Positions 1-64,000 of a stretch of DNA of 64,000 nt are shown in pieces. The notes under the pieces are model-generated. The model saw only the letters and a list, made by a program, of their open reading frames with translations, ran no database searches and was not told the origin of the DNA. Numbering within the stretch: the stretch's first letter is position 1; every line of letters begins with the position of its first letter. Source of the stretch: Lysobacter arseniciresistens ZS79 (GTDB lineage: Bacteria; Pseudomonadota; Gammaproteobacteria; Xanthomonadales; Xanthomonadaceae); NCBI RefSeq assembly GCF_000768335.1, contig NZ_AVPT01000008.1, forward strand, positions 1 to 64,000. The letters are read 5' to 3'. The translations under genes were made by a program, and so were the position numbers.

Positions 1-2
1 TA

Positions 3-1121
3 AGTGTCCGTGAAAACGGGGGTGAACCCGAGGATGCCCTGGATAAGCAGTCGGGCCTAGCGGCGCGCTTGCGGCTTGATACGGTGCAAACCGCCGCAGT
101 GATCTCGCTTTTGCTGGAAAACTGGTTCGAGCCCCCCGTCATCCACGGCGCCCACTTCTCGACCTTGATCCAACAGTTGCTCTCTGCTATGGCGCAATAT
201 GGCGGACTGCAGGCCGCGCAAGCCTACAAACTCCTCTGCGCGCCCAACGCCCCCTTCTCCGGCGTGTCAAAAGAGGCTTTCGCCGAACTCCTGCGCCACC
301 TGGGCCAAGAGGAGATCCTCACCCAAGACAGCTCTGGCTTGCTGCTTCATGGGCGCGTCGGCGACAAGCTCGTCAATCACTACTCCTTTTATGCAGCCTT
401 TACGTCGGACGAAGAATTCCGGGTCGTTGCAGGCGGAAAGACGCTCGGCACGCTGCCGGTGGAACAAATGCTCACCGTCGGCCAGCGCATCCTGTTTGGC
501 GGTCGCACGTGGCTCGTAGAAGACATCGATGAGGCACAAAAAGTCATCCACGTCTCGCCAGCCAAGGGCGGTGCACCCCCGTTGTTCAGTGGCGGCATGG
601 GACGGGTCCACACCCGGGTTCGCCAACGCATGCGCGAGATCTACGAGGCGACCGACCCCCTCCCCTTCCTAGATTCGACTGCTCAGCGCTTCGTGGAAGA
701 GGGGCGGCAGACCTATCAGCAGGCCGATCTCGGTCAACGACTGATGCTCGACCAAGGCAGCAACACACTGCTCCTGACGTGGCTAGGGGACAGCGCGAAC
801 GAGGCCCTCGCTTGCCTGATGATGTCTCGTGGATCCCAAGCTGCGGGGGGACGATTGGGCGTGGAGATCACCAAGTCCGGCAAAACGCTCGGCGATATCG
901 AGGACATGTTGGCCGACGCGGCATCGGAGTTGCCGCCACCCCCTGTCGAGGCGATGCTGGCCAGGGCTGGAAACCTTGCGCGTCAGAAGTGGGATTGGTT
1001 GCTCTCCCCTCAGTTGCTCCGCGCTTCCTATGCGAGCTTGAACCTCGATATGGGTGAGGCGGTGGAGTGGCTAAAAGGCCTTACCAGAACCTCCTGTCCG
1101 GTAGACACCCGCGAGATATGA
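3..1121 (+). CDS. Lhr-like DEAD/DEAH helicase, C-terminal part (gene enters from the left)
   Basis: The frame is open from the first base, so this is the 3' end of a longer gene and no start codon should be assigned here. The 372 visible residues contain the region after the helicase core in Lhr-type ATP-dependent helicases. Recognisable parts are the stretch around YSFYAAF with RVVAGGKTLGTLP, and the beta-rich segment ILFGGRTWLVEDID followed by KVIHVSPAKGG. The ATPase motifs would lie outside the window, so activity cannot be judged. Lhr-like proteins act in nucleic-acid repair or in phage-defence islands; which applies here is unknown. The gene converges on the small mer-associated gene that ends at 1302. 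Confidence 0.65.
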   Translation, partial: SVRENGGEPEDALDKQSGLAARLRLDTVQTAAVISLLLENWFEPPVIHGAHFSTLIQQLLSAMAQYGGLQAAQAYKLLCAPNAPFSGVSKEAFAELLRHLGQEEILTQDSSGLLLHGRVGDKLVNHYSFYAAFTSDEEFRVVAGGKTLGTLPVEQMLTVGQRILFGGRTWLVEDIDEAQKVIHVSPAKGGAPPLFSGGMGRVHTRVRQRMREIYEATDPLPFLDSTAQRFVEEGRQTYQQADLGQRLMLDQGSNTLLLTWLGDSANEALACLMMSRGSQAAGGRLGVEITKSGKTLGDIEDMLADAASELPPPPVEAMLARAGNLARQKWDWLLSPQLLRASYASLNLDMGEAVEWLKGLTRTSCPVDTREI

Positions 1122-1301
1122 GATACCGAGCGATTTGCGCTGCAGTAGTAATCGGGGCAGGCCCGACATCAAGCGCAAGTGCCGGGGTCGATGTCCCCTA
1201 GGCTGGAATAGCGCACCGGTCGTAGATCACCTTAGGGTGGCTCGGCGGCGTAACGCGGGTGTGTCAGTGAGGCTCATGCACCGGCCGCGCATGACCAGCC
1301 G

Positions 1302-1514
1302 TTATCCGCAGCAGGGCCTTTGTTGCTGAATCGGTGGGCACGGCACTGTGCCGTATGAACAGAACACGCAGCAATCGCCTTGTTTGGGGCGCATCACGAT
1401 GCTGCAGCCGGGGCACTCGTAGAAAAACTGGCAGGCAGTCGTGGGCATCGTCTCACTGGCCTGATGTCCGCACTCCGGGCATGTCAGGGTGCTGAGTAGC
1501 TGCAGGTCAGTCAC
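1302..1514 (-). CDS. GDCCVxC-domain small Cys-rich protein of the mer cluster
   Basis: A protein of about 70 residues with a zinc-ribbon-like N-terminus (CPECGH), a second CPGC pair, the diagnostic GDCCVFCSYG motif, then CPPIQ and a terminal CCG. It matches the GDCCVxC family found beside mercury genes, some members of which are selenoproteins. Here every cysteine is an ordinary Cys codon and no in-frame TGA is used. I chose a GTG start at 1514. It overlaps the merP end by only a few bases and leaves the usual family start, whereas the longer ATG reading at 1547 would sit deep inside merP. The gene is last in the merT-merP operon. Its function is unproven; binding of a thiophilic metal is likely from the cysteine pattern. 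Confidence 0.8.
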   Translation of the reverse strand: MTDLQLLSTLTCPECGHQASETMPTTACQFFYECPGCSIVMRPKQGDCCVFCSYGTVPCPPIQQQRPCCG

Positions 1515-1794
1515 CGTTCGCCCTTGCCTTGGCCGGGAACCCGGCATCGGTGATGGCGCGTGCCACGGCCGGGATGCTCGTACGTTCCGAATCGAAGGTC
1601 ACCGTCACCGTGGCGGCCTTGGTGTCAATCTGCGTATCGGTTACACCGGGTACCTTTTCAAGTGCCTTCTCGATGGTGATGCTGCATGCCGGACAGGTCA
1701 TGTTCGCAGCGTCGAGCACCACCTTCTCCGGCGTGCTCCCTGTCGCCGTTCCCGCCAACATCATGAGCATCAGGCCCAAAGTCCACTTGCGCAT
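1507..1794 (-). CDS. merP: Periplasmic mercury-binding protein MerP
   Basis: MerP scavenges Hg(II) in the periplasm and passes it to MerT. The 95-residue product has a signal peptide ending near residue 19, then a single heavy-metal-associated domain with the MTCPAC motif (Cys34 and Cys37) and the alternating beta/alpha pattern of the family. Length is normal. It lies 10 bases after merT on the same strand and runs into the GDCCVxC gene. No mercuric reductase gene follows, so this uptake protein has no obvious detoxifying partner in view. Confidence 0.92.
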   Translation of the reverse strand: MRKWTLGLMLMMLAGTATGSTPEKVVLDAANMTCPACSITIEKALEKVPGVTDTQIDTKAATVTVTFDSERTSIPAVARAITDAGFPAKARANGD

Positions 1795-1804
1795 AGATCA
1801 CCTC

Positions 1805-2161
1805 CTAGAAAAACCAGATCACGTAATAAGGAAACAGCAATAGCATCGCGATCACGAGCGTCGCCAGCCACAACCAACGCCGCCGGCGTTTCAAAGTACG
1901 CGGATCGATGCATGCACCGTCAGCGCGACATTGGGAGGTCGGCCCATACAGGCTCCAGAAGGCCAGTCCCAACAAAAGCAGGGTGGCTCCAGTGAACCAG
2001 GGCCGCCAAGGATCCAAAGCGGTCAAGTTGCCGATCCAGGCGCCACTGATCCCCAGCAGGACCAGCACCAACGGCACGACACAGCAGATCGACGCGCCGA
2101 TGGCGGCGAGGCTTGCGCCCAGGATGGCGGGCACCGAGGATTTGGCGGGATTCGTGCGCAT
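1805..2161 (-). CDS. merT: Mercuric ion transporter MerT
   Basis: An inner-membrane protein of 118 residues that takes Hg(II) from MerP into the cytoplasm. It has three hydrophobic segments, the adjacent Cys26-Cys27 pair in the first membrane helix, and a second cysteine pair (Cys78, Cys84) in the loop after the second helix, as in Tn501/Tn21-type MerT. It is first in the merT-merP operon and divergent from merR. The ATG lies only six bases from the end of the predicted -10 hexamer, so the message may be leaderless; no Shine-Dalgarno sequence is possible in that space. Confidence 0.93.
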   Translation of the reverse strand: MRTNPAKSSVPAILGASLAAIGASICCVVPLVLVLLGISGAWIGNLTALDPWRPWFTGATLLLLGLAFWSLYGPTSQCRADGACIDPRTLKRRRRWLWLATLVIAMLLLFPYYVIWFF

Positions 2162-2167
2162 GGGTGC

Positions 2168-2199
2168 ATACTAGCTTCCGTACTTGGGTACGGAGTCAA
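2168..2199 (-). promoter_or_regulatory. mer promoter-operator (MerR site)
   Basis: On the minus strand a -35 TTGACT (2194-2199) is followed by a perfect 7-base inverted repeat, TCCGTAC/GTACGGA (2177-2183 and 2188-2194), and a -10-like TAGTAT (2168-2173). The spacer is 20 bases, or 19 if the -10 is shifted by one. An over-long spacer spanned by a dyad is the hallmark of promoters untwisted by MerR-family activators, and the sequence closely resembles Tn501/Tn21 mer operators. It lies between the divergent merT and merR starts and should control both. Confidence 0.88.
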
Positions 2200-2202
2200 G
2201 CG

Positions 2203-2631
2203 ATGAGTCCAAGAACGTTCACCATCAGCCGACTGGCGGCTTCGGCCGGCGTGCACATCGAGACGGTGCGCTACTACCAGCGTCGCGGCCTGCTGCATGA
2301 GCCGGAGCGCCCGGCCGGCGGCGTGCGACGCTACGGACCGACCGATGTCACCCGACTTCAGTTCATCCGGCGGGCGCAGACAATGGGCTTTGCCTTGGAC
2401 GAGATCGCCGATCTGCTGAAGCTCACTGGTGAGCGCTCCTGCGAACAGACCCGGCAGTTGACGGAGCGAAAGCTTGCCGATGTTCGTTTGCGCCTCGATG
2501 AATTGCGGCAGTTGGAGCGCGATTTAGACCAGATGGTGGCGAAGTGCAGCCAAATGCCCGTGGGAGCGTGCTGTCCTACGCTCGATTTGCTGGAGCACGC
2601 GAGGTGCCACGTGTCAGCCAGGCTTGAATAG
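2203..2631 (+). CDS. merR: Mercury-responsive regulator MerR
   Basis: A 142-residue MerR-family activator/repressor. The N-terminal winged helix-turn-helix runs from about residue 6 to 75 (ISRLAASAGVHIETVRYY). A dimerisation coiled coil follows, then the metal loop. Cys80, Cys115 and Cys124 have exactly the spacing of the three Hg(II) ligands of Tn501 MerR (82, 117, 126), so mercury is the expected inducer. The start at 2203 places the helix-turn-helix at the usual distance from the N-terminus; upstream in-frame starts would add a non-homologous extension across the operator. Confidence 0.93.
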   Translation: MSPRTFTISRLAASAGVHIETVRYYQRRGLLHEPERPAGGVRRYGPTDVTRLQFIRRAQTMGFALDEIADLLKLTGERSCEQTRQLTERKLADVRLRLDELRQLERDLDQMVAKCSQMPVGACCPTLDLLEHARCHVSARLE

Positions 2632-2741
2632 GGCTCAGCAGCACGTCCACGCGTTGCAGTGCCTCGACACGGCACGAACAGGATTTATGAAACTGTGACG
2701 ATTCAGTCTCACCGGCATGAGGCGACTCAGCGGCCTGAATT

Positions 2742-5312
2742 ATGGAAACGCGCAAGCCCGTAGTCCTCGTCACCGGCAGCAGCGGCTTCATCGGGTCGGC
2801 GGTGATCGAGAAGTTCACCGGTCATTTCGACCTGGTCGGGCTGGACCGGCAGACCTCGCCGGAGCCGCCGGCTGCGGCCGAGTTCGTCGGCATCGACCTG
2901 ACCTCCGATGCCAGTATCGAAGCTGCGCTGGCGCGCGTCCGTGCCGCGCACGGCGACCGGATCGCGTCGGTGATCCATCTGGCGTCTTACTTCGATCTCA
3001 CCGGCGAGCCCAGCCCCAAGTACGAAGAGGTAACCTTGGGCGGCACCGAGCGCCTGCTCAAGGCGCTCAAGGCGTTCGATACCGAGCAGTTCGTGTTCGT
3101 CAGCACGATGCTGGTGCACGCACCGACGCAGCCGGGCCAGCCCATCGACGAAGACGCGCCGCTCGATACCGAGCCGCTGCCGTACCGCCAGTCCAAAATT
3201 CATACCGAGCAACTGCTGCGCGAGCAGCATGGGGACATTCCGGTGGTGCTGGCGCGGCCGGCCGGGATCTATGACGACATGGGGCACTCGGCGTTCCTGG
3301 CCCAGCAGATCGCGCGCATCTTCGAACGGCAGGTGGCGAGCCACGTGTATCCGGGCTCGCTCGAGACCGCGCAACCGTCGCTGCACCTGGACGACCTGAC
3401 CGACGCACTGCTGCGCATCGTCCAGCGCCGCGCGGAGCTGCCCGCCGAACTGCCGTTGCTGCTGGCGGAATCCGAGGGACTGAGCGTCGACGAGATGCAG
3501 CGCACGCTGGGACGGTTGATCCATGACGAGGCCTGGGAGACCAAGGAGATTCCCAAGCCCGTCGCCAAGGCCGGCACATGGGTGCAGACCGATGTCCTCG
3601 ACGAGGATCTGTTTATCCGGCCATGGATGGTGGATATCGCCGACGACCACTACGAGGTCGACACCTCTCGGGCGAAGCAGTTACTCGACTGGACACCCGC
3701 GCATTCATTGCACGAGACGCTGCCGGGGATCATTGCCGCGCTCAAGGATGACCCCGTCGGCTGGTACCGCGCCAACAAGCTCAATGCCGCGCGGGTGGCG
3801 ACACTGGCGGTCGAGGCCAAAGCAAACGAAGCCGGCAGCCAGGATGACACCGGAGCCGACGCAACTTCCGATGATTCGGCCGCGCCTCACGAGATGCAAA
3901 AGCACATGCAAGGCATGCGCAAGATGCATTTCAGCATGCTTTGGGTGCACTACCTCAACATCATGCTGGGCGCGTGGCTGATGTCGAGCCCGTTCGTGTT
4001 CGGCAGCTTCGAGGCCTCCGGCTTCAGCGATGCGGTGCTGCGCGTCACCGCCGATCGCGGCCTGGCCGACCCGGCGCTGCGCAGTGCGTGGCTCGGCCGC
4101 AGCGACGTGATCAGCGGCTTGCTGATCATGCTGTTCGGCGCGCTGTCGCTGTCGCCGCGGTTCTCCTGGGCGCAATGGGCCAATGCCGCAGTCGGCGTCT
4201 GGCTGCTGTTCGCCCCGTTGGTCTTCTGGACGCCGAGCGCGGCGGTCTACGCCAATGACACCCTGGTTGGCGCGTTGGTCATCGCCTTCGCGATCCTGGT
4301 GCCGATGATGCCGGGCATGGGCATGGCCGGCATGATGGACAAATCCGACGTACCCCCGGGCTGGAGCTACTCGCCCTCCACCTATCTGCAGCGCTTACCG
4401 ATCATCGCTTTGGGGCTGTTTGGGCTGTTGCTGTCGCGCCACCTGGCCGCCTACCAGCTGGGGCACATCGACACCGCTTGGGAGCCGTTCTTCGCCGGTC
4501 GGGCAGGACTCAATGGCACCGAGGACATCATCACTTCGGATGTATCCAAGGCCTGGCCGGTCGCCGATGCCGGTCTCGGCGCGGTGACTTACATGTTCGA
4601 GGTGCTGATGGGCGTGATGGGCGACCGCCGGCGCTGGCGCACGATGCCGTGGATGGTCGCAATGTTCGGCTTCGTGGTGGTGCCGCTGGGCGTGGTCAGC
4701 ATCTATTTCATCATCATCCAGCCGATCATGCTCGGCACCTGGTGCACGCTGTGCCTGATCACTGCCTTGGCGATGCTGATCATGATTCCCTACAGCCTCG
4801 ACGAGCTGGTCGCGATGGGCCAGTACCTTGTGCAGGACCATCACCGCGGCGGGCGCTTCTGGCGCACGTTCTTCCGCGGCGGCGCACAGCCCGATGGCGG
4901 CCGCGACGACAAGCCGGGCTTCGATGCACCGTTAGCGGCGGCGTACGCATCCGCGGCACGCGGTATCACGGTGCCGTGGACGTTGGCGGTGAGCGCGCTG
5001 CTCGGGGCAGCGCTAATGTTCACCCGGCTGCTGTTCGACACCCGCCCCCCGATGGCCGACAGCGATCACTTGGTCGGTGCGCTGATCGTCACCTTTGCGG
5101 TCATGGCAATGGCGGAGGTGGGCCGGACCTTGCGCTTCGTCAACGTCGCGCTAGGGGTGTGGCTGGTCATCGCGCCTTGGGTGCTAGGCGGCGCCGGCAC
5201 GACAGCGTCGTGGGTGGGCGTGGCGATCGGCGTCGCCGTGATCGTGCTGAGCCTGCCGCGCGGCACGCGCAGTCAGGAGCACTACGGCAGCTGGGACCGC
5301 TTTGTCGTGTAG
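2742..5312 (+). CDS. Three-part fusion: SDR/NAD-epimerase, SPW membrane repeats and VKOR-like domain
   Basis: One 856-residue protein with two quite different halves. Residues 1 to about 345 form an extended-SDR NAD(P)-dependent epimerase/dehydratase-like domain, with nucleotide motif TGSSGFIG (11-18) and a catalytic-type Tyr148-x3-Lys152 (YRQSK). A polar linker then leads to a polytopic membrane region. This carries SPW-like motifs (SSPFVFG at 415, FAPLVFW at 490, IAPWVLG at 810) and, between about 545 and 695, a vitamin-K-epoxide-reductase-like segment with Cys668-Thr-Leu-Cys671. The second VKOR cysteine pair (the loop pair) is absent. The frame is continuous, so this is a real fusion and not two genes. 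Its substrate is unknown; a membrane quinone- or disulphide-linked redox role is inference. It stands alone between merR and the Met-rich EF-hand gene. Confidence 0.85.
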   Translation: METRKPVVLVTGSSGFIGSAVIEKFTGHFDLVGLDRQTSPEPPAAAEFVGIDLTSDASIEAALARVRAAHGDRIASVIHLASYFDLTGEPSPKYEEVTLGGTERLLKALKAFDTEQFVFVSTMLVHAPTQPGQPIDEDAPLDTEPLPYRQSKIHTEQLLREQHGDIPVVLARPAGIYDDMGHSAFLAQQIARIFERQVASHVYPGSLETAQPSLHLDDLTDALLRIVQRRAELPAELPLLLAESEGLSVDEMQRTLGRLIHDEAWETKEIPKPVAKAGTWVQTDVLDEDLFIRPWMVDIADDHYEVDTSRAKQLLDWTPAHSLHETLPGIIAALKDDPVGWYRANKLNAARVATLAVEAKANEAGSQDDTGADATSDDSAAPHEMQKHMQGMRKMHFSMLWVHYLNIMLGAWLMSSPFVFGSFEASGFSDAVLRVTADRGLADPALRSAWLGRSDVISGLLIMLFGALSLSPRFSWAQWANAAVGVWLLFAPLVFWTPSAAVYANDTLVGALVIAFAILVPMMPGMGMAGMMDKSDVPPGWSYSPSTYLQRLPIIALGLFGLLLSRHLAAYQLGHIDTAWEPFFAGRAGLNGTEDIITSDVSKAWPVADAGLGAVTYMFEVLMGVMGDRRRWRTMPWMVAMFGFVVVPLGVVSIYFIIIQPIMLGTWCTLCLITALAMLIMIPYSLDELVAMGQYLVQDHHRGGRFWRTFFRGGAQPDGGRDDKPGFDAPLAAAYASAARGITVPWTLAVSALLGAALMFTRLLFDTRPPMADSDHLVGALIVTFAVMAMAEVGRTLRFVNVALGVWLVIAPWVLGGAGTTASWVGVAIGVAVIVLSLPRGTRSQEHYGSWDRFVV

Positions 5313-5450
5313 CCAAACCGCCGGCCGTCGAGGACTGCCGGCGGGTCGCTCATTGAGCGTACACGTCTGCGGTGGACAATAAATCCTGAGCACCATGGCG
5401 CGTGTGTATCCCCCATCCGCCACCCCCGTTTGCTCAATCCAGGAGATTCC

Positions 5451-5912
5451 ATGCGTAATTCCCAGATACTTTTGCTCACCGCGATTATCGCAGCGGCGCC
5501 GGCGGCGTTTGCCCAGAATCCTGCCCCTGCAGCCGATCAGGAGACAGCGGGCAAGCAGGACATGAAGCCGTTTGCCCAGCTGGACAAAAATCAGGACGGT
5601 CAGCTGACCCAGGCCGAACTCCCGGCCACTAGCATGCACAGCCAGCATTTCGCCAAGATCGACGTGGACGGCAATGCCAGTTTGTCGAAGACGGAAGTCG
5701 ACAGGCACCTCGTCGAAGACATGGGCATGAAGCCCGGCGATATGGAAGGCATGAATCACGACATGAAATGCATGGAGGGCATGGAGGGCATGGAGGGCAT
5801 GGAGGGCATGGAAGATATGAAATGCATGGAAGGTATGAAAGGCATGAAGGACATGAAAGGCATGGAGCATGGCGACATGGACATGGGCGCCGATGAGGAC
5901 GACGGCAACTAG
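5451..5912 (+). CDS. Exported EF-hand protein with Met-rich repeat tail
   Basis: A 153-residue exported protein. The start at 5451 has a good AGGAG eight bases upstream and gives a clean signal peptide ending at about AFAQ. Two EF-hand-like loops follow: DKNQDGQLTQAE, and a weaker one starting DVDGNASLSKTE. The C-terminal third is a low-complexity run of Met-Glu/Lys-Gly/Asp units with two cysteines in MKCM contexts. Met-rich periplasmic segments of this kind bind Cu(I) or Ag(I), so a metal-buffering role fits the island, but no family member of known function is recognised. Part of the tail is encoded by perfect 9-base tandem repeats, which suggests it changes length readily. Confidence 0.8.
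   Translation: MRNSQILLLTAIIAAAPAAFAQNPAPAADQETAGKQDMKPFAQLDKNQDGQLTQAELPATSMHSQHFAKIDVDGNASLSKTEVDRHLVEDMGMKPGDMEGMNHDMKCMEGMEGMEGMEGMEDMKCMEGMKGMKDMKGMEHGDMDMGADEDDGN
5772..5807 (+). repeat. Four perfect 9-base tandem repeats in the Met-rich tail
   Basis: The unit ATGGAGGGC (Met-Glu-Gly) occurs four times without a mismatch, followed by diverged units (ATGGAAGAT, ATGAAATGC, ATGGAAGGT, ATGAAAGGC). The repeat keeps the reading frame, so gain or loss of units would alter the number of Met ligands without breaking the protein. Confidence 0.9.
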
Positions 5913-5927
5913 AGCCACTCTGCAATT

Positions 5928-5962
5928 GGACAAGGCGTCCGACGACCGCCGGCGTCTTGTCC
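5928..5962 (+). terminator. Probable terminator after the EF-hand gene
   Basis: A stem with arms GGACAAG (5928-5934) and CTTGTCC (5956-5962), extended by a few more pairs, begins 16 bases after the stop codon. A T-run occurs only about 30 bases further on, near 5992, so this is a weak intrinsic terminator candidate. It could also insulate the convergent GH15 gene. Confidence 0.45.
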
Positions 5963-6027
5963 AGTTGGGCTTCGCCTAAATTCACACGCAGTTTTTTTCA
6001 ACTGGTGGCGCAGGTGAAGGTGGGTAC

Positions 6028-7899
6028 TTACCGCGCGATCTCCGAGTCGCGCTTGCCACGCCGGGCCTCGGCCAGCGCATAGCCGGCGATGACCAAGCCG
6101 ACGTGCGAGAACGCCTGGGGAAAATTTCCCAACGGCACCTGACTGCGGACATCCACCTGCTCCGAGAACAGTCCGACGTGGTTGCCCAATCCGATCAGCC
6201 GTTCGTACAGCGTTTCTGCGCGCTCGAGATCGCCGCGCCGGGCAAGGTAGTCGACCAGCCAATAGCTGCAGATAACGAACGCATTCTCGTCTCCCGGCAA
6301 CCCGTCGTAGCCACTGTCGGGCGGATAGCGGTACAGCAGTCCGTCGACGGACAGTGTCTGCTCGATGTAACGGCAGGTGCCGACCATGCGCGGGTCGTCG
6401 GCCGCCACGAACCCGTAGCGCGCGAACAGCAGCAGGCTGGCATCGGCGGTCTCGCCGCCGTAGAAGCCCACATAGCTGTTGTGACCGGTGTGGAAGCCGT
6501 TGCTCTCGATATCGGCGCGGATTGCATCGCGCTCGACTGTCATTGCCGCTTCGTCGATGCCCATGCCGATGCGACGGTGCAGGTCGATCAGTCGGTCCAG
6601 TGCTACCCAGCACATCAGCTTGGAGTAGGTGTTGTGACGCGCGGGACCGCGGATCTCCCAGATTCCACTGTCGGGCTGACGCCATAGCTCGCAGACCGTT
6701 CGGCCTATGTCAGCCAGCAACTCGCGCTCCTCCGGTGCCAATACGCCGCCGCGGGAGACGAAACCGCAAGCCGTCAGCAGCATCTCGCCGTAGATATCCA
6801 GTTGCAGCTGATCGTAGGCGCCGTTTCCAATCCGCACCGGGCCTAAGCCTGCGTGCCCGCGCAGCGAAGACAGGCTGGTCTCCTGCAGTTGATCCCGGCC
6901 ACAGACGTCATACATCACCCGCAGGCGAGGACGCGTCGATCCGGTGGCATGCAGCAGCCAGTGCAGAAACGCGTCGGCTTCGCCGCGGAAGCCCATGTCA
7001 GCGAACGATTGCAGCACCATCGAGGTGTCGCGCAACCAGCAATAGCGGTAGTCCCAGTTGCGTGCGCCGGTGTCGCTCGCCGGGAGCGAGGTGGTCGCGG
7101 CCGCGACGATGGCGCCGGAAGGGCTGTAGGTCAGCAGTTTGAGTGTCAGGCAGCTGCGCATCACCACATGCCGGTATGAACCGTCGAAGCAGCATTGGCT
7201 GCACCAGTCGCGCCACCAGCGCATCGTCGCGGCCATGCGCTCACGTACCGGCGCGCCCAGCGACACGCCATAGTCAATATCGCTTGCTGCGTGGACCACC
7301 GCGCACTGGCGCTCGTTGCCGGCAGTCAGCGTCTCGTTGGCGTAGAGCGTCCCGGCGTCGAGCGCGGCGAACGGCAGATCGCTGCGCAGCAACGCGGTGC
7401 CGTCGCACCCGTCGCAGAGCCAGTCGGTGTCGCCATGGCGTCGCAGCGCCGGCTGGCTCCGGGCGTAGTCCGGACGCGGCGCATACAAAGCTTCCAACTG
7501 CACCTGCCCCTGGATGCACCGCGCGACGCGCAGCAGCTCATGCGGCGACTTGGCGACCGAACCTGGCTCGCCGGCCGGCATGGTCATAGCGTCCGTCAGT
7601 TGCAGTACGCCGCCGCTGCAATGAAACGTGGTTTCCAGCACATTGCTATCGTGCAGATAGCGCTGCTCGACGCGCTCGATGGCGCGCGGCCGCAGCGCGA
7701 ACCGGCCGCCTTCGCGGCGGTCCAGCAGCGCTCCGAAAATCGACGGGCCGGAGAAGTGCGGGAGGCACCACCAGTCGATCGAGCCCTGCTTCGACACCAG
7801 TGCAAGCGTGCGGCAGTCGCCGATCGCAGCGTAGTCGCCGATCGGTTGTTGCGGTGCATCTTCGAGCAGTGGCTGGTCGGGACGAGGCTGAGGGGCCAT
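6028..7899 (-). CDS. Glycoside hydrolase family 15 (glucoamylase/trehalase-like)
   Basis: A 623-residue cytoplasmic enzyme of the GH15 type, which hydrolyses alpha-glucosidic bonds (glucoamylase or trehalase activity). The N-terminal beta domain contains GDYAAIGDCRTLALVS and GSIDWWCLPHF. The (alpha/alpha)6 barrel shows the family signature RNWDYRYCWLRD and the catalytic-acid region GIWEIRGPARH. The ATG at 7899 has GGAGA upstream and matches the family N-terminus; the longer reading to 7983 is not supported. The first residues and upstream DNA are part of a 240-base segment that recurs at 9529-9779. Trehalose or glycogen turnover is the likely role, but substrate cannot be read from the sequence. 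Confidence 0.88.
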   Translation of the reverse strand: MAPQPRPDQPLLEDAPQQPIGDYAAIGDCRTLALVSKQGSIDWWCLPHFSGPSIFGALLDRREGGRFALRPRAIERVEQRYLHDSNVLETTFHCSGGVLQLTDAMTMPAGEPGSVAKSPHELLRVARCIQGQVQLEALYAPRPDYARSQPALRRHGDTDWLCDGCDGTALLRSDLPFAALDAGTLYANETLTAGNERQCAVVHAASDIDYGVSLGAPVRERMAATMRWWRDWCSQCCFDGSYRHVVMRSCLTLKLLTYSPSGAIVAAATTSLPASDTGARNWDYRYCWLRDTSMVLQSFADMGFRGEADAFLHWLLHATGSTRPRLRVMYDVCGRDQLQETSLSSLRGHAGLGPVRIGNGAYDQLQLDIYGEMLLTACGFVSRGGVLAPEERELLADIGRTVCELWRQPDSGIWEIRGPARHNTYSKLMCWVALDRLIDLHRRIGMGIDEAAMTVERDAIRADIESNGFHTGHNSYVGFYGGETADASLLLFARYGFVAADDPRMVGTCRYIEQTLSVDGLLYRYPPDSGYDGLPGDENAFVICSYWLVDYLARRGDLERAETLYERLIGLGNHVGLFSEQVDVRSQVPLGNFPQAFSHVGLVIAGYALAEARRGKRDSEIAR

Positions 7900-8101
7900 G
7901 AACTGCGATCTCCAGCTGCGAGCCTGGGTTCGGCTCAGGATGCCCGCGAACATGTCCAGTGGATGTGCATGCCGTGTGCACACCGTCCAGCCCGTAGATA
8001 TATATCCCCGTCACGGCTCGTAAGGTACGGGCATGAGCTTGCGAGACAACCTTCCGCACCGCCTCGCGCCAGTGCTGCAGCACTTGATCGGATGCATCGG
8101 A
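7861..8101 (+). repeat. Direct repeat, copy A (duplicated divergent intergenic region)
   Basis: Copy A covers the first codons of the GH15 gene, its upstream region and the start of a small plus-strand reading frame. The same sequence, with scattered substitutions and a small insertion/deletion around the TATATAT stretch, recurs in the same orientation at 9529-9779. The copies share a boundary at TTCGAGCAGTGG on the left and GGATGCATCGGA on the right. Confidence 0.85.
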
Positions 8102-8158
8102 AGCTCTAGGAATCCCCCGACGTCGCAACCAGATGGAAGACGGCAGGCAGGCTGCTAA
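8033..8158 (+). CDS. Small ORF in repeat copy A (41 residues, doubtful)
   Basis: ATG at 8033 opens a 41-residue frame whose first 24 residues (MSLRDNLPHRLAPVLQ, then a short hydrophobic run LIGCIGS) closely match the small ORF at 9711 in the other repeat copy. Three of the five codon differences between the copies are silent, which is mild evidence for selection on the peptide. The frames diverge after the repeat ends. No strong ribosome-binding site is visible. Here the peptide no longer leads into an SDR gene, so this copy may be a relic. Confidence 0.3.
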   Translation: MSLRDNLPHRLAPVLQHLIGCIGSSRNPPTSQPDGRRQAGC

Positions 8159-8289
8159 GGCGCAGCCTCATATCTTGAACCCCTCGACGAATCGTTGATC
8201 CGCGCTCGCTTAAGTTCGACGTTTGATAGGCGTAATTTGTACGGCATCCGGGTCGAAGCCACTCTAACGCTCTTGGAGGCGCCAGCTGA

Positions 8290-8751
8290 AATGCTCTCAA
8301 TGAGCCTAAGGCTCAACCACGCGTTGTTTCGGGGCAAGATGCCGTCCAGACGGCAGAGGTTGCTACAACAGATCTGTCTGAGCTCGACGAGGCGGAGGTC
8401 GAGCGTGTGCTCGGCCGCACGTCCTACTGCAGCTTCAGTTACGCCAGTACTGCTGGGCCGATGCTTGCTGCAACAATGCCGACCGGGGGCACCAGCAAGG
8501 GCGTCGTAAAGATCCACGGCCGTCTGGTCGAGATGCAAGCCCGCTACGAAGGTTCGCCAGAACTACCCTCAGCGATGGGACTGACGTTGGTAGCAGATGG
8601 GATTCGCATCATTGTCGAACCTCCGACCGATGGCAACGCGGCGGTGTCCAACGGATCGCAATTGCGCAAGACCACTGCGCAACTGCAGCTGGAGGCCGGT
8701 CTACGCGTCGGCTATCGCGGGTTCTATGGCTGCAACTCGCAAGGGGACTAA
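8290..8751 (+). pseudogene. 5'-truncated hypothetical gene
   Basis: A frame opens directly after a stop at 8287 and reads through to 8751 with protein-like composition (ELDEAEVERVLGR, then KGVVKIHGRLVEMQARY and GLRVGYRGFYGC). No ATG with a ribosome site is present near the open end; the only in-frame initiator is GTG at 8407, in the middle of a conserved-looking segment. The N-terminus therefore appears lost. It lies between the two direct repeats, inside the segment that separates the GH15 and SDR genes. No family is recognised. Confidence 0.5.
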
Positions 8752-8981
8752 AAATCTCGACGGCCGTCGCTCTGAGGCTGAGCAGCACTCGTCGACCATG
8801 GGGCTTTGAGCGTCTGTCGCATACGGTCACTGCTATGTCGGGGCTCCTGTCGCTCGTGGCGGCATTGGGATCCACCATGTAAGCTCGGTGCCAGTCTTCG
8901 AGCACGCTGAGCTGCTCGACGACTGACATCCTCATGAGGCGTCGGGCTGCCGACGCCGCCTATTCCTGATGCGAGGCGCCA

Positions 8982-9476
8982 ATGATATCTGCCCTGCTCC
9001 GCCCATTGATGCTGTCCGTGCTTATGTTGAGTGCTCCTCTCCATGCGTCAGAGCGATCGGAGGCTGCGGATGAGGCAGCAGTGAAGTCCGTGCTGGGCCA
9101 GTACAAGCAGGCGCTCGAGCGGCTGGACCTGACGGGGGTCGACACGCTGTTTGCCCCAAAGAACACCGTGGTGGAGTCCGGCAAGGTGGAAGGCGGCTAT
9201 GCGGACTATCTGGCCAATCACATCGGACCGGAACTCGGTCACTTCCGGTCCTTCGAGTTCTCCGACTACGCCGTCGACGTGCGCATCGAAGGCGACACCG
9301 CACTCGCCACCGAGACCTATCGCTACACCATCGAGCTGAAGGACAAGCCTGAGCCGATCGTTCGGCAAGGCGTGGCGACAAGTGCACTCAAACGGTCGGG
9401 TGACACGTGGCAGATTCTCTCCATGCACAGCTCGTCCAGGACGCCGAAGGCGGCCGCCCCTTCATCGAGGAAGTAA
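8982..9476 (+). CDS. Exported SnoaL/DUF4440-like protein
   Basis: A 164-residue protein with an N-terminal signal peptide (cleavage near LHASE) followed by one NTF2-like alpha+beta domain: helix EAAVKSVLGQYKQALERLDL, then strands with TVVESGKVEGG and a C-terminal GDTWQILSMHS strand. Proteins of this fold bind small ligands or act as ligand-binding lids; the substrate is unknown. A second member of the same family is encoded at 29908-30429 in the copper block, so these exported NTF2-like proteins seem to be a recurrent part of this island. The gene lies alone between the two direct repeats. Confidence 0.75.
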   Translation: MISALLRPLMLSVLMLSAPLHASERSEAADEAAVKSVLGQYKQALERLDLTGVDTLFAPKNTVVESGKVEGGYADYLANHIGPELGHFRSFEFSDYAVDVRIEGDTALATETYRYTIELKDKPEPIVRQGVATSALKRSGDTWQILSMHSSSRTPKAAAPSSRK

Positions 9477-9528
9477 GCCCCGCGCGTTGGACAGATGGCC
9501 GGTAAACGCCGGCCATTACGCATCTGCC

Positions 9529-9779
9529 TTCGAGCAGTGGCTAGTCGGGACGGGGCTGGGGGGCCATGAACTGCTATCTCGAACTGCGAGCCTGGGTTCG
9601 GATCAGGATGCCCGCGAACATGTCCAGTCGATGTGCATGTCATGTGCGCGCCGTCTAGCCCCGGCGAAACCCGTCACATGGCCTGGATGTTCGGCTCGTA
9701 AGGTACGGACATGAGCTTGCGTGACATCCTTCCGCATCGCCTCGCGCCGGTGCTGCAGCGCTTGATCGGATGCATCGGA
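9529..9779 (+). repeat. Direct repeat, copy B
   Basis: Second copy of the 7861-8101 segment. It retains the reverse-strand GH15 start (MAPQPRPD) but an in-frame TAG follows directly, so the GH15 half is dead here. The other half leads through a small ORF into an intact SDR gene. The two copies thus each keep one working side of what was probably a single divergent GH15/SDR intergenic region. Confidence 0.85.
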
Positions 9780-9818
9780 TCATTCACCCGCGCAGTGGGT
9801 GCGCCGGGGTCGCCGTGA
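9711..9818 (+). CDS. Small upstream ORF overlapping the SDR start
   Basis: A 35-residue frame starting MSLRDILPHRLAP with a short hydrophobic run LIGCIG. Its TGA stop overlaps the GTG start of the SDR gene (GTGA at 9815-9818), the usual arrangement for translational coupling. The same peptide start occurs in repeat copy A. No homologue of known function comes to mind; it may be a leader peptide or a small protein in its own right. Confidence 0.4.
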   Translation: MSLRDILPHRLAPVLQRLIGCIGSFTRAVGAPGSP

Positions 9819-10825
9819 GCACCGAAACCGGCGGGAGGGTCGTGGTACTGACGGGCGCGTCGGCCGGCGTCGGTCGCGCCACCGCCATCGAGTTCGGCAA
9901 GCACGGGTGGCGGGTCGCCTTGCTCGCGCGTGGGCGGGACGGACTGGAGGGGGCCCGGGAAGACGTCGAGCGGGTCGGCGCCCAGGCCATGATCGTCGAA
10001 ACCGACGTTGCCGACCACGCTCAGATCGAGGCGGCCGCAAAGCACATAGAACAGGAATGGGGGCCGATCGAGGTCTGGGTCAACAACGCGATGGCGACGA
10101 TCTTTTCCGAGTTCCTCGATGTGTCGCCCGAAGACTTTCGTCGCTCCACCGATGTCACCTACCTGGGCGCGGTGTGGGGCACTCGCACCGCCCTTCTGCG
10201 AATGAAGCCCCGCGACCGGGGCGTCATCGTGCAGGTCGGTTCGGCGCTTGCGTACCGCTCGATCCCGCTGCAGGCGCCTTACTGCGGCGCCAAGAGCGCT
10301 TTACGCGGGTTCACCGACTCCATTCGCAGCGAGCTTCTGCATGCCCGCAGCGGCGTGCACATCACCATGGTGCATCTGTCGGCGTTCAATACGCCGCAGT
10401 TCGAGTGGGGACGCACGACCATGGGTTGCCGACCGCGCCCGATGGGAAAGATATTCCAGCCGGAGGTGGCGGCGCGGGCGGTGTACTGGGCGGCAACGCA
10501 TCGCCGCCGTGAGCTGTGGGTCGGGTGGCCGGCGGTGCAGGCAACCCTCGGCACCCGGATCATTCCCGGCTATCTCGACCGCATGCTGGCCAGGACTGCC
10601 GTCGACGGCCAGCACACCGATGAAGCGTTGCCCGCTGGACGCGAGGACAACCTCTACACCCCGGTCGACGGAGACCACGGGGCGCATGGCCGCTTCGATT
10701 CCGTGGCGGTCGCTACCAGCGTGCAGCTGTGGTTGACGACGCACCGCGGGGCCATAGCCGCAGTGACGCTCATCGCGTTGGCCATCATCGGCACGTGGCT
10801 GGCGCTGTACTTTCGATCGGCCTGA
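9815..10825 (+). CDS. SDR-family oxidoreductase with C-terminal membrane helix
   Basis: A 336-residue short-chain dehydrogenase/reductase, NAD(P)-dependent. It has the nucleotide motif TGASAGVGRA, the NNAMA segment that replaces classical NNAG, a Ser in VGSALAYRS, and the active-site Tyr-x3-Lys as YCGAK. After the SDR domain (to about residue 250) there is a linker and a C-terminal hydrophobic helix (AAVTLIALAIIGTWLALYF) that should anchor it to the membrane. I prefer the GTG at 9815, coupled to the small ORF, over the ATG at 9770, because the first 15 residues of the longer form do not look like SDR sequence. The substrate is unknown. Confidence 0.8.
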   Translation: MSTETGGRVVVLTGASAGVGRATAIEFGKHGWRVALLARGRDGLEGAREDVERVGAQAMIVETDVADHAQIEAAAKHIEQEWGPIEVWVNNAMATIFSEFLDVSPEDFRRSTDVTYLGAVWGTRTALLRMKPRDRGVIVQVGSALAYRSIPLQAPYCGAKSALRGFTDSIRSELLHARSGVHITMVHLSAFNTPQFEWGRTTMGCRPRPMGKIFQPEVAARAVYWAATHRRRELWVGWPAVQATLGTRIIPGYLDRMLARTAVDGQHTDEALPAGREDNLYTPVDGDHGAHGRFDSVAVATSVQLWLTTHRGAIAAVTLIALAIIGTWLALYFRSA

Positions 10826-10983
10826 TCGCCCGATCTGATAGCAGCGGTGACGCCACATGCCGATGACCGAACGTTCTACTCAGTCGAGGGACAGCCGAGT
10901 GATCGCCGCGCCCCACGCGGCCAATGCCGCGGTGAGCACAATGACGCACGGGTGAGGCTGGCCAGCGCCGGGCTGCAATCGGC

Positions 10984-11238
10984 TCAGGGTCGGGGATGCC
11001 GATCGCTCCGTAGATACTTGATCAGCGCGAATACCGCCAGCACCAGAAAAATGATGAGCAGCACGCCCAGCAACATGCAGCCGGCCATCATCCAGCCGCC
11101 CATCATGCTGCTACCCATCATGCTGCTACCCATCATTCCGTCACCCATCATGCCGTGGCGAGATCCGGGGCTCGCATGCGTAGTAACCGGGGCCAAGACT
11201 AACCACATCGGAAATAGCGGTGTATGCGACAACTTCAT
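10984..11238 (-). CDS. Small Met-rich membrane protein
   Basis: An 84-residue protein. The start at 11238 has GGAGAG just upstream. It has a signal-like N-terminus, then a run built of GMMG/SSMMG units, then one transmembrane helix (GCMLLGVLLIIFLVLAVFAL) and a short basic tail. The Met pairs would face the periplasm and are typical of Cu(I)/Ag(I)-binding proteins in copper islands, though no named family is recognised. The MMGSS units are encoded by an imperfect 15-base tandem repeat. It lies on the same strand as the downstream persulfide dioxygenase-like gene but 200 bases from it. Confidence 0.7.
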   Translation of the reverse strand: MKLSHTPLFPMWLVLAPVTTHASPGSRHGMMGDGMMGSSMMGSSMMGGWMMAGCMLLGVLLIIFLVLAVFALIKYLRSDRHPRP

Positions 11239-11436
11239 GTTATCTCTCTCCAGTGGGCCGACTGCCGTCGGCAACGGTGCTGCGGGCAGCAGCTGAGCAG
11301 GCGATCCAATCAAGGTCCTCGCTACAATCGCGCGAGCCGCACGCTACATGGGTTTAGGTGAAGGGTCTGCGTCATCAACGCACACCGAAGTACAGCGGGG
11401 ATGCCGAGCGAGTGCCGCTTCAATAGAGGCAGCAGG

Positions 11437-12186
11437 CTAGCCCTGACGGTTCGGCTGCATTTGCTCCCGATACTTTTCCAAGTGAGGGGGAAGCAGTTCT
11501 GGACAGCGGCCGCACTGCCTGTTGGCAGGGATGGCGTAGTCCATGAACTCGGGGTAAGGCAGACCGAGCCCCGCCATGATCTCCAGAAACTCTTCCAGCG
11601 TGCGGTCATCCCCCAGGCGGGGGTTGCGGTTGCGCTCCTGCGCGATCGTCGAGACACGCCGCTGTTTGTAGTCGTGTGCGGGGTACACCAGCGTTTCACC
11701 TGAGAGCCGAAAGAGCATGTCGCGCACGCTGGAATAAAGGGTTCGTGCGTCGCCGCTCTGGAAATCCGTACGGCCACAGCCGTCGATCAGGAGCGCATCG
11801 CCCGTGAAGACCCGGTCCCCGGTCAGGACGCTGAAATGGTTGTCGGTGTGCCCCGGAGTGTGCAGAGGGAGCAGTTGCAGGCTGCCGATTTGCAAAGGTA
11901 CGCCGTCATCCATCGCAACATCGGCACACGGCAAGCCATCAAGCCCGGGCGTCGCAATCCGACTGCCCACCTCGCGCTTGAGTTGCAATGCGGATGTGAT
12001 GTGATCGGCGTGTATGTGGGTGTCGATCGTCATCACAAGGCGGAGTTCCAAGTCACTGATTACCTCCAGATCCCGTCGCCACGCAGGCAACACGGGGTCA
12101 ATCAGGGCCGCCTCCCCGGTTTCCGGGCATCCGATCAGGTAGGTGTATGTCGATGAAACCGGTTCGTACAGTTGGCGAAAGATCAT
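11437..12186 (-). CDS. Persulfide dioxygenase-like MBL-fold hydrolase (ETHE1/Blh type)
   Basis: A 249-residue metallo-beta-lactamase-fold protein. It shows the metal motif THIHADHITSA (HxHxDH), the second histidine in LHTPGHTDNH, the aspartate in FTGDALLIDGCGRTDFQ and a late YPAHDY histidine. GRTDFQ is characteristic of ETHE1-type persulfide dioxygenases, which oxidise glutathione persulfide to sulfite using one iron, and not of glyoxalase II. The ATG at 12186 has AGGAG eight bases upstream. No rhodanese domain is fused. It stands as a single gene between the Met-rich protein and cusF, and may deal with sulfide or persulfide stress linked to thiophilic metals. Confidence 0.85.
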   Translation of the reverse strand: MIFRQLYEPVSSTYTYLIGCPETGEAALIDPVLPAWRRDLEVISDLELRLVMTIDTHIHADHITSALQLKREVGSRIATPGLDGLPCADVAMDDGVPLQIGSLQLLPLHTPGHTDNHFSVLTGDRVFTGDALLIDGCGRTDFQSGDARTLYSSVRDMLFRLSGETLVYPAHDYKQRRVSTIAQERNRNPRLGDDRTLEEFLEIMAGLGLPYPEFMDYAIPANRQCGRCPELLPPHLEKYREQMQPNRQG

Positions 12187-12346
12187 CAGTGGAACTCCTA
12201 TCCCGCAAGACGGGGCCTCTTCAACGTAGTTCGCTTCTTTCAATGTTCGAGTCCGCGACCGAGCTGACCCCGGGGTGTCGGGAGCAAACCGGCGGAGATC
12301 CCGCAGCGCGATGGCCTTGAAGACCTTCGCGCTGCGGGGTGTTCAC

Positions 12347-12796
12347 TTACTGGGCCGGCGTGATGCTCGTAATCGTGTTGTTCGCGCCTTCCGACAGGAA
12401 TTCGAAGTTCACCTTCTGGCCGGCCTGTACCGCGTTGACCTGCTCAGGCGTAGCGGTGAACCCCATGGTCATGGCAGGCCACTCCAGGGCCTCGACCGGA
12501 CCGTGCGCGATGACGATCTTGCCGGTGGCCGGATCGACAGATTCGACCGTGCCACTCGCCGTGGCCGTGGTGCCGGCCGCAGCCGCGTCACCGGTGGCCA
12601 TGCCCATGGCCTGATGATCGGCCTCGGACATGTCCATCGACTGAGCGTCAGCGCCCGCCACTGGTGTCGTGGCCGGCTCGGCGGCGGCAGGAGCCGTGGT
12701 TTCGGACGGGGTGACGGCGGTGTCAGCGTTGCCGGACTCTTCGGAGCAGCCAGCCAGCAGCGCAATCGACAACAAGGGAGCAATAAGCATTTTCAT
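12347..12796 (-). CDS. cusF: CusF-like periplasmic copper-binding lipoprotein
   Basis: A 149-residue protein. The signal sequence ends in a lipobox (LLAGC), a long Ala/Thr/Met linker follows, and then a C-terminal CusF domain of about 75 residues. The metal site is visible in the order His (IAHGPV), Trp and Met-x-Met (LEWPAMTM), the set that binds Cu(I)/Ag(I) with a cation-pi contact. CusF chaperones hand metal to CusB. It lies just downstream of the cusCBA genes on the same strand. Unlike E. coli CusF it is lipid-anchored and carries an extra MDMSEADHQAMGM segment that may bind more metal. The start at 12796 follows AGGAAAC. Confidence 0.85.
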   Translation of the reverse strand: MKMLIAPLLSIALLAGCSEESGNADTAVTPSETTAPAAAEPATTPVAGADAQSMDMSEADHQAMGMATGDAAAAGTTATASGTVESVDPATGKIVIAHGPVEALEWPAMTMGFTATPEQVNAVQAGQKVNFEFLSEGANNTITSITPAQ

Positions 12797-12837
12797 ATGA
12801 GTTTCCTCAGGAGTGGTGGGATGGAGCGACTGCGGGC

Positions 12838-12930
12838 GATTCGGCGACGGCACAGCAGTCGACATGCCGCCGGATGATCAACATTGAAAGGAGCGGAGCC
12901 GTAACCATGCCGCCGATCATCGGGGCCGTT
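12838..12930 (-). pseudogene. Relict 3' end of a second cusA gene
   Basis: Between cusF and cusA the minus strand encodes [15 protein letters not shown], which mirrors the cusA C-terminus [15 protein letters not shown] encoded about 160 bases away. The nucleotide match to the intact cusA tail (about 12999-13090) runs for roughly 90 bases without gaps, but many third positions differ and the frame has stops at both sides. This is a decayed remnant of another RND pump gene, left by recombination or an older cusA copy, and not a functional gene. Confidence 0.75.
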
Positions 12931-12955
12931 CATGGCGTCCTCGCAGAGTTGGTCT

Positions 12956-15900
12956 TCATGAAGTCTTCCTCGAATTGCTGGATCGGTTGCGAACCAGTTC
13001 GCGGCGTCGCAGCAGCCAGTACGCCGCCGGGATTCCCAGCATCGACAGCAGCGGCGCGGTAATCATGCCGCCGACCATCGGTGCGGCGATGCGTTGCATC
13101 ACTTCCGAGCCCGCGCCGCCGCCGATCAGGATCGGGAACAGACCGGCGAGGATCACCGCCACGGTCATCGCCTTGGGCCGGACGCGTTGTACCGCGCCTT
13201 CGCGGATGGCGTCGGCCAGCTCTGCGTCGCCGGCATCCGGATTGGCCGCCAGCTGCCGTTCCCAGGCTTGGCGCAGGTACAGCAGCATGATGATGCCGAA
13301 CTCCGCCGCCACACCCGCGAGCGCGATGAATCCGATCAGCGTGGCGACCGAGATGGCATGGCCCAGCAGCCAGATCAGCCACAATCCGCCAATCAGCGCG
13401 AACGGCAGGCTGAGCATGATGATTCCCGCCTCCGAGCCGCGCCGGAACACCAGCCAGATCAGTCCGAAGATGATCAGCAGCGTCGCCGGCACCACCACGC
13501 GAAGGCGTTCGGCCGCGCGTTGCATGAATTCGTACTGGCCCGACCAGCCGACCGAGTAACCCGCCGGCAACGGCACCTGTGCGGCGACCGCCTCTTGCAG
13601 GTCTTCGACCACCGAACCGAGATCGCGCCCGGCGACATCGACGTAGACGTAGCTGGCCAGGCGGGCGTTGTCGCTTTTCAGCATCGGCGGACCGGCCTCG
13701 TAGGACAGCTCGGCCACCTGCCCCAGCGTCAGTTGCACGCCGTTGGGCGCTATCAACGGCAACCCCGCCAGCTCCGCCGCCGAGTCGCGCAGCGGGCGCG
13801 GGTAACGGACCACCACGGGGTAGCGTTCGCGGCCCTGGATGGTCTGGTCGACCGGCTGGCCGCCGATGACCGTCGCGATCAGCCGCTGCACGTCGGCCTG
13901 GGTGAACCCGTAACGCGCGGCGGCCTGCGGCTTGACCTCGACATCCAGGTAGCGACCGCCGGTGATGCGCTCGGCCACCGCGGAGCTGACGCCCGGCACG
14001 GTGCGCGCGACCTGTTCGACGCGGCCACTGATCTCCGCCAGCACCTCGATGTCCGGTCCGAATACCTTGATCCCGATCGGGCTTTTGATTCCGGTGGCGA
14101 GCATGTCGATGCGGTTGCGGATCGGCGGCACGAACAGGTTGGTCAGGCCGGGCACCTGCACGGCTGCGTCCAGTTCCTGCTGCAGCTTCTCCATGGTCAT
14201 GCCCGGCCGCCACTCGCTGCGCGGCTTGAACGTGATCGTGGTTTCGAACATCACCAGAGGCGCCGGATCGGTCGCGGTATCGGCACGCCCGGCCTTGCCG
14301 AACACGTGCGCGACCTCGGGCACGGTCTTGAGCATGCGATCGGTCTGCTGCAGCAGTTGTCCCGCCTTGCCGGCCGACAGCCCCGGTAGCGCGGTCGGCA
14401 TGTACAGCAAGGTGCCCTCGTCGAGCGGTGGCATGAACTCGCTGCCCAGCTTCGACAGCGGCAGCAGGCTGAGCAGCAGCGCCGCACCCGCCAGCGCCAG
14501 GGTGATGCGCGGATGGCGCAGCACCGCATCCAGCGCCGGTCGATAGACCGCGATCAGCACGCGATTGATCGGATTCTCCGCCTCCGGACGGATCCGTCCG
14601 CGAATCAGGTAGCCCATCAACACCGGGACCAGGGTGATCGACAGGATCGCGGCGGCGGCCATCGAATAGGTCTTGGTGAACGCCAGGGGCGAGAACAACC
14701 GACCCGACTGCCCCTCCAGCGAGAACACCGGCACGAATGACAGCGTGATCACCAGCAGGCTGACGAACAATGCCGGCCCGACTTCGCTGGTCGAGGCTCC
14801 CATCAGCTGCCATCGCTCCTGGCCCTTGGGATCGCGGCCGTTGTGCTCGCGAAATTCCTCCAGGCCCTTGTGCGCGTTCTCGATCATCACCACCGCCGCA
14901 TCCACCATCGCGCCGATCGCGATCGCGATGCCGCCCAGCGACAGCAGGTTGGCGCTGATGCCCTGGTAGCGCATCACGATGAACGCAGCGAGGATGCCCA
15001 GCGGCAGGCTGATCACCGCGACCAGTGCCGAGCGCATATGCCACAGGAACAGTGCACAGACCAGCGCGACGATCAGGAACTCTTCGCCCAGCTTGACCGC
15101 AAGGTTGCGCACGGAGGCCAGGATCAGCTCGGAGCGGTCATACACCGGCACCACTTCGACGCCCGCCGGCAGGCTGTCCTGCAACTGCGCGAGCTTGTCC
15201 TTGACCGCGTCGATCGCGGCCAGCGCGTTCTTGCCCGAGCGCAGCACGATGATGCCGCCGACGACCTCCCCTTCGCCGTCGAGTTCGGCGATGCCGCGGC
15301 GCAGGGTCGGCCCGCGTATGACCCGAGCGACCTCATTCAGCAGCACCGGCACGCCGCCGGTGGTGACCGGCACGTTCTCGAAGTCCTCGCGGCTTTGCAG
15401 GTAGCCCTCGCTGCGGACCATCAACTCGGCTTCGGCCTGCTCGATCACCGAGCCGCCGGTCGCGCCGTTGGCGGCGCGGATCGCCTCGACCAGTTGCGTG
15501 ACGGTGATGCCGCGCGCGGCGAGCGCCTGCGGGTCCGGCACGATCTGCCACGCCTGCACCATGCCGCCAAGACTGGCGACCTCGGCCACATCGGGGACGG
15601 TCTTGAGCTCGTAGCGCAGGAACCAGTCCTGCAGCGAGCGCAGCTCGCCGAGGTCGTGCTGGCCAGTATGATCGACCAGCGCGTACTGGTAGACCCAGCC
15701 CAGCCCTGTTGCATCTGGACCGAGCGACGGCGTGATGCCCTCAGGCAGCCGGTCGCGCACCTGGCTCAGGTACTCCAGCACGCGCGAGCGCGCCCAGTAC
15801 AGATCGGTGTCGTCGTCGAACAGCACGTAGACGTACGAGTCGCCGAAGAACGAATAGCCGCGTACGGCCGTCACTCCGGGTACCGACAGCATCGTCGTGG

Positions 15901-16108
15901 TCAGCGGATAGGTGACCTGGTCCTCGACGATGCGCGGCGTCTGCCCGGGCCATTCGGTGCGGATGATGACCTGGGTGTCGGACAGGTCGGGCAACGCGTC
16001 CAGAGGCGTGCGAAAGACCGACAGGATGCCCCACACCGTCAGCAGCAGTGCGGCGAACAGCACGATCACGCGGTTGGCGATCGACGCGCGGATGATTGCG
16101 GCGATCAT
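12956..16108 (-). CDS. cusA: Cu(I)/Ag(I) efflux RND transporter CusA
   Basis: The proton-driven inner-membrane pump of the CusCBA tripartite exporter, 1,050 residues, normal for heavy-metal RND proteins. The start [13 protein letters not shown], the first periplasmic motif [19 protein letters not shown], and the TM4 region [18 protein letters not shown] are of the Cus/Sil type; CzcA-type pumps have [10 protein letters not shown] there. The protein is complete, with the second TM bundle ending in LLRRRELV. The ATG overlaps the cusB stop (ATGA), so the genes are translationally coupled. It exports Cu(I)/Ag(I) from the periplasm or cytoplasm through CusB and CusC. Confidence 0.95.
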
Positions 16109-17505
16109 AGCTTCGGCTCCACAGCGGATTCGTCAGTGGACGGAACGGCAGCTTCGGGTGCTGCTTCGGCCTCATCATCTGCAGCCTCTGTCGCGTCCAT
16201 TCCTGGCATGTCATCCATGCCCTCCATCTGGGACTCTGGCGCTTCCTTGCCGCTCGGTTGGCTCTGGTCAGACGCATTTCCGCCCAGGCGCTCCAGCGCG
16301 CCGGAGAGATTCGCTTCGGAGTCGATCAGGAATTGTCCCGAGGCGACGATGCGCTCACCGCCTTTCAGGCCGGACAGGATCTCCGTGAAGCCGCCACCGC
16401 TTTGCCCGGTCTGCACCGCCACCGGGCGGAACTGACCGCCCTCCTCCATCACGATCACCCGTGCTTCGTCGCCGGCGCCGATCACCGCGTCCGAGGGCAC
16501 CAGCGGTTGCTCCGCCCCGCCCGTCGGTTCCAACGTGATCTGCGCGAACATGCCCGGTGCCAGCACACCATCGGGATTGTCGAGCACGATGCGCGCCTGT
16601 TGCGTGCGGCTGCCGGTCTCGATCTGCGGCAGCAGGGTTTCGACCCGCCCCTCGAACACGCGCCCGGGCATCGTGCTGACCCGCGCCTCGACCGGCGTAC
16701 CGGGCACGATCGCGCCCACCGCCGCCTGCGGGATCGCCGCCTCCAGCCACACGGTATCGGTACCGTTGACGCGAAACAGCAGCGTGCCGGTCGACGCCGC
16801 CTGACCCTCACGCACACCGATCTCGCTGACCACGCCGTTGACCGGCGCGGTCAGCACGATGCGGCCGTCGCGTATCGCCGCGCCCGGCGGCACTCCCAGC
16901 ACGCGCAGCCGCTCACGCGCGGCTAATTGCAATGCCTGCGCCGAGGACGAACTGGCCTGCCCCAGCGCCCGGACTTCGGCCAGCGCGGTGCTCCATGCCG
17001 GCGCCAGGATCGACGCCAGCGGCTGGCCGGCACGGACCGGCTCGTACGGTGCCTTGACGAACAGGCGATCGACCACGGCGTCGACGCGGGCGCTGACTAC
17101 GTGCTCCTGACGCAGATCCCAGCCGATCGTGCCGGGCACACTGACGGTGCCGGCGAGGCTGCCACGCTCGACCTCAACAGTGCTGATGCCGAGATTCTGG
17201 CGTGTGCCGGGCGCGATGCTGATGCCGCCCTCGCTGACTTCGTCGGCGTACTTGGGCACCAGTTGCATGTCCATGAACGGCGACTTGCCGGGCTGGTCGA
17301 AACGCTGGCCGGGCACCATCGGGTCGTACCAGTACAGGACCTCGCGTTCGGAGCTCGCGGGTGTGGTTGCACCGCCGGCGGCCGCGGCTGGTGGCGAGAC
17401 GGCAGGATCAGCGGAACGACTTGCCCACCAGTAGCCCATTCCAATCCCGCCGGCCAGCAGCGCAAGCGATGCCACGACGATGTAAATACGTTTGCTGTGG
17501 TTCAT
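16105..17505 (-). CDS. cusB: Efflux periplasmic adaptor CusB
   Basis: Membrane-fusion protein of the Cus pump, 466 residues. It begins with a membrane anchor ([20 protein letters not shown]). A heavy-metal-binding segment [20 protein letters not shown] with MDMQLVPKY follows, then the lipoyl/hairpin and beta-barrel domains. The C-terminal tail is Met- and Glu-rich ([14 protein letters not shown]) and probably adds metal ligands. The ATG at 17505 overlaps the cusC stop by four bases. The longer upstream reading lies inside cusC and is not used. Confidence 0.93.
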
Positions 17506-18794
17506 TGCTGCGGCTCCTGCGGAAGCAAATAAGCGAGCGCCGCCCAAGCACGTCCAAGCGCCCCCAGCCGTTGCGTGTGGTCGATCAGGATGTCGATCTC
17601 GTCGCGCCGGGCATCCAGCCATGGCCTGACCGGAGCGCCGGCGCGGTAAGCCGCCAATGCGGTCGCGGTGCGGTCGCGTGCCAGCGGCAGCAATGCCTCG
17701 CGGTCACGCGCCACCTGCCGCTTGAACCCTTCCCATCGTGCGATGTCGGCGCGGATGCGGGCGGCTTGCTGGCGACGCAGATCCTCCCGCGTCGCCAGCG
17801 CGGCGTCGTACTCGGCCTGGCGCGCGGCAACGCCGCGGTCCTGCCGGTTGCGAGTGAACAGCGGCAACTCGATCCCGAATTCCAGCATGAACATGTCGCT
17901 GCGGCCGCCGTCGCGCTGGCCGTACGAGGCGGCCACGCTCCAGTCCGGGCGTTTTTCCGCACGGGCGACATCCACCGCCGCCGCCGCGGTTTCAATTTCC
18001 GCGGTCGTCGGCAGCAACGGTCCGAGTCGATCCAGCGCAGCCAGCAGCTGCGCCTGGGAGACCGGCAGCGCGGTGAAATCCGGCGTCTGTTCCGTAGGCA
18101 GCAACATCTCGTCGCCGATCCATCGAGCCAGGCCCACCTGGGCGGCCTCCTCGGACGCGCGGGCCGCTTCGATGCGGTTGTCCAGCTCCAGCAAAGCCGC
18201 TTCGGCCGCCAGCGCGTCGGCCACGGGGTCGGCACCGCCCGCCACACGTGCGCGGGCCAGGCGACTGGCGAGTTCGGTTTCCTCGCGCAACGCCATCAGT
18301 TCGTCGAGCTCCCGCTGCGCGGCCCACAGATCGATCCACGCCTCGGCGGTCTCGCGGCGCACTTCAAGCCGCTCCGCTTGGGCATCGGCCTGAGCTTTGT
18401 CGATATTTCGAGCCGCCAGCGAGCGTTCCGCTTCGCGCTCGGCCCGTGCTGGAACCTCCTGCCGCAGGCCGATGCGCTTCATGGTCATGAAGTCGGCCTG
18501 GACATCGAATGCATCCGCACCGGTGACGGGGAGGTTGTCGATGCCGACCGTCAGCATCGGATCCGGCAAGGCGCCGGCACGGCGGGATTCCTGCTCCGCC
18601 GCTTCGATCTGCGAGCGACGGGCATTAAGCATGGGCGCGCGCTCGACGGCGAGGCGGGTCGCCTCCTCCAACGACAGCGCAGGTGAGGCGGCGAAGCTCG
18701 CCACCGGCATCGCCAGCAGCAGGAGCAACGGACACGCCCTTGTCGCGCGAGCAAATGAACGCGCAACACAGACAATCTGGGTGTGGAACAGCAT
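17502..18794 (-). CDS. cusC: Outer-membrane efflux channel CusC (TolC family)
   Basis: The 430-residue outer-membrane factor of the tripartite pump. A signal peptide ends near SFAAS; two OEP repeats follow, starting LSLEEATRLAVERAPML and, in the second half, EAALLELDNRIEAARAS. There is no lipobox cysteine, unlike E. coli CusC. It is the first structural gene of the cusC-cusB-cusA operon, 74 bases after a small exported protein gene on the same strand. Confidence 0.9.
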   Translation of the reverse strand: MLFHTQIVCVARSFARATRACPLLLLLAMPVASFAASPALSLEEATRLAVERAPMLNARRSQIEAAEQESRRAGALPDPMLTVGIDNLPVTGADAFDVQADFMTMKRIGLRQEVPARAEREAERSLAARNIDKAQADAQAERLEVRRETAEAWIDLWAAQRELDELMALREETELASRLARARVAGGADPVADALAAEAALLELDNRIEAARASEEAAQVGLARWIGDEMLLPTEQTPDFTALPVSQAQLLAALDRLGPLLPTTAEIETAAAAVDVARAEKRPDWSVAASYGQRDGGRSDMFMLEFGIELPLFTRNRQDRGVAARQAEYDAALATREDLRRQQAARIRADIARWEGFKRQVARDREALLPLARDRTATALAAYRAGAPVRPWLDARRDEIDILIDHTQRLGALGRAWAALAYLLPQEPQQ

Positions 18795-18868
18795 GGGACC
18801 TCCGAAACGAAATCGTCAGAAACGCACGACACACATGGCCGGCGCAGATTCGCGACGTCGTTCGGGGT

Positions 18869-19273
18869 CTAGATCAGCAAGCTGCAGTAGCGCAGTCGCG
18901 GTGGTGGACCGGAGTGGTCAATCGGTCCGTGGGCTGCGAATGCAATTTGGGCGTCCGGCGAAGCGAGCACCGGCTCGAACAGCAGCGGCGGCAATGCCAA
19001 GGGGGGTACATGCAGTGCGCCCAAATCGGCAGTAACGGCGTGGCCGGGCGAGCAATGCTTGGCGCAGAGCGCCGGCGCCTCCTGCACCACTTCCATGTCC
19101 ATGCTGCTGCAGTCCGCGGTCATGGCGACCGGATCCGGCGGCATGTCCGGAATGGTGCAAGCATAGGCCGCCACCGCGATCTGCTGGAACAGCAGACACA
19201 GGACCACCGCAAGGGCGATGCGCATGCAATGGCGTCGACGGAACGGCATAAGCGTGATGCTACTACGGGACAT
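18869..19273 (-). CDS. Small exported Cys/His-containing protein ahead of cusCBA
   Basis: A protein of up to 134 residues with a strong signal peptide (ALAVVLCLLFQQIAVAA). The mature part holds MDMEV, the metal-site-like CAKHCSPGH, and a Pro/Leu-rich segment ending LRYCSLLI. Starts at 19273, 19249 and 19225 all give a usable signal sequence; none has a clear ribosome site. Its place directly ahead of cusC suggests a periplasmic metal-binding helper of the pump, like the small proteins that precede czcCBA in related bacteria. I cannot assign a named family. Confidence 0.65.
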   Translation of the reverse strand: MSRSSITLMPFRRRHCMRIALAVVLCLLFQQIAVAAYACTIPDMPPDPVAMTADCSSMDMEVVQEAPALCAKHCSPGHAVTADLGALHVPPLALPPLLFEPVLASPDAQIAFAAHGPIDHSGPPPRLRYCSLLI

Positions 19274-19405
19274 CTGAAAGTGTGAGGATACTGGCTCGCC
19301 AGACCACCTGAACGGGGCGGCCCTTGACCCAGGTCAAATTGGGCGGCTCAAGCGCCACTCCAGCCAAGGTTGCAGGTGCGGCCTCCCAGACTGAGTTCAC
19401 GCGAC

Positions 19406-20236
19406 ATGATGCCCATCAGATACACCGGTCACGACGGATGGCCGCTGACCGCCTTCGTTCCAGAAGATGCCTCCCCTGATGCACCCGTCCTGGTGCTCAT
19501 GCACGGAGGTGGACCGGATCACCGCAGCCTCGTTCCGCTTGCACGGCGGCTGGCTGGCAGCGCCCACGTGATCCTGCCCGACATCCGCGGCTATGGCCGT
19601 TCGGTGTGTGCGGATCCCGCGCGGCACACCTGGGCGCAGTACGCACAAGATGTCATTGCCTTGCTGGACCATCTCGGCGTGGATCGTGCTCTCGTTGGGG
19701 GCGCGGGGTTGGGAACGACCATCAGCCTGCGCACGGCCTTAGCTAATCCCGAGCGCGTCGCTGGCTTGGTGTTGATCAGCTTGGAAGACATCGAAGACGC
19801 CGCCGCGAAGCAAGACGAAATCGCGTTCATGGAGGCTTTCGCGGCGCGTGTACGCGAGGGCGGGCTGGACGCGGCTTGGGATCCCATCTTGCCCCACCTC
19901 TCCCCGGTGATCGGCGCGATGGTCCGCGAAGCGCTGCCGCACGCTGATCCCGCCAGCGCCGCGGCCGCAGCCGCTATCGGCTACGACCGCGCATTCTGCA
20001 GCGTGGACGAACTCGTGGCGATCGATGTCCCCACCCTGATCATTCCTGGGGCCGACTGGCGCCACCCAGCCGGCCTCGCGCGACAACTGGCGGAGGCCCT
20101 GCCCTACGGTCGCCTAGCGGCGGTTGCCATGTCTACCGATCTCCAGAGCTCTGGCGATTTCGGGCGCTCATTTGCGCCCGTCATCCAGAAGTTCCTGATC
20201 GAATTTTCCGACATCTTCTCCAACATCAAATCTTAA
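19406..20236 (+). CDS. Alpha/beta-hydrolase fold protein lacking the serine nucleophile
   Basis: A 276-residue single-domain protein with the alpha/beta-hydrolase pattern: VLVLMHGGGPDHRS for the oxyanion loop, LPDIRGYGRS, then the nucleophile elbow. At the elbow the sequence is VGGAGLGTTISLRTA, where the usual Gly-x-Ser-x-Gly reads Gly-Ala-Gly-Leu-Gly, so the catalytic serine is replaced by glycine. A late IIPGADWRHPAG segment fits the acid/histidine region. Classical ester hydrolysis is therefore unlikely; it may be a non-hydrolytic member. The ATG at 19406 is preferred; a TTG at 19370 would add non-homologous residues. The 3' end overlaps the convergent reductase gene by 11 bases. Confidence 0.75.
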   Translation: MMPIRYTGHDGWPLTAFVPEDASPDAPVLVLMHGGGPDHRSLVPLARRLAGSAHVILPDIRGYGRSVCADPARHTWAQYAQDVIALLDHLGVDRALVGGAGLGTTISLRTALANPERVAGLVLISLEDIEDAAAKQDEIAFMEAFAARVREGGLDAAWDPILPHLSPVIGAMVREALPHADPASAAAAAAIGYDRAFCSVDELVAIDVPTLIIPGADWRHPAGLARQLAEALPYGRLAAVAMSTDLQSSGDFGRSFAPVIQKFLIEFSDIFSNIKS

Positions 20237-22061
20237 AATCGTCGTACGCCGCCATGGCTTCATCGACGCCCAGTTTGTTCAACAACTGGCGCGTCGCCGA
20301 GAGCATCGCAGGCGGTCCGCACAGATAGAATTCGCAGGAATGGATGTCGGGGTGGTCGCGCAGCAAGGCATCGTGCGTTGCTTCGTGCACGAGACCCTTT
20401 ATCAGCCCTGCGCCATGCTCCGCTTCCTCCGACAGCACCAGGTGCCAAGTGAAATTTGGATGGCGTTCAGCCAATTCAGCCATCTCCGCTACATACGGCG
20501 CTTCACGCAGGTTTCTCGCGCCGTACCAGAAGTGAATACGCTCGTTGGCACCACCGTCGAGAAGCGCATGGACCATCGCTCGCAGCGGCGCCATGCCGGC
20601 GCCACCACCGATGAAGATCTTCTCGCGATTGCCCGGCTGGAGCGCGAAATCACCGAATGGCCCGCTGAAGCGGACGGTGTCGCCCGGTTTGAGTGAATAC
20701 AGGTAAGTCGAGCCCTTGCCAGTGGGATGACGCTTCTTGCCTTGACCACCCGGACTGAAACGCGCAAGCAGCGTCAGATGCCCTCCTGCCTTTTCGACCG
20801 GCAGAGCCAATGAATAGGACCGTCGAACCGGTTCTTTGTTGGCCAGGGTTGTCGGCAGGTCGAGGGCCGCCCAATCACTGCGATGATGTTCGGGGTGGTC
20901 GATGTCGTGGCGCTGCAGCGTATAGTCCGGCACGTGCACCTGAAGGTAGGCGCCCGGCTGGAACTCCGGTCCGGGTGGTGTATCGGTCGCAAGCACGATC
21001 TCACGCAGGAACGGCGTCACCGCCGTGACTGTCTCGACCTTGGCCGTACGCTCGGTCCATAGTCCGGCACCACCAGCGACCTCGATCTGCGTATTGGCAG
21101 CAACCGTAAGATTGCAGGCCAGTCGATGGCCCATCTTCAACCGGCTCTGCGAAAGATGCTCCCGATCGGAACTCGTCGGTGCTGGCGCGATGCCGCGGAC
21201 GCGTACTTCGCAAAGTCCGCAACTCTGGCCGCCCCCGCAATTGGACGGCAGCTGCAAACCATTTCGCGCCAATGCCAGGTAGACGCTGTCGCCGGTGTGT
21301 GACTCGACCGACCGTAGTTTGGTGCCGTCGGGATCGAACACCGTCAACTCGCGAGCCGGACGCCAGCGCTTCGGAACAAACTCGCCCAAGCGGAAGCTCG
21401 TGACCAGCAGCCAGAACCCTGAAAGCGCAATCCACAATCCGCCGGAGCCCGCCATGATCACCAGTGGGTTGTTGAAATCCTGTCGCCCGGTGTAATCCAT
21501 GATGTGCAACATCCATACGAAATCGAAGATGCGCCACGTGTCATTACGGCGCTCAAGGACGCGGCCGTCCTGCCCCGAAACATAGAGCGTGGTGTCTTCG
21601 CTATCGCTGAACGGCACACGCCACATCGGTGCTTGGTGGTCGCGCACTTCCAAAGTGGCAGCCTTCATCCATTCGGGCTCGCCCGCTGCACCGTTGCCTG
21701 AATAATCTTCAGCGGCGATCTCGCTCGCAGTCACCGAATCAACCAATACAGGTTGCCCATCGGCTGCGTCGACGAGCCATGCGGTGGACTCGTAAACCAA
21801 GCGATATACCGGGCGATCCTGCAACCAGAATGCCTCGACGGTCTGAACGGGCCGCTCGGCCACCGCCACGATCTGCGCCGGCGACAGCATGCCCGTTGGC
21901 CACATCCGGGGCTCATCCAGGTTTTTGGTCCGATGCTGCTGCCCCGCCACGGTATCGGCATCGAGCAGGCTCATCGTCAGGCCGCTCGCCGTCCAGATGA
22001 CGAATTGCAGGGCGATGATCAGGCCCACCCATTTGTGCAGCTTGCGGGTCCAGGGCGTCAT
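20226..22061 (-). CDS. PepSY-linked 2Fe-2S flavin reductase (ferric-reductase-like)
   Basis: A 611-residue membrane reductase. The N-terminal part is PepSY-type, with membrane helices around LIIALQFVIWTASGLTMSLL and a second pair near residue 195. A plant-type ferredoxin domain follows, with CGGGQSCGLC and the fourth cysteine in LACNLTV. The rest is an FNR-like unit: flavin motif RRSYSLA, phosphate-binding FSGPFGDF, NAD-binding FIGGGAGMAPLRAM and the C-terminal YLCGPPAM. This is the NqrF-like layout for moving electrons from NAD(P)H to a periplasmic acceptor, here most likely a ferric siderophore. The ATG at 22061 overlaps the preceding PepSY gene, so both are co-translated. Confidence 0.85.
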   Translation of the reverse strand: MTPWTRKLHKWVGLIIALQFVIWTASGLTMSLLDADTVAGQQHRTKNLDEPRMWPTGMLSPAQIVAVAERPVQTVEAFWLQDRPVYRLVYESTAWLVDAADGQPVLVDSVTASEIAAEDYSGNGAAGEPEWMKAATLEVRDHQAPMWRVPFSDSEDTTLYVSGQDGRVLERRNDTWRIFDFVWMLHIMDYTGRQDFNNPLVIMAGSGGLWIALSGFWLLVTSFRLGEFVPKRWRPARELTVFDPDGTKLRSVESHTGDSVYLALARNGLQLPSNCGGGQSCGLCEVRVRGIAPAPTSSDREHLSQSRLKMGHRLACNLTVAANTQIEVAGGAGLWTERTAKVETVTAVTPFLREIVLATDTPPGPEFQPGAYLQVHVPDYTLQRHDIDHPEHHRSDWAALDLPTTLANKEPVRRSYSLALPVEKAGGHLTLLARFSPGGQGKKRHPTGKGSTYLYSLKPGDTVRFSGPFGDFALQPGNREKIFIGGGAGMAPLRAMVHALLDGGANERIHFWYGARNLREAPYVAEMAELAERHPNFTWHLVLSEEAEHGAGLIKGLVHEATHDALLRDHPDIHSCEFYLCGPPAMLSATRQLLNKLGVDEAMAAYDDFKI

Positions 22062-22753
22062 GCGCTGCGCCTTTTCTTGCTGAAACTGTAAAAGAGCAAC
22101 CAGACCCCGCTGAGCGCGAATATCAGGCCCAGCGACGCGGCCACGCGCAACAGCGTGTTGTTGACGTCGGCGCGCTCTTCGTAATCCATGATGTGGAACA
22201 TCCAGAGAAAGTCGAACCAGCGCCACAGGTCGTGGCGCTTGGCGATCAGTTCGCCGGTTTGCGGTGAGAGGTAGAGCGTGCTTTCGCTGTTGTCGGCAAA
22301 TTCCACACGCCACATCGGCACGGGTGCGCCACCGACTTCCTGCGGTGCCTCCGTAACCAACTCGGTCTTCAGGATCGGTGCGTCGCCGGTATAGAGCGAC
22401 TGCGCCAGCTGACGCGCGGTCCTCTCGTTCAATGGACTGAGTCGAACGCCGGACCGCGCGTCGATCAGCGTAATGGTGTCGGCCTGGTGCAACTCGTACA
22501 CCGCGTCGCCCATGAACCGTTTCAGCCGGAACGAAGTCAGGCCGGCGTATTGCTGCGCCAGTGCATCGGAATCGATAAGCGGTCCGGATGCCGACAGCGG
22601 CTTGGCCCCGGCGTGGGCGAGATGGTCACCGTGGATGATGTCGATCGAGATCACGGTCATGTAGACGCCGCTGAGCATCCACAGCAACGCTTGAACGCCG
22701 ATCACGAGGGCGATCCATTTGTGGGCACGACGTGCCCAGAATGCGGGTTTCAT
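22058..22753 (-). CDS. PepSY-domain membrane protein
   Basis: A 231-residue protein with an N-terminal helix (WIALVIGVQALLWMLSGVYM), a periplasmic PepSY portion, and C-terminal helices (LGLIFALSGVWLLFYSF). The repeated phrase MLHIMDY/MFHIMDY in this and the next gene shows that the two PepSY parts are related. It sits between a TonB-dependent receptor remnant and the flavin reductase on one strand, the usual arrangement for iron-siderophore uptake with reduction. The overlap with the next gene is four bases (ATGA). Confidence 0.82.
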   Translation of the reverse strand: MKPAFWARRAHKWIALVIGVQALLWMLSGVYMTVISIDIIHGDHLAHAGAKPLSASGPLIDSDALAQQYAGLTSFRLKRFMGDAVYELHQADTITLIDARSGVRLSPLNERTARQLAQSLYTGDAPILKTELVTEAPQEVGGAPVPMWRVEFADNSESTLYLSPQTGELIAKRHDLWRWFDFLWMFHIMDYEERADVNNTLLRVAASLGLIFALSGVWLLFYSFSKKRRSA

Positions 22754-22834
22754 GGGAGGTAGCTATCCATTACAGGGCGGACCGGAACGACCCGATCCCG
22801 CCGGCGTCTCGGCGCCGACGGGATCGCGGACTGG

Positions 22835-24888
22835 CTACCAGCGGTAGGCCAGCTTGGCGTTCCAGCGACGGCCCAGCAGATCGTAGGTCATGGTGTCGGT
22901 ATTCGCGTCCGTCCAGCTCTGGATGAACGGCGGCTCCTTGTCGAACAGGTTGTCGACGCCAACGGCGATATCGAACGACGGGCTGAACGCGTATTTCACC
23001 TGTGCATTGTGGTAGGCCACGCTTGGCGAGTGATCGCCAATGTCGCCGGGCGATGCGTTGATGTCTTCCGCCGACCCGATGTACTGGAGGGTGTACGTGC
23101 CCGACCACGGTCCTTCGACCAGGGTCAACCCACCGAATGAACGCCATTGCGTGTAGCTGCCGCTGCCGCCCGTGATCATTCCCGCGTAGCTGATCTCATC
23201 CGCGCCCAGGAACGGACGCACGTCGTAGTTCTTCAGGTACGACACATCCCAGTTCACGCTGGCGTCGATGCCGGCCATGGTGAACCGATAAAGCATGCCC
23301 AGGTCGACACCGGAGACGCGTTCGCTCGCCGCGTTGACCGGCTGCGACGAGAGGAAGTTGATCTCGCCGGTCTGCGGATTACGGGTGAAGTTGGAGCCGT
23401 CGCAGAACGGATGAGTCAAACCCGGTGTCTCATAGCAGATCGCCAGTTTGGTCGAGCCTTCGATACGCTGGATCGCGTTGTCGATCTTGATGTTGAAATA
23501 GTCGAGCGTCAGGGTCAGGTCCGACAGGAATGTCGGGGTCCACACCGTGCCAATCGTGAGGGTCTCGGCATTTTCCGGCTGCAGGTTCGCATTGCCGCCG
23601 ACCGTGGTGAGGATCGAGTTGCCCAGCTGGGTATAGCCGGCGGGAACGCCGGAAGCCTGACAGTTCTGGTAGACCACGGACGATGGCGGCAGGCTGCTCC
23701 ATCCGCTGCACGGATCGGTCGTGGTCAGGTTGCCTTCGGCGACACCACCGAAAAGCTCCGGCACGTTCGGGATGCGGAACGCGGTTGCGTAGTTGGCGCG
23801 GACCTTCAGCGATGGCACGACCTGCCAGTCGAGGCCCACCTTGTAGTTGGTGTCGGCGCCGAACAGGTCGTAGTCCGAATAGCGCACCGCCGCATTGAGG
23901 GTGAGCATCTCTGCGAACGGCACGTCCTTCAGCAACGGCACCGCAACTTCCGCGAACGCTTCCTTGGCGGTGTATTCGCCCGCGATCGGATCCTGCTGGT
24001 TGGTGTTGGCGATACCGAGCACGGTGAGCTGGTCCGGATCGCGCCAGCCCCGCTCGGTGCGAACCTCGATGCCGGTCGCCACGCCCAACCAGCCGGCAGG
24101 CAGTTCGAACGGCTGGCCGCTCAGGTTGGCGGTGAAACTCTTTTGTTCGTTACCGCCGTTGTCACGGGTGGTGAACAGGATGTAGTCCAGCACCTCCGGG
24201 GTGATATCTCCATAGCCCAGGTAGTCGGCGCACGGGATGGCCGCTCCGGGCGCATTGCTGCAGACCGACGTATCGAGGGTCTGGTCGACGCGGTCGAGGT
24301 TGGCGACATTGGTCGACCCGTCGATGCCGGTGTTCCGGCCCCAGTTCAGGGCTGTGCTCCAGTCCCACCAACCCCCGCCCGCTTCGAACTGGCCTTCCAG
24401 TCCCAATACCGTGCGGAACGTGTTGGTCTCCTGGTAGAAATCGCGTACACCAGCTTCCAGCAGGCGGCGGCGCTGCAGCAGCAAGTCCTGCCCGGTCGGA
24501 TTGGTCGGATGCGTTGCGGCGATGTTGATCGGACGGTATTGGCCAATGCCGCCGGGAGTGGCGACCTGGTCGGACTGGCGATTGGTGAACATCAGTTCGC
24601 TGAACAACGTCGTATTTTCAGTCAGCGACAAATTGCCGAAGCTGCTGAAGCTCAGACGCTTGATCGGATTGACCGCGTTGAGGTACGGATTGGAGTTGAA
24701 GTTGTGCAATGCCGGCGAATAGATCTCGTAGGCATCGCCGTCGCCGCTCGGGTCCTGGTTGAAGTTGACGCGACTGCCGTCGGCGAGCACCGCGCGGCCA
24801 CCGATGGTGGTCGAACTGCCTACGCAAACCAGCTCGCCGTCGACTTCGCCCAGGCCGCATGCCGCGCGGTCGGCCATGTTGGCAAGCG
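22835..24888 (-). pseudogene. TonB-dependent receptor, 5'-truncated
   Basis: About 680 residues of the outer-membrane barrel of a TonB-dependent receptor remain, ending with the classic sequence VGVDNLFDKEPPF and an aromatic C-terminus (KLAYRW). Barrel features such as RIPNVPELFGG and GNANLQPENAETLTIG are intact. The signal peptide, TonB box and plug domain are missing: near 24,880 the coding sequence stops being receptor-like and the opposite strand becomes the tail of a hutG-type gene. Without a signal peptide and plug the product cannot be a working receptor. It heads the operon with the PepSY and reductase genes, whose promoter may also have been lost. Confidence 0.82.
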
Positions 24889-25235
24889 TGGACGCGAAGA
24901 TCGCGCAGCTGTTGCAATGGCTCGAGCCCGCCCAGGTCATCTATTTGACGATTTGCTTGGATGTCCTGCCGCCGTCCACCGCGCCGGGCGTCAGCGCTCC
25001 GAGTGCTCGGGGCGTGGCTATCGAAGTCGCCGAAGCGCTGCTGACTGGAGTCGTCGGCACTGGCCGGGTCAAGCTATGCGACGTCGCAGAACTTTCTCCC
25101 GCGTTTGACCGTGACGGCACTACAGCCCGCGTAGCCGCACGTCTGTTGCACCAAGTCACGTCTTGTCATCCGATGGCCATCGAAGGCTGCGTCTCGGTCC
25201 CTGTGGATCGCCACGCATTCAGTAAGCATCTCTAG
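24876..25235 (+). pseudogene. Formimidoylglutamase/arginase-family gene, 3' fragment
   Basis: The plus strand encodes VIYLTICLDVLPPSTAPGVS and then APSARGVAIEVAEALL, followed by KLCDVAELSPAFDRDGTTAR. This is the C-terminal part of the ureohydrolase family and closest in style to HutG formimidoylglutamase: the metal-binding SxDxD-type region appears as CLDV and the late catalytic segments as VAELSPAFD. Roughly the first two thirds of the protein are missing, and the break coincides with the break in the TonB receptor on the other strand. It is a recombination scar joining two partial genes, and the fragment is presumably non-functional. Confidence 0.78.
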
Positions 25236-25319
25236 GTCGTGCGGCACGGCGACAACAGAGATCCCTCAGTTCCCAAATGTTTGATCCTGACCACGCCGGG
25301 CCGGACCCTCTCCACGCGG

Positions 25320-25817
25320 TTAGTACCGCTCCAGCATGGCCTCCATCTGCGCAATCTCCCGACGCTGCGCCGCGACGATTTCGCGGCACAGTGCCTCGAT
25401 CTCCGGATCGGTAATCGAGGCCTCCTGGCACATCAGAATCGCGCCGGAGTGATGGGGAATCATCGACTTGAGGAACTGCTCGTCCCCGACCGCCCACTGC
25501 GTGCGCATGCCGTAGTAGCTCACGCCGAAGACCACGAGCGCGCCCGCGACGACTAGAAGATTGCGGTTCCGCGAGGGAAACATGCTTCGCATGGCCACCA
25601 TCATCACCAGCGCCATGGGCGTCACCATCATCAAGGTCATCCAGACGTTGTTGATGTTTAGGTAGAAATGATCGAGTGAGCGGATCATGGTGTACATCAC
25701 CAGGTACATGATCACGAAGTCGATCGCCAACTCGATAGCCAAGCGGAGATAGTGATTCGGATCTCCTCGTTTCATGCTGGCGTGTGATCCGGACGTGTGC
25801 TCCCGCTGCGTTTGCAT
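25320..25817 (-). CDS. DUF305 membrane protein
   Basis: A 165-residue protein with three hydrophobic helices (FVIMYLVMYTMIRSL, WMTLMMVTPMALVMMVAMRSM, NLLVVAGALVVFGVSYYG). A C-terminal DUF305 segment follows, with the diagnostic FLKSMIPHHSGAILMCQ and a helix rich in Glu and Met (EIAQMEAMLERY). DUF305 proteins recur in copper and silver resistance regions and are thought to bind metal through the His-His/Met motif, but the function is not established. It lies 24 bases downstream of the P1B ATPase gene on the same strand and is probably in its operon. Confidence 0.85.
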   Translation of the reverse strand: MQTQREHTSGSHASMKRGDPNHYLRLAIELAIDFVIMYLVMYTMIRSLDHFYLNINNVWMTLMMVTPMALVMMVAMRSMFPSRNRNLLVVAGALVVFGVSYYGMRTQWAVGDEQFLKSMIPHHSGAILMCQEASITDPEIEALCREIVAAQRREIAQMEAMLERY

Positions 25818-25841
25818 GACGTGCCTCCGTTGAAGTCGAAC

Positions 25842-28319
25842 CTAGTCCTGGGCTGCTCCCGGTGCGCGTTCGGGCGATCGGGAGGTCGATGGCGCAACTG
25901 ACAATGACGTCTTGGCCAGGCGCAAGGCATTGGCGACCACGGACACCGAGCTCAGGCTCATGGCCAACGCCGCGATCATCGGGCTCAACAGCAACCCGAA
26001 CACTGGATATAGCACGCCGGCTGCGATCGGCACGCCAAGCGCGTTGTAGGAAAACGCGAAGCCGAGGTTCTGCTTCATATTGCCGACCGTCGCCGCGGAC
26101 AGCTCGCGGGCGCGCAAGATTCCGCGCAGGTCGCCCCTGACGAGAGTGACTTGGGCGCTGGACATGGCGACATCGGTGCCGGTGCCCATGGCGATGCCGA
26201 CGTCGGCTGCGGCCAACGCGGGAGCATCGTTGATGCCATCGCCGGCCATCGCCACGCGGCGACCTTCCGCCTTGAGCTTCTGGACCAGCTCGGCCTTGCC
26301 CTGCGGGCGCACTTCACCATGCACCTCGTCGAGGCCGAGTTCGGCGGCCACGGCGCGAGCGGTGGTTTCACCATCGCCGGTGGCCATCACGATGCGCAGC
26401 CCGGCGGCCTGCAGGGCGTCGATGGTTGCAGCGGCACTCTCCTTGATGGGGTCCGCAACCGCGACGATGCCGGCCAAGCGGCCGTCGATGGCGAGGAACA
26501 TCGCGGTCGCGCCCTGCTTGCGCAACGTCTCGGCGATATCGTGTTGCGCCTGCAGTTCGATATCCAGTTCGCGCATAAGCGCGCTGTTGCCCAAGGCCAG
26601 TTCGTGTCCGTTGACGCGACCACGCACACCGAGGCCGGTGACGGAGTCGAACTCCTCGGCCTTGTCCAGCTGCAGGCCACGCTCGCGCGCACCGGCGACG
26701 ATCGCGGCGGCCAATGGGTGCTCGCTTCCCTGGTCTAGGCTGGCGGCCAGTTGCAGCACCTGCGCTTCGACAAAGCCGTTAAGTGCGATCGCCTCGCGGA
26801 AGGCCGGGCGCCCCTCGGTCAGGGTGCCGGTCTTGTCGACGATGAGTGTGTCGATCGTGCGCAGTCGCTCAATTGCCTCGGCGTCGCGGAACAGAACGCC
26901 ATGCTGTGCGGCGCGGCCGGTGGCCACCATGATCGACATCGGCGTCGCCAATCCAAGCGCACACGGACAGGCGATGATCAGCACTGATACCGCGTTGAGC
27001 ACCGCGAACGTCCACGCCGGTTCGGGGCCAAACAGCCCCCAGACGAAGAACGTCGCTGTCGCGGCCGCCAGCACGGCGAGAACGAACCAATACGCGACCT
27101 TGTCGGCCATGCGCTGCATCGGCGCGCGCGAGCGCTGTGCCTGCGCCACCAATTGCACGATCTGCGACAGCACGGTGTCGGAGCCGACCTTGCCGGCGCG
27201 GATCACCAGTGCACCGGTAGTGTTGAGGGTCGCGCCGATTACGCTGTCGCCGGTGGCCTTCTCGACCGGGATCGGCTCGCCGGTCAGCATCGACTCGTCG
27301 ATGCTGGAACGGCCCTCGACCACGTCGCCATCGACTGGCACCTTCTCACCCGGGCGCACGCGAAGACGGTTGCCTACGTGCACATGCTCAAGCGGGATGT
27401 CCTCTTCGCTGCCGTCGTCGTTGATGCGCCGCGCTGTCTTCGGGGCCAGCCCGAGCAGCGCCTTTATCGCCGCTCCGGTCTTGCTGCGGGCGCGCAGCTC
27501 CAGCAACTGGCCGAGCAGCGTCAGCGAGACGATGACAGCTGCCGCCTCGAAATAGACCCCTACCCGTCCGTGCTCGCGGAACGACGCTGGAAATAGGTCC
27601 GGCGCGATGGTTGCCACCACGCTGTAGCCGAACGCGGCAGCCACGCCAATGCCGATCAGCGTGAACATGTTGGGGCTGCGGTTGCGAATCGATGCCACGC
27701 AACGCTCGAAGAACGGCCAGCCGGCCCAGAGCACCACGGGCACGGCCAACGCGAGCTCGATCCAGGTGCGAGCCGTTACCGACAACGCCGGCCAGTAGTG
27801 GCCGAACATCGCCAGTACCAGAACGATCAGGGTCAGCGGCAACGTCCACCAGAACCGGCGCGAGAAGTCGCGCAGCTCCGGATTCTCCTCGTCGTCCAGG
27901 CTCGGCATTTCCGGCTCCAGCGCCATGCCGCAGATCGGGCAGGTGCCGGGGCCGATCTGGCGCACTTCCGGATGCATCGGGCAGGTGTAGGTGGCGCCGG
28001 CCAGCGCCGGGTCGGGTTCGGAATCGGATGGCGAAAGATATTTGTCGGGGCTGGCGAGGAAGCGCTCAAGGCAGCGAGCCGAACAGAAGTAGTAGTCGTC
28101 GCCATCGTGCCGTGCGTGGTGTTGGCTGGTCGCAGGATCGACCTGCATGCCGCAGACCGGATCGGTGACCGTGCCGTCGCTTCCGGGCGACCGCGGCGGC
28201 GTCGAGCCGCCGGATGCGCAGCACGAATGCGCGCCCTGCCCGTCCGCGGCCCCACCGGTGCTGCAGTGCGACTGGCCCGCCTTGTGGTCGTGCTTGTGTT
28301 GATGGTCGCGAGCGTTCAT
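25842..28319 (-). CDS. copA: Copper-exporting P1B-type ATPase with YHS and heavy-metal-binding domains
   Basis: An 825-residue Cu(I)/Ag(I)-type ATPase that pumps metal out of the cytoplasm. In order it has a His/Cys-rich N-terminus ([15 protein letters not shown]), a YHS-type domain ([10 protein letters not shown], then YYFCSARC), a metal-binding segment ([10 protein letters not shown] with CPICGMAL), the TGES-equivalent [10 protein letters not shown], the membrane motif [11 protein letters not shown], the phosphorylation site DKTGTLTEG and the hinge [10 protein letters not shown]. There is no ferredoxin-like CxxC domain, as in the silver-type SilP/CopF group. The ATG at 28319 overlaps the regulator stop by four bases, so sensor and pump are co-translated. 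DUF305 follows. Confidence 0.93.
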
Positions 28320-28714
28320 GCCGACTCCTCCGACAGGGCCGCCAGGATCGGGCAACGTGCCAACGCGCCGTGGCCGGGACAGGACCTCACCAGCGTCTGC
28401 AGACCATCGCGGATGCGGGTCAGCTCGGCCAGCTTGTGCTCCACATCGACGAGCTTCTCGTTGGCCGCGGCCTTCAGCCCTGCCATGTCGTCGGCCGGGC
28501 GGCTGGACAAGGCCAGCAGGTCGCGGATCTCGGTCAAGGTAAAGCCCAGCCCCTTCGCACGACGGACAAAGCGCAGCCGCGCAACGTCGTCCTCGCCGTA
28601 ACGACCGTAGCCGGACGCCTGTCGTCGCGGCTCAGGCAGGATTCCATGGCGTTCGTAATAGCGCACGGTGTCGATGGCGACCCCGGCGTGCTGGGCGAGT
28701 TGTCCGATTTGCAT
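28316..28714 (-). CDS. MerR-family copper/silver-type regulator (CueR-like)
   Basis: A 132-residue MerR-family regulator. The helix-turn-helix is [20 protein letters not shown]; a long dimer helix and a metal loop with Cys111 and Cys120 ([12 protein letters not shown]) follow. The position that is Cys in divalent sensors (residue 77) is Met here, as expected for a monovalent-metal sensor of the CueR class; the loop is one residue longer than in E. coli CueR. The start at 28714 gives the standard N-terminus. It is co-transcribed with the ATPase gene and should activate its own operon. Confidence 0.85.
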
Positions 28715-28741
28715 GAGCCGCGCTCCTGACTGGATACCGGC

Positions 28742-28773
28742 AGTCTGCGGTCTTGACCATGGTCCAGAGTCAA
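28742..28773 (-). promoter_or_regulatory. MerR-type promoter of the regulator-ATPase operon
   Basis: On the minus strand TTGACT (28768-28773) is followed, after 20 bases, by CAGACT (28742-28747). The spacer contains the palindrome GACCATGGTC (28755-28764) flanked by partly matching half-sites. The long spacer around a dyad fits a MerR-family promoter with the start site about 20 bases before the ATG at 28714. Confidence 0.6.
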
Positions 28774-28854
28774 GCCTTTCTCGTTCATTGAGCGTGGTCG
28801 CAGGACGCCTGCCGAAGTCACTGCGCGGCTTGAGTGGGCGGATGTCGATGCGAA

Positions 28855-28917
28855 AAACCTTCCCTTCAAGGATGCCGTATAGCCGCTTCGTGTATTGCAA
28901 AGCGCCCTTGAAGGGAA
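28855..28917 (-). terminator. Large hairpin with T-run downstream of the copper-storage gene
   Basis: Perfect 12-base arms TTCCCTTCAAGG (28860-28871) and CCTTGAAGGGAA (28906-28917) are separated by 34 bases. Read on the minus strand the second arm is followed by GG and five T residues, so it can terminate transcription of the copper-storage gene that stops at 28938. The loop is unusually long for a terminator. Confidence 0.5.
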
Positions 28918-28937
28918 CCAGCGGTTCACGCAAACCG

Positions 28938-29294
28938 TTATTGGCTTGCCATCGCCGCACAGCTCTCCGCACAACGGCGGCAGGCATCGGCACAGCGCTT
29001 CATCTCGCTGTCGTCGTTCATGCGGTCACAGGCATCGGCGCACTGACGGCAGATCTCCGCACACGCGCCGCAGGTAATCGTGTGAACGGCAGCGCCGCGC
29101 AGCATGGCGTCTGCGCTGGTGGCGCAGATGTCTGCACACGTCGCCAGCAGGCCGATGTGCTCGGGCGCGGCATGCTGGCCGCCTTGGCCGAGGCAGTAGT
29201 TGATGGTCTCCAGGCAGATCGCATGGCACTGGGTGCAGTTATCGATGCAATCGTTCATGGCCTGGGGTCGATGGGCTGCAGTGTGGTGGGTCAT
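28938..29294 (-). CDS. csp3: Four-helix-bundle copper storage protein (Csp3-like)
   Basis: A 118-residue protein with 16 cysteines spaced along amphipathic helices (CIDNCTQCHAIC, CGACAEICRQCADAC, CADACRRCAESC). This is the layout of Csp proteins, which store many Cu(I) ions inside a four-helix bundle with the thiols pointing into the core. There is no signal peptide, which places it in the cytosol like Csp3; Csp1 members are exported. AAGGAG lies just upstream of the ATG. It stands between the P1B ATPase operon and the DUF411/cytochrome/cop genes, all on the same strand. Confidence 0.9.
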   Translation of the reverse strand: MTHHTAAHRPQAMNDCIDNCTQCHAICLETINYCLGQGGQHAAPEHIGLLATCADICATSADAMLRGAAVHTITCGACAEICRQCADACDRMNDDSEMKRCADACRRCAESCAAMASQ

Positions 29295-29366
29295 GTCCTA
29301 CTCCTTGTTGCGATAGCGGGCGAGAATCGGCGCGCCCGCATCACCGCCCCCTTTTAACTGCCTGCT

Positions 29367-29894
29367 TCAATGCTGGGCAAATGCCTCCGTGGTGCCATCG
29401 CGGGTGACGAGTTCGACCGTATAAGACTGGGTCTGGCCATCGGGCATCTCCATGCCGGGCGAACCCAGCGGCATGCCCGGAAGGACCAGCCCCCTCGCGT
29501 CCGGTCGCTGCGCCAGCAGGCGCACGATGTCCCCAGCCGGCACGTGACCTTCGATCACGTAGCCCGCCACTTCCGCGGTGTGGCAGGAGCCCTTACCGTA
29601 CGGTACGCCTAGCCGTTGCTTGATCGGATGAAGGTTCTGGACGTTGCGCACATCGACCGGGAACCCGGCCTCGCGCACGTGTTCTACCCATAGCTCACAG
29701 CAGCCGCAGGTCGGGCTTTTGTGGACGACCATCAACGGCAGCGCGTCGCCGGCAGGAACATCGGCAGCGGCTGGAGCCGCCTCCGAGATAGTGGATGTCG
29801 AGCCGTTCGGTGGCGAGGGCTGTTGATCGCAAGCCGCCAGTGCTGCACTGGCGGCAAGCATGATCGCGATGCCAGCGGAATGCCGAAGTTTCAA
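29367..29894 (-). CDS. DUF411 metal-binding lipoprotein
   Basis: A 175-residue protein with a lipoprotein signal (AASAALAACDQQ), a linker, and a DUF411 domain: VVHKSPTCGCCELWVEH with the CGCC metal motif, a second cysteine in GKGSCHTAEV, and a conserved GHVPA. The Met/Gly-containing C-terminus may also bind metal. I use a TTG start at 29894 because a perfect GGAGG sits five bases upstream and it gives a proper signal; a GTG at 29900 would overlap that site. DUF411 proteins are thought to bind copper in the periplasm. It follows the NTF2-like gene with little space and is probably in one operon with copLAB. Confidence 0.82.
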   Translation of the reverse strand: MKLRHSAGIAIMLAASAALAACDQQPSPPNGSTSTISEAAPAAADVPAGDALPLMVVHKSPTCGCCELWVEHVREAGFPVDVRNVQNLHPIKQRLGVPYGKGSCHTAEVAGYVIEGHVPAGDIVRLLAQRPDARGLVLPGMPLGSPGMEMPDGQTQSYTVELVTRDGTTEAFAQH

Positions 29895-29907
29895 GACCAC
29901 CTCCGAG

Positions 29908-30429
29908 TCAGCGCTTCGGTCGCGAGGACCAGTGGATGTGCGCGATGCGCCAGCCGTCCGGCGTCTGCTTGAGCACCATGGTCTCGGTGCTGAGTAGCAC
30001 CAGCGGCTTGCCGTCCTTTTCGGCGTGCAGTTCGCTCTCACTGCCGATCCAGACGAGGTCGCCGGCAGCGCGTGCGCGCCGACGCAGCAGTTGCCGGTGC
30101 GCGCCCTTGAGGAACTTCGCGTCGCTGATGGCGTGATGGCCCAGGTATTCCTCGCGGCTGCGTTCGGCACCGCCCGACTCCAGGATCAACACGTCCGGCG
30201 CCAACAGCTCCCCCACCGTTTCCAGATCGCCGCTGGACAGGGCGTCGCTGAAGCGCTCGGCCACCGCCGTAGCTGCTTCTGCTTCGGCCGGGACGTCCAG
30301 TTGCGGCTGGTTCGGTGGTGCGGGCGCGTGATGCGCGTGCGAAGCCGCGTCCGGCTGCGTCTGGGCGGATGCGACGCTGAGCCCGCCAGCGGCGAGGATG
30401 AGGACAAGAAAGGTTGCGACAGATTTCAT
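29908..30429 (-). CDS. Exported NTF2-like (DUF4440) protein
   Basis: A 173-residue protein with a signal peptide (FLVLILAAGGLSVASAQ), a His-rich linker (HAHHAPAPP) and one NTF2-like domain: ATAVAERFSDALSSGDLETV, LILESGGAERSREEYLGHH and the C-terminal strand DGWRIAHIHWSS. It belongs to the same family as the gene at 8982-9476. The His-rich linker suggests metal binding. It lies between DUF411 and the cytochrome c gene on one strand with short gaps. The start at 30429 is the internal ATG that gives the signal sequence. Confidence 0.8.
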   Translation of the reverse strand: MKSVATFLVLILAAGGLSVASAQTQPDAASHAHHAPAPPNQPQLDVPAEAEAATAVAERFSDALSSGDLETVGELLAPDVLILESGGAERSREEYLGHHAISDAKFLKGAHRQLLRRRARAAGDLVWIGSESELHAEKDGKPLVLLSTETMVLKQTPDGWRIAHIHWSSRPKR

Positions 30430-30446
30430 GGGTCGTGGCTCCGTGG

Positions 30447-31316
30447 TCAATGTTCGTGGCCGTCATCCGCCGGCGGGTTCTGCGGTGCGGGGTGCGACTC
30501 CACGGTGCCGTCGGCATGGTGGTGCTCGACCATCTCCGGCTGCGCATCGGGTTGCGTCCCGGTCTCGTGGTGATCGGCAGGCGTGTCCGAATGCGGCGCG
30601 TCGCCGCCAGCGCCTTGGTGGTCGTCCATGCCGGTCTGGGGTTCGGCCGCCGCATCGTCGTGCGGCGGCGTACCCGGTGGGTGCTCATGCCCTCCGGCAC
30701 CGTCGGCCGCGTCCGCGCCTGCTGCGGGGTTGCCATGATGGTCCGGCGCGGCGTTTTCCCCGTCGGCATGAGGCTGCGTTTCACCGCCGCCGTGCGAATG
30801 GCCACCGCTGCTGTCGACCATGGCCCGGTACTCGGCTGCGTCGAGTGTCGGCAGCACCTGCAGGAACCCAGCCATGTTCCAGATGTACTCGTCGGCCATG
30901 CTCTCGCCCCAGGCCGGCATGCCCGATGCCTTGATGCCGTGCTTGATGACCCAGAACGCTTCGGCGGCGTCGACCCTATGCTCGGTCAGGTTCGGCGGCG
31001 CTGGATACAGGCCCCGGCTCATCTCGGTTTCCGACATGCCCGGTGCCAGGTGGCAGCCGGCACACATGGCGGCGTAATTACCCGCGCCTTGAACAATCCG
31101 AACCTGATCATCCAGATTCGGCACCTGCAACTCATTGGCCCGAACCGCGATCGAGCGTTCGCGCAGGGTTTCCAGCGCCGCGTAGACCGGCCCGGTATGC
31201 GGATCATCGGCACCAATGTTGTACAGGCCCGACCAGATGAATCCCGCCACCGCCAACACGGCGATGACGGACAGTCCGACCAGGATGAACAGCGTTTTGC
31301 GTTTCACGACTGCCAT
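30447..31316 (-). CDS. Membrane-anchored cytochrome c with long His-rich tail
   Basis: A 289-residue protein. An N-terminal helix (TLFILVGLSVIAVLAVAGFIW) anchors it. A c-type cytochrome domain carries the heme motif CAGCH and an axial-ligand Met in KASGMPAWGE. The last 120 residues are low-complexity, rich in His, Asp, Gly and Pro (HSHGGGETQPHADGE, HHETGTQP, DGHEH), and look like a metal sponge. The gene lies directly downstream of copB. A redox partner for the multicopper oxidase CopA, or a Cu(I)/Cu(II) exchange role, is inference; the heme domain itself is clear. Confidence 0.85.
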   Translation of the reverse strand: MAVVKRKTLFILVGLSVIAVLAVAGFIWSGLYNIGADDPHTGPVYAALETLRERSIAVRANELQVPNLDDQVRIVQGAGNYAAMCAGCHLAPGMSETEMSRGLYPAPPNLTEHRVDAAEAFWVIKHGIKASGMPAWGESMADEYIWNMAGFLQVLPTLDAAEYRAMVDSSGGHSHGGGETQPHADGENAAPDHHGNPAAGADAADGAGGHEHPPGTPPHDDAAAEPQTGMDDHQGAGGDAPHSDTPADHHETGTQPDAQPEMVEHHHADGTVESHPAPQNPPADDGHEH

Positions 31317-31330
31317 GGTGGTGGTCTCCC

Positions 31331-32446
31331 CTAGAACCAGATTCGGACGCCGGCGACGACGCGGGTGTCCTCGATGTCGTCCAGTTGTTCACGCCGGTAG
31401 TCGGCAGTACCGCCGTAGGCGCGCTCCCACACCACGCCGATGTACGGCGCGAACTGGCGATGGAACTCGTAACGCAGGCGGAAGCCGGCCTCCAGTGTGC
31501 TGAGGCCATCACCAATACCCCGCACCGGATCGTCCTGGCCCCAGGCTTCGGCTTCGACCAGCCACTGTCCGATCAAGCGATTGGTGAACAGCGTCTCGTA
31601 CTCGGCCTCAAGCGCGAGACCGGTCTGGCCTGACTCGCCGAGATAGGCGGTCGCATCGACCTCGAACATGTACGGCGCCAAACCCATCACGCCGAAGGCG
31701 GCGAACGTCTGCGACGGCCCTTCTCCAAAATCGTGACGAACGCCGGCGACCAAGTCCCACCACCGTGCGATTGCGCGGCCGTACAGGACCTCGACATCGG
31801 CAGACTCTGTAGTGCCATCCACGCGCTCGCCTTCGCTGCGCAACCAGACGCGATCAAGATCGGTGCCGATCCAGGCCAGCGCCTCCCAACCCACGCCGGT
31901 GCCTTCCTCGTCGCCGTCCCAGGTCTCCAGCCGGTCGAGCAGCCAGTACGAATGGATCGCCGTGTCGTGCACCGCGTGCCCATCAACATCCGGAAACGCC
32001 GCGGCGCGATCGCCCGGTGTCACCGGCGGAATCGGATCGAGCGGCGGTGCGGTCGCGGGCAGGTCCTGGTCCATGGCAGTGCCATGTCCCATGGCCGCAT
32101 GGTCCATCGGCTCGGCTTGCGGGGTGGCCGGTGCCATGTCGTGGCCCGCATGGGGATCAACCGGCGCGTCCGCTGCTTCAGGTGCTGGCTGAGCCTGTTC
32201 GGCAGGCGCATGCATGGAGTGGTCTACAGGCTGCTCCCGTTCCTGCTCAACGGGTTCGGCAGGCGGCATTTGGTGGCCAGCGTGGAGATCTTGCGGTTCG
32301 GGCGCTTCCTGTGCCGGCGCGGTGAGCTCCACCGGCTGGTGCATGGAATGGTCCATCTCTTGGGCCCAGGCCGGTGCCAGGCCGAGCGCCAGCAGCGTGG
32401 CGGCGGCAATGGCGGCAATACGTGGACGAGGGACGGATAGGTTCAT
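31331..32446 (-). CDS. copB: Outer-membrane copper resistance protein CopB/PcoB
   Basis: A 371-residue protein with a signal peptide (TLLALGLAPAWAQ). The N-terminal third is metal-binding and rich in MDHSMH, HAGHQM and HAGHDM units. A CopB beta-barrel domain follows (SYWLLDRLETWDG, VGWEALAWIGTDLDRVWLR, ending TRVVAGVRIWF). CopB sits in the outer membrane, acts with the periplasmic oxidase CopA, and is thought to sequester or export copper. The start at 32446 lies five bases from the copA stop, so the two are in one operon. Confidence 0.93.
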   Translation of the reverse strand: MNLSVPRPRIAAIAAATLLALGLAPAWAQEMDHSMHQPVELTAPAQEAPEPQDLHAGHQMPPAEPVEQEREQPVDHSMHAPAEQAQPAPEAADAPVDPHAGHDMAPATPQAEPMDHAAMGHGTAMDQDLPATAPPLDPIPPVTPGDRAAAFPDVDGHAVHDTAIHSYWLLDRLETWDGDEEGTGVGWEALAWIGTDLDRVWLRSEGERVDGTTESADVEVLYGRAIARWWDLVAGVRHDFGEGPSQTFAAFGVMGLAPYMFEVDATAYLGESGQTGLALEAEYETLFTNRLIGQWLVEAEAWGQDDPVRGIGDGLSTLEAGFRLRYEFHRQFAPYIGVVWERAYGGTADYRREQLDDIEDTRVVAGVRIWF

Positions 32447-32451
32447 GGCGA

Positions 32452-34293
32452 TCACTCCTTCACCTCCACTTCCCGGAACATGCCGGCTTCCATGTGGTAG
32501 AGCAGATGACAGTGGTATGCCCAGCGGCCGAGCGCGTCGGCGCGCACGCGGTAGCTGCGCTTGCTGCCGGGCGGCATGTCGATGGTGTGCTTGCGCACCT
32601 GGAAGTTGCCGTCGGCGTCCTCCAGGTCGCTCCACATGCCGTGCAGGTGGATCGGGTGGGTCATCATGGTGTCGTTGACCAGCACGATGCGCATGCGCTC
32701 GCCGTAGTTGAGTCGCAACGGTTCCGCGTCGGAGAACTTCATGCCGTCGAACGACCAGGCGAAGCGTTCCATGTGGCCGGTCAGGTGCAGTTCGATTTCG
32801 CGGCCGGGCTCGCGGCCGTCCGGGTCTGGAAAGGTGCTACGCAGGTCGGCGTAGGTCAGCACCCTGCGCCCGTTGTCACGCAGGCCGATGCCGGGGTCGT
32901 CGAGCTTGGGCACCGGGTTCATGGTCTGCATGTCGACCAGTGGGTTGCCAGTCTCGCTGGCGGGATGCGCCTGCATGCCCGCGGCGCCGTGATCCATGGT
33001 CGCCATCGGTCCGGGCTTCATCGACGTGGTGCCGTGCTGGCTGTGATCCATGCCGCCATGATCCATGCCGGCCATCGCGCCGACCGACATCGCCGACATG
33101 TCGTGCCCGGCCCCGCCCATCATCCCGTGGCCCATGTCGTCCATAGTCAGGATCGGCTTGGGGTCGACCGACGGCACCGGCGCGCGCAAACCTTCGCGCA
33201 CGGCCAGCGTGCCGCTGACATACCCCGTGCGACCCAGGTCCTGCGCAAAGATGGTGAACGCATCCTGCCCGGTCGGCTCGACGATCACGTCGAACGTTTC
33301 GGCGGTGGCGATCCGGAACTCGTCGACGGTCACCGGGTGCACATACTGGCCGTCGGCGGCGACCACCGTCATCTTCAGCCCCGGGATGCGCACGTCGAAG
33401 TGGGTCATCGAGGAGCCGTTGATGAAGCGCAGGCGCACCTTCTCACCGGAGCGGAACAAACCGGTCCAGTTGCCAAGTGAGGTCGTGCCGTTCATGAGGT
33501 AGGTGTACGTGTTGCCGTTGACGTCCGACAGGTCGGTCGGCGTCATCCGCATCTCGCCCCACATCTTGCGGTTCTGAAGCGTCGCCGACAGCCCGTGCTG
33601 CTGCACGTCGTCGAAGAAGTCGCCAACGGTCTGCTTGGCGAAATTGTCGAAATCGGACATCTTCTTGAGACGATCGAACAGATACGTCGGGTCGAGATCG
33701 GTCCAGTCGGTCAGCATGACCACGTAGTCGCGGTCGTAGCGGAACGGCTCGGGCTCCAGCGGCTCGATCACCAGCGGGCCGTACAGGCCGGCCTGCTCCT
33801 GGAACGCGGTGTGGCTGTGATACCAGTAGGTGCCGCCCTGCACCACGTTGAAACGGTAGTGGTAGGTCTCGCCGCGGTTGATGCCGTCGAAGCTCAGTCC
33901 CGGCACGCCGTCCATGTTGGCCGGCAACAGGATGCCGTGCCAATGGATCGAAGTTGAATGGCCGTGGATCGAACCGGGTGGCAGCGCGTTGGTGACCCGC
34001 AGGTTGACCGTGGTGCCTTCGCGCCAACGCAGCAACGGCGCCGGAATGGAGCCGTTGACGGTGATCGCGGTGCGGGTCACGCCGGTGAAATTCGCAGGCG
34101 TCTCGCCAATGGTCAGGTCGAACTCGGTGCCTGACAGGACGTTGGGCACACCTTCGGTGCGCACAGCCCAACTTTGCCGGGGCCACAGCCCCAGCCCGGC
34201 AATGGCGCCACCAGCGGCCAGCCCCTGCACGAAACGGCGCCGCGACGGCTGCGGCAACCCGCTGGCCCCGCGGCCAAAAGGATCGGATGACAT
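32452..34293 (-). CDS. copA: Periplasmic multicopper oxidase CopA/PcoA
   Basis: A 613-residue Tat-exported multicopper oxidase (signal SRRRFVQGLAAGG). Copper-site motifs are complete: HWHGILLPANMDGVPG, WYHSHTAFQEQAGLYGPL, HPIHLHGMWSDL, and the type-1 HCHLLYHMEAGMF. Between cupredoxin domains there is a Met/His-rich insert (MGHGMMGGAGHDMSAM, GMDHGGMDHSQHG) typical of PcoA/CopA that binds extra copper. It oxidises Cu(I) in the periplasm. It lies between copL and copB in the Xanthomonas-type copLAB order. The gene symbol is shared by convention with the unrelated ATPase at 25842. Confidence 0.95.
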   Translation of the reverse strand: MSSDPFGRGASGLPQPSRRRFVQGLAAGGAIAGLGLWPRQSWAVRTEGVPNVLSGTEFDLTIGETPANFTGVTRTAITVNGSIPAPLLRWREGTTVNLRVTNALPPGSIHGHSTSIHWHGILLPANMDGVPGLSFDGINRGETYHYRFNVVQGGTYWYHSHTAFQEQAGLYGPLVIEPLEPEPFRYDRDYVVMLTDWTDLDPTYLFDRLKKMSDFDNFAKQTVGDFFDDVQQHGLSATLQNRKMWGEMRMTPTDLSDVNGNTYTYLMNGTTSLGNWTGLFRSGEKVRLRFINGSSMTHFDVRIPGLKMTVVAADGQYVHPVTVDEFRIATAETFDVIVEPTGQDAFTIFAQDLGRTGYVSGTLAVREGLRAPVPSVDPKPILTMDDMGHGMMGGAGHDMSAMSVGAMAGMDHGGMDHSQHGTTSMKPGPMATMDHGAAGMQAHPASETGNPLVDMQTMNPVPKLDDPGIGLRDNGRRVLTYADLRSTFPDPDGREPGREIELHLTGHMERFAWSFDGMKFSDAEPLRLNYGERMRIVLVNDTMMTHPIHLHGMWSDLEDADGNFQVRKHTIDMPPGSKRSYRVRADALGRWAYHCHLLYHMEAGMFREVEVKE

Positions 34294-34401
34294 GAACAGG
34301 ACTCCGGAAAACGTCAGGAAACTCGCCCGATACGCAGGCGACGGAACGGCCTGTCCGGGTTCCGGTCAGGCCGAAGAGCGCCTTTGTGGCGCTGGGGACG
34401 T

Positions 34402-34836
34402 TTAGCCGATGGGTGGTCGGATCAAGTGAGGCAGCGCGGGCGAGGCGTGCACCGAGAACATCGGGCGCACGCTGTCGCTGCGCTCGATCGACCCGAGACC
34501 TATTACCGCGTCCACGGTGGCTGCCTGGGCCGGGTGCATGCACGCGCAACTGCAGATGCCCGATTCGCAGCAATCCGGCGATGGTGTGCCTGCGTCGGCG
34601 GGGCCGTGCGGGTGTCCGCCGGAATCGGGATGGGCGGTCGCGACTTTCGTCTGATCAGCACCGTGACACGGCGCCTCGTCCTCTCCGTCGGCGTTCGCGG
34701 AGAACGCCGCCACTGGCGAAGTTGCTGCGAGGATGTCGGCATGGCTCATGTGTACCGCCGCCATGGCTGTCGCGGTCCCGTTCAGTACAAGAACGAGACC
34801 GAGGAACAGCCGCAGTAGCAGTGACCGGATCGACAT
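34402..34836 (-). CDS. copL: CopL-family metal-binding regulatory protein
   Basis: A 144-residue exported protein (signal LLRLFLGLVLVLNGTATAMA) with a His/Asp-rich middle (HPDSGGHPHGPADAG) and the CopL cysteine block CCESGICSCACMH. In Xanthomonas, copL is the first gene of copLAB and is needed for copper-induced expression of copA and copB, though how it signals is not settled. It is 108 bases upstream of copA on the same strand. A perfect inverted repeat lies 17 bases ahead of its start codon. Confidence 0.9.
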   Translation of the reverse strand: MSIRSLLLRLFLGLVLVLNGTATAMAAVHMSHADILAATSPVAAFSANADGEDEAPCHGADQTKVATAHPDSGGHPHGPADAGTPSPDCCESGICSCACMHPAQAATVDAVIGLGSIERSDSVRPMFSVHASPALPHLIRPPIG

Positions 34837-34852
34837 AGGGCTACTTTACCAG

Positions 34853-34871
34853 CACGCGTAAACCACGCGTG
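34853..34871. promoter_or_regulatory. Inverted repeat ahead of copL
   Basis: Perfect 7-base arms CACGCGT and ACGCGTG with a 5-base AAACC centre, 17 bases upstream of the copL ATG. A repeat here could be an operator or a leader hairpin controlling copLAB. No regulator gene for it is adjacent. Confidence 0.45.
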
Positions 34872-34989
34872 ATGGTCTGGATTTCACTCCAGAGTTGCTG
34901 GGAATTTCTCATCGGAGTCCCATCCCTAGGGCGTTTGCCACAATGTGGCGAGCCCGTGTTCCTTGTGGGTTGTCATAACAAGCCCGCAG

Positions 34990-35886
34990 CTAGACATGGA
35001 AGGTCTCTGTGGTGCAGGCGAACCGTTCTACCTGCAGGGTGGCATGCGCGATACCGAACTGCTCATCGAGCGCAGCGGCCAACGTCCCTCGCACCTGGTC
35101 GACATCGTCTGTCGCACTGGCAAGGACGATATGAGCGGTAAGAATCGGCTCTTTGGATGCCAAGGCCCATGCATGCACGTCATGGATGGCCTCGACGCTT
35201 GGATGGCTGAGCATCATTGCCCGCACCGCTTCGAGATCCAGCCCGTCAGGGACACCCTGCATCAGCACCTGCCCGGCCGCGCGCAGGAGCGTCCAGGTGC
35301 GCGGCAACACCCATAGTCCGATCAGCACCGCGATGATGGGATCGGCGATGTAGAAGCCGGTGAACTGGATGATCAGCGCGCCGATGATCACTCCGACCGA
35401 ACCGAGCATGTCGGCCCAGACTTCCAGGTAGGCGCCCTTGACGTTGAGGCTCTCGCCGCTCCCGGCTTTTAGCAAGCGCATGGCAATCAGGTTGATCACC
35501 AATCCCAGTGCCGCAATCACCAGCATCCCGGTCGAGGCTACTGACGGGGGCTCGCTGAAGCGGCCGACCGCCTCCCAGAGGATGTAGCCGGCAACAAGGA
35601 ACAGCATGCCTCCATTGACGAGCGCGCCGATCGCTTCCATGCGCGCATAACCGTAGGTGCGTTTGGCATCAGGTGGTCGCCGGCTCAGGCGCACGGCGAC
35701 CAACGAGATCGTCAAAGCGATCACGTCGGTCGCCATGTGCGCCGCATCCGACAGCAGTGCCAGGCTGTTGGTCAGAAGGCCGCCGATGACCTCGGCGACC
35801 AGGAAGGTGGCGGTAAGGCCGAGTGCCCACCACAAGGGCTTCTCGTGCTTGACCTCGCCACCGCCATGATCGTGTCCGGCGCTCAT
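34990..35886 (-). CDS. czcD: Cation diffusion facilitator (CzcD/ZntA-type Zn/Co/Cd exporter)
   Basis: A 298-residue CDF transporter that exports divalent cations in exchange for protons. A His-rich N-terminus (GHDHGGGEVKHEK) is followed by six helices. The two metal-site pairs appear as SLALLSDAAHMATDV (TM2, HxxxD) and YLEVWADMLGSVGV (TM5; Glu instead of His in xxxxD). The cytosolic C-terminal domain contains HDVHAWALASKEPILTAHI. The ATG at 35886 overlaps the TGA stop of the preceding gene (TGATG); a GTG three bases earlier is possible. It is downstream of a second, shorter CDF-like gene. Confidence 0.9.
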   Translation of the reverse strand: MSAGHDHGGGEVKHEKPLWWALGLTATFLVAEVIGGLLTNSLALLSDAAHMATDVIALTISLVAVRLSRRPPDAKRTYGYARMEAIGALVNGGMLFLVAGYILWEAVGRFSEPPSVASTGMLVIAALGLVINLIAMRLLKAGSGESLNVKGAYLEVWADMLGSVGVIIGALIIQFTGFYIADPIIAVLIGLWVLPRTWTLLRAAGQVLMQGVPDGLDLEAVRAMMLSHPSVEAIHDVHAWALASKEPILTAHIVLASATDDVDQVRGTLAAALDEQFGIAHATLQVERFACTTETFHV

Positions 35887-36506
35887 CACGCATCTTCCCG
35901 CTTGTAGCTACGCCACGCCGAGCGCAGCACCCGCCACGCCGAGCGCAGGAACATCACCAGCAACGCCGCGGCGATGAGCAGATCAGGCCAGCCAGCGTCG
36001 AACAGCCAGACGCCCACGGCTGCCAGCAGAACCGCGAAGCCTTCGAACACATCGTTGCGCGAACACTCCCATGCCGAGGCCATGTTCACATCTCCATGGC
36101 GATACGGAGTCAACAACCATAGGCAGATGCCATTGAACGCTAGGTTGAGCAGCGCGGCGATGCCGATGGCTTCGAAGATCGGCACCTCCGGATGCGCGAG
36201 ACGCCAGCCGACTTGGACCGCCACCGCCATTGCGGCCCCAAGGATGAGCAATCCCTTGAGCAGCGCGACTTTGGCCTTGGCCCGTGTGCTGGCGCCGATC
36301 ACAGCGATGCTCAACAGGTAGGTGAGTGCATCGCCCAGGTTGTCGAGGCTGCCCGATAGCAGCGACGACGATCCGCTGTAGATGGCCGCCGAAAGCATCA
36401 TCACGAACGTGGCGATGTTGATCTCCAGCACGATCATCAGCACCCGCCGCTGCCGCGCCTCCATGGCGCGGATATCGACAGTGCCGCTGCAGCATGAATC
36501 GCCCAT
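35886..36506 (-). CDS. Short CDF-like cation transporter (no C-terminal domain)
   Basis: A 206-residue membrane protein with a Cys-rich start (MGDSCCSGTVD) and CDF-type helices: SLLSGSLDNLGDALTYL for the TM2 site (Asp replacing His) and SAWECSRNDVFEGFAVLL for TM5. It lacks the cytosolic domain of classical CDF proteins. Its closest relative in the window is the gene at 39069-39701, which has the same build, including the cysteine start. Such short forms are common in lead/cadmium clusters. It overlaps the full CDF gene by one base and probably works with it; whether it transports alone is unknown. Confidence 0.78.
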   Translation of the reverse strand: MGDSCCSGTVDIRAMEARQRRVLMIVLEINIATFVMMLSAAIYSGSSSLLSGSLDNLGDALTYLLSIAVIGASTRAKAKVALLKGLLILGAAMAVAVQVGWRLAHPEVPIFEAIGIAALLNLAFNGICLWLLTPYRHGDVNMASAWECSRNDVFEGFAVLLAAVGVWLFDAGWPDLLIAAALLVMFLRSAWRVLRSAWRSYKREDA

Positions 36507-36564
36507 GGGTCAGCCCTCCAGGACTTTCTGACTAGACTCGGTGTCGCGGTGCCAAGGTGAAGGG

Positions 36565-38508
36565 TTAGCGCTCTGCCGCGGCGGCAGTTCGGCGGTTGTA
36601 GATCAACCCGGCTATCAGGAGGAGCAGCGCGGCCGCTTGCGCAAGAACCACCTGCAGCGACGGATGCACACCAAGCCAGTCGATCCTCGGGAAAGAGATC
36701 GGCGCCACACTCAGCCATCCGGCCTCCTGCAATGCGGCTACGCCCTTGCCGGTCAGTACGACCGCGAGGATCGCCATCAGCAATGAACTCCAGAAGAAGA
36801 ACCGCCCGATCGGCAGCTTCCGCGAGAACTGCAACATGGTCACCGCGACGACCACAAGAATCACTACACCCACGGCAAAGCCGGCCAGAATCATGCTGTT
36901 GTCGCCACCGCCGTGCCACATCGCCGAGTAGAACAGGATTGTCTCGAAGACTTCCCGGTACACCGCGACGAAGCTCAGGACCAGCAGGAACCAGGCCGAC
37001 TTGCCGGACAATACGCGCGACAGCTTCTGCTGTAGATATTGCTGCCAGAGACCGGCATAGCTCTTTTGATGCAGCCAAAGCCCCACGCTCACCAAAACAA
37101 CTGCGGCGAACAGTGCCGAGAATCCCTCGACGACCTCACGTTGTGCACCGCTGATGCTGACCACGTACGTGGCCAGAGCCCAGGTTCCGGCGCCAGCCAG
37201 CAAGGCACCCACCCAGCCGGCGTGGACGTAGGGCAGCACGTCTGGTCGTTCCGCCTTGCGCAGGAACGCCACGATTGCGATCACGATCAGCAACGCCTCC
37301 AGGCCTTCGCGTACGAGGATCGTCAAGGCGCCCACGAAACCGGCCCAGCCGGCATTGTCGGCTGTGCTCGACAGTACCGTTTCCGCCTTGTCGAGCAGCG
37401 AGGCGGCCGTGACTGCACGTTGCTTCACTTCTTCAAGTCCGGCTTGTTGGTCGATGCTGGCACGCAGACTCAGCATGCTCTGCTCGATGTCACGCATGAG
37501 GTCCGGCGCCCGGGTCGCCAGTTGCGGTTCGACGGGCTCAAAACCATCCAGATACGCCGACAGCGCAGCCGACTTGGCGGCCGTTTGGTCGCCTCGGCCG
37601 TACGCCGCCACGGCATTCGCGAGGCGAGTGTGCGCGAGCGACAACTGCGAGCCCGTGGCCGGCACGGAAGCCGCAGGGTGGCGCCGCAGAAAGGCGGTGA
37701 TCGCACGCGCCTGTTGCTCACCCACTTCATTCGCCAGCGTTGCGGGCGTGATCTGCACCAGTTCTTGCAGCGTGGCAAGCGGGTTTTCGGCGCCTTTCGG
37801 TGGTTCGGACGTCTCCTCGGCCGCGTACGCGAACTGCCCTACATGGAAGGCGAGCGCCCAGCGATCCTGATCGGACAGATGCGCGTAGCTGGTCATCGCC
37901 GTGCCTTCCAGGCCCTGCGTGATGACCTGATAAAGCCCGAACAGACTGCGTTCTCGCGCACGCGCCTCATCGGTGAAATCGATCGGCGGCGGTTCCATTC
38001 CAGCGGCGGCCGGACCATCGCCCGCGCCGGCCACTCCGTGGCACGCCGTGCACATCTGCTGATACAGCGCGGCCCCGCGATCCACGTCCGGCGGCTGCGA
38101 GGGCGCGAGCGGGACGGGATACGCCGCAACGAGAGCCGTTGCCAAGGAGCGCGCCTGACGGGCGACCTCGTCAGGCGGAGCATGGGCTTCGACCAGTCCG
38201 GTCAACTGCGCAGCGTCCTCGCGTAGCTCGGGTTTTTGGGCATTCGCAGGTAGCGCCGCGATCTTCTCGCTGGCCGTGGCGGAAAATTCCTGCATCTCCG
38301 CGTATTCGGCAGGGCTGATCACCTTGCCACCCTGCACGGCGCTTGCGTAATCGACGGCGATGTAATCGAGCAGGCGCCAGACCACGGCCGCCTCCTGTCC
38401 GGGCGACTGCGCATAAGCGACTGGTACGGAAGCAAGCACCAAAAGGGTGGCGAGGAGCCACTGCAAATGCGCGCCGCTTCGGAGTGCATGAAACTGCTTC
38501 TTCATCAT
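36565..38508 (-). CDS. pbrT: PbrT/FTR1-type metal permease with cytochrome c domain
   Basis: A 647-residue protein with a signal peptide ([13 protein letters not shown]), then a soluble periplasmic part with a single heme motif CTACHG, then an FTR1-type permease. The two REXXE-class iron-binding motifs appear as [10 protein letters not shown] and [11 protein letters not shown]. PbrT of the pbr cluster is a proposed lead uptake protein, and FTR1 proteins move oxidised iron. Context (lspA, PbrR-type regulator, CDF exporters) favours the pbr role. Its ATG overlaps nothing upstream, but its 5' end overlaps the lspA stop by four bases, so the genes are coupled. Confidence 0.85.
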
Positions 38509-39056
38509 CGGATGTGAGTCTCAGAACTACGGCTCTGTGCAGCGCGATGGTGTTGATCACGCGGCGAGGCGAGCAACCCGACGAGGAACATGCCGCTCGC
38601 GCCGGCGACGATAGCCATATCGCTCAGATTGAACACCGGCCAATAATGGTCGCGCCAGTACCACTGGATGAAGTCGACCACATGGCCTCGCAGCAAGCGA
38701 TCGATGACGTTGCTTAGTGCGCCTCCGATCACCAAGGCGTAAGGAAGTGCAGTTTTCCAGTCGTCTGTTGGCGTCTTGCTCAACCAATAGCCGAGCAACC
38801 CCGTGATGCACAATGCCAAACTGACGAGTAGAGGTTGTTGCCAGCCGCCTGCATCACTGAGAAGGCTGAAAGCTGCACCGGTGTTGTAGCTGCGATACCA
38901 GTTCCACCAGCCCTCGACGACAGGGACAGCTGTGAACTCGGGGAGCGAAGTCAATACCCAGGATTTGCTCAGCTGGTCCGCCACGATCACGAGGAGTGAT
39001 GCGAGCAGCCAAGCAAGTGCTTTTGGATTGGGATTGCGGAGCAGTGTCTTCTTCAT
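38505..39056 (-). CDS. lspA: Signal peptidase II, resistance-cluster paralogue (PbrC-like)
   Basis: A 183-residue LspA with all expected motifs: first-helix [24 protein letters not shown], catalytic [19 protein letters not shown] and FNLSDMAI with the second catalytic Asp. It has four membrane helices. Chromosomal lspA normally sits beside ileS, so this copy is the accessory version found in lead-resistance clusters (pbrC), where it supports lipoprotein-like proteins or phosphate release for lead sequestration. It overlaps pbrT by four bases and follows the cation-transporter gene by 12. Confidence 0.92.
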
Positions 39057-39068
39057 CAGGTGTGAGCC

Positions 39069-39701
39069 TTATGGCCCGGCCGTATCAGACCCGTGTGCTT
39101 TGCGCTTGGCCTGACGAGCTTCCGACAGGATTTCAAATGCCTCGCGGATCACGTACAGGCCGATCAACGTGCCAATGATCAGGTCCGGATAGCGCGTGTT
39201 CGTGACTGCGACCAGGACGCCGGAGAGGACGACGCCGACGTTGGCCACCACATCGGCACGGGTGAAGATCCAGCTTGCGCGCAAATGCACACCGCCAGAA
39301 CGTAGCGGACTCAACATGCGCAATACGGTCATGTTGACCACCAAGGACAGCAGCGCCACGCCGATCATCCAACCGCTCGCCGGCTCACTGCCGAAGATCG
39401 CCCGACGTCCAACCTCCACCAGCACGCCCAGTCCCAGCAGCAACAGCACGCCGCCACTGCCATAGGCGGCGTTGGCCTTGAACCTCGCGCTGCGTCCGAT
39501 CGCAATGAGGCCAATGGCGTAGGCGCTGGCGTCCGACAGCATGTCCAACGCGTCGGCTAGCAATCCAGTCGACTGGGCCATCCATCCGGCGATTCCGCCG
39601 ATCAACGCCATCGCGGCATTGAGGGCCAATGCAATCCAGAGAACACGCCGCTGTTTCGGGTTCTCGGCTTCGGGATGGCAGCCACAGTCACTCATGTTCA
39701 T
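39069..39701 (-). CDS. CDF-like cation transporter, first gene of the pbr-type operon
   Basis: A 210-residue membrane protein starting MNMSDCGCHPEAENPKQR with a CxC pair. The CDF helices contain STGLLADALDMLSDASAYAI (Asp-rich TM2 site) and SWIFTRADVVANVGVVL (TM5). No C-terminal cytosolic domain. Starts at 39701 and 39695 are both possible; the longer reading to 39746 would begin inside the promoter spacer and is rejected. The MerR-type operator lies just upstream, so lead, zinc or cadmium should induce this gene with lspA and pbrT behind it. Confidence 0.8.
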   Translation of the reverse strand: MNMSDCGCHPEAENPKQRRVLWIALALNAAMALIGGIAGWMAQSTGLLADALDMLSDASAYAIGLIAIGRSARFKANAAYGSGGVLLLLGLGVLVEVGRRAIFGSEPASGWMIGVALLSLVVNMTVLRMLSPLRSGGVHLRASWIFTRADVVANVGVVLSGVLVAVTNTRYPDLIIGTLIGLYVIREAFEILSEARQAKRKAHGSDTAGP

Positions 39702-39749
39702 TCTCGGTTGATTGACCGCAGCGATTTGCGGCCAAGGGGGCAACATCGC

Positions 39750-39780
39750 ATGCTAAAGCCTGTAGCCACTACAGGGTCAA
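39750..39780 (-). promoter_or_regulatory. PbrR/CadR-type promoter-operator
   Basis: On the minus strand TTGACC (39775-39780), a 19-base spacer and TAGCAT (39750-39755). The spacer and -35 edge hold a perfect 7-base inverted repeat CCTGTAG/CTACAGG (39759-39765 and 39769-39775). This is the textbook layout of a MerR-family promoter. It drives the cation-transporter-lspA-pbrT operon; the regulator gene starts four bases beyond on the other strand. Confidence 0.88.
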
Positions 39781-39783
39781 GCC

Positions 39784-40188
39784 ATGAAGATCGGGGAGGC
39801 CGCCGCCGCGAGTGGTTGTCATCTGGAAACTGTGCGTTATTACGAGCGGATCGGGCTGCTGCCCGCGCCCCCGCGCACGTCCGGTGGCTACCGCGACTAC
39901 CGGCCGGCGGATGTCGACCGGTTGCGGTTCGTCAGTCGCGGTCGCGACTTGGGCTTCTCGCTCCCGGAAATCCGCAGTCTGCTGCGTCTGGCCGAGAATG
40001 AAGCGCTGTCCTGCCAAGAGGTCGACCAGCTGGCGCGGGGTCATCTGAAAGACATTCGGACCCGGCTCGATGACCTGCAGCGGATGGCATCGGAACTGGA
40101 GCGCGTGATCCACAGCTGCGACGGAGGAGAATGCGGTCAATGCACCATCTTGGAGACGTTGCGCCATGCCCCTGCCAGCCATCCCTGA
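39784..40188 (+). CDS. MerR-family Pb/Cd/Zn regulator (PbrR/CadR-like)
   Basis: A 134-residue MerR-family regulator: helix-turn-helix IGEAAAASGCHLETVRYYER, coiled coil, and metal loop. Cys77, Cys112 and the pair Cys117/Cys120 match the three-cysteine divalent sites of CadR (77, 112, 119) and PbrR (78, 113, 122). Lead, cadmium or zinc are therefore the likely inducers; the sequence alone does not say which. It is divergent from the operon it should control. Confidence 0.87.
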   Translation: MKIGEAAAASGCHLETVRYYERIGLLPAPPRTSGGYRDYRPADVDRLRFVSRGRDLGFSLPEIRSLLRLAENEALSCQEVDQLARGHLKDIRTRLDDLQRMASELERVIHSCDGGECGQCTILETLRHAPASHP

Positions 40189-40304
40189 TCTGGGTAACCG
40201 GTGTTCGAACACAACCCCTCCAGCACGATCATCGACCCGTGTGATTGCCGCGCCCGTTCCAGGGCGCGGCAATGATCCACCGCTGCACATGAGACGATAG
40301 GGGT

Positions 40305-44786
<4,482 letters not shown>

Positions 44787-44790
<4 letters not shown>

Positions 44791-46067
44791 GGTGAAACTC
44801 CTTGTTCGGGTTTGGACTCGGCGCCGGCGACGAACGCCTGGCCGGTGAGTCGCTGGATTTCGATCAGGGCGCGCTGGGCATCCAGCGCGGCCTCCAGTTG
44901 TTGTTTGCGCGCGGCGGTGCGCTCGGCCTGCAAGGTCGCCCATTCCAGGTAGCTCGCCGCGCCGGCGCGATAAGCCTGCCGCGTGGCGGCTTCGGCTTTG
45001 TCCAGCCGAGGCAACACGTCGTCCTGCAGGCGCTCGACCTCGACCTCGGCGACGCGGTAGCGGCCGTGGGCCTCGGCCAGCGTCGAGTACAGCGACAGGC
45101 CCTTGGCCTCGCGCTCGATTTCCAGCCCGGCAAGCTCAGCTCGCGCGGAGCGGATGCCCGGCTGGGCCCGGCTCGCGCTGCCCAGCGGGATCGAGACGCT
45201 GCCGATCAGCCCGAAGTCGTCGCTGCCTTGCAGCCGGCGCACGCCGAGCTGCCAGTCCAAGTCGGGCGTGGCTTGGCTGCGGGCGAGTTGCAAACGGGCC
45301 TCGCGGATCCGCGCCTCGCCGACGAACTGCGCCAGTTCCGGCGTTCGCGCCAGCCAGTCGGCCAGCACCGCGAAGTCGGCGACGATGGGCAACGCCAAGG
45401 GGTCGCCGCCGGCCACCTCAAACGTGGGGGCACGTTCGCCCCATAGTGCCGCGAGGTGCTGGCGTGCGGCCGTCTCTCGCTGCTGTGCTCGCGCCCGGTC
45501 GAGTTCAGCCCGGGCCAACGCCGCTTGCGCCGTCAGCACCACCGATTCGGGCGAGGCACCGGCCTGCAGTCGCTTGCGGGCTTCAGCGACGGTGCGTTGG
45601 CGCTGCTCAATATCGAGTTGCGCGATCGCGCTTTGCCGCTGCGCTGCGACGATCGCCAGGTACCGACGCGCCACCTCGGCCAGCAGGTCCAGCCGCTGCG
45701 CCTCACGTTCGACGGCCAGCGCGTCGATCCGGCTTTGCGCCAAGGTACGACGCGCATCCAGCTTGCCGCCACGCTCCAGCACCGACGCCAGGCTCAAGGT
45801 CAGCTCGGCACGTTGCAGGCCGTTGGCCTCACCGGTGCCGAAGGCGTTCTCGATGCTGGCGCCGGCGACCAGCGCCGGGCGCAGCGAGGCGCGGTCCAGT
45901 TCGGCCTCCAGCACATCACGGCGGGTCCCGAACAGGCGCAGGTTGGGATGGGAGTTGGCGACGCGCTGAAAGGCGTCGTCCAGAGTCAAAGGGTCGGCGG
46001 CGTGCGTGGGAAAGGCCACGGCACACACGACGACGAGCACGGCCAAGGCCGCGAGTCGCAAACGCAT
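44787..46067 (-). CDS. czcC: Outer-membrane efflux channel CzcC (TolC family)
   Basis: A 426-residue outer-membrane factor. The signal peptide ends at THAAD; two OEP repeats follow (LTLDDAFQRVANSHPNLRLF and, in the second half, REARLQLARSQATPDLDWQ). It is coupled to czcB by a four-base overlap. It is quite distinct in sequence from CusC at 17502, so the two pumps were acquired as separate modules and not by local duplication. Confidence 0.9.
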
Positions 46068-46123
46068 GGGGATTGCTCCGGTTATTCGAGATGACAGGTG
46101 CCGGCGTCATGCCGGCGGCGCGG

Positions 46124-46516
46124 TCACACGAAAATCGGAGGCTTAAACGGTGAAGTCAGGCGGGCCTGCAGCGGGATTGGCGTCTTCGCGATCGCCAGAC
46201 GGCCGTTCAGCGGCATGACGGGGAGCGGTTTCAGCACGGGCAGCAGAGCCGCGGTCGCACCGCAGCAGTGCGAAAAATGCAACAGCACATGCAGCGTCCT
46301 CGCCCCGTCCTCGTCTTGCTCGTCACCCGCGTCCAGCTCCGTGTCTAGGTCGTCGGCATGCTGGCCATGGGCATGGGTGCCGGTCGGGTCGTGCGCGAGC
46401 TCATGCATCTCGCCGGCGGCCGCCATCACCGGCTGCAGCACCAGCCCCAGCGCAAACAGCCCCAGCGCGAGAACGCGCAGGAACGGCAACAAGCGGCGGA
46501 GGCGCAAACGGGTCAT
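46124..46516 (-). CDS. Small exported His-rich protein ahead of czcCBA (CzcI-like)
   Basis: A 130-residue exported protein (signal ALGLFALGLVLQPVMAAA) with His-rich motifs MHELAHDPTGTHAHGQHADD, an acidic stretch, then HVLLHFSHCCG. It occupies the position of czcI, a small periplasmic regulator-type protein placed before czcCBA, and resembles the exported protein that precedes cusCBA at 18869. Sequence similarity to CzcI proper cannot be judged by eye; the name rests on position and composition. Confidence 0.7.
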   Translation of the reverse strand: MTRLRLRRLLPFLRVLALGLFALGLVLQPVMAAAGEMHELAHDPTGTHAHGQHADDLDTELDAGDEQDEDGARTLHVLLHFSHCCGATAALLPVLKPLPVMPLNGRLAIAKTPIPLQARLTSPFKPPIFV

Positions 46517-46546
46517 GGTCGCGCAGGGTACCTGTGGACGACGGCG

Positions 46547-46870
46547 TTACACAATTTCATTGTGGCGTAGCGAAACGGCCACCGTTTCGGGATTGTTGTG
46601 CACGAATGCCAGTCTCAAGCCGAAGATGCTCGCAATACGCGTCAAGGTCTCGACGGTGGGGTTGCCGGCCCCGCTTTCCACACGCTTGAGGGTGAGCAGA
46701 CTCACTCCGCGGTGTTTTGCGAACTGTTCCTGAGTCAGGCCGCTGATCTGGCGCATGCGCTTTACCGCTACGCCGACCTCCAGTGTTCCCGCTGCGATGT
46801 CGGCGTCGAATCGATCACGCATGGCACATACCGAAGCCGGGTCACGAGCTTTGCGTGGGGCGCGAGCCAT
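46547..46870 (-). CDS. XRE-family helix-turn-helix regulator
   Basis: A 107-residue DNA-binding protein. A HipB/HigA-like XRE domain covers about residues 35-90: VKRMRQISGLTQEQFAKHRG, then VSLLTLKRVESGAGNPTVET. A short basic region precedes it. No toxin gene is adjacent on either side, so it is an orphan or a chromosomal-type regulator. Two similar inverted repeats upstream of its start could be its own operators. It lies at the junction between the metal genes and the recombinase end of the island, and might control excision or the neighbouring unknown genes. Confidence 0.8.
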   Translation of the reverse strand: MARAPRKARDPASVCAMRDRFDADIAAGTLEVGVAVKRMRQISGLTQEQFAKHRGVSLLTLKRVESGAGNPTVETLTRIASIFGLRLAFVHNNPETVAVSLRHNEIV

Positions 46871-46910
46871 CGTCTTCTCCTAGGATGTGCTGATGGTGCA
46901 AAGGAGTTAT

Positions 46911-46964
46911 TGGTACACCAGACTAGGCCATTAGCCTAAATTAGGCTGATTATTAGTACACTAA
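46911..46964 (-). promoter_or_regulatory. Operator cluster upstream of the XRE gene
   Basis: Two related inverted repeats, TGGT-AC-ACCA (46911-46920) and TTAGT-AC-ACTAA (46953-46964), lie 42 bases apart within a longer direct repeat (TTATT[G/A]GTACAC[C/T]A). Between them a third perfect repeat AGCCTAA-A-TTAGGCT occupies 46933-46947. The set starts 41 bases ahead of the XRE start codon, in AT-rich DNA, and looks like an autoregulatory operator. Confidence 0.6.
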
Positions 46965-46970
46965 AGTGGC

Positions 46971-47864
46971 TAGTATGAGGCAGCGCGCGATCGCGGCTGG
47001 GTAGGGACACTGAGCGGCTGCACCCTTCCTGCCGACCAGGAGCCGTCCTGCAGCTGATGGCGGTCAACCACATCTGGCACAAGGTTTTTGGCATGCTCCC
47101 GCGTGCTAGCGCCGAGCGGCGACGACGTGCTTGATCCAGTCGTCGCACGCCGGAATTAGACAGGTCGACACATGGACGGACGCTTATACAGCGCTTCGAA
47201 GGCAGACAGCTCACATGCCGGCGGGTGCTCGCTCGGCGCTGCGTTAGCTACCGTACCGCGCTCGCGTAACGTGGTGGCAAGCGGCCTCTTTCAACTCACG
47301 TTCGAAGCGTGTTGACGCGCTTCCGGCCGAGGTGATAAATATCCATTTGCGGGCTTCACGGTATTACGGCCTGCCTCACGGGCGAGTGTGCCCGCACATG
47401 CAATACACAATCGCCATCCGCGTCGCTATTGCAGATACGTTTCAACACGTTGGAACAATGATCGCCCATCCACGGGGCGGGCGAAATCAGATGGGCTCCC
47501 GTTGCCCGCAATGTGCGCGCTGAGTATCAACGCACGTACATCTACCCAAGAACCGTACCGCGATAAGCCCGTCCTCGCGACGATCGGCTCGCCGGCATTC
47601 GACCTCGTTTGATCGGCTAACCGCGGCTATCGCGGGCCCAATGACCTGTGTTCGCGCGCGAACATCAGCCGGCAACCGTCTGCCGCAGTACGACCTATGA
47701 GCTAGTGGCTAGGTCGGTATTCACCCTACCCGCCCCCGGTAACTCCGTGACCCACACGTGCGCGCAGTGTGGGCAGTAATCGTACGCGCGCAACAAATCC
47801 CATCCACCCGTGGACACCGGAACCATTGCCCGGAACGGTCCACCACGATTGTGAGTACTAGAAA
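46971..47864. other. Gene-free stretch of about 0.9 kb
   Basis: No frame here is convincing as a gene. Open frames of 60-90 codons exist on both strands but their composition is not protein-like and none has a ribosome site. The one exception worth noting is a minus-strand frame ending at 47695: its last 43 residues (from an ATG at 47826) contain YDYCPHCAHVWVTELPG, a zinc-ribbon-like half-site. The stretch separates the XRE gene from the unknown gene pair and may hold their promoters. Confidence 0.5.
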
Positions 47865-48605
47865 ATGGACACGGATATACGCCTGAGCACAACTGGTCTC
47901 GATGATGGTGGAAGATCGACGGTGGCCGCCAAGTCGCTATTGCAGCACACCGTAGACGCACGCACGGTCGCCCTGCTCGTGTCGGCGACCACCCCCACGA
48001 TCCTCGCCTCCACCTATCTCGAGCTGAGGCGCGACGGCACGTATTTGGTGATTGCAAATACTGAGTCGACCGAAAATATCAAAAATGCGCTGGCGGCAAC
48101 GGCACGTCTCGTGGCAGCCGTCGAGGCGTGTGCCGCCAATCCGACCCGTGAGATGGAAACGGCGCTAGAGGGCGCCGAGCGTGCGTTCCAGCCAACGGAA
48201 CTGCGCAGTCTGACGAATGCACTGGTCGACGTCAGCGGCGCGCACCGCCGCGTGATCGATATAGATATCGATGGCGTCCCCATCCAACACATCGTTGCCC
48301 ATCGCAGTCAAACCACCGCCTATAGCGCGGGAGCGAAAGCTGTGGAGACAGCGGCTGCAAAAGCGGCAACGAGAAATGCTGTCACCGTCACCCGACTGCA
48401 ATCTCAACGTGATGTCCAGTTCGTCGATGGCAGTGCCGCGCTCATGACATCTGGGCCGTCGACAGACGCGATTACTCCGGGGCAGCGCGTGCTGGTCCAG
48501 CATCGAGCGACCAGAAATTTTGTCCTGATGGGCCCATTGCTCCCCAATGACGGCGGTGGAAGGACCGAGATCGGCCACCACGTCACAACCCGGGCAACTA
48601 AATGA
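47865..48605 (+). CDS. Unknown protein, first of a linked pair
   Basis: A 246-residue soluble protein of unknown family, no signal peptide or membrane helix. The N-terminal two thirds are mixed alpha/beta (SLLQHTVDARTVALLVSATT, an Ala-rich helix NIKNALAATARLVAAVEACA). After an Ala-rich segment the last 70 residues look like a small beta domain (VTRLQSQRDVQFVDGSAAL, GQRVLVQHRATRNFVLMGP). The next gene has a similar end domain, so the two may be distant paralogues. The stop overlaps the next start by four bases. Being beside the large recombinase gene and convergent with it, a role in recombination or DNA binding is possible but unsupported by any motif. Confidence 0.6.
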   Translation: MDTDIRLSTTGLDDGGRSTVAAKSLLQHTVDARTVALLVSATTPTILASTYLELRRDGTYLVIANTESTENIKNALAATARLVAAVEACAANPTREMETALEGAERAFQPTELRSLTNALVDVSGAHRRVIDIDIDGVPIQHIVAHRSQTTAYSAGAKAVETAAAKAATRNAVTVTRLQSQRDVQFVDGSAALMTSGPSTDAITPGQRVLVQHRATRNFVLMGPLLPNDGGGRTEIGHHVTTRATK

Positions 48606-49318
48606 CCGCGATGTATCAGACCGATTCACCTGTAGGCCAACAGACCATCATCACGTGCCGCATTGCCGGCATCAGAACGTACAGTGGCTCAGTCAGGATT
48701 CCTCTGGAGCAGGGCGCTCGGATTGAAAGGGCCGTGGCGGCAGTCCGCGTTCTCGCCGATCAGTTCGACGGATGCCGTATTGACGCAGTACCTCAGTACG
48801 CCGACGACGCAATCCTGATAGCCGTCCAACCGAAGGCACCTGCCGGCAGCGCGATTGATCCACACCTGTTTGGCGCATTCATGCGCAATGTTGCGGAGTA
48901 CCTGGATGCCACTCGCGAAGGCCGCACGCCCCATCTTGGCCCTGGATCAGATGACGGATCGGAGTCCAACATCCCCGCAACCTGCAAAGCGTTGCAGGGG
49001 TGCGGCACCCTCGATCTCGCCGTTGGGGGCCGTCCGCCCATAACGCTCAAGTGCCAGAGCAAATCCACTTCTGACGCAGCGCCTCCAGTTGCGCAGGAGG
49101 TGCATCGCGTGGAGGACGTCGTTCTGGTGTCCCACGATCACGGAAGATTTCTGATCTCTGCCGATCAAGCAACAGGCCTACGGTTGGGGGACCACATCAC
49201 ACTGGACGACCTCCGCACCATGACGCAGATTCGCCGAGCGCGCGGCATATTGGTTCATGGATCTACGGCCCAGTGTCAGCTGTTCCCACCTGAGCCGAGC
49301 GTGGATGCGGCGGACTGA
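48602..49318 (+). CDS. Unknown protein, second of a linked pair
   Basis: A 238-residue soluble protein of unknown family, coupled to the previous gene (ATGA). It has an N-terminal alpha/beta part (QQTIITCRIAGIRTYSGSVR, ARIERAVAAVRVLADQF), a central segment with CKALQGCGTLDLAVGGRP, and a C-terminal beta domain (VHRVEDVVLVSHDHGRFLIS, LRLGDHITLDDL) resembling the end of its partner. Its 3' end overlaps the 3' end of the opposite-strand recombinase gene by 56 bases, so the two ends have evolved together. No catalytic motif recognised. Confidence 0.6.
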   Translation: MTAMYQTDSPVGQQTIITCRIAGIRTYSGSVRIPLEQGARIERAVAAVRVLADQFDGCRIDAVPQYADDAILIAVQPKAPAGSAIDPHLFGAFMRNVAEYLDATREGRTPHLGPGSDDGSESNIPATCKALQGCGTLDLAVGGRPPITLKCQSKSTSDAAPPVAQEVHRVEDVVLVSHDHGRFLISADQATGLRLGDHITLDDLRTMTQIRRARGILVHGSTAQCQLFPPEPSVDAAD

Positions 49319-52300
49319 ACGCGGAGGCCACCCCTAAGGCACCCAAGCGACTTGCGATCCACGCAGTCGCAATGGCACGCCTGACCACGCCGTCCAGTCG
49401 CGTCTCATTCCCGAAATCAGCTAGATCGTCAGTGTTGCGGCGACATGCCCGGAGCTTGGCGTGGGCATGGCCCATATTCGTGACCTCCAACCTGATTCGC
49501 GTTGGAGCGACCTGCTCCCACATGCGAACGAACCCATACAAAGCCGAGGTCTCGCCCACGATTCCATCGCGATCGACGGCGCTCATGGTTTCGACCATGG
49601 ATTCGAGCAGCTGAAGGGCCCCCTCCCGCTCATCGCCGAGGAGAGTATCGAACCATGCGAAGAACGCATCCAGCAAGGCACTATCTTGGCGCTTCAATAC
49701 GCGCAACGGCCCGTCTAATAACTCGCGGGTTTCCCGGTCCCGGAATAGGGCTCTCCCCATCCGTCGCTCGACGATGGACACGTGTCGCCGTATCGCCGTG
49801 ACGTCTGCCGCTGTGGCGCCGTACACGCGGGCCGCTGATTCCAACCCTCCCAAGCGGTCGGCCATGCGGAACAGCGCGTCGAGTTCGTGACTGGTCCATT
49901 GGGTCCGAACAGTCGCGCCAACCGGATCCGTCGGCGCCGGAGCCAAAGGAACCTGCCGCGTTGTACGTACGTGGGCAAGCCACGCCAAAGCCGGAGCCAA
50001 ATGTTTGGTCTGCTGGGTGATCTTGTCGACGGCCGGCAGGCTCACGCCCATGGCGAACGCGACTTCACGTCGATGCATGTACGTATCGGCCAGTGCGCGG
50101 TCCTGCCTCGATCGCATCAACCACGGCAGGTGCAGATAACTCCGAATGGTGGTCCGCCAATCCACATGACCTAAAGTGACAACCCGTTCCATGAGGTCGC
50201 GCGGCAGGACCACTTGGGGACCCGGCGGCGTCGGTACAGCGATACCACAGCCCTGCAACCAGACCGAATCGACATCGTCCAGAAACAAGGGCATGGTGCG
50301 CTCGAACGCTACCAGGTGCCGCAACCGGTGCAGCCGTTCGCGGCCACGCGACGTAACTTCGCGGACGAGTTCAACACAGGTACGCGCGATCGCGTCCCTG
50401 CCCTCCACAGCCATCGGCTCCCCGGCCGGAGAGAAAATGTATGCCCGCGCTCGCTGCCACGGCGCGCTGCGCAGGCCGTCAATGCCTATCCATTCGAGCG
50501 TGTGGCTGACGCCTCGCTGACGAGGGCTATCAAACAGCAAGGTACGGCGCGCTGCCGCAGTTTTGAGCCTGCGCGATCGATTACGTCGTACACGGATGCC
50601 TGCCTGCTCGCCCACGGACCAAACATCCCCGAGCCGCAACCCGAGTATTTCCGCGCGGCGCGCGCCACCCCATGCATACAGGGGCATTGCAACCGCTGCC
50701 TGTCGATACACCCTGACATCCTCTGGCGTGCGACCCGTACCGTCGCGTGCCCGCGCGAGGGCGTTGTCGAGAATGGCCACACGCTCCTGCGGCAGGATGA
50801 GCCGTGCATCCACCGACTGCGTGCTGTTGCGTAGATGGGACCGGACCTCATCAAGGTCGGCGTCGGGCATGTCGAAATGCCGCTGGCTGCAGCGGTGAAA
50901 CTCCAGGATCGCCGATGCAGCCTGCGTGCGATTGCTGCCCCCGGCCAGAATTGCTGCTTGGTAGGTCTCGCTCAAATCGACGTCATCGAGGTCCGCCAGC
51001 GAGCTGTTCCCGAGCAGCTCGACCAGCGTTCCACCGATTCTTGTGAGATAGGTATTTACAGTCTTATCCGCGGGGTTCCGTTGGGCGGCCGTTCCCTCTA
51101 CCAGCATCTGACGTGTCCACATGGCCAGCATTCTGACGACCGGCCGCAGGACCGTCTCGGGTCGCGACTGCGCCAGCAGCGCATCCACTTCGGCAATCAC
51201 TTGGCGCCGCGTCCCTGCTTGGAACAACTGGCTCGCAGGAACCGTTACCTGCGTCAGCGGTAAGGCGAGCGTGGCGCCGGTACTGGGCAGCGTCCGGCAC
51301 AGGGCCAGATACTGCGACCGCGCATTCGCTCTGGCACCGATCACAGACGGAAGGGGGCCTGCGGACCCGGCATCGGCGTCGGCATCCCCGTCAAGCTCCA
51401 TCCGCGGAATGGTTCCCACGGGATCCCCATCAATCAGCGCCAATTGGTCGGTGATGCATGCGTTGGTGGCTCCCGATTTGGTGCCTAGCGCAAATCGGGC
51501 AGCCGGTGAAAGCTCGAAGCGATTCGCCACGCCAACGGTCTCGCACAACATGACCAGCAGTTCCGGTGGCCGTGGTCGGCCGATCGGAAGCTCCCAATCG
51601 GGGAGGAATTCTGCCAGCGCCGCACTGAGCGTCTTGCGATCAGGCATTGACTGCCCGACGTACCGCCGGGCCAGGCGCGCCAATGCAACTGCCGCTAGAT
51701 TCCGCAGGGCCACGACCTGCTCGGGTCGATCACCCCACGGCACCAAGACCACATCGGACAGATTGGCCGGTCCCTTACAGGACTCCCTGTGCCGGATCAC
51801 CCCCTCGATTTGGTCGGGGTCATCCAGATACCCAAAAACCGCCAGGACGTAGGCCACGCGTGCGCAAGCGCGGGGGAAGTCCCGCCAATCACCAGGGCCG
51901 GCGGAGCCCAACGCCGCGGCGTGGCGGCGCAGTGCGTCAACCTGCCGAACCGCGTGCATCATCCCGGGTACAAAAGCGTTGTCGAGCGGACGCCGGAACG
52001 TCCCCAGCGCTCCCGGATCCTGGCCTGTGATTCCCAGCCACTTGTTGACGCGGTGCAGAACTCGACGCAACGCACGCGACCGGGCGATTCCAAGGGCCAC
52101 ATCATCGTCTGCCGCCTCGAACAGAGTGTCCCGCAGTGCCTCGGCTTCCTCGAGTTGCAGCGGCTGGACCGCCCGTCCCTCGACCTGATCCCGATAAGCC
52201 TTGTCGATCCTGCGCTCGATCAAGATGGGGTGCGACAGCACGTCCTGCTCGGCCTGCCGCCGATAAATCGCAGTCTCTGCCAACTGCCCCTTGCGCCATT

Positions 52301-54758
52301 GGCGGACCTGAGCCCGAGCATCGGCCTGATGATCGGCGACGACGGTGCTCCAGCTCTGCAACGGAGGCAAATCGCGGATGCCTTTCGCATCGGCGTTTGT
52401 CGGGAGTCCCGACCGGACACGCCAGCCCATGCTCCGCGCCAATGCTTCCAGGTGCGGCGCGATCATCGTGATCGCCGCTGCCGGAGCGGTCGGGCTGGCA
52501 TTCGAGAACGGATACCCTACCGCCTCCAGGTGACCGAGCTGCACCGAGGCCCATTCCGGCGATAAGCCCGCTTCCACACCACGCGTCCGTATCCAGACCC
52601 GGCCCCAGTTCAAGGGCTGCTCCGTCCATTCCTCCGGCAAAGTCCTGCGCCAAGTGGCCATCGTCAGCGGCGTAGGATTGGCATCCTTGTCAATGCCGAA
52701 CAGCAACGGCTTACGGCCAGCGAGCACAGCGCGAACATGAGACTCCAGCCGGGGCTGGATCGCGACCAGTCCATGTAGGTGTTCCAGATACTTGGTGATC
52801 TGCCGGACCAGACATGGTGCCAATGCCGCAAACCTGGGGTCGTGGGCGGCGTCATGGACCTTGTCCCGGAACAGGGCCATGCCTCCATCGGGTCCAAGGT
52901 AGACCTCGCCCACAGTCAACGCGAATAGTGCGTCGACCGGACGATGTCCGGCCACCACCAGGAACATGCAAGCGGTGTGCGTGACCATGGCCTCGTGAAC
53001 GGTCCGCCACTCTCCATCGTTCCGCCGAACAGCCATGCGTTTGTTTAGTACGCCTCCCGAGCCCGCAGCCAGACGCCGGGCACGGATGACTTCAGGGAGG
53101 CTGGCAGCTCCGGTTCGGGTGGGGCTGACGAACCCAGTTGGGATTGCCAGTCCGATCTGCAGCAATGACTGTAGGAAGGACCAATAGCCCTGAGCTACGT
53201 CACGTTGGCGTGGCGCGTAGTAATGCAGAGGAGCGTCGGACTGTCCAAGCGAATCCGCACAGATGAGTTGGGTCAACGCGACGTCACGGGTCTGCTCGTA
53301 GACGTGCACGGCACAGGATCGCCGTACCTGGCCTGCGGTGAACCGGAACCCGGCCTTGTCAGCAACATGGCGTGCGGCTCTGCGCAGAACTGTCGCCAAG
53401 GTGGCGCTGTCATCGGTCGCCAGCCGTTCGAACACCGCCACATGGGACCTGATCACATGCATGACAGCAGGCGCCAGTGGTAGCCGGAATGACGCATCCA
53501 CGGATTCGAAGTGGTGCGCCGACTCGAGGGATGGCTCAAAAAAACCAGTGGCGCCTGAGTGATCTTCGGGCAGCACTCGCCAGAACACATCCATTTCCAG
53601 ATAGCCCTTATGCAGTGACAGCGTGCAGGTTCCTGATGGACGGGCGCGTGCCGAAGTACCCGTCAACCGGATTGCAGCCAGCGTGCGGACCGTGCGGCCG
53701 GTAAGTGCCTGCAACAACAACCCAACCATTCCCAGTGCCAAATCTTCCGTGGTTTCCGGGGAATCCAATTCATCCAGCAGCACACGCACGACACGGCGGA
53801 ACTGCTCTAACGGCAGCACCTCCGCGTGGTGGGTCAACAGCAGGAAGTTGACGCTCCAGATCGCCTGCTGCGCTTGGTATCTGGCCAGACGCCGCGCATC
53901 CGGGTTGGCACGTCGCTCCGGGATGGTGACGACAAAGTTTGGGATTGTGGCTTCGCTAGGTGGCTCTCCCGGCTCCAAGTCCGGAGTACCGACGCAGGAG
54001 CGGGGTACTTTCCGACGGATCGGCCCGGCCGGCCGATCTGGTTCGCCCTCTTCCTCCCCATCCTCAGCTTGAGATGGACGGATCGCCTGAGCTTCTGGCG
54101 GCTTCGGAGCGACAGGGCTTGAGTCATGTGCATGAGCCAGCTCGGGCCTGAAGTGGCGGGCCCACACTTCCTCGAGCCCGGACAGGCCACAGGTCTCCAG
54201 GATCAGCGAAGCATCTATGAAGTCCTGCAGCGTCGTGGCCGCACCCAACCTCGGCAACAGGGAGACTACGGGGGACTCCGCGCCTTGGTGTCGATCATGT
54301 TCCGTCACCTCGCGGATCGCGGCAGCGAGACCCTCCAAAGCTGTTCGCCTGGGCTTCCCGTCCCGATTCCAGCGCAAGCTGCAGATCAACAATGTGGCAC
54401 GCAGGGACTCGGGCCCCGGCGCCGGGGCCGGCTCCTTCCCGATCAGAGCACGCGTGAGACGGAACCCGCCGGTCAGATCCCTGGGGTTTGCCTGTTGGAT
54501 GCGACCTTGCGTTGAGACGAGTCGCCCGTCCATCTCGGCGACAACCTCCCCGAGCCCGGAGATGCCGAGGGCGGCCTCGAACCAGACAACTGAATTGGCA
54601 ATTCGGGTAACGGCCCGCACCAACGGGAGCGCATGTGCCCGAGTAGGTATCGGATAGACGGTCACCAGATCATGCAGCAGTCGACTGGCGCCGGGCGTCA
54701 TTTCGCCAAGTGCCTGGAGCAGGTCGCTGGGAGTGACGCGATGCAGTGCTGGGGTCAA
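49263..54758 (-). CDS. Giant protein with three tyrosine-recombinase-like modules
   Basis: One uninterrupted frame of 1,831 residues, start TTG at 54758 (frame open to 54792; no better initiator nearby). I see three integrase-like regions. Module A, about 335-525: Arg355, then RRSCAVHVYEQ (Arg479, with Gly476 where His is expected) and LGQSDAPLHYYAP (Gln506 for His, Tyr513/514). Module B, about 590-755: GHRPVDALFAL (Arg605), NWGRVWIR (Asn717 for His, Arg720), LGHLEAVGYPF (His743, Tyr749). Module C, about 1205-1545: core-binding helices, GGARRAEILGLRLGDV (Arg1367), HRLRH (His1477, Arg1480), LGHVDWRTTIRSYLHL (His1531, Tyr1541), a full catalytic set. A 285-residue tail follows, and a 60-residue acidic/Pro linker lies near 205-265. 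Only C looks active. It is probably the enzyme that integrates the island. Confidence 0.72.
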   Translation of the reverse strand: MTPALHRVTPSDLLQALGEMTPGASRLLHDLVTVYPIPTRAHALPLVRAVTRIANSVVWFEAALGISGLGEVVAEMDGRLVSTQGRIQQANPRDLTGGFRLTRALIGKEPAPAPGPESLRATLLICSLRWNRDGKPRRTALEGLAAAIREVTEHDRHQGAESPVVSLLPRLGAATTLQDFIDASLILETCGLSGLEEVWARHFRPELAHAHDSSPVAPKPPEAQAIRPSQAEDGEEEGEPDRPAGPIRRKVPRSCVGTPDLEPGEPPSEATIPNFVVTIPERRANPDARRLARYQAQQAIWSVNFLLLTHHAEVLPLEQFRRVVRVLLDELDSPETTEDLALGMVGLLLQALTGRTVRTLAAIRLTGTSARARPSGTCTLSLHKGYLEMDVFWRVLPEDHSGATGFFEPSLESAHHFESVDASFRLPLAPAVMHVIRSHVAVFERLATDDSATLATVLRRAARHVADKAGFRFTAGQVRRSCAVHVYEQTRDVALTQLICADSLGQSDAPLHYYAPRQRDVAQGYWSFLQSLLQIGLAIPTGFVSPTRTGAASLPEVIRARRLAAGSGGVLNKRMAVRRNDGEWRTVHEAMVTHTACMFLVVAGHRPVDALFALTVGEVYLGPDGGMALFRDKVHDAAHDPRFAALAPCLVRQITKYLEHLHGLVAIQPRLESHVRAVLAGRKPLLFGIDKDANPTPLTMATWRRTLPEEWTEQPLNWGRVWIRTRGVEAGLSPEWASVQLGHLEAVGYPFSNASPTAPAAAITMIAPHLEALARSMGWRVRSGLPTNADAKGIRDLPPLQSWSTVVADHQADARAQVRQWRKGQLAETAIYRRQAEQDVLSHPILIERRIDKAYRDQVEGRAVQPLQLEEAEALRDTLFEAADDDVALGIARSRALRRVLHRVNKWLGITGQDPGALGTFRRPLDNAFVPGMMHAVRQVDALRRHAAALGSAGPGDWRDFPRACARVAYVLAVFGYLDDPDQIEGVIRHRESCKGPANLSDVVLVPWGDRPEQVVALRNLAAVALARLARRYVGQSMPDRKTLSAALAEFLPDWELPIGRPRPPELLVMLCETVGVANRFELSPAARFALGTKSGATNACITDQLALIDGDPVGTIPRMELDGDADADAGSAGPLPSVIGARANARSQYLALCRTLPSTGATLALPLTQVTVPASQLFQAGTRRQVIAEVDALLAQSRPETVLRPVVRMLAMWTRQMLVEGTAAQRNPADKTVNTYLTRIGGTLVELLGNSSLADLDDVDLSETYQAAILAGGSNRTQAASAILEFHRCSQRHFDMPDADLDEVRSHLRNSTQSVDARLILPQERVAILDNALARARDGTGRTPEDVRVYRQAAVAMPLYAWGGARRAEILGLRLGDVWSVGEQAGIRVRRNRSRRLKTAAARRTLLFDSPRQRGVSHTLEWIGIDGLRSAPWQRARAYIFSPAGEPMAVEGRDAIARTCVELVREVTSRGRERLHRLRHLVAFERTMPLFLDDVDSVWLQGCGIAVPTPPGPQVVLPRDLMERVVTLGHVDWRTTIRSYLHLPWLMRSRQDRALADTYMHRREVAFAMGVSLPAVDKITQQTKHLAPALAWLAHVRTTRQVPLAPAPTDPVGATVRTQWTSHELDALFRMADRLGGLESAARVYGATAADVTAIRRHVSIVERRMGRALFRDRETRELLDGPLRVLKRQDSALLDAFFAWFDTLLGDEREGALQLLESMVETMSAVDRDGIVGETSALYGFVRMWEQVAPTRIRLEVTNMGHAHAKLRACRRNTDDLADFGNETRLDGVVRRAIATAWIASRLGALGVASAFSPPHPRSAQVGTADTGP

Positions 54759-54787
54759 AGCGGCCGATGCTGTCGTGACTGTACCGC

Positions 54788-54918
54788 GTCAACTTCTTAT
54801 ACTTTTAATGCACCGTCAACTACCTAATCACCCTTGGCCGCAACATTCGTCTCAAGAAGTCGTACTCTTTTATGTTGTTGATTAGAGTGATTTTTCTATA
54901 CAAGATCTAGATCTTGTA
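54788..54918. promoter_or_regulatory. AT-rich control region with direct repeats and a perfect 20-base palindrome
   Basis: The region upstream of the giant recombinase gene is clearly richer in A+T than its surroundings. It holds GTCAACT twice (54788-54794 and 54815-54821) and, at 54899-54918, a perfect 20-base palindrome made of the half-site TACAAGATCT and its complement. Such a site can be an operator or a recombinase crossover site with inverted binding arms. Position between the recombinase and the island border suits either. Confidence 0.6.
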
Positions 54919-54964
54919 CTTTTTACCTAACGCTGCTTCCTCTCTCTCATAATGCTACCGCAAG

Positions 54965-54985
54965 CCCGCGATTCCGCGGGTTTTT
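54965..54985 (+). terminator. Orphan rho-independent terminator, plus strand
   Basis: Stem CCCGCG/CGCGGG (54965-54970, 54975-54980) with loop ATTC, followed by five T residues. It reads as a terminator for plus-strand transcription, yet no plus-strand gene ends before it within 5.6 kb. It probably belonged to a chromosomal gene that the island separated from it, or to a small RNA I cannot identify. Confidence 0.75.
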
Positions 54986-54989
54986 CTGT

Positions 54990-55010
54990 GCCCGTGCCGA
55001 AGGCGCCGGG
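54990..55010 (-). terminator. fdxA terminator hairpin with UUCG tetraloop
   Basis: Directly after the fdxA stop the minus strand forms CCCGGCGCC-TTCG-GCACGGG, a GC-rich hairpin closed by a C(UUCG)G tetraloop, one of the most stable RNA loops. There is no T-run, common for terminators in high-G+C genomes. Confidence 0.55.
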
Positions 55011-55373
55011 CTACTTTTCGGAGCCCGGTTCGGGGTCCGGCACCACCGCATCGCGGATCAGCAGCGCCAGCTTGTTCGGCACGCCGTCCCACTTGCCCGC
55101 GTCCGGCATCGCCGGGATCTTCCGGGTGATCACCGGCCACAGCGGCGCCAGTTCGGCGTTGATCTCGATGAAGGGTTCCTGGCCGGCGGGGACGTCCCCT
55201 TCCGGGTAGATCGCACCGACCGGACACTCGTCGACGCACAGCGTGCAGTCGATGCACTCGACGGGGTCGATGACGAGGAAGTTGGGGCCTTCGTGGAAGC
55301 AGTCGACCGGGCACACCTCGACGCAGTCGGTGTGCTTGCAGTTGATGCAGTTTTCGGTGACGACGTGGGTCAT
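55011..55373 (-). CDS. fdxA: Seven-iron ferredoxin FdxA
   Basis: A 120-residue ferredoxin of the 3Fe-4S/4Fe-4S type. The cluster motifs are [17 protein letters not shown] and [16 protein letters not shown], followed by the family tail with [10 protein letters not shown] and a short acidic end. It carries electrons in the cytoplasm. I start at 55373 ([12 protein letters not shown]), the normal family start; an ATG at 55388 would add five residues. The gene is divergent from the azurin gene and probably the first chromosomal gene beyond the island. Confidence 0.93.
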
Positions 55374-55436
55374 GGGGGTGTCGTCCATTGCTTTTCTGAA
55401 CGGTACCCATGGTCGGTGCGGCGAGGTGGTGCGGCC

Positions 55437-55450
55437 CTGATCTGGATCAA
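55437..55450 (+). promoter_or_regulatory. Fnr-type box upstream of azurin
   Basis: CTGAT-CTGG-ATCAA, one mismatch from the Fnr consensus TTGAT-N4-ATCAA, centred 74.5 bases before the azurin ATG. With a class II site at -41.5 the transcript would start near 55485, leaving a normal leader. The same 14-base sequence occurs ahead of nnrS. Confidence 0.75.
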
Positions 55451-55517
55451 GTCGCGCCGGAGCGCGCGGCGCGAGACTGCGCCCGACGAAACAAACCAAC
55501 CCACTGGAGCAAGAACC

Positions 55518-55988
55518 ATGATCCGCAAGCTTTCCCTCGCCGCCGTCCTGGGTGCCGTGGCCGTGCCGGCCATGCTGCTGTCCGCACCGGCAATGGCAGC
55601 AGACTGCAGCGCGACGGTCGAGAGCACCGACGCGATGAAGTTCACCACCAGCAGCCTGGTGGTGCCGAAGTCCTGCAAGGACTTCACCGTCACCCTCAAG
55701 CACACCGGCAAGCTGCCCAAGACCGTGATGGGCCACAACTTCGTGGTCGGCAAGGCGTCCGACATCGCCGGCATCAACACCGACGGCATGAAGGCCGGCG
55801 CCGCGGCCAACTACGTCAAGGCCGGCGACGCGCGCGTGATCGCCGCCAGCAAGGTCGTCGGTGGCGGCGAGTCGACCACGGTCAATATCCCGGTCGCCAA
55901 GCTCAAGGCCGGCGAGCAGTACAACTTCGTATGCACCTTCCCGGGCCACTCGTCCATCATGAAGGGCACGCTGACGCTGGGCGGCTGA
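55518..55988 (+). CDS. azu: Azurin (blue copper electron carrier)
   Basis: A 156-residue precursor with a signal peptide ending APAMAA and a cupredoxin domain. Type-1 copper ligands are the His in VMGHNFV, the Cys and His in [10 protein letters not shown] and the axial Met in IMKG. The N-terminal disulphide cysteines ([14 protein letters not shown]) are present. Azurin passes electrons to periplasmic nitrite or peroxide reductases. The start has GGAG upstream; an Fnr-type box lies 74 bases ahead. It is the first gene of the anaerobic block. Confidence 0.94.
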
Positions 55989-56099
55989 ACCTCCCCGGCA
56001 CCGGCCAGCAGGCCGGCAGCGGCGGCCGCCGATGCGATCCATCGGCGAGCCGCCGCGTTCGTTTTACGGATACCCGCATCACCGACCGGAGCACGCCCG

Positions 56100-56525
56100 A
56101 TGGCCGCCGCCCACACCCTGACCGAAGCCGACCTGGTCGCACTGGTCGACCGCTTCTACGAGAAGGTCCAGCGCGACCCGGAACTGGGGCCGGTGTTCAA
56201 CCCGGTGGTGCACGACTGGGTCGAGCACAAGGCGACGCTGGTCGACTTCTGGTCGTCGGTGGTGCTGCGCACCGGGCGCTACCGCGGCAACCCGATGGCG
56301 ATGCACCGCCCGCATCCGATCGACGCGGAACACTTCGACCACTGGCTTGCGCTGTGGCGCGAGACCGCGCTCGAAGTCACCGGCGAGGACAACGCGGCGG
56401 TGCTGTGCGACTTCGCCAACCGGATCGCCGGCAGCCTCAAGTACGGGCTGGGGCTGGACGGCCGGCGGCGCCCGCTCGGGTTGCCGATCGCGCCCGGCGG
56501 CGCTGAACCATCCGGGCGGAATTGA
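56100..56525 (+). CDS. Group III truncated hemoglobin
   Basis: A 141-residue truncated hemoglobin of group III type. Conserved segments are RFYEKVQRDPELGPVFNPVV, then FWSSVVLRTGRYRGNPMAMH, with the proximal-histidine region HFDHWLALWRETA. These proteins bind O2 or NO and some act in NO dioxygenation or sensing. GGAG precedes the ATG. The stop codon TGA forms part of the Fnr-type box of the next gene, hemN, so the two are tightly packed. Neighbours (norB, nnrS) support a role in NO handling. Confidence 0.9.
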   Translation: MAAAHTLTEADLVALVDRFYEKVQRDPELGPVFNPVVHDWVEHKATLVDFWSSVVLRTGRYRGNPMAMHRPHPIDAEHFDHWLALWRETALEVTGEDNAAVLCDFANRIAGSLKYGLGLDGRRRPLGLPIAPGGAEPSGRN

Positions 56526-56535
56526 CTGCGGTCAA
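56522..56535 (+). promoter_or_regulatory. Fnr/Anr-type box upstream of hemN
   Basis: TTGAC-TGCG-GTCAA, a perfect 5+5 palindrome of the Fnr/Anr type. It overlaps the stop codon of the hemoglobin gene. Its centre is exactly 41.5 bases before the hemN ATG, the class II activation distance, so the ATG would be the first base of the message. No Shine-Dalgarno sequence stands before the ATG. Confidence 0.78.
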
Positions 56536-56569
56536 GGCGGGGCTCCGCGGGCGGCCATAGCCTCTCCAC

Positions 56570-57982
56570 ATGCACACCAATCCCTCCTTCGACGCCGAGC
56601 TGCTGAAGCGTTACGACCGTCCCGGTCCGCGCTACACCTCCTACCCGACCGCCCCGCAGTTCAACGCCGGGTTCGGCGAGGCGCAGCTGCGCGAGGCGGC
56701 CGCGGCCAGCAACGGCGACCCGATCCCGCGCCGGCTGTCGCTGTACGTGCACGTGCCGTTCTGCATGAGCCCGTGCTTCTACTGCGGCTGCAACCGCATC
56801 ATCACCCGCGACCTGGCGCGCGGCGAGACCTACCTGGTCCGCCTGTACCGCGAGATCGCGATGATGGCCGAGCTGTTCGACCGCGACCGCGAGGTGATCC
56901 AGCTGCACTTCGGCGGCGGTACCCCGAACTTCCTGGCGCCGCCGCAGCTGGCCGACGTGGTCGACACTCTGCGCAACCACTTCCGCTTCTCCGAGGCGCG
57001 CGAGCGCGACCTGTCGATCGAGCTGGACCCGCGCTTCGTCAAGCCGGCCGACGTGCTCGCGCTGGCCCGGATCGGCTTCAACCGCGCCAGCCTCGGCGTG
57101 CAGGACTTCGACCCGGCGGTGCAGGAGGCGGTCAACCGCATCCAGTCGGTCGAGGAGACCGTCGCGATCATCGACGCCTGCCGCGAGGGCGGCATGCGCT
57201 CGGTCAATGTCGACCTGATCTACGGGTTGCCGAAGCAGAACCACGCCGGCTTCTCGAAGACGCTCGACACGGTGGTCCAGGCGCGGCCGGACCGGCTGGC
57301 GGTCTACAGCTACGCCCACCTGCCCGAGATGTTCAAGGCGCAGCGGCAGATCAACGCCGGGGACCTGCCGTCTGCGGCCGACAAGCTCGGCCTGCTGCAG
57401 CTGGCGATCGAGAAGCTGACCGCGGCCGGCTACGTCTACATCGGCATGGACCACTTCGCCCTGCCCGACGACGACCTCGCCACCGCCCAGCAGCGCGGCG
57501 GACTGCACCGCAATTTCATGGGTTACACCACCCACGCCGACACCGACCTGGTCGGCCTGGGCGTGAGCGCGATCAGCCACATCGGCGACAGCTTCAGCCA
57601 GAACCCGCGCGACCTGCCGAGCTGGCAGATCGCGCTCGACGAGGGCCGCCTGCCGGTGTTCCGCGGCATGCACCTGAGCGAGGACGACCAGCTGCGCGCC
57701 GACCTGATCCAGCGCCTGATGTGCCAGGGCGAGATCCCGATCGGGGCGCTGGAACGGCGCTATCTGGTGGATTTCCACGAGTACTTCGCCGATTCACTGG
57801 AGCGCCTGCAGCCGCTGGTCGAGGACGGGCTGGCCCGGGTCGAGCCCGGCCGGATCGTCGCGACCTCGCGCGGACGGCTGCTGCTGCGTAACATTGCCAT
57901 GTGCTTCGACCATTACCTCGACCCGCCACCCTCCATGACGCCCGGCACCACGGCCACCCCGCGCTTCTCGCGCGCGATCTGA
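56570..57982 (+). CDS. hemN: Oxygen-independent coproporphyrinogen III oxidase HemN
   Basis: A 470-residue radical-SAM enzyme that oxidatively decarboxylates coproporphyrinogen III in heme synthesis without O2. The N-terminal tripwire helix, RYTSYPTAPQFN, is followed by the 4Fe-4S motif HVPFCMSPCFYCGCNR, the SAM-binding LHFGGGTPNFL, and the C-terminal HemN domain (YIGMDHFALPDDDL, LERRYLVDFHEYF). It is full length and of the true HemN type, not HemW. It starts after an Fnr box at -41.5 and is followed eight bases later by the fnr gene, so heme supply and its regulator share one transcript. Confidence 0.95.
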   Translation: MHTNPSFDAELLKRYDRPGPRYTSYPTAPQFNAGFGEAQLREAAAASNGDPIPRRLSLYVHVPFCMSPCFYCGCNRIITRDLARGETYLVRLYREIAMMAELFDRDREVIQLHFGGGTPNFLAPPQLADVVDTLRNHFRFSEARERDLSIELDPRFVKPADVLALARIGFNRASLGVQDFDPAVQEAVNRIQSVEETVAIIDACREGGMRSVNVDLIYGLPKQNHAGFSKTLDTVVQARPDRLAVYSYAHLPEMFKAQRQINAGDLPSAADKLGLLQLAIEKLTAAGYVYIGMDHFALPDDDLATAQQRGGLHRNFMGYTTHADTDLVGLGVSAISHIGDSFSQNPRDLPSWQIALDEGRLPVFRGMHLSEDDQLRADLIQRLMCQGEIPIGALERRYLVDFHEYFADSLERLQPLVEDGLARVEPGRIVATSRGRLLLRNIAMCFDHYLDPPPSMTPGTTATPRFSRAI

Positions 57983-57989
57983 GGGGCGC

Positions 57990-58754
57990 ATGGACAACTC
58001 GCTGAATCCGACCGCGTTCCCGCGGCAGGATGCGCGCACGCTTGCCGACGACGGCGACGAACTGCACTTCTGCTCGACGTGCGCGTTCTCGCAGGCGTGC
58101 CTGGCGGAGGGCATGGACAAGAGCGGGTTGATGGACCTGCACATGCTGGTCGAGCACGTCGGCCCGTTCCACGCCGGCGAACACATCTTCCGCGAGGGCG
58201 ACGACTTCGAGGCGATCGCCGCGGTCCGCGCCGGCACCGTCAAGACCTACGTGATCGACCGCGACGGCCGCGAGCACGTGCTCGGCTTCCACCTGCCCGG
58301 CGAGGTCATCGGCCTCAACGCGATCGACGGCGAGCATTACCCGTGCAACGCGGTGGCGCTGGACACGGTGATGCTGTGCCGGTTCTCGTTCCCCAAGATC
58401 TCGGTGCTGGCGACGCAGCTGCCCGGCCTGCAGCGGCACCTGTTCCGCCTGCTCAGCCGGGACATCGGCCGCGCCGCGCTGCTGGCCGGCGACTGGACCG
58501 CCGACCAGCGCATGGCGGCGTTCCTGATCGCGCTGTCGCGCCGGCTCGCCGCGCGCGGGTTCTCGCCCAGCCGCTTCGCCCTGACGATGGCCCGCACCGA
58601 CATCGCCAACTACCTGCGGCTCGCGCCGGAGACGGTCAGCCGCGTGCTGCGCCGGTTCCAGCAGGATGGCCTGCTGCTGGTCGACCGCCGCGAACTCGAA
58701 CTGATCGGCCGCGAGCGCCTCGAAGAACTCGCCGAGCCGGTCCTGCGCGGCTGA
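57990..58754 (+). CDS. fnr: Fnr-type oxygen-sensing regulator
   Basis: A 254-residue CRP/FNR-family activator with the iron-sulphur ligands Cys28, Cys31 and Cys37 (CSTCAFSQAC) and Cys119 (HYPCNAV), the Fnr pattern. A cyclic-nucleotide-like domain and dimer helix follow, then a DNA-recognition helix APETVSRVLRRFQ containing the E--SR contacts that read TTGAT. It should bind the boxes found at 55437, 56522, 58874 and 61336 when oxygen is low. It lies eight bases after hemN. Confidence 0.93.
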   Translation: MDNSLNPTAFPRQDARTLADDGDELHFCSTCAFSQACLAEGMDKSGLMDLHMLVEHVGPFHAGEHIFREGDDFEAIAAVRAGTVKTYVIDRDGREHVLGFHLPGEVIGLNAIDGEHYPCNAVALDTVMLCRFSFPKISVLATQLPGLQRHLFRLLSRDIGRAALLAGDWTADQRMAAFLIALSRRLAARGFSPSRFALTMARTDIANYLRLAPETVSRVLRRFQQDGLLLVDRRELELIGRERLEELAEPVLRG

Positions 58755-58873
58755 TACGTCGCCACGGCCGCGCGCGCGGCCGCTTCTTCACCCGGTGACA
58801 ACATTGCTGTCCGCAGGTTGTACGCGCCGGGGCGGCTGAACGCCTGCCATACAAGAGCTGAACCATGGGAACT

Positions 58874-58887
58874 TGACCCACGTCAGG
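58874..58887 (+). promoter_or_regulatory. Fnr-type box upstream of norB
   Basis: TTGAC-CCAC-GTCAG, one mismatch from a symmetric TTGAC-N4-GTCAA site, centred 63.5 bases before the norB ATG. A class II promoter would start near 58922, giving a leader of about 20 bases that contains the GGGAG ribosome site. Confidence 0.7.
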
Positions 58888-58943
58888 TCGCGTCCGCGTG
58901 CCCCGGCCCAGACTGCGCGCACCTTCATGGGAGACTCCGATAT

Positions 58944-61247
58944 ATGGATACGACGAGGCGGTTATGGCTGGGGCTTGGTGCCCTGCTGATCGTCAGCTTC
59001 GGCATCATGCTGTGGATGGGACGCGATCTTTACCAGACCGCGCCGCCCATTCCCGAGCAGGTTGTCGCCGAAAACGGGCAAGTGCTCTACACCCGCGCCG
59101 ACATCGACGCCGGCCGCCAGGTCTGGCAGAGCATCGGTGGCCACCACAACGGTTCGATCTGGGGCCACGGCGCCCTGCTCGCACCCGACTGGTCGGCCGA
59201 ATGGCTGCACCGCGAAGCGATCGCGATGATGGACATCCGCGCGCGCCAGCAGTTCGGCAGCACCTACGCCGAGCTTGAAAAGCCGGAGCAGGCGCGGCTG
59301 GAGCAGCAGATCCGCCCGCTGCTGCGCACCAATACCTACGACCCGCAGACCGGCACGATCACCGTCTCCGACGAGCGTGCCGTGGCGATCGCCGAGGTGG
59401 CCGCGCACTACATGAGCGTGTTCTCCAACGACCCGGCCACCGCCGACCTGCGCGAGGCCTACGCCCTGCGCGAGAACCCGGTGCCGGACATGGAGCACCG
59501 CCGGCAGATGACGGCGTTCTTCTTCTGGGCGTCGTGGGCCACGGTCACCGAGCGCCTGGATGACGACACCGGCCTGTCGTACACCCACAACTTCCCGCAC
59601 GAGCCGCTGGTGGGCAACAAGCCCAGCGCCAGCAGCTTCATGTGGTCGATGTTCTCGATCCTCTTCATGATCGCCGGCATCGCGCTGCTCGCGTGGCACT
59701 ACGCGGTCTGGCACTCGAAGGAACCCAAGATCGAGCCGCCGCTGAAGGACCCGTCGCTGAGCATCGTGGTGACGCCGTCGATGCGCGCGGTCGGCAAGTA
59801 TTTCTGGCTGGTGATGGCGCTGTTCCTGACCCAGATCCTGCTGGGCGCGACCACCGCGCACTACCAGGTCGAGGGCCAGGAGGCCTACGGGCTGGCGCTG
59901 TCGGAGGTGCTGCCGTATGCGTTGACGCGCACCTGGCATACCGAGCTGGCGATCCTGTGGATCGCGACCGCCTGGCTTGCCACCGGCCTGTACCTGGCAC
60001 CGGCGATCTCCGGGCATGAACCCAGGTTCCAGCGCCTCGGCGTCAACTTCCTGTTCGTCTGCCTGATCATCATCGTGGTCGGCGCGTTCGCCGGGCAGTG
60101 GTTCGCGGTGATGCAGAAGCTCGGGCTGGAGAACAACTTCTGGTTCGGCCACCAGGGCTGGGAATACACCGACATCGGCCGCTTCTGGCAGGTCTTCCTG
60201 TTCATCGGCCTGCTGCTGTGGCTGGCGCTGATGGGCCGCGCCCTGTGGCCGGCACTGCGCAGGAAGAACGAGACCACCTCGATCGCCGGATTGTTCTTCC
60301 TGTCCACCGTGGCCATCGCACTGCTGTACGCGGCCGGCCTGATGTGGCGCGAGAACACCCACATCTCGATCATCACCTACTGGCGCTTCTGGATCGTGCA
60401 CCTGTGGGTGGAAGGCTTCTTCGAGGTCTTCGCGGTCGCGGTGATCAGCTTCATCTTCGTCAAGCTGGGGCTGGTGCGCGGCAAGTCGGCCACCATCAAC
60501 GTGCTGTTCGCGACCATCGTGTTCATGGCCGGCGGCGTGCTGGGCATGTTCCACCACCTGTACTTCGCCGGCGTCACGACAGGCATCATCGCGGTCGGTG
60601 CGAGCATCTCGGCGCTCGAAGTGGTGCCGCTGGCGCTGATCGGCATGGAGGCCTACGACACCTGGAAGAACGGCCGCGCCACGCCGTGGATGCAGCGTTA
60701 CAAGTGGCCGATCCTGTTCTTCATCGCGGTCAGCTTCTGGAACCTGGTGGGCGCCGGCCTGCTCGGCTTCCTGATCAACACCCCGCTGGCGCTGTACTAC
60801 ATGCAGGGCACCAACCTGACCGCCGCCCACGGCCACACCGCGCTGTTCGGCGTGTACGGCATGCTCGGCATCGGCCTGATGCTGTACTGCCTGCGCGGCA
60901 TGCGGCCGGAGCGCCGCTGGCTCAACGGCCTGCTCAGCGGTGCGTTCTGGAGCTTCAACATCGGCCTGGCGCTGATGACGGTGCTGACGCTGCTGCCGAT
61001 GGGCGTGCTGCAGCTGGAGGCCAACCTGACCCAGGGCTACTGGTACGCCCGCTCGGCGGAGTTCATGAACCGCGCGATCATCGACGTGCTGGTGTGGCTG
61101 CGCGTTCCGGGCGACACCATCCTCGCGGTGGGTGCGTTCCTGGTGGCGCTGTTCGTGATGTCGCTGTGGCTGGGCCCGCGCCCGGTCAGCGAGCCGTCGC
61201 GCGAGCAGGAGCGGCTGGCACGCCGCTCGGGCGTCAACGAGGGCTGA
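58944..61247 (+). CDS. norB: Quinol-dependent nitric-oxide reductase (qNor)
   Basis: A 767-residue single-subunit nitric-oxide reductase that reduces NO to N2O with quinol electrons. An N-terminal helix and a periplasmic domain without a heme c motif (RQVWQSIGGHHNGSIWGHGA) are fused to the 12-helix catalytic part, with HTELAILWIATAW, LWVEGFFEVFAVA, the HHLYFAG diad for heme/Fe-B, and YMQGTNLTAAHGHTALFG near the end. This fusion distinguishes qNor from cNor. GGGAG precedes the ATG at 58944; upstream in-frame residues are rejected. Fnr control is predicted from the box at 58874. Confidence 0.94.
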   Translation: MDTTRRLWLGLGALLIVSFGIMLWMGRDLYQTAPPIPEQVVAENGQVLYTRADIDAGRQVWQSIGGHHNGSIWGHGALLAPDWSAEWLHREAIAMMDIRARQQFGSTYAELEKPEQARLEQQIRPLLRTNTYDPQTGTITVSDERAVAIAEVAAHYMSVFSNDPATADLREAYALRENPVPDMEHRRQMTAFFFWASWATVTERLDDDTGLSYTHNFPHEPLVGNKPSASSFMWSMFSILFMIAGIALLAWHYAVWHSKEPKIEPPLKDPSLSIVVTPSMRAVGKYFWLVMALFLTQILLGATTAHYQVEGQEAYGLALSEVLPYALTRTWHTELAILWIATAWLATGLYLAPAISGHEPRFQRLGVNFLFVCLIIIVVGAFAGQWFAVMQKLGLENNFWFGHQGWEYTDIGRFWQVFLFIGLLLWLALMGRALWPALRRKNETTSIAGLFFLSTVAIALLYAAGLMWRENTHISIITYWRFWIVHLWVEGFFEVFAVAVISFIFVKLGLVRGKSATINVLFATIVFMAGGVLGMFHHLYFAGVTTGIIAVGASISALEVVPLALIGMEAYDTWKNGRATPWMQRYKWPILFFIAVSFWNLVGAGLLGFLINTPLALYYMQGTNLTAAHGHTALFGVYGMLGIGLMLYCLRGMRPERRWLNGLLSGAFWSFNIGLALMTVLTLLPMGVLQLEANLTQGYWYARSAEFMNRAIIDVLVWLRVPGDTILAVGAFLVALFVMSLWLGPRPVSEPSREQERLARRSGVNEG

Positions 61248-61335
61248 GCAAACCGCCATTGATGGCAGTGCACGGGGGCGGCTTCGGTCGCCCCCGTTCC
61301 GTTTGTGGCGCCGGTCGATCGGGCGCCGGGGCGGA

Positions 61336-61349
61336 CTGATCTGGATCAA
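61336..61349 (+). promoter_or_regulatory. Fnr-type box upstream of nnrS
   Basis: CTGAT-CTGG-ATCAA, identical over 14 bases to the azurin box. Its centre is exactly 41.5 bases before the nnrS ATG, so the start codon would be the first transcribed base. No Shine-Dalgarno sequence lies before the ATG, in line with a leaderless message. Confidence 0.78.
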
Positions 61350-61383
61350 TGTTCCGTCACCGCGCGGTTGCGAGACTGTCGCC

Positions 61384-62601
61384 ATGGATAACCGCCCCCC
61401 CTCGTCCCCACGGCAACTGGCTGCCGCCCCGCACCGGCTGATGTTCTTCATCGGTGCCACCAACCTGCTACTGGCGATGGCGTGGTGGGCCGCGTGGCTC
61501 GCAGCGGCGCGCTGGCCGGCGCTGTCGATGGCCCAGCCGGACCCGTACGCCGGCTGGCTGCACGCGTTCGTGATGCAGTACCAGATGTTGCCGAGCTTCA
61601 TCTTCGGCTTCCTGCTGACCACCTTCCCCAAGTGGATGGGCCAGCCCGACGTGGACCGCTGGCGCTATGTGCCGGTCGGCGCGGGGCTGTTCGGCGGGCA
61701 GATCGCCACCCTGCTCGGCGCGATGGGCTGGGAAGCGGGCATCACCGTCGGCCTGCTGATGACGCTGGCCGGCTGGGTCGCCGGGCTGCTGATCCTCGGC
61801 CAGCTGTTGTGGCGCGACACGACCGGCAACTGGCATGCGCGCTCGTGCTTCGCCGCGCTGGCGCTGGGGCTGGTCGGCATCGTCTGCTGGACGGTGTACC
61901 TGCTCGGCGGACCGGCGCAGTGCGCGTTCGCCAGCATCAAGATCGGCAGCTTCGGGCTGCTGCTGCCGGTGTACCTGACGGTCGCGCACCGGATGTTCCC
62001 GTTCTTCGCCAGCAGGGTGATGCCGGGCTACCAGCAGTGGAAGCCGCTGTGGCTGCTGGCGGCGTTCTGGCCGCTGGCTCTGGGCCACCTGGCGCTGGAG
62101 CTGCTGCATGCGTACGGCTGGCTGTGGCTGGTCGACGCGCCGCTGCTGGCGCTGACCGCGCTGATGCTGTGGCGCTGGTGGCCGCGCGGCCCCAAGCCCG
62201 GGATCCTGGCGGTGCTGTTCATCGGCATGGCATGGCTGCCACTGGCGTTCGCGCTGTACGTCGGCCAGAGCATCGCCTACGAGATGACCGGGGTGTACTG
62301 GCTCGGCCGCGGGCCGGCGCACGCGCTGTTCGTCGGCTTCTTCGGCAGCGTGCTGGTGGCGATGGTCACCCGCGTCACCCAGGGCCACTCGGGCCGGCCG
62401 ATGATGATGCCGGCGGCGGCATGGTTCGCGTTCGTGGCGATCCAGGTGGTCGCGGCGATCCGGGTCGGCGCCGAGGTGCTTCCGGACGTGATGACCTGGC
62501 ACGCGGTCGCGGCGATCGGCTGGCTGGTGGCGTTCGCACCGTGGGTGGTGCGGATCGGGCGGATCTACCTGGCGCCACGCGCCGACGGCAGGCCGGGCTG
62601 A
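61384..62601 (+). CDS. nnrS: NnrS-family heme/copper membrane protein
   Basis: A 405-residue polytopic membrane protein, about 12 helices, of the NnrS family that protects cells from NO stress. Conserved segments include LHAFVMQYQMLPSFIFGFLL, FPKWMGQPDV, FPFFASRVMPGYQQW and HALFVGFFGSVLVAM with TRVTQGHSGRP. Several membrane histidines could bind heme or copper. It follows norB and is under its own Fnr-type box. The ATG at 61384 matches the family start. Confidence 0.9.
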   Translation: MDNRPPSSPRQLAAAPHRLMFFIGATNLLLAMAWWAAWLAAARWPALSMAQPDPYAGWLHAFVMQYQMLPSFIFGFLLTTFPKWMGQPDVDRWRYVPVGAGLFGGQIATLLGAMGWEAGITVGLLMTLAGWVAGLLILGQLLWRDTTGNWHARSCFAALALGLVGIVCWTVYLLGGPAQCAFASIKIGSFGLLLPVYLTVAHRMFPFFASRVMPGYQQWKPLWLLAAFWPLALGHLALELLHAYGWLWLVDAPLLALTALMLWRWWPRGPKPGILAVLFIGMAWLPLAFALYVGQSIAYEMTGVYWLGRGPAHALFVGFFGSVLVAMVTRVTQGHSGRPMMMPAAAWFAFVAIQVVAAIRVGAEVLPDVMTWHAVAAIGWLVAFAPWVVRIGRIYLAPRADGRPG

Positions 62602-62626
62602 CGCCCGCACGAGGAAAGCGAGAGCG

Positions 62627-63028
62627 ATGATCGAGTTCTATCCGCAAATCAAGGCGGCGCATATCGGGCTGGCACTGCTCAGCGGCGGCCTGTTCGCACT
62701 GCGTGGCGCCGGCGTGCTGGCGGGCATGCGCTGGCCGCACTGGCTGGTGGTGCGCTGGACCAGCTACGCCATCGACACCTCGCTGCTGACCGCGGCGCTG
62801 ATGCTGCTGACGATCCTCCCCGGCGCGCTGTTCTCCAACGGCTGGCTGACGGTGAAGGTGCTGCTTCTGGTGGTCTATGTCGTGCTTGGCGTGTTCGCGA
62901 TCAAGCGCGGCCGCACGCGCGCGGTGAAGGCGGCCTGCTACATCGCCGCGCTGGCGACCTTCGGCATGGTCTACACCATCGCCCGTGCCCACCACCCACT
63001 GGGGTTCCTGTATGGCCTGTTCGCCTGA
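62627..63028 (+). CDS. SirB2-family membrane protein
   Basis: A 133-residue protein with four membrane helices of the SirB2 family (KAAHIGLALLSGGLFALRG, YAIDTSLLTAALMLLTI, WLTVKVLLLVVYVVLGVFA, ending RAHHPLGFLYGLF). The family is named from Salmonella; its biochemical role is unknown, but in many Proteobacteria it sits in nitrite/NO gene blocks. GAGGAAAGCGAG precedes the ATG. It follows nnrS by 25 bases and is probably co-transcribed. Confidence 0.88.
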   Translation: MIEFYPQIKAAHIGLALLSGGLFALRGAGVLAGMRWPHWLVVRWTSYAIDTSLLTAALMLLTILPGALFSNGWLTVKVLLLVVYVVLGVFAIKRGRTRAVKAACYIAALATFGMVYTIARAHHPLGFLYGLFA

Positions 63029-63029
63029 C

Positions 63030-64000
63030 ATGCCGCTGCCGCGCGCCACCGCGGCCGACCGGCCGTGGCTGGACGCGCTGTTCCTCGGCCCCTACGGCGA
63101 GAACGATGCGCTGCTGGAGAAACTCGTGGTCGAGTTCCTGCGCGACCACGTGTACTGGCGCCGCAACTTCCACCCCGAGGACCCGCCGGCGATCTCCACC
63201 CGCGCCGCGATGCACCCCGAGTACCAGGCGCTGGAGGCACGGCTGCGCGGCGAACTGCACCAGCTGTCCGCCGCGCTCAAGCGCTCGGTGCCGTTCCACA
63301 GCCCGCGCTACATCGGCCACATGGCGTCGGACCTGCTGCTGCCCGGGCTGGCCGCGCAGATCCTGACCCTGCCGTACAACCCCAACAACGTCAGCGAGGA
63401 TGCCGCGCCGGTCACCATCGAGCTGGAGGTCAAGGCCGGCCTGCAACTGGCGCGCATGCTCGGCTACCCGGACGACACCACGCGGCCGGACTGCGCGTTC
63501 GGCCACCTGACCTCCGGCGGCACCGTCGCCAACTACCAGGCGTTGCGGCTGGCGCTGGCGCTGAAGGCGTTCCCGGTCGCGCTGCGCGCCGCCGGCGTGC
63601 CCGACATCGACGTGCCCGGCGATGACTGGACCGCGTTCAACCTCGGGCCGGATGCCGGCATCGCCCTGCTCGACCGCGCCAACACGTGGCTTGCCGCGCA
63701 GCCGGCGCGCGAGCAGCGGCGCTGGGTGCGGGCGGTGCAGAAGGAACGCCTCGAGTTCCTCGGCATGGTCGACTTCTTCGCCCGCCACCCGGACCTCAAG
63801 GTGCCGAAGGTGCTGGCGCCGATCACCGCCCATTACTCGTGGAGCAAGGGCCTGAAGCTGCTCGGCCTCGGCCGCAACCAGCTGGAACTGCTGCCCGAGC
63901 GCGGCATGCGGCTCGACGCCGACGCGCTGGACGAGGTGCTGGCACGCTGCGAGCGCGAACGGCAGCCGGTGCTGCTGGCGGTCGCGGTGCTCGGCACCAC
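63030..64000 (+). CDS. PLP-dependent decarboxylase (group II), partial
   Basis: The first 323 residues of a pyridoxal-phosphate enzyme of the glutamate/aromatic-amino-acid decarboxylase superfamily; the gene runs off the right edge. Visible parts are YIGHMASDLLLPGLAAQIL, then FGHLTSGGTVANYQALRLAL (PLP phosphate contacts), and APITAHYSWSKGLKLLG with the His that stacks on PLP. The Schiff-base lysine should lie beyond the window. The start at 63030 is two bases after the SirB2 stop; ATG at 63012 overlaps that gene and is possible. The substrate cannot be told from this part. Confidence 0.8.
   Translation, partial: MPLPRATAADRPWLDALFLGPYGENDALLEKLVVEFLRDHVYWRRNFHPEDPPAISTRAAMHPEYQALEARLRGELHQLSAALKRSVPFHSPRYIGHMASDLLLPGLAAQILTLPYNPNNVSEDAAPVTIELEVKAGLQLARMLGYPDDTTRPDCAFGHLTSGGTVANYQALRLALALKAFPVALRAAGVPDIDVPGDDWTAFNLGPDAGIALLDRANTWLAAQPAREQRRWVRAVQKERLEFLGMVDFFARHPDLKVPKVLAPITAHYSWSKGLKLLGLGRNQLELLPERGMRLDADALDEVLARCERERQPVLLAVAVLGT

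Follow-up and report, generated by a model that had tools for sequence, protein, structure and literature searches.

A 1,831-residue, three-module recombinase at the end of a metal-resistance island in Lysobacter arseniciresistens

The locus and its giant recombinase gene

The window analysed here, 64,000 nucleotides from Lysobacter arseniciresistens ZS79, carries on its minus strand a gene (P0001, positions 49263 to 54758) that starts with TTG and encodes, as an earlier note on this DNA had claimed, a polypeptide of 1,831 amino acids. The gene is present in a single copy in its own genome. Its product contains three recombinase-like modules, designated A, B and C from the N terminus, between an N-terminal region (residues 1 to 309, positions 53832 to 54758, minus strand), in which residues 1 to 215 have no integrase match, and a C-terminal region (residues 1571 to 1831, positions 49266 to 50048, minus strand). 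Two plus-strand ORFs converge on the gene: one of 238 amino acids (positions 48602 to 49318), which overlaps the 3′ end of the recombinase, and one of 246 amino acids (positions 47865 to 48605), and each has a homologue in the same place beside a related recombinase (L002b and L002a, respectively). The cargo beside the recombinase (positions 22835 to 46067, minus strand) comprises, according to Pfam, a TonB receptor, a metal P-type ATPase, a copper oxidase, CopB, cation efflux proteins, an FTR1 permease and an RND pump (AcrB/HlyD/OEP).

The fused architecture had been thought to have no familiar counterpart, but it is not unique. Uninterrupted relatives of P0001 occur in other Lysobacteraceae, in other Gammaproteobacteria and on Acinetobacter plasmids; a relative of 1,681 amino acids is present in 42 Acinetobacter plasmid records, 30 of which annotate it as a tyrosine-type recombinase/integrase or a site-specific integrase. 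A search for P0001 relatives in phages, viral contigs and plasmids found none, and neither were relatives of A2, A3, A4 and L043 found in viral contigs. Weak matches to residues 832 to 965 in eight genomes were dropped; the three that were scanned proved to be DNA polymerase IV. Among the matches listed from the open-access literature, no title or abstract describes the three-module architecture. When P0001 was scanned against Pfam and NCBIfam, no integrase model matched at an E value of 1, so the P0001 family includes island integrases that are overlooked by standard models. The C protein of one relative that is split into two genes (L039) does match PF00589.

Three modules of unequal completeness

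Module C, whose catalytic domain spans residues 1312 to 1570 (positions 50049 to 50825, minus strand), is the strongest of the three. Its profile matches that of nine ordinary integrases with an hhalign probability of 98.5% (E = 2.7e-15), and its best match among PDB sequences is the integrase 3nkh (1.5e-9). R1367, H1477, R1480, H1531 and Y1541 exist as originally reported, with a complete catalytic set in this last module alone. Together with K1399, all of these residues are kept in the 16 rows that have a module C, except for H1477, which is kept in 15; R1367 and H1531 were counted over 16 rows, as L024 ends after module B and its tail is misaligned onto C (the module C alignment, A9, omits it for its 16 rows). 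Judged by its sequence, then, nothing is missing from C as a tyrosine recombinase domain: R, K, H-x-x-R, H and Y are all there. The preceding residues 1185 to 1311 (positions 50826 to 51206, minus strand) may be its core-binding part, since they match the integrase reference, though weakly (5.9%, E = 0.0064).

Module B (residues 575 to 785, positions 52404 to 53036, minus strand) is likewise a clear recombinase domain by profile comparison, with a conserved pocket and no conserved nucleophile. It matches the same nine integrases over 142 columns (93.9%, E = 1.5e-7), and its best PDB-sequence match is the XerC-like 4a8e (1.1e-5). R606, K633, R642, R720 and H743 are invariant in 17 of 17 rows (an alignment that excludes L038, a 530-amino-acid frame with module B only), as are G731 and G742. 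The Asn said to replace its second-motif His is indeed there (N717), and Asn occupies that position in 12 of the 17 rows. The Tyr motif that had also been ascribed to this module did not hold up, there being no conserved Tyr at the catalytic position across the rows. Y749, six residues after H743, is Tyr in 7 of 15 rows; in the six close rows it is always Tyr. The separate module B alignment (A8, 14 rows) was made without L021, L022 and L036, where the cut spanned two genes.

Module A (residues 310 to 535, positions 53154 to 53831, minus strand) is a weaker case. Against the nine integrases, hhalign gave a probability of only 10.3% (E = 0.003). The score was 29.2 over 167 co-linear columns, versus 18.3 for the best of 40 column-shuffled controls and 19.3 for a control against DNA polymerase IV. 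The best PDB-sequence match is again 4a8e (0.0091, or 0.047 for the main stretch alone), and from 0.23 upward the further matches are to unrelated proteins. Y513 (codon at positions 53220 to 53222, minus strand) is aligned to the catalytic Tyr of 4a8e and is the sole invariant residue of the module across 17 rows; the module A alignment proper (A7, 15 rows) lacks L036 and L042. In the hhalign alignment R355 falls one residue off the catalytic Arg column, and the His column is occupied by D502 instead of Q506, the Gln that had been proposed as a third motif. We regard module A, with less certainty than the others, as a third, degenerate recombinase-like domain that keeps only its Tyr. Of the three integrase-like modules originally proposed, C is thus complete and B clear by profile, while A amounts to a weak, co-linear match. 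R355 and Y749 are also invariant among six close rows, which makes both A and B appear closer to complete in these rows than across the wider family.

Structure prediction added little. The models of residues 232 to 1135 and 860 to 1720 were both poor (mean pLDDT, 42.7 and 38.0, each built from 3 rows). With the former, Foldseek returned 76 matches at E values up to 10 and none at 0.001; for module A, XerA (5hxy) ranked seventh, with a probability of 0.90 but an E value of 1.3. The region between B and C (residues 786 to 1115, positions 51414 to 52403, minus strand) was compared with recombinases by hhalign over residues 885 to 1115, where no similarity was detectable; a fourth, decayed module at this position, attractive on visual inspection, was rejected (0.2%, with a score within those of the shuffles).

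The distribution of invariant residues bears on what modules A and B do. Both had been described as decayed, which is not simply so: over 17 rows, the part of an active site that is invariant in A is not the part that is invariant in B. One speculative reading, which we consider unlikely, is that the R-K-R-H pocket of B, in the same or a neighboring chain, holds the DNA that Y513 of A attacks, giving each protein a second working site besides C. Flp performs its Tyr attack in trans, and a protein with an A/B site and a C site would somewhat resemble the XerC/XerD pair. This reading draws on the position of Y513, A's only invariant residue, on the catalytic Tyr column, and on the retention of the five pocket residues by a module B that has no conserved Tyr. 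However, the second-motif His of B is mostly Asn; B may have a Tyr of its own in Y749, to judge from the row counts given above; and Y513 may be structural, while a pocket lacking a nucleophile could simply grip DNA. About an even chance attaches to the alternative that A and B are pure scaffolding, that is, pseudo-recombinases that bind DNA and shape the synapse in a role like that of GinC and Tfp, which lack catalytic residues yet are described as essential (PMC5385486, PMC10214605). The absence of a conserved Tyr from B and of a conserved pocket from A is consistent with this, but the invariant residues of the two modules are chiefly those of the catalytic site, which is more than scaffolding would predict.

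As to origin, four split relatives (L021, L022, L039 and L044) consist of two genes, an A+B chain of 743 to 831 amino acids and a C chain of 995 to 1,033 amino acids. Since relatives occur as such a two-gene operon, P0001 arose, on this comparative evidence, by fusion of an A+B gene with a C gene; its N-terminal region has no homology to the small first gene of the split operons. The earlier note had suggested a natural fusion of an RIT trio. What stands is a fused protein with three modules, one of them complete, and the order of three recombinase modules would suit such a trio. We nevertheless consider that origin very improbable: A and B already share one chain in the split relatives, RIT elements have three recombinase genes whose products, of 315 to 410 amino acids, are all described as having the catalytic Tyr (PMC10214605, PMC8138268), and the P0001 element resides in tRNA genes.

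Attachment site and island ends

At the right end of the island, 188 bp from the start of P0001, lies CTCATAATGCT (positions 54946 to 54956, plus strand), a putative attR core identical to the anticodon region of the relatives' tRNA-Met(CAT). The intervening DNA (positions 54759 to 54945) may hold arm-type or regulatory sites. A terminator-like stretch at positions 54958 to 54994 (plus strand) follows an intact tRNA-Met in two relatives (G109 and G003) and is probably the first chromosomal DNA past the island. The core lies 188 to 206 bp from the start codon in all four clade loci with upstream DNA (the window, L025, L026 and L027; L002 starts at a contig edge and is outside this count), against an expected number, from base composition, of about 2e-4 per locus.

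The host tRNA-Met is split at the anticodon core. The left end, on another contig, has the 5′ half of the host tRNA followed by a complete, island-borne tRNA-Met, whose start lies 73 bp past that of the orphaned half. Synteny with G109 shows that the two chromosomal sides lie apart in the arseniciresistens genome. Its attL and attR are on different contigs (C16 and C68), as they also are in G041 and G357, and these two ends would bound one island. A left end with a 5′ half and a complete tRNA was found in six of the seven genomes examined, in tRNA-Met in the present genome, G164 and G095 and in tRNA-Arg(CCG) in G210, G041 and G357, the last of which has the split system; in the seventh (G245) no such end was found, and an intact tRNA-Met is present on another contig. 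Where both ends are on one contig, the islands measure about 17.8 kb (G164), 39.7 kb (G095) and 67 kb (G210). A tRNA gene with displaced fragments, as expected of a tRNA-targeting island, is found at the ends of these three islands and of our own. The displaced 3′ halves of tRNA-Arg at L023, L024 and L039 begin at the anticodon region. None of the four tRNA-Met attRs has a full displaced 3′ half, some or all of it being missing in each, so there is no clean core exchange among them. Inspection by eye revealed no tRNA piece at 8 of the 15 loci whose upstream DNA was read (L041, L037, L021, L022, L044, L043, L042 and L036). Neither excision nor a circular island was observed.

The location of P0001 beside the core bears out the suggestion that it sits at an island end, and it plausibly moves the island. 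It might instead be cargo or a relic, the island having been inserted by another integrase, such as a 207-amino-acid frame on C16. The genome has thirteen PF00589 matches elsewhere, one of them (C16:7988-8437) on the would-be island side of that contig. But P0001 lies 188 to 206 bp from the core in four clade loci and keeps a complete catalytic set, while the C16 frame has only 207 residues, and we regard insertion by another enzyme as improbable.

Proposed function and comparison with known systems

P0001 probably serves as integrase to a metal-resistance island whose target is the anticodon loop of tRNA genes, in the arseniciresistens clade that of tRNA-Met(CAT). Module C would cleave and exchange strands at the core. 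A and B would be retained in the chain as partner subunits, positioning C and keeping the synapse together, a task that other systems leave to separate proteins. Transcription of the island-borne tRNA may start at the host tRNA's own promoter, and the cell would then keep its tRNA-Met despite destruction of the native gene. A bolder and doubtful proposal is a class of integrases, fused or in two subunits, whose A and B modules, on the same chain, jointly form one active site, A giving only the Tyr and B only the R-K-R-H pocket, while C is a second, complete site. Tyrosine recombinases act as assemblies of protomers; if this proposal were true, unequal protomers would be built in and packed into one polypeptide, and an island could target a probably essential tRNA by bringing a whole replacement expressed from the promoter of the host.

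Gamma-Mobile-Trio elements reportedly consist of a recombinase, a large partner and a protein of ca. 200 amino acids, a combination in which they resemble the P0001 type. What we take to be such a trio in G357 (441, 908 and 200 amino acids) has no profile similarity to module A, module B or the B-C region and matches C at 9.7% over 34 columns. Nor did any Gamma-Mobile-Trio-named model match in the NCBIfam scans, in which one such model, NF040692, was confirmed to be present. This identity was therefore unsupported.

RIT elements, described as having 34-bp terminal inverted repeats (PMC10214605), resemble P0001 in using three tyrosine recombinases as a set, but they have three genes, each with its Tyr, whereas the P0001 type has one or two genes and a B without a conserved Tyr. 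Anticodon-centred attachment sites, like those of the P0001 type, are common in Islander (2,083 islands; PMC4383910). The usual tRNA islands are described there as restoring their target from an attP fragment and leaving one displaced fragment, 3′ in 3,760 cases and 5′ in 159; the P0001 island, in contrast, carries a complete tRNA beside an orphan 5′ half.

Two of the closest known systems pair catalytic recombinases with recombinase-fold partners. The strand-biased circularizing elements have four separate genes, intA-tfp-intB-srap (PMC10214605), and like P0001 combine catalytic recombinases with a recombinase-fold partner that lacks catalytic residues; compared by description only, they differ in their number of genes, and the word tRNA is absent from the main text of that report. 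GInt islands are described as carrying separate ginABCD genes, three for recombinases and a small ginD, with all the recombinase-fold proteins needed, and as inserting in an ABC-transporter gene, ssb or a ribonucleotide reductase gene with repeats of 10 to 17 nt (PMC5385486). As in the P0001 island, several recombinase-fold units, one of them without catalytic residues, lie at one end of a site-specific element with copper-resistance cargo. The P0001 island differs in having one or two chains, tRNA anticodon sites and an island-borne tRNA, and it is set apart by gene content, as it lacks the ginABCD set. Why partners of the GinC or Tfp type are needed is a question that P0001 brings within reach: since its partner modules lie in the catalytic chain and keep complementary residues, and since the target has been confined to a few bases, the role of a pseudo-recombinase becomes testable by single substitutions.

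A giant recombinase and its relatives

The gene at 49263-54758 (minus strand, TTG start) encodes a protein of 1,831 residues, P0001, and is present in a single copy in its own genome; the window corresponds to C68:1-64000 of that genome. Open frames of 1,863, 1,882, 1,882 and 2,056 amino acids were found in four other genomes of the same family, and one of 1,617 amino acids in Lysobacteraceae bacterium NML91-0213 is truncated by the contig edge; P0001 is 27 to 52% identical to these relatives. In a sixth (locus L024 of genome G041), a 1,129-residue frame stops past the second module (B), 144 bp from the contig end. The family-level search matched 16 of 247 genomes at an E value of 0.001 (own genome counted), of which five besides our own were strong (G095, G164, G245, G210 and G041) and two (G026 and G059) were split relatives, with modules A and B in one gene and C in another. 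Eight weak matches to residues 832 to 965 were rejected, the protein being DNA polymerase IV in all three that were scanned. A class-level profile search gave 7 matches of 369 at 1e-10, own counted. An Acinetobacter relative of 1,681 amino acids is present in 42 plasmid records; in nine of these (H22, H23, H25, H29, H30, H31, H43, H47 and H50), the match overlaps an annotated transposase, which makes it probable that insertion sequences interrupt these copies.

Three modules and the residues they keep

None of the Pfam and NCBIfam integrase models matched P0001 at an E value of 1. PF00589 gave 0.0007 against L002, under the model's cut-off, and was above cut-off against the C protein of L039. 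We aligned 17 rows of the family, namely, nine fused forms (P0001, L002, L023, L025, L026, L027, L040, L041 and L043), seven split forms (L021, L022, L036, L037, L039, L042 and L044) and L024, and compared module profiles with nine ordinary integrases by hhalign. Modules C (residues 1312 to 1570; 98.5%, E = 2.7e-15) and B (575 to 785; 93.9%, E = 1.5e-7) both matched; the region between them did not. Among PDB chain sequences, C matched 3nkh (1.5e-9) and XerD (1.7e-8), and B matched the XerC-like 4a8e (1.1e-5). Module A (310 to 535) reached 10.3% (E = 0.003), with a score of 29.2 over 167 co-linear columns. Because this score exceeds those of 40 shuffled versions (maximum, 18.3) and of DNA polymerase IV (19.3), and because 4a8e was the top match among 177,635 PDB chain sequences (0.0091), module A is likely, though not proven, to be a recombinase-like domain. 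The three integrase modules proposed in the earlier note are thus upheld by profile for C and B and are likely, on weaker scores, for A.

Invariant positions among at least 13 rows numbered 22 of 1,831. The sole one in module A was Y513 (17 of 17 rows), which falls on the catalytic Tyr of 4a8e in the PDB alignment; the Arg and His columns of the catalytic set are variable (Arg is present at R355 in 11 of 16 rows and at R479 also in 11 of 16), and a 15-row alignment of A only again gave Y513 as its one invariant column. Module B keeps R606, K633, R642, R720, G731, G742 and H743, Asn replaces its second-motif His in 12 of 17 rows, and the family alignment contains no conserved Tyr at the expected catalytic position. 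Invariants of module C include R1367, K1399, R1480, H1531 and Y1541, and H1477 is kept in 15 of 16 rows. It follows from these columns that, at the sequence level, A retains a nucleophile but no conserved pocket, B the reverse, a pocket but no conserved nucleophile, and C both elements. The claim that only the last module is complete therefore fits C, which keeps the Arg, Lys, His and Tyr set, but A and B do not reflect mere loss, given Y513 and the invariant pocket of B. Since A keeps the nucleophile and B the pocket, one hypothesis is a shared active site formed by the Tyr of A and the pocket of B. Alternatively, module B of this clade may have a private Tyr, Y749, which lies 6 residues past H743; Tyr occupies this position in 7 of 15 rows and in all six close rows.

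Split relatives and the origin of the fusion

In L021, L022, L039 and L044, the modules are divided between a pair of overlapping genes, A+B (743 to 831 amino acids) and C (995 to 1,033 amino acids). This arrangement indicates that two genes, rather than three, fused to give the giant, and the RIT-type trio suggested earlier gives way to it. In trees of C and of A+B, most fused rows cluster and the Acinetobacter plasmid protein branches elsewhere, with weak support; more than one fusion or fission event is accordingly likely, though not shown.

A small gene (158 to 197 amino acids) stands ahead of the recombinase genes in L022 (10314-10841), L039 (12543-13019) and L044 (4713-5306); with that of L043 (1706-2377), the range extends to 223 amino acids. 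No convincing family match was found in Pfam and NCBIfam (L039 and L022) or in NCBIfam (L044 and L043), and two of the products may resemble ParB-like proteins. Adjacent to the split operons of L021 and L039, and convergent with them, is a pair (L021, 4023-6171; L039, 4853-6963) encoding an ordinary integrase (Arm-DNA-bind_2) and an HD-domain protein, which in L021 has a TraI_2 match; ORFs of 412 and 428 amino acids are similarly placed in L037 and L041. Genome G357 carries, besides its split recombinase system, neighboring genes of 441, 908 and 200 amino acids (C9:115518-120172, L106), the last matching NF040692; the three genes may form a Gamma-Mobile-Trio element.

Probable insertion at the tRNA anticodon and comparison with known systems

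Upstream of the recombinase gene lies the core of the right end, attR (CTCATAATGCT, 54946-54956), which corresponds to the anticodon region of tRNA-Met(CAT) (ARAGORN label); the stretch at 54958-54994 matches DNA 3' of an intact tRNA-Met in G109 and G003. The core was found in all four clade loci with upstream DNA, that of our genome included (base-composition expectation, ~2e-4 per locus); in the other three, it lies 201 bp (L026), 206 bp (L027) and 205 bp (L025) from the start codon. In G109, the DNA to the left and right of the intact tRNA-Met runs on without a break; in our genome, the left flank is on another contig, C16, and the right flank runs from 54958, with continuous synteny from 56582. 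On C16, the native tRNA-Met 5' half (start 35646, minus strand) is followed by a complete tRNA-Met (73 bp start to start), which shares 88% identity with its G109 counterpart. G095 has the half at 43613, the complete tRNA from 43685 and the attR core at 83389 on one contig, a span of 39.7 kb. G164 has halves at 3563 and 3634, a complete tRNA at 3705 and the attR core at 21371 (~17.8 kb); its two 5' halves have near-identical 21-nt spacers (G164 C16:3563-3781, L107), as if the site had been used twice.

The more distant L023 lies in tRNA-Arg(CCG), with a half and a complete tRNA (cores at 73733 and 73603) and the displaced 3' half at 6769 of the same contig, spanning 67 kb. L024 (G041) and the split L039 (G357) have the same pattern, with ends on different contigs. 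Because the split L039 matches the fused L023, target type and end structure are, as judged from these ends, common to both forms. Against a tRNA site, 8 of 15 loci with upstream DNA read by eye had no visible tRNA piece (L002 and L040 were not among them), the displaced 3' half is partly or wholly lost at the tRNA-Met attRs, and G245 yielded no half-plus-full end and has an intact tRNA-Met elsewhere in its genome. The tRNA-Met 3' halves are cut back directly behind the core to varying extents (window 54956-54958; L027, 16371; L025, 12256; L026, 16890); the tRNA-Arg attRs of L023, L024 and L039 retain theirs. Separately, window 11534-12187 and C16:21263-25417 resemble DNA adjoining fdxA in G083 (71% and 77%, respectively), and a related island may therefore be present in that genome.

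Most likely, module C would cleave and exchange strands at the anticodon core, with the ~190-bp stretch beside it as arm DNA and modules A and B as built-in partners. The island leaves the host 5' half with its promoter and puts a whole tRNA behind it, which the host promoter would presumably serve. A pair of ORFs at 47865-49318, next to the gene and convergent with it, has homologues at the equivalent place in L002 and may encode accessory factors; the two ORFs in that place in L026 are of marginal similarity at best.

None of the open-access titles and abstracts listed by literature searches describes this architecture. The usual tRNA island rebuilds its target from a fragment in attP (PMC4383910), whereas here the host 5' half and promoter are left and a whole tRNA is placed behind them. 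RIT proteins are small and all catalytic, which sets P0001 apart. GInts and SEs resemble P0001 in bringing catalytic and noncatalytic recombinase-fold proteins together but differ in spreading them over three genes, accompanied by a small fourth gene.
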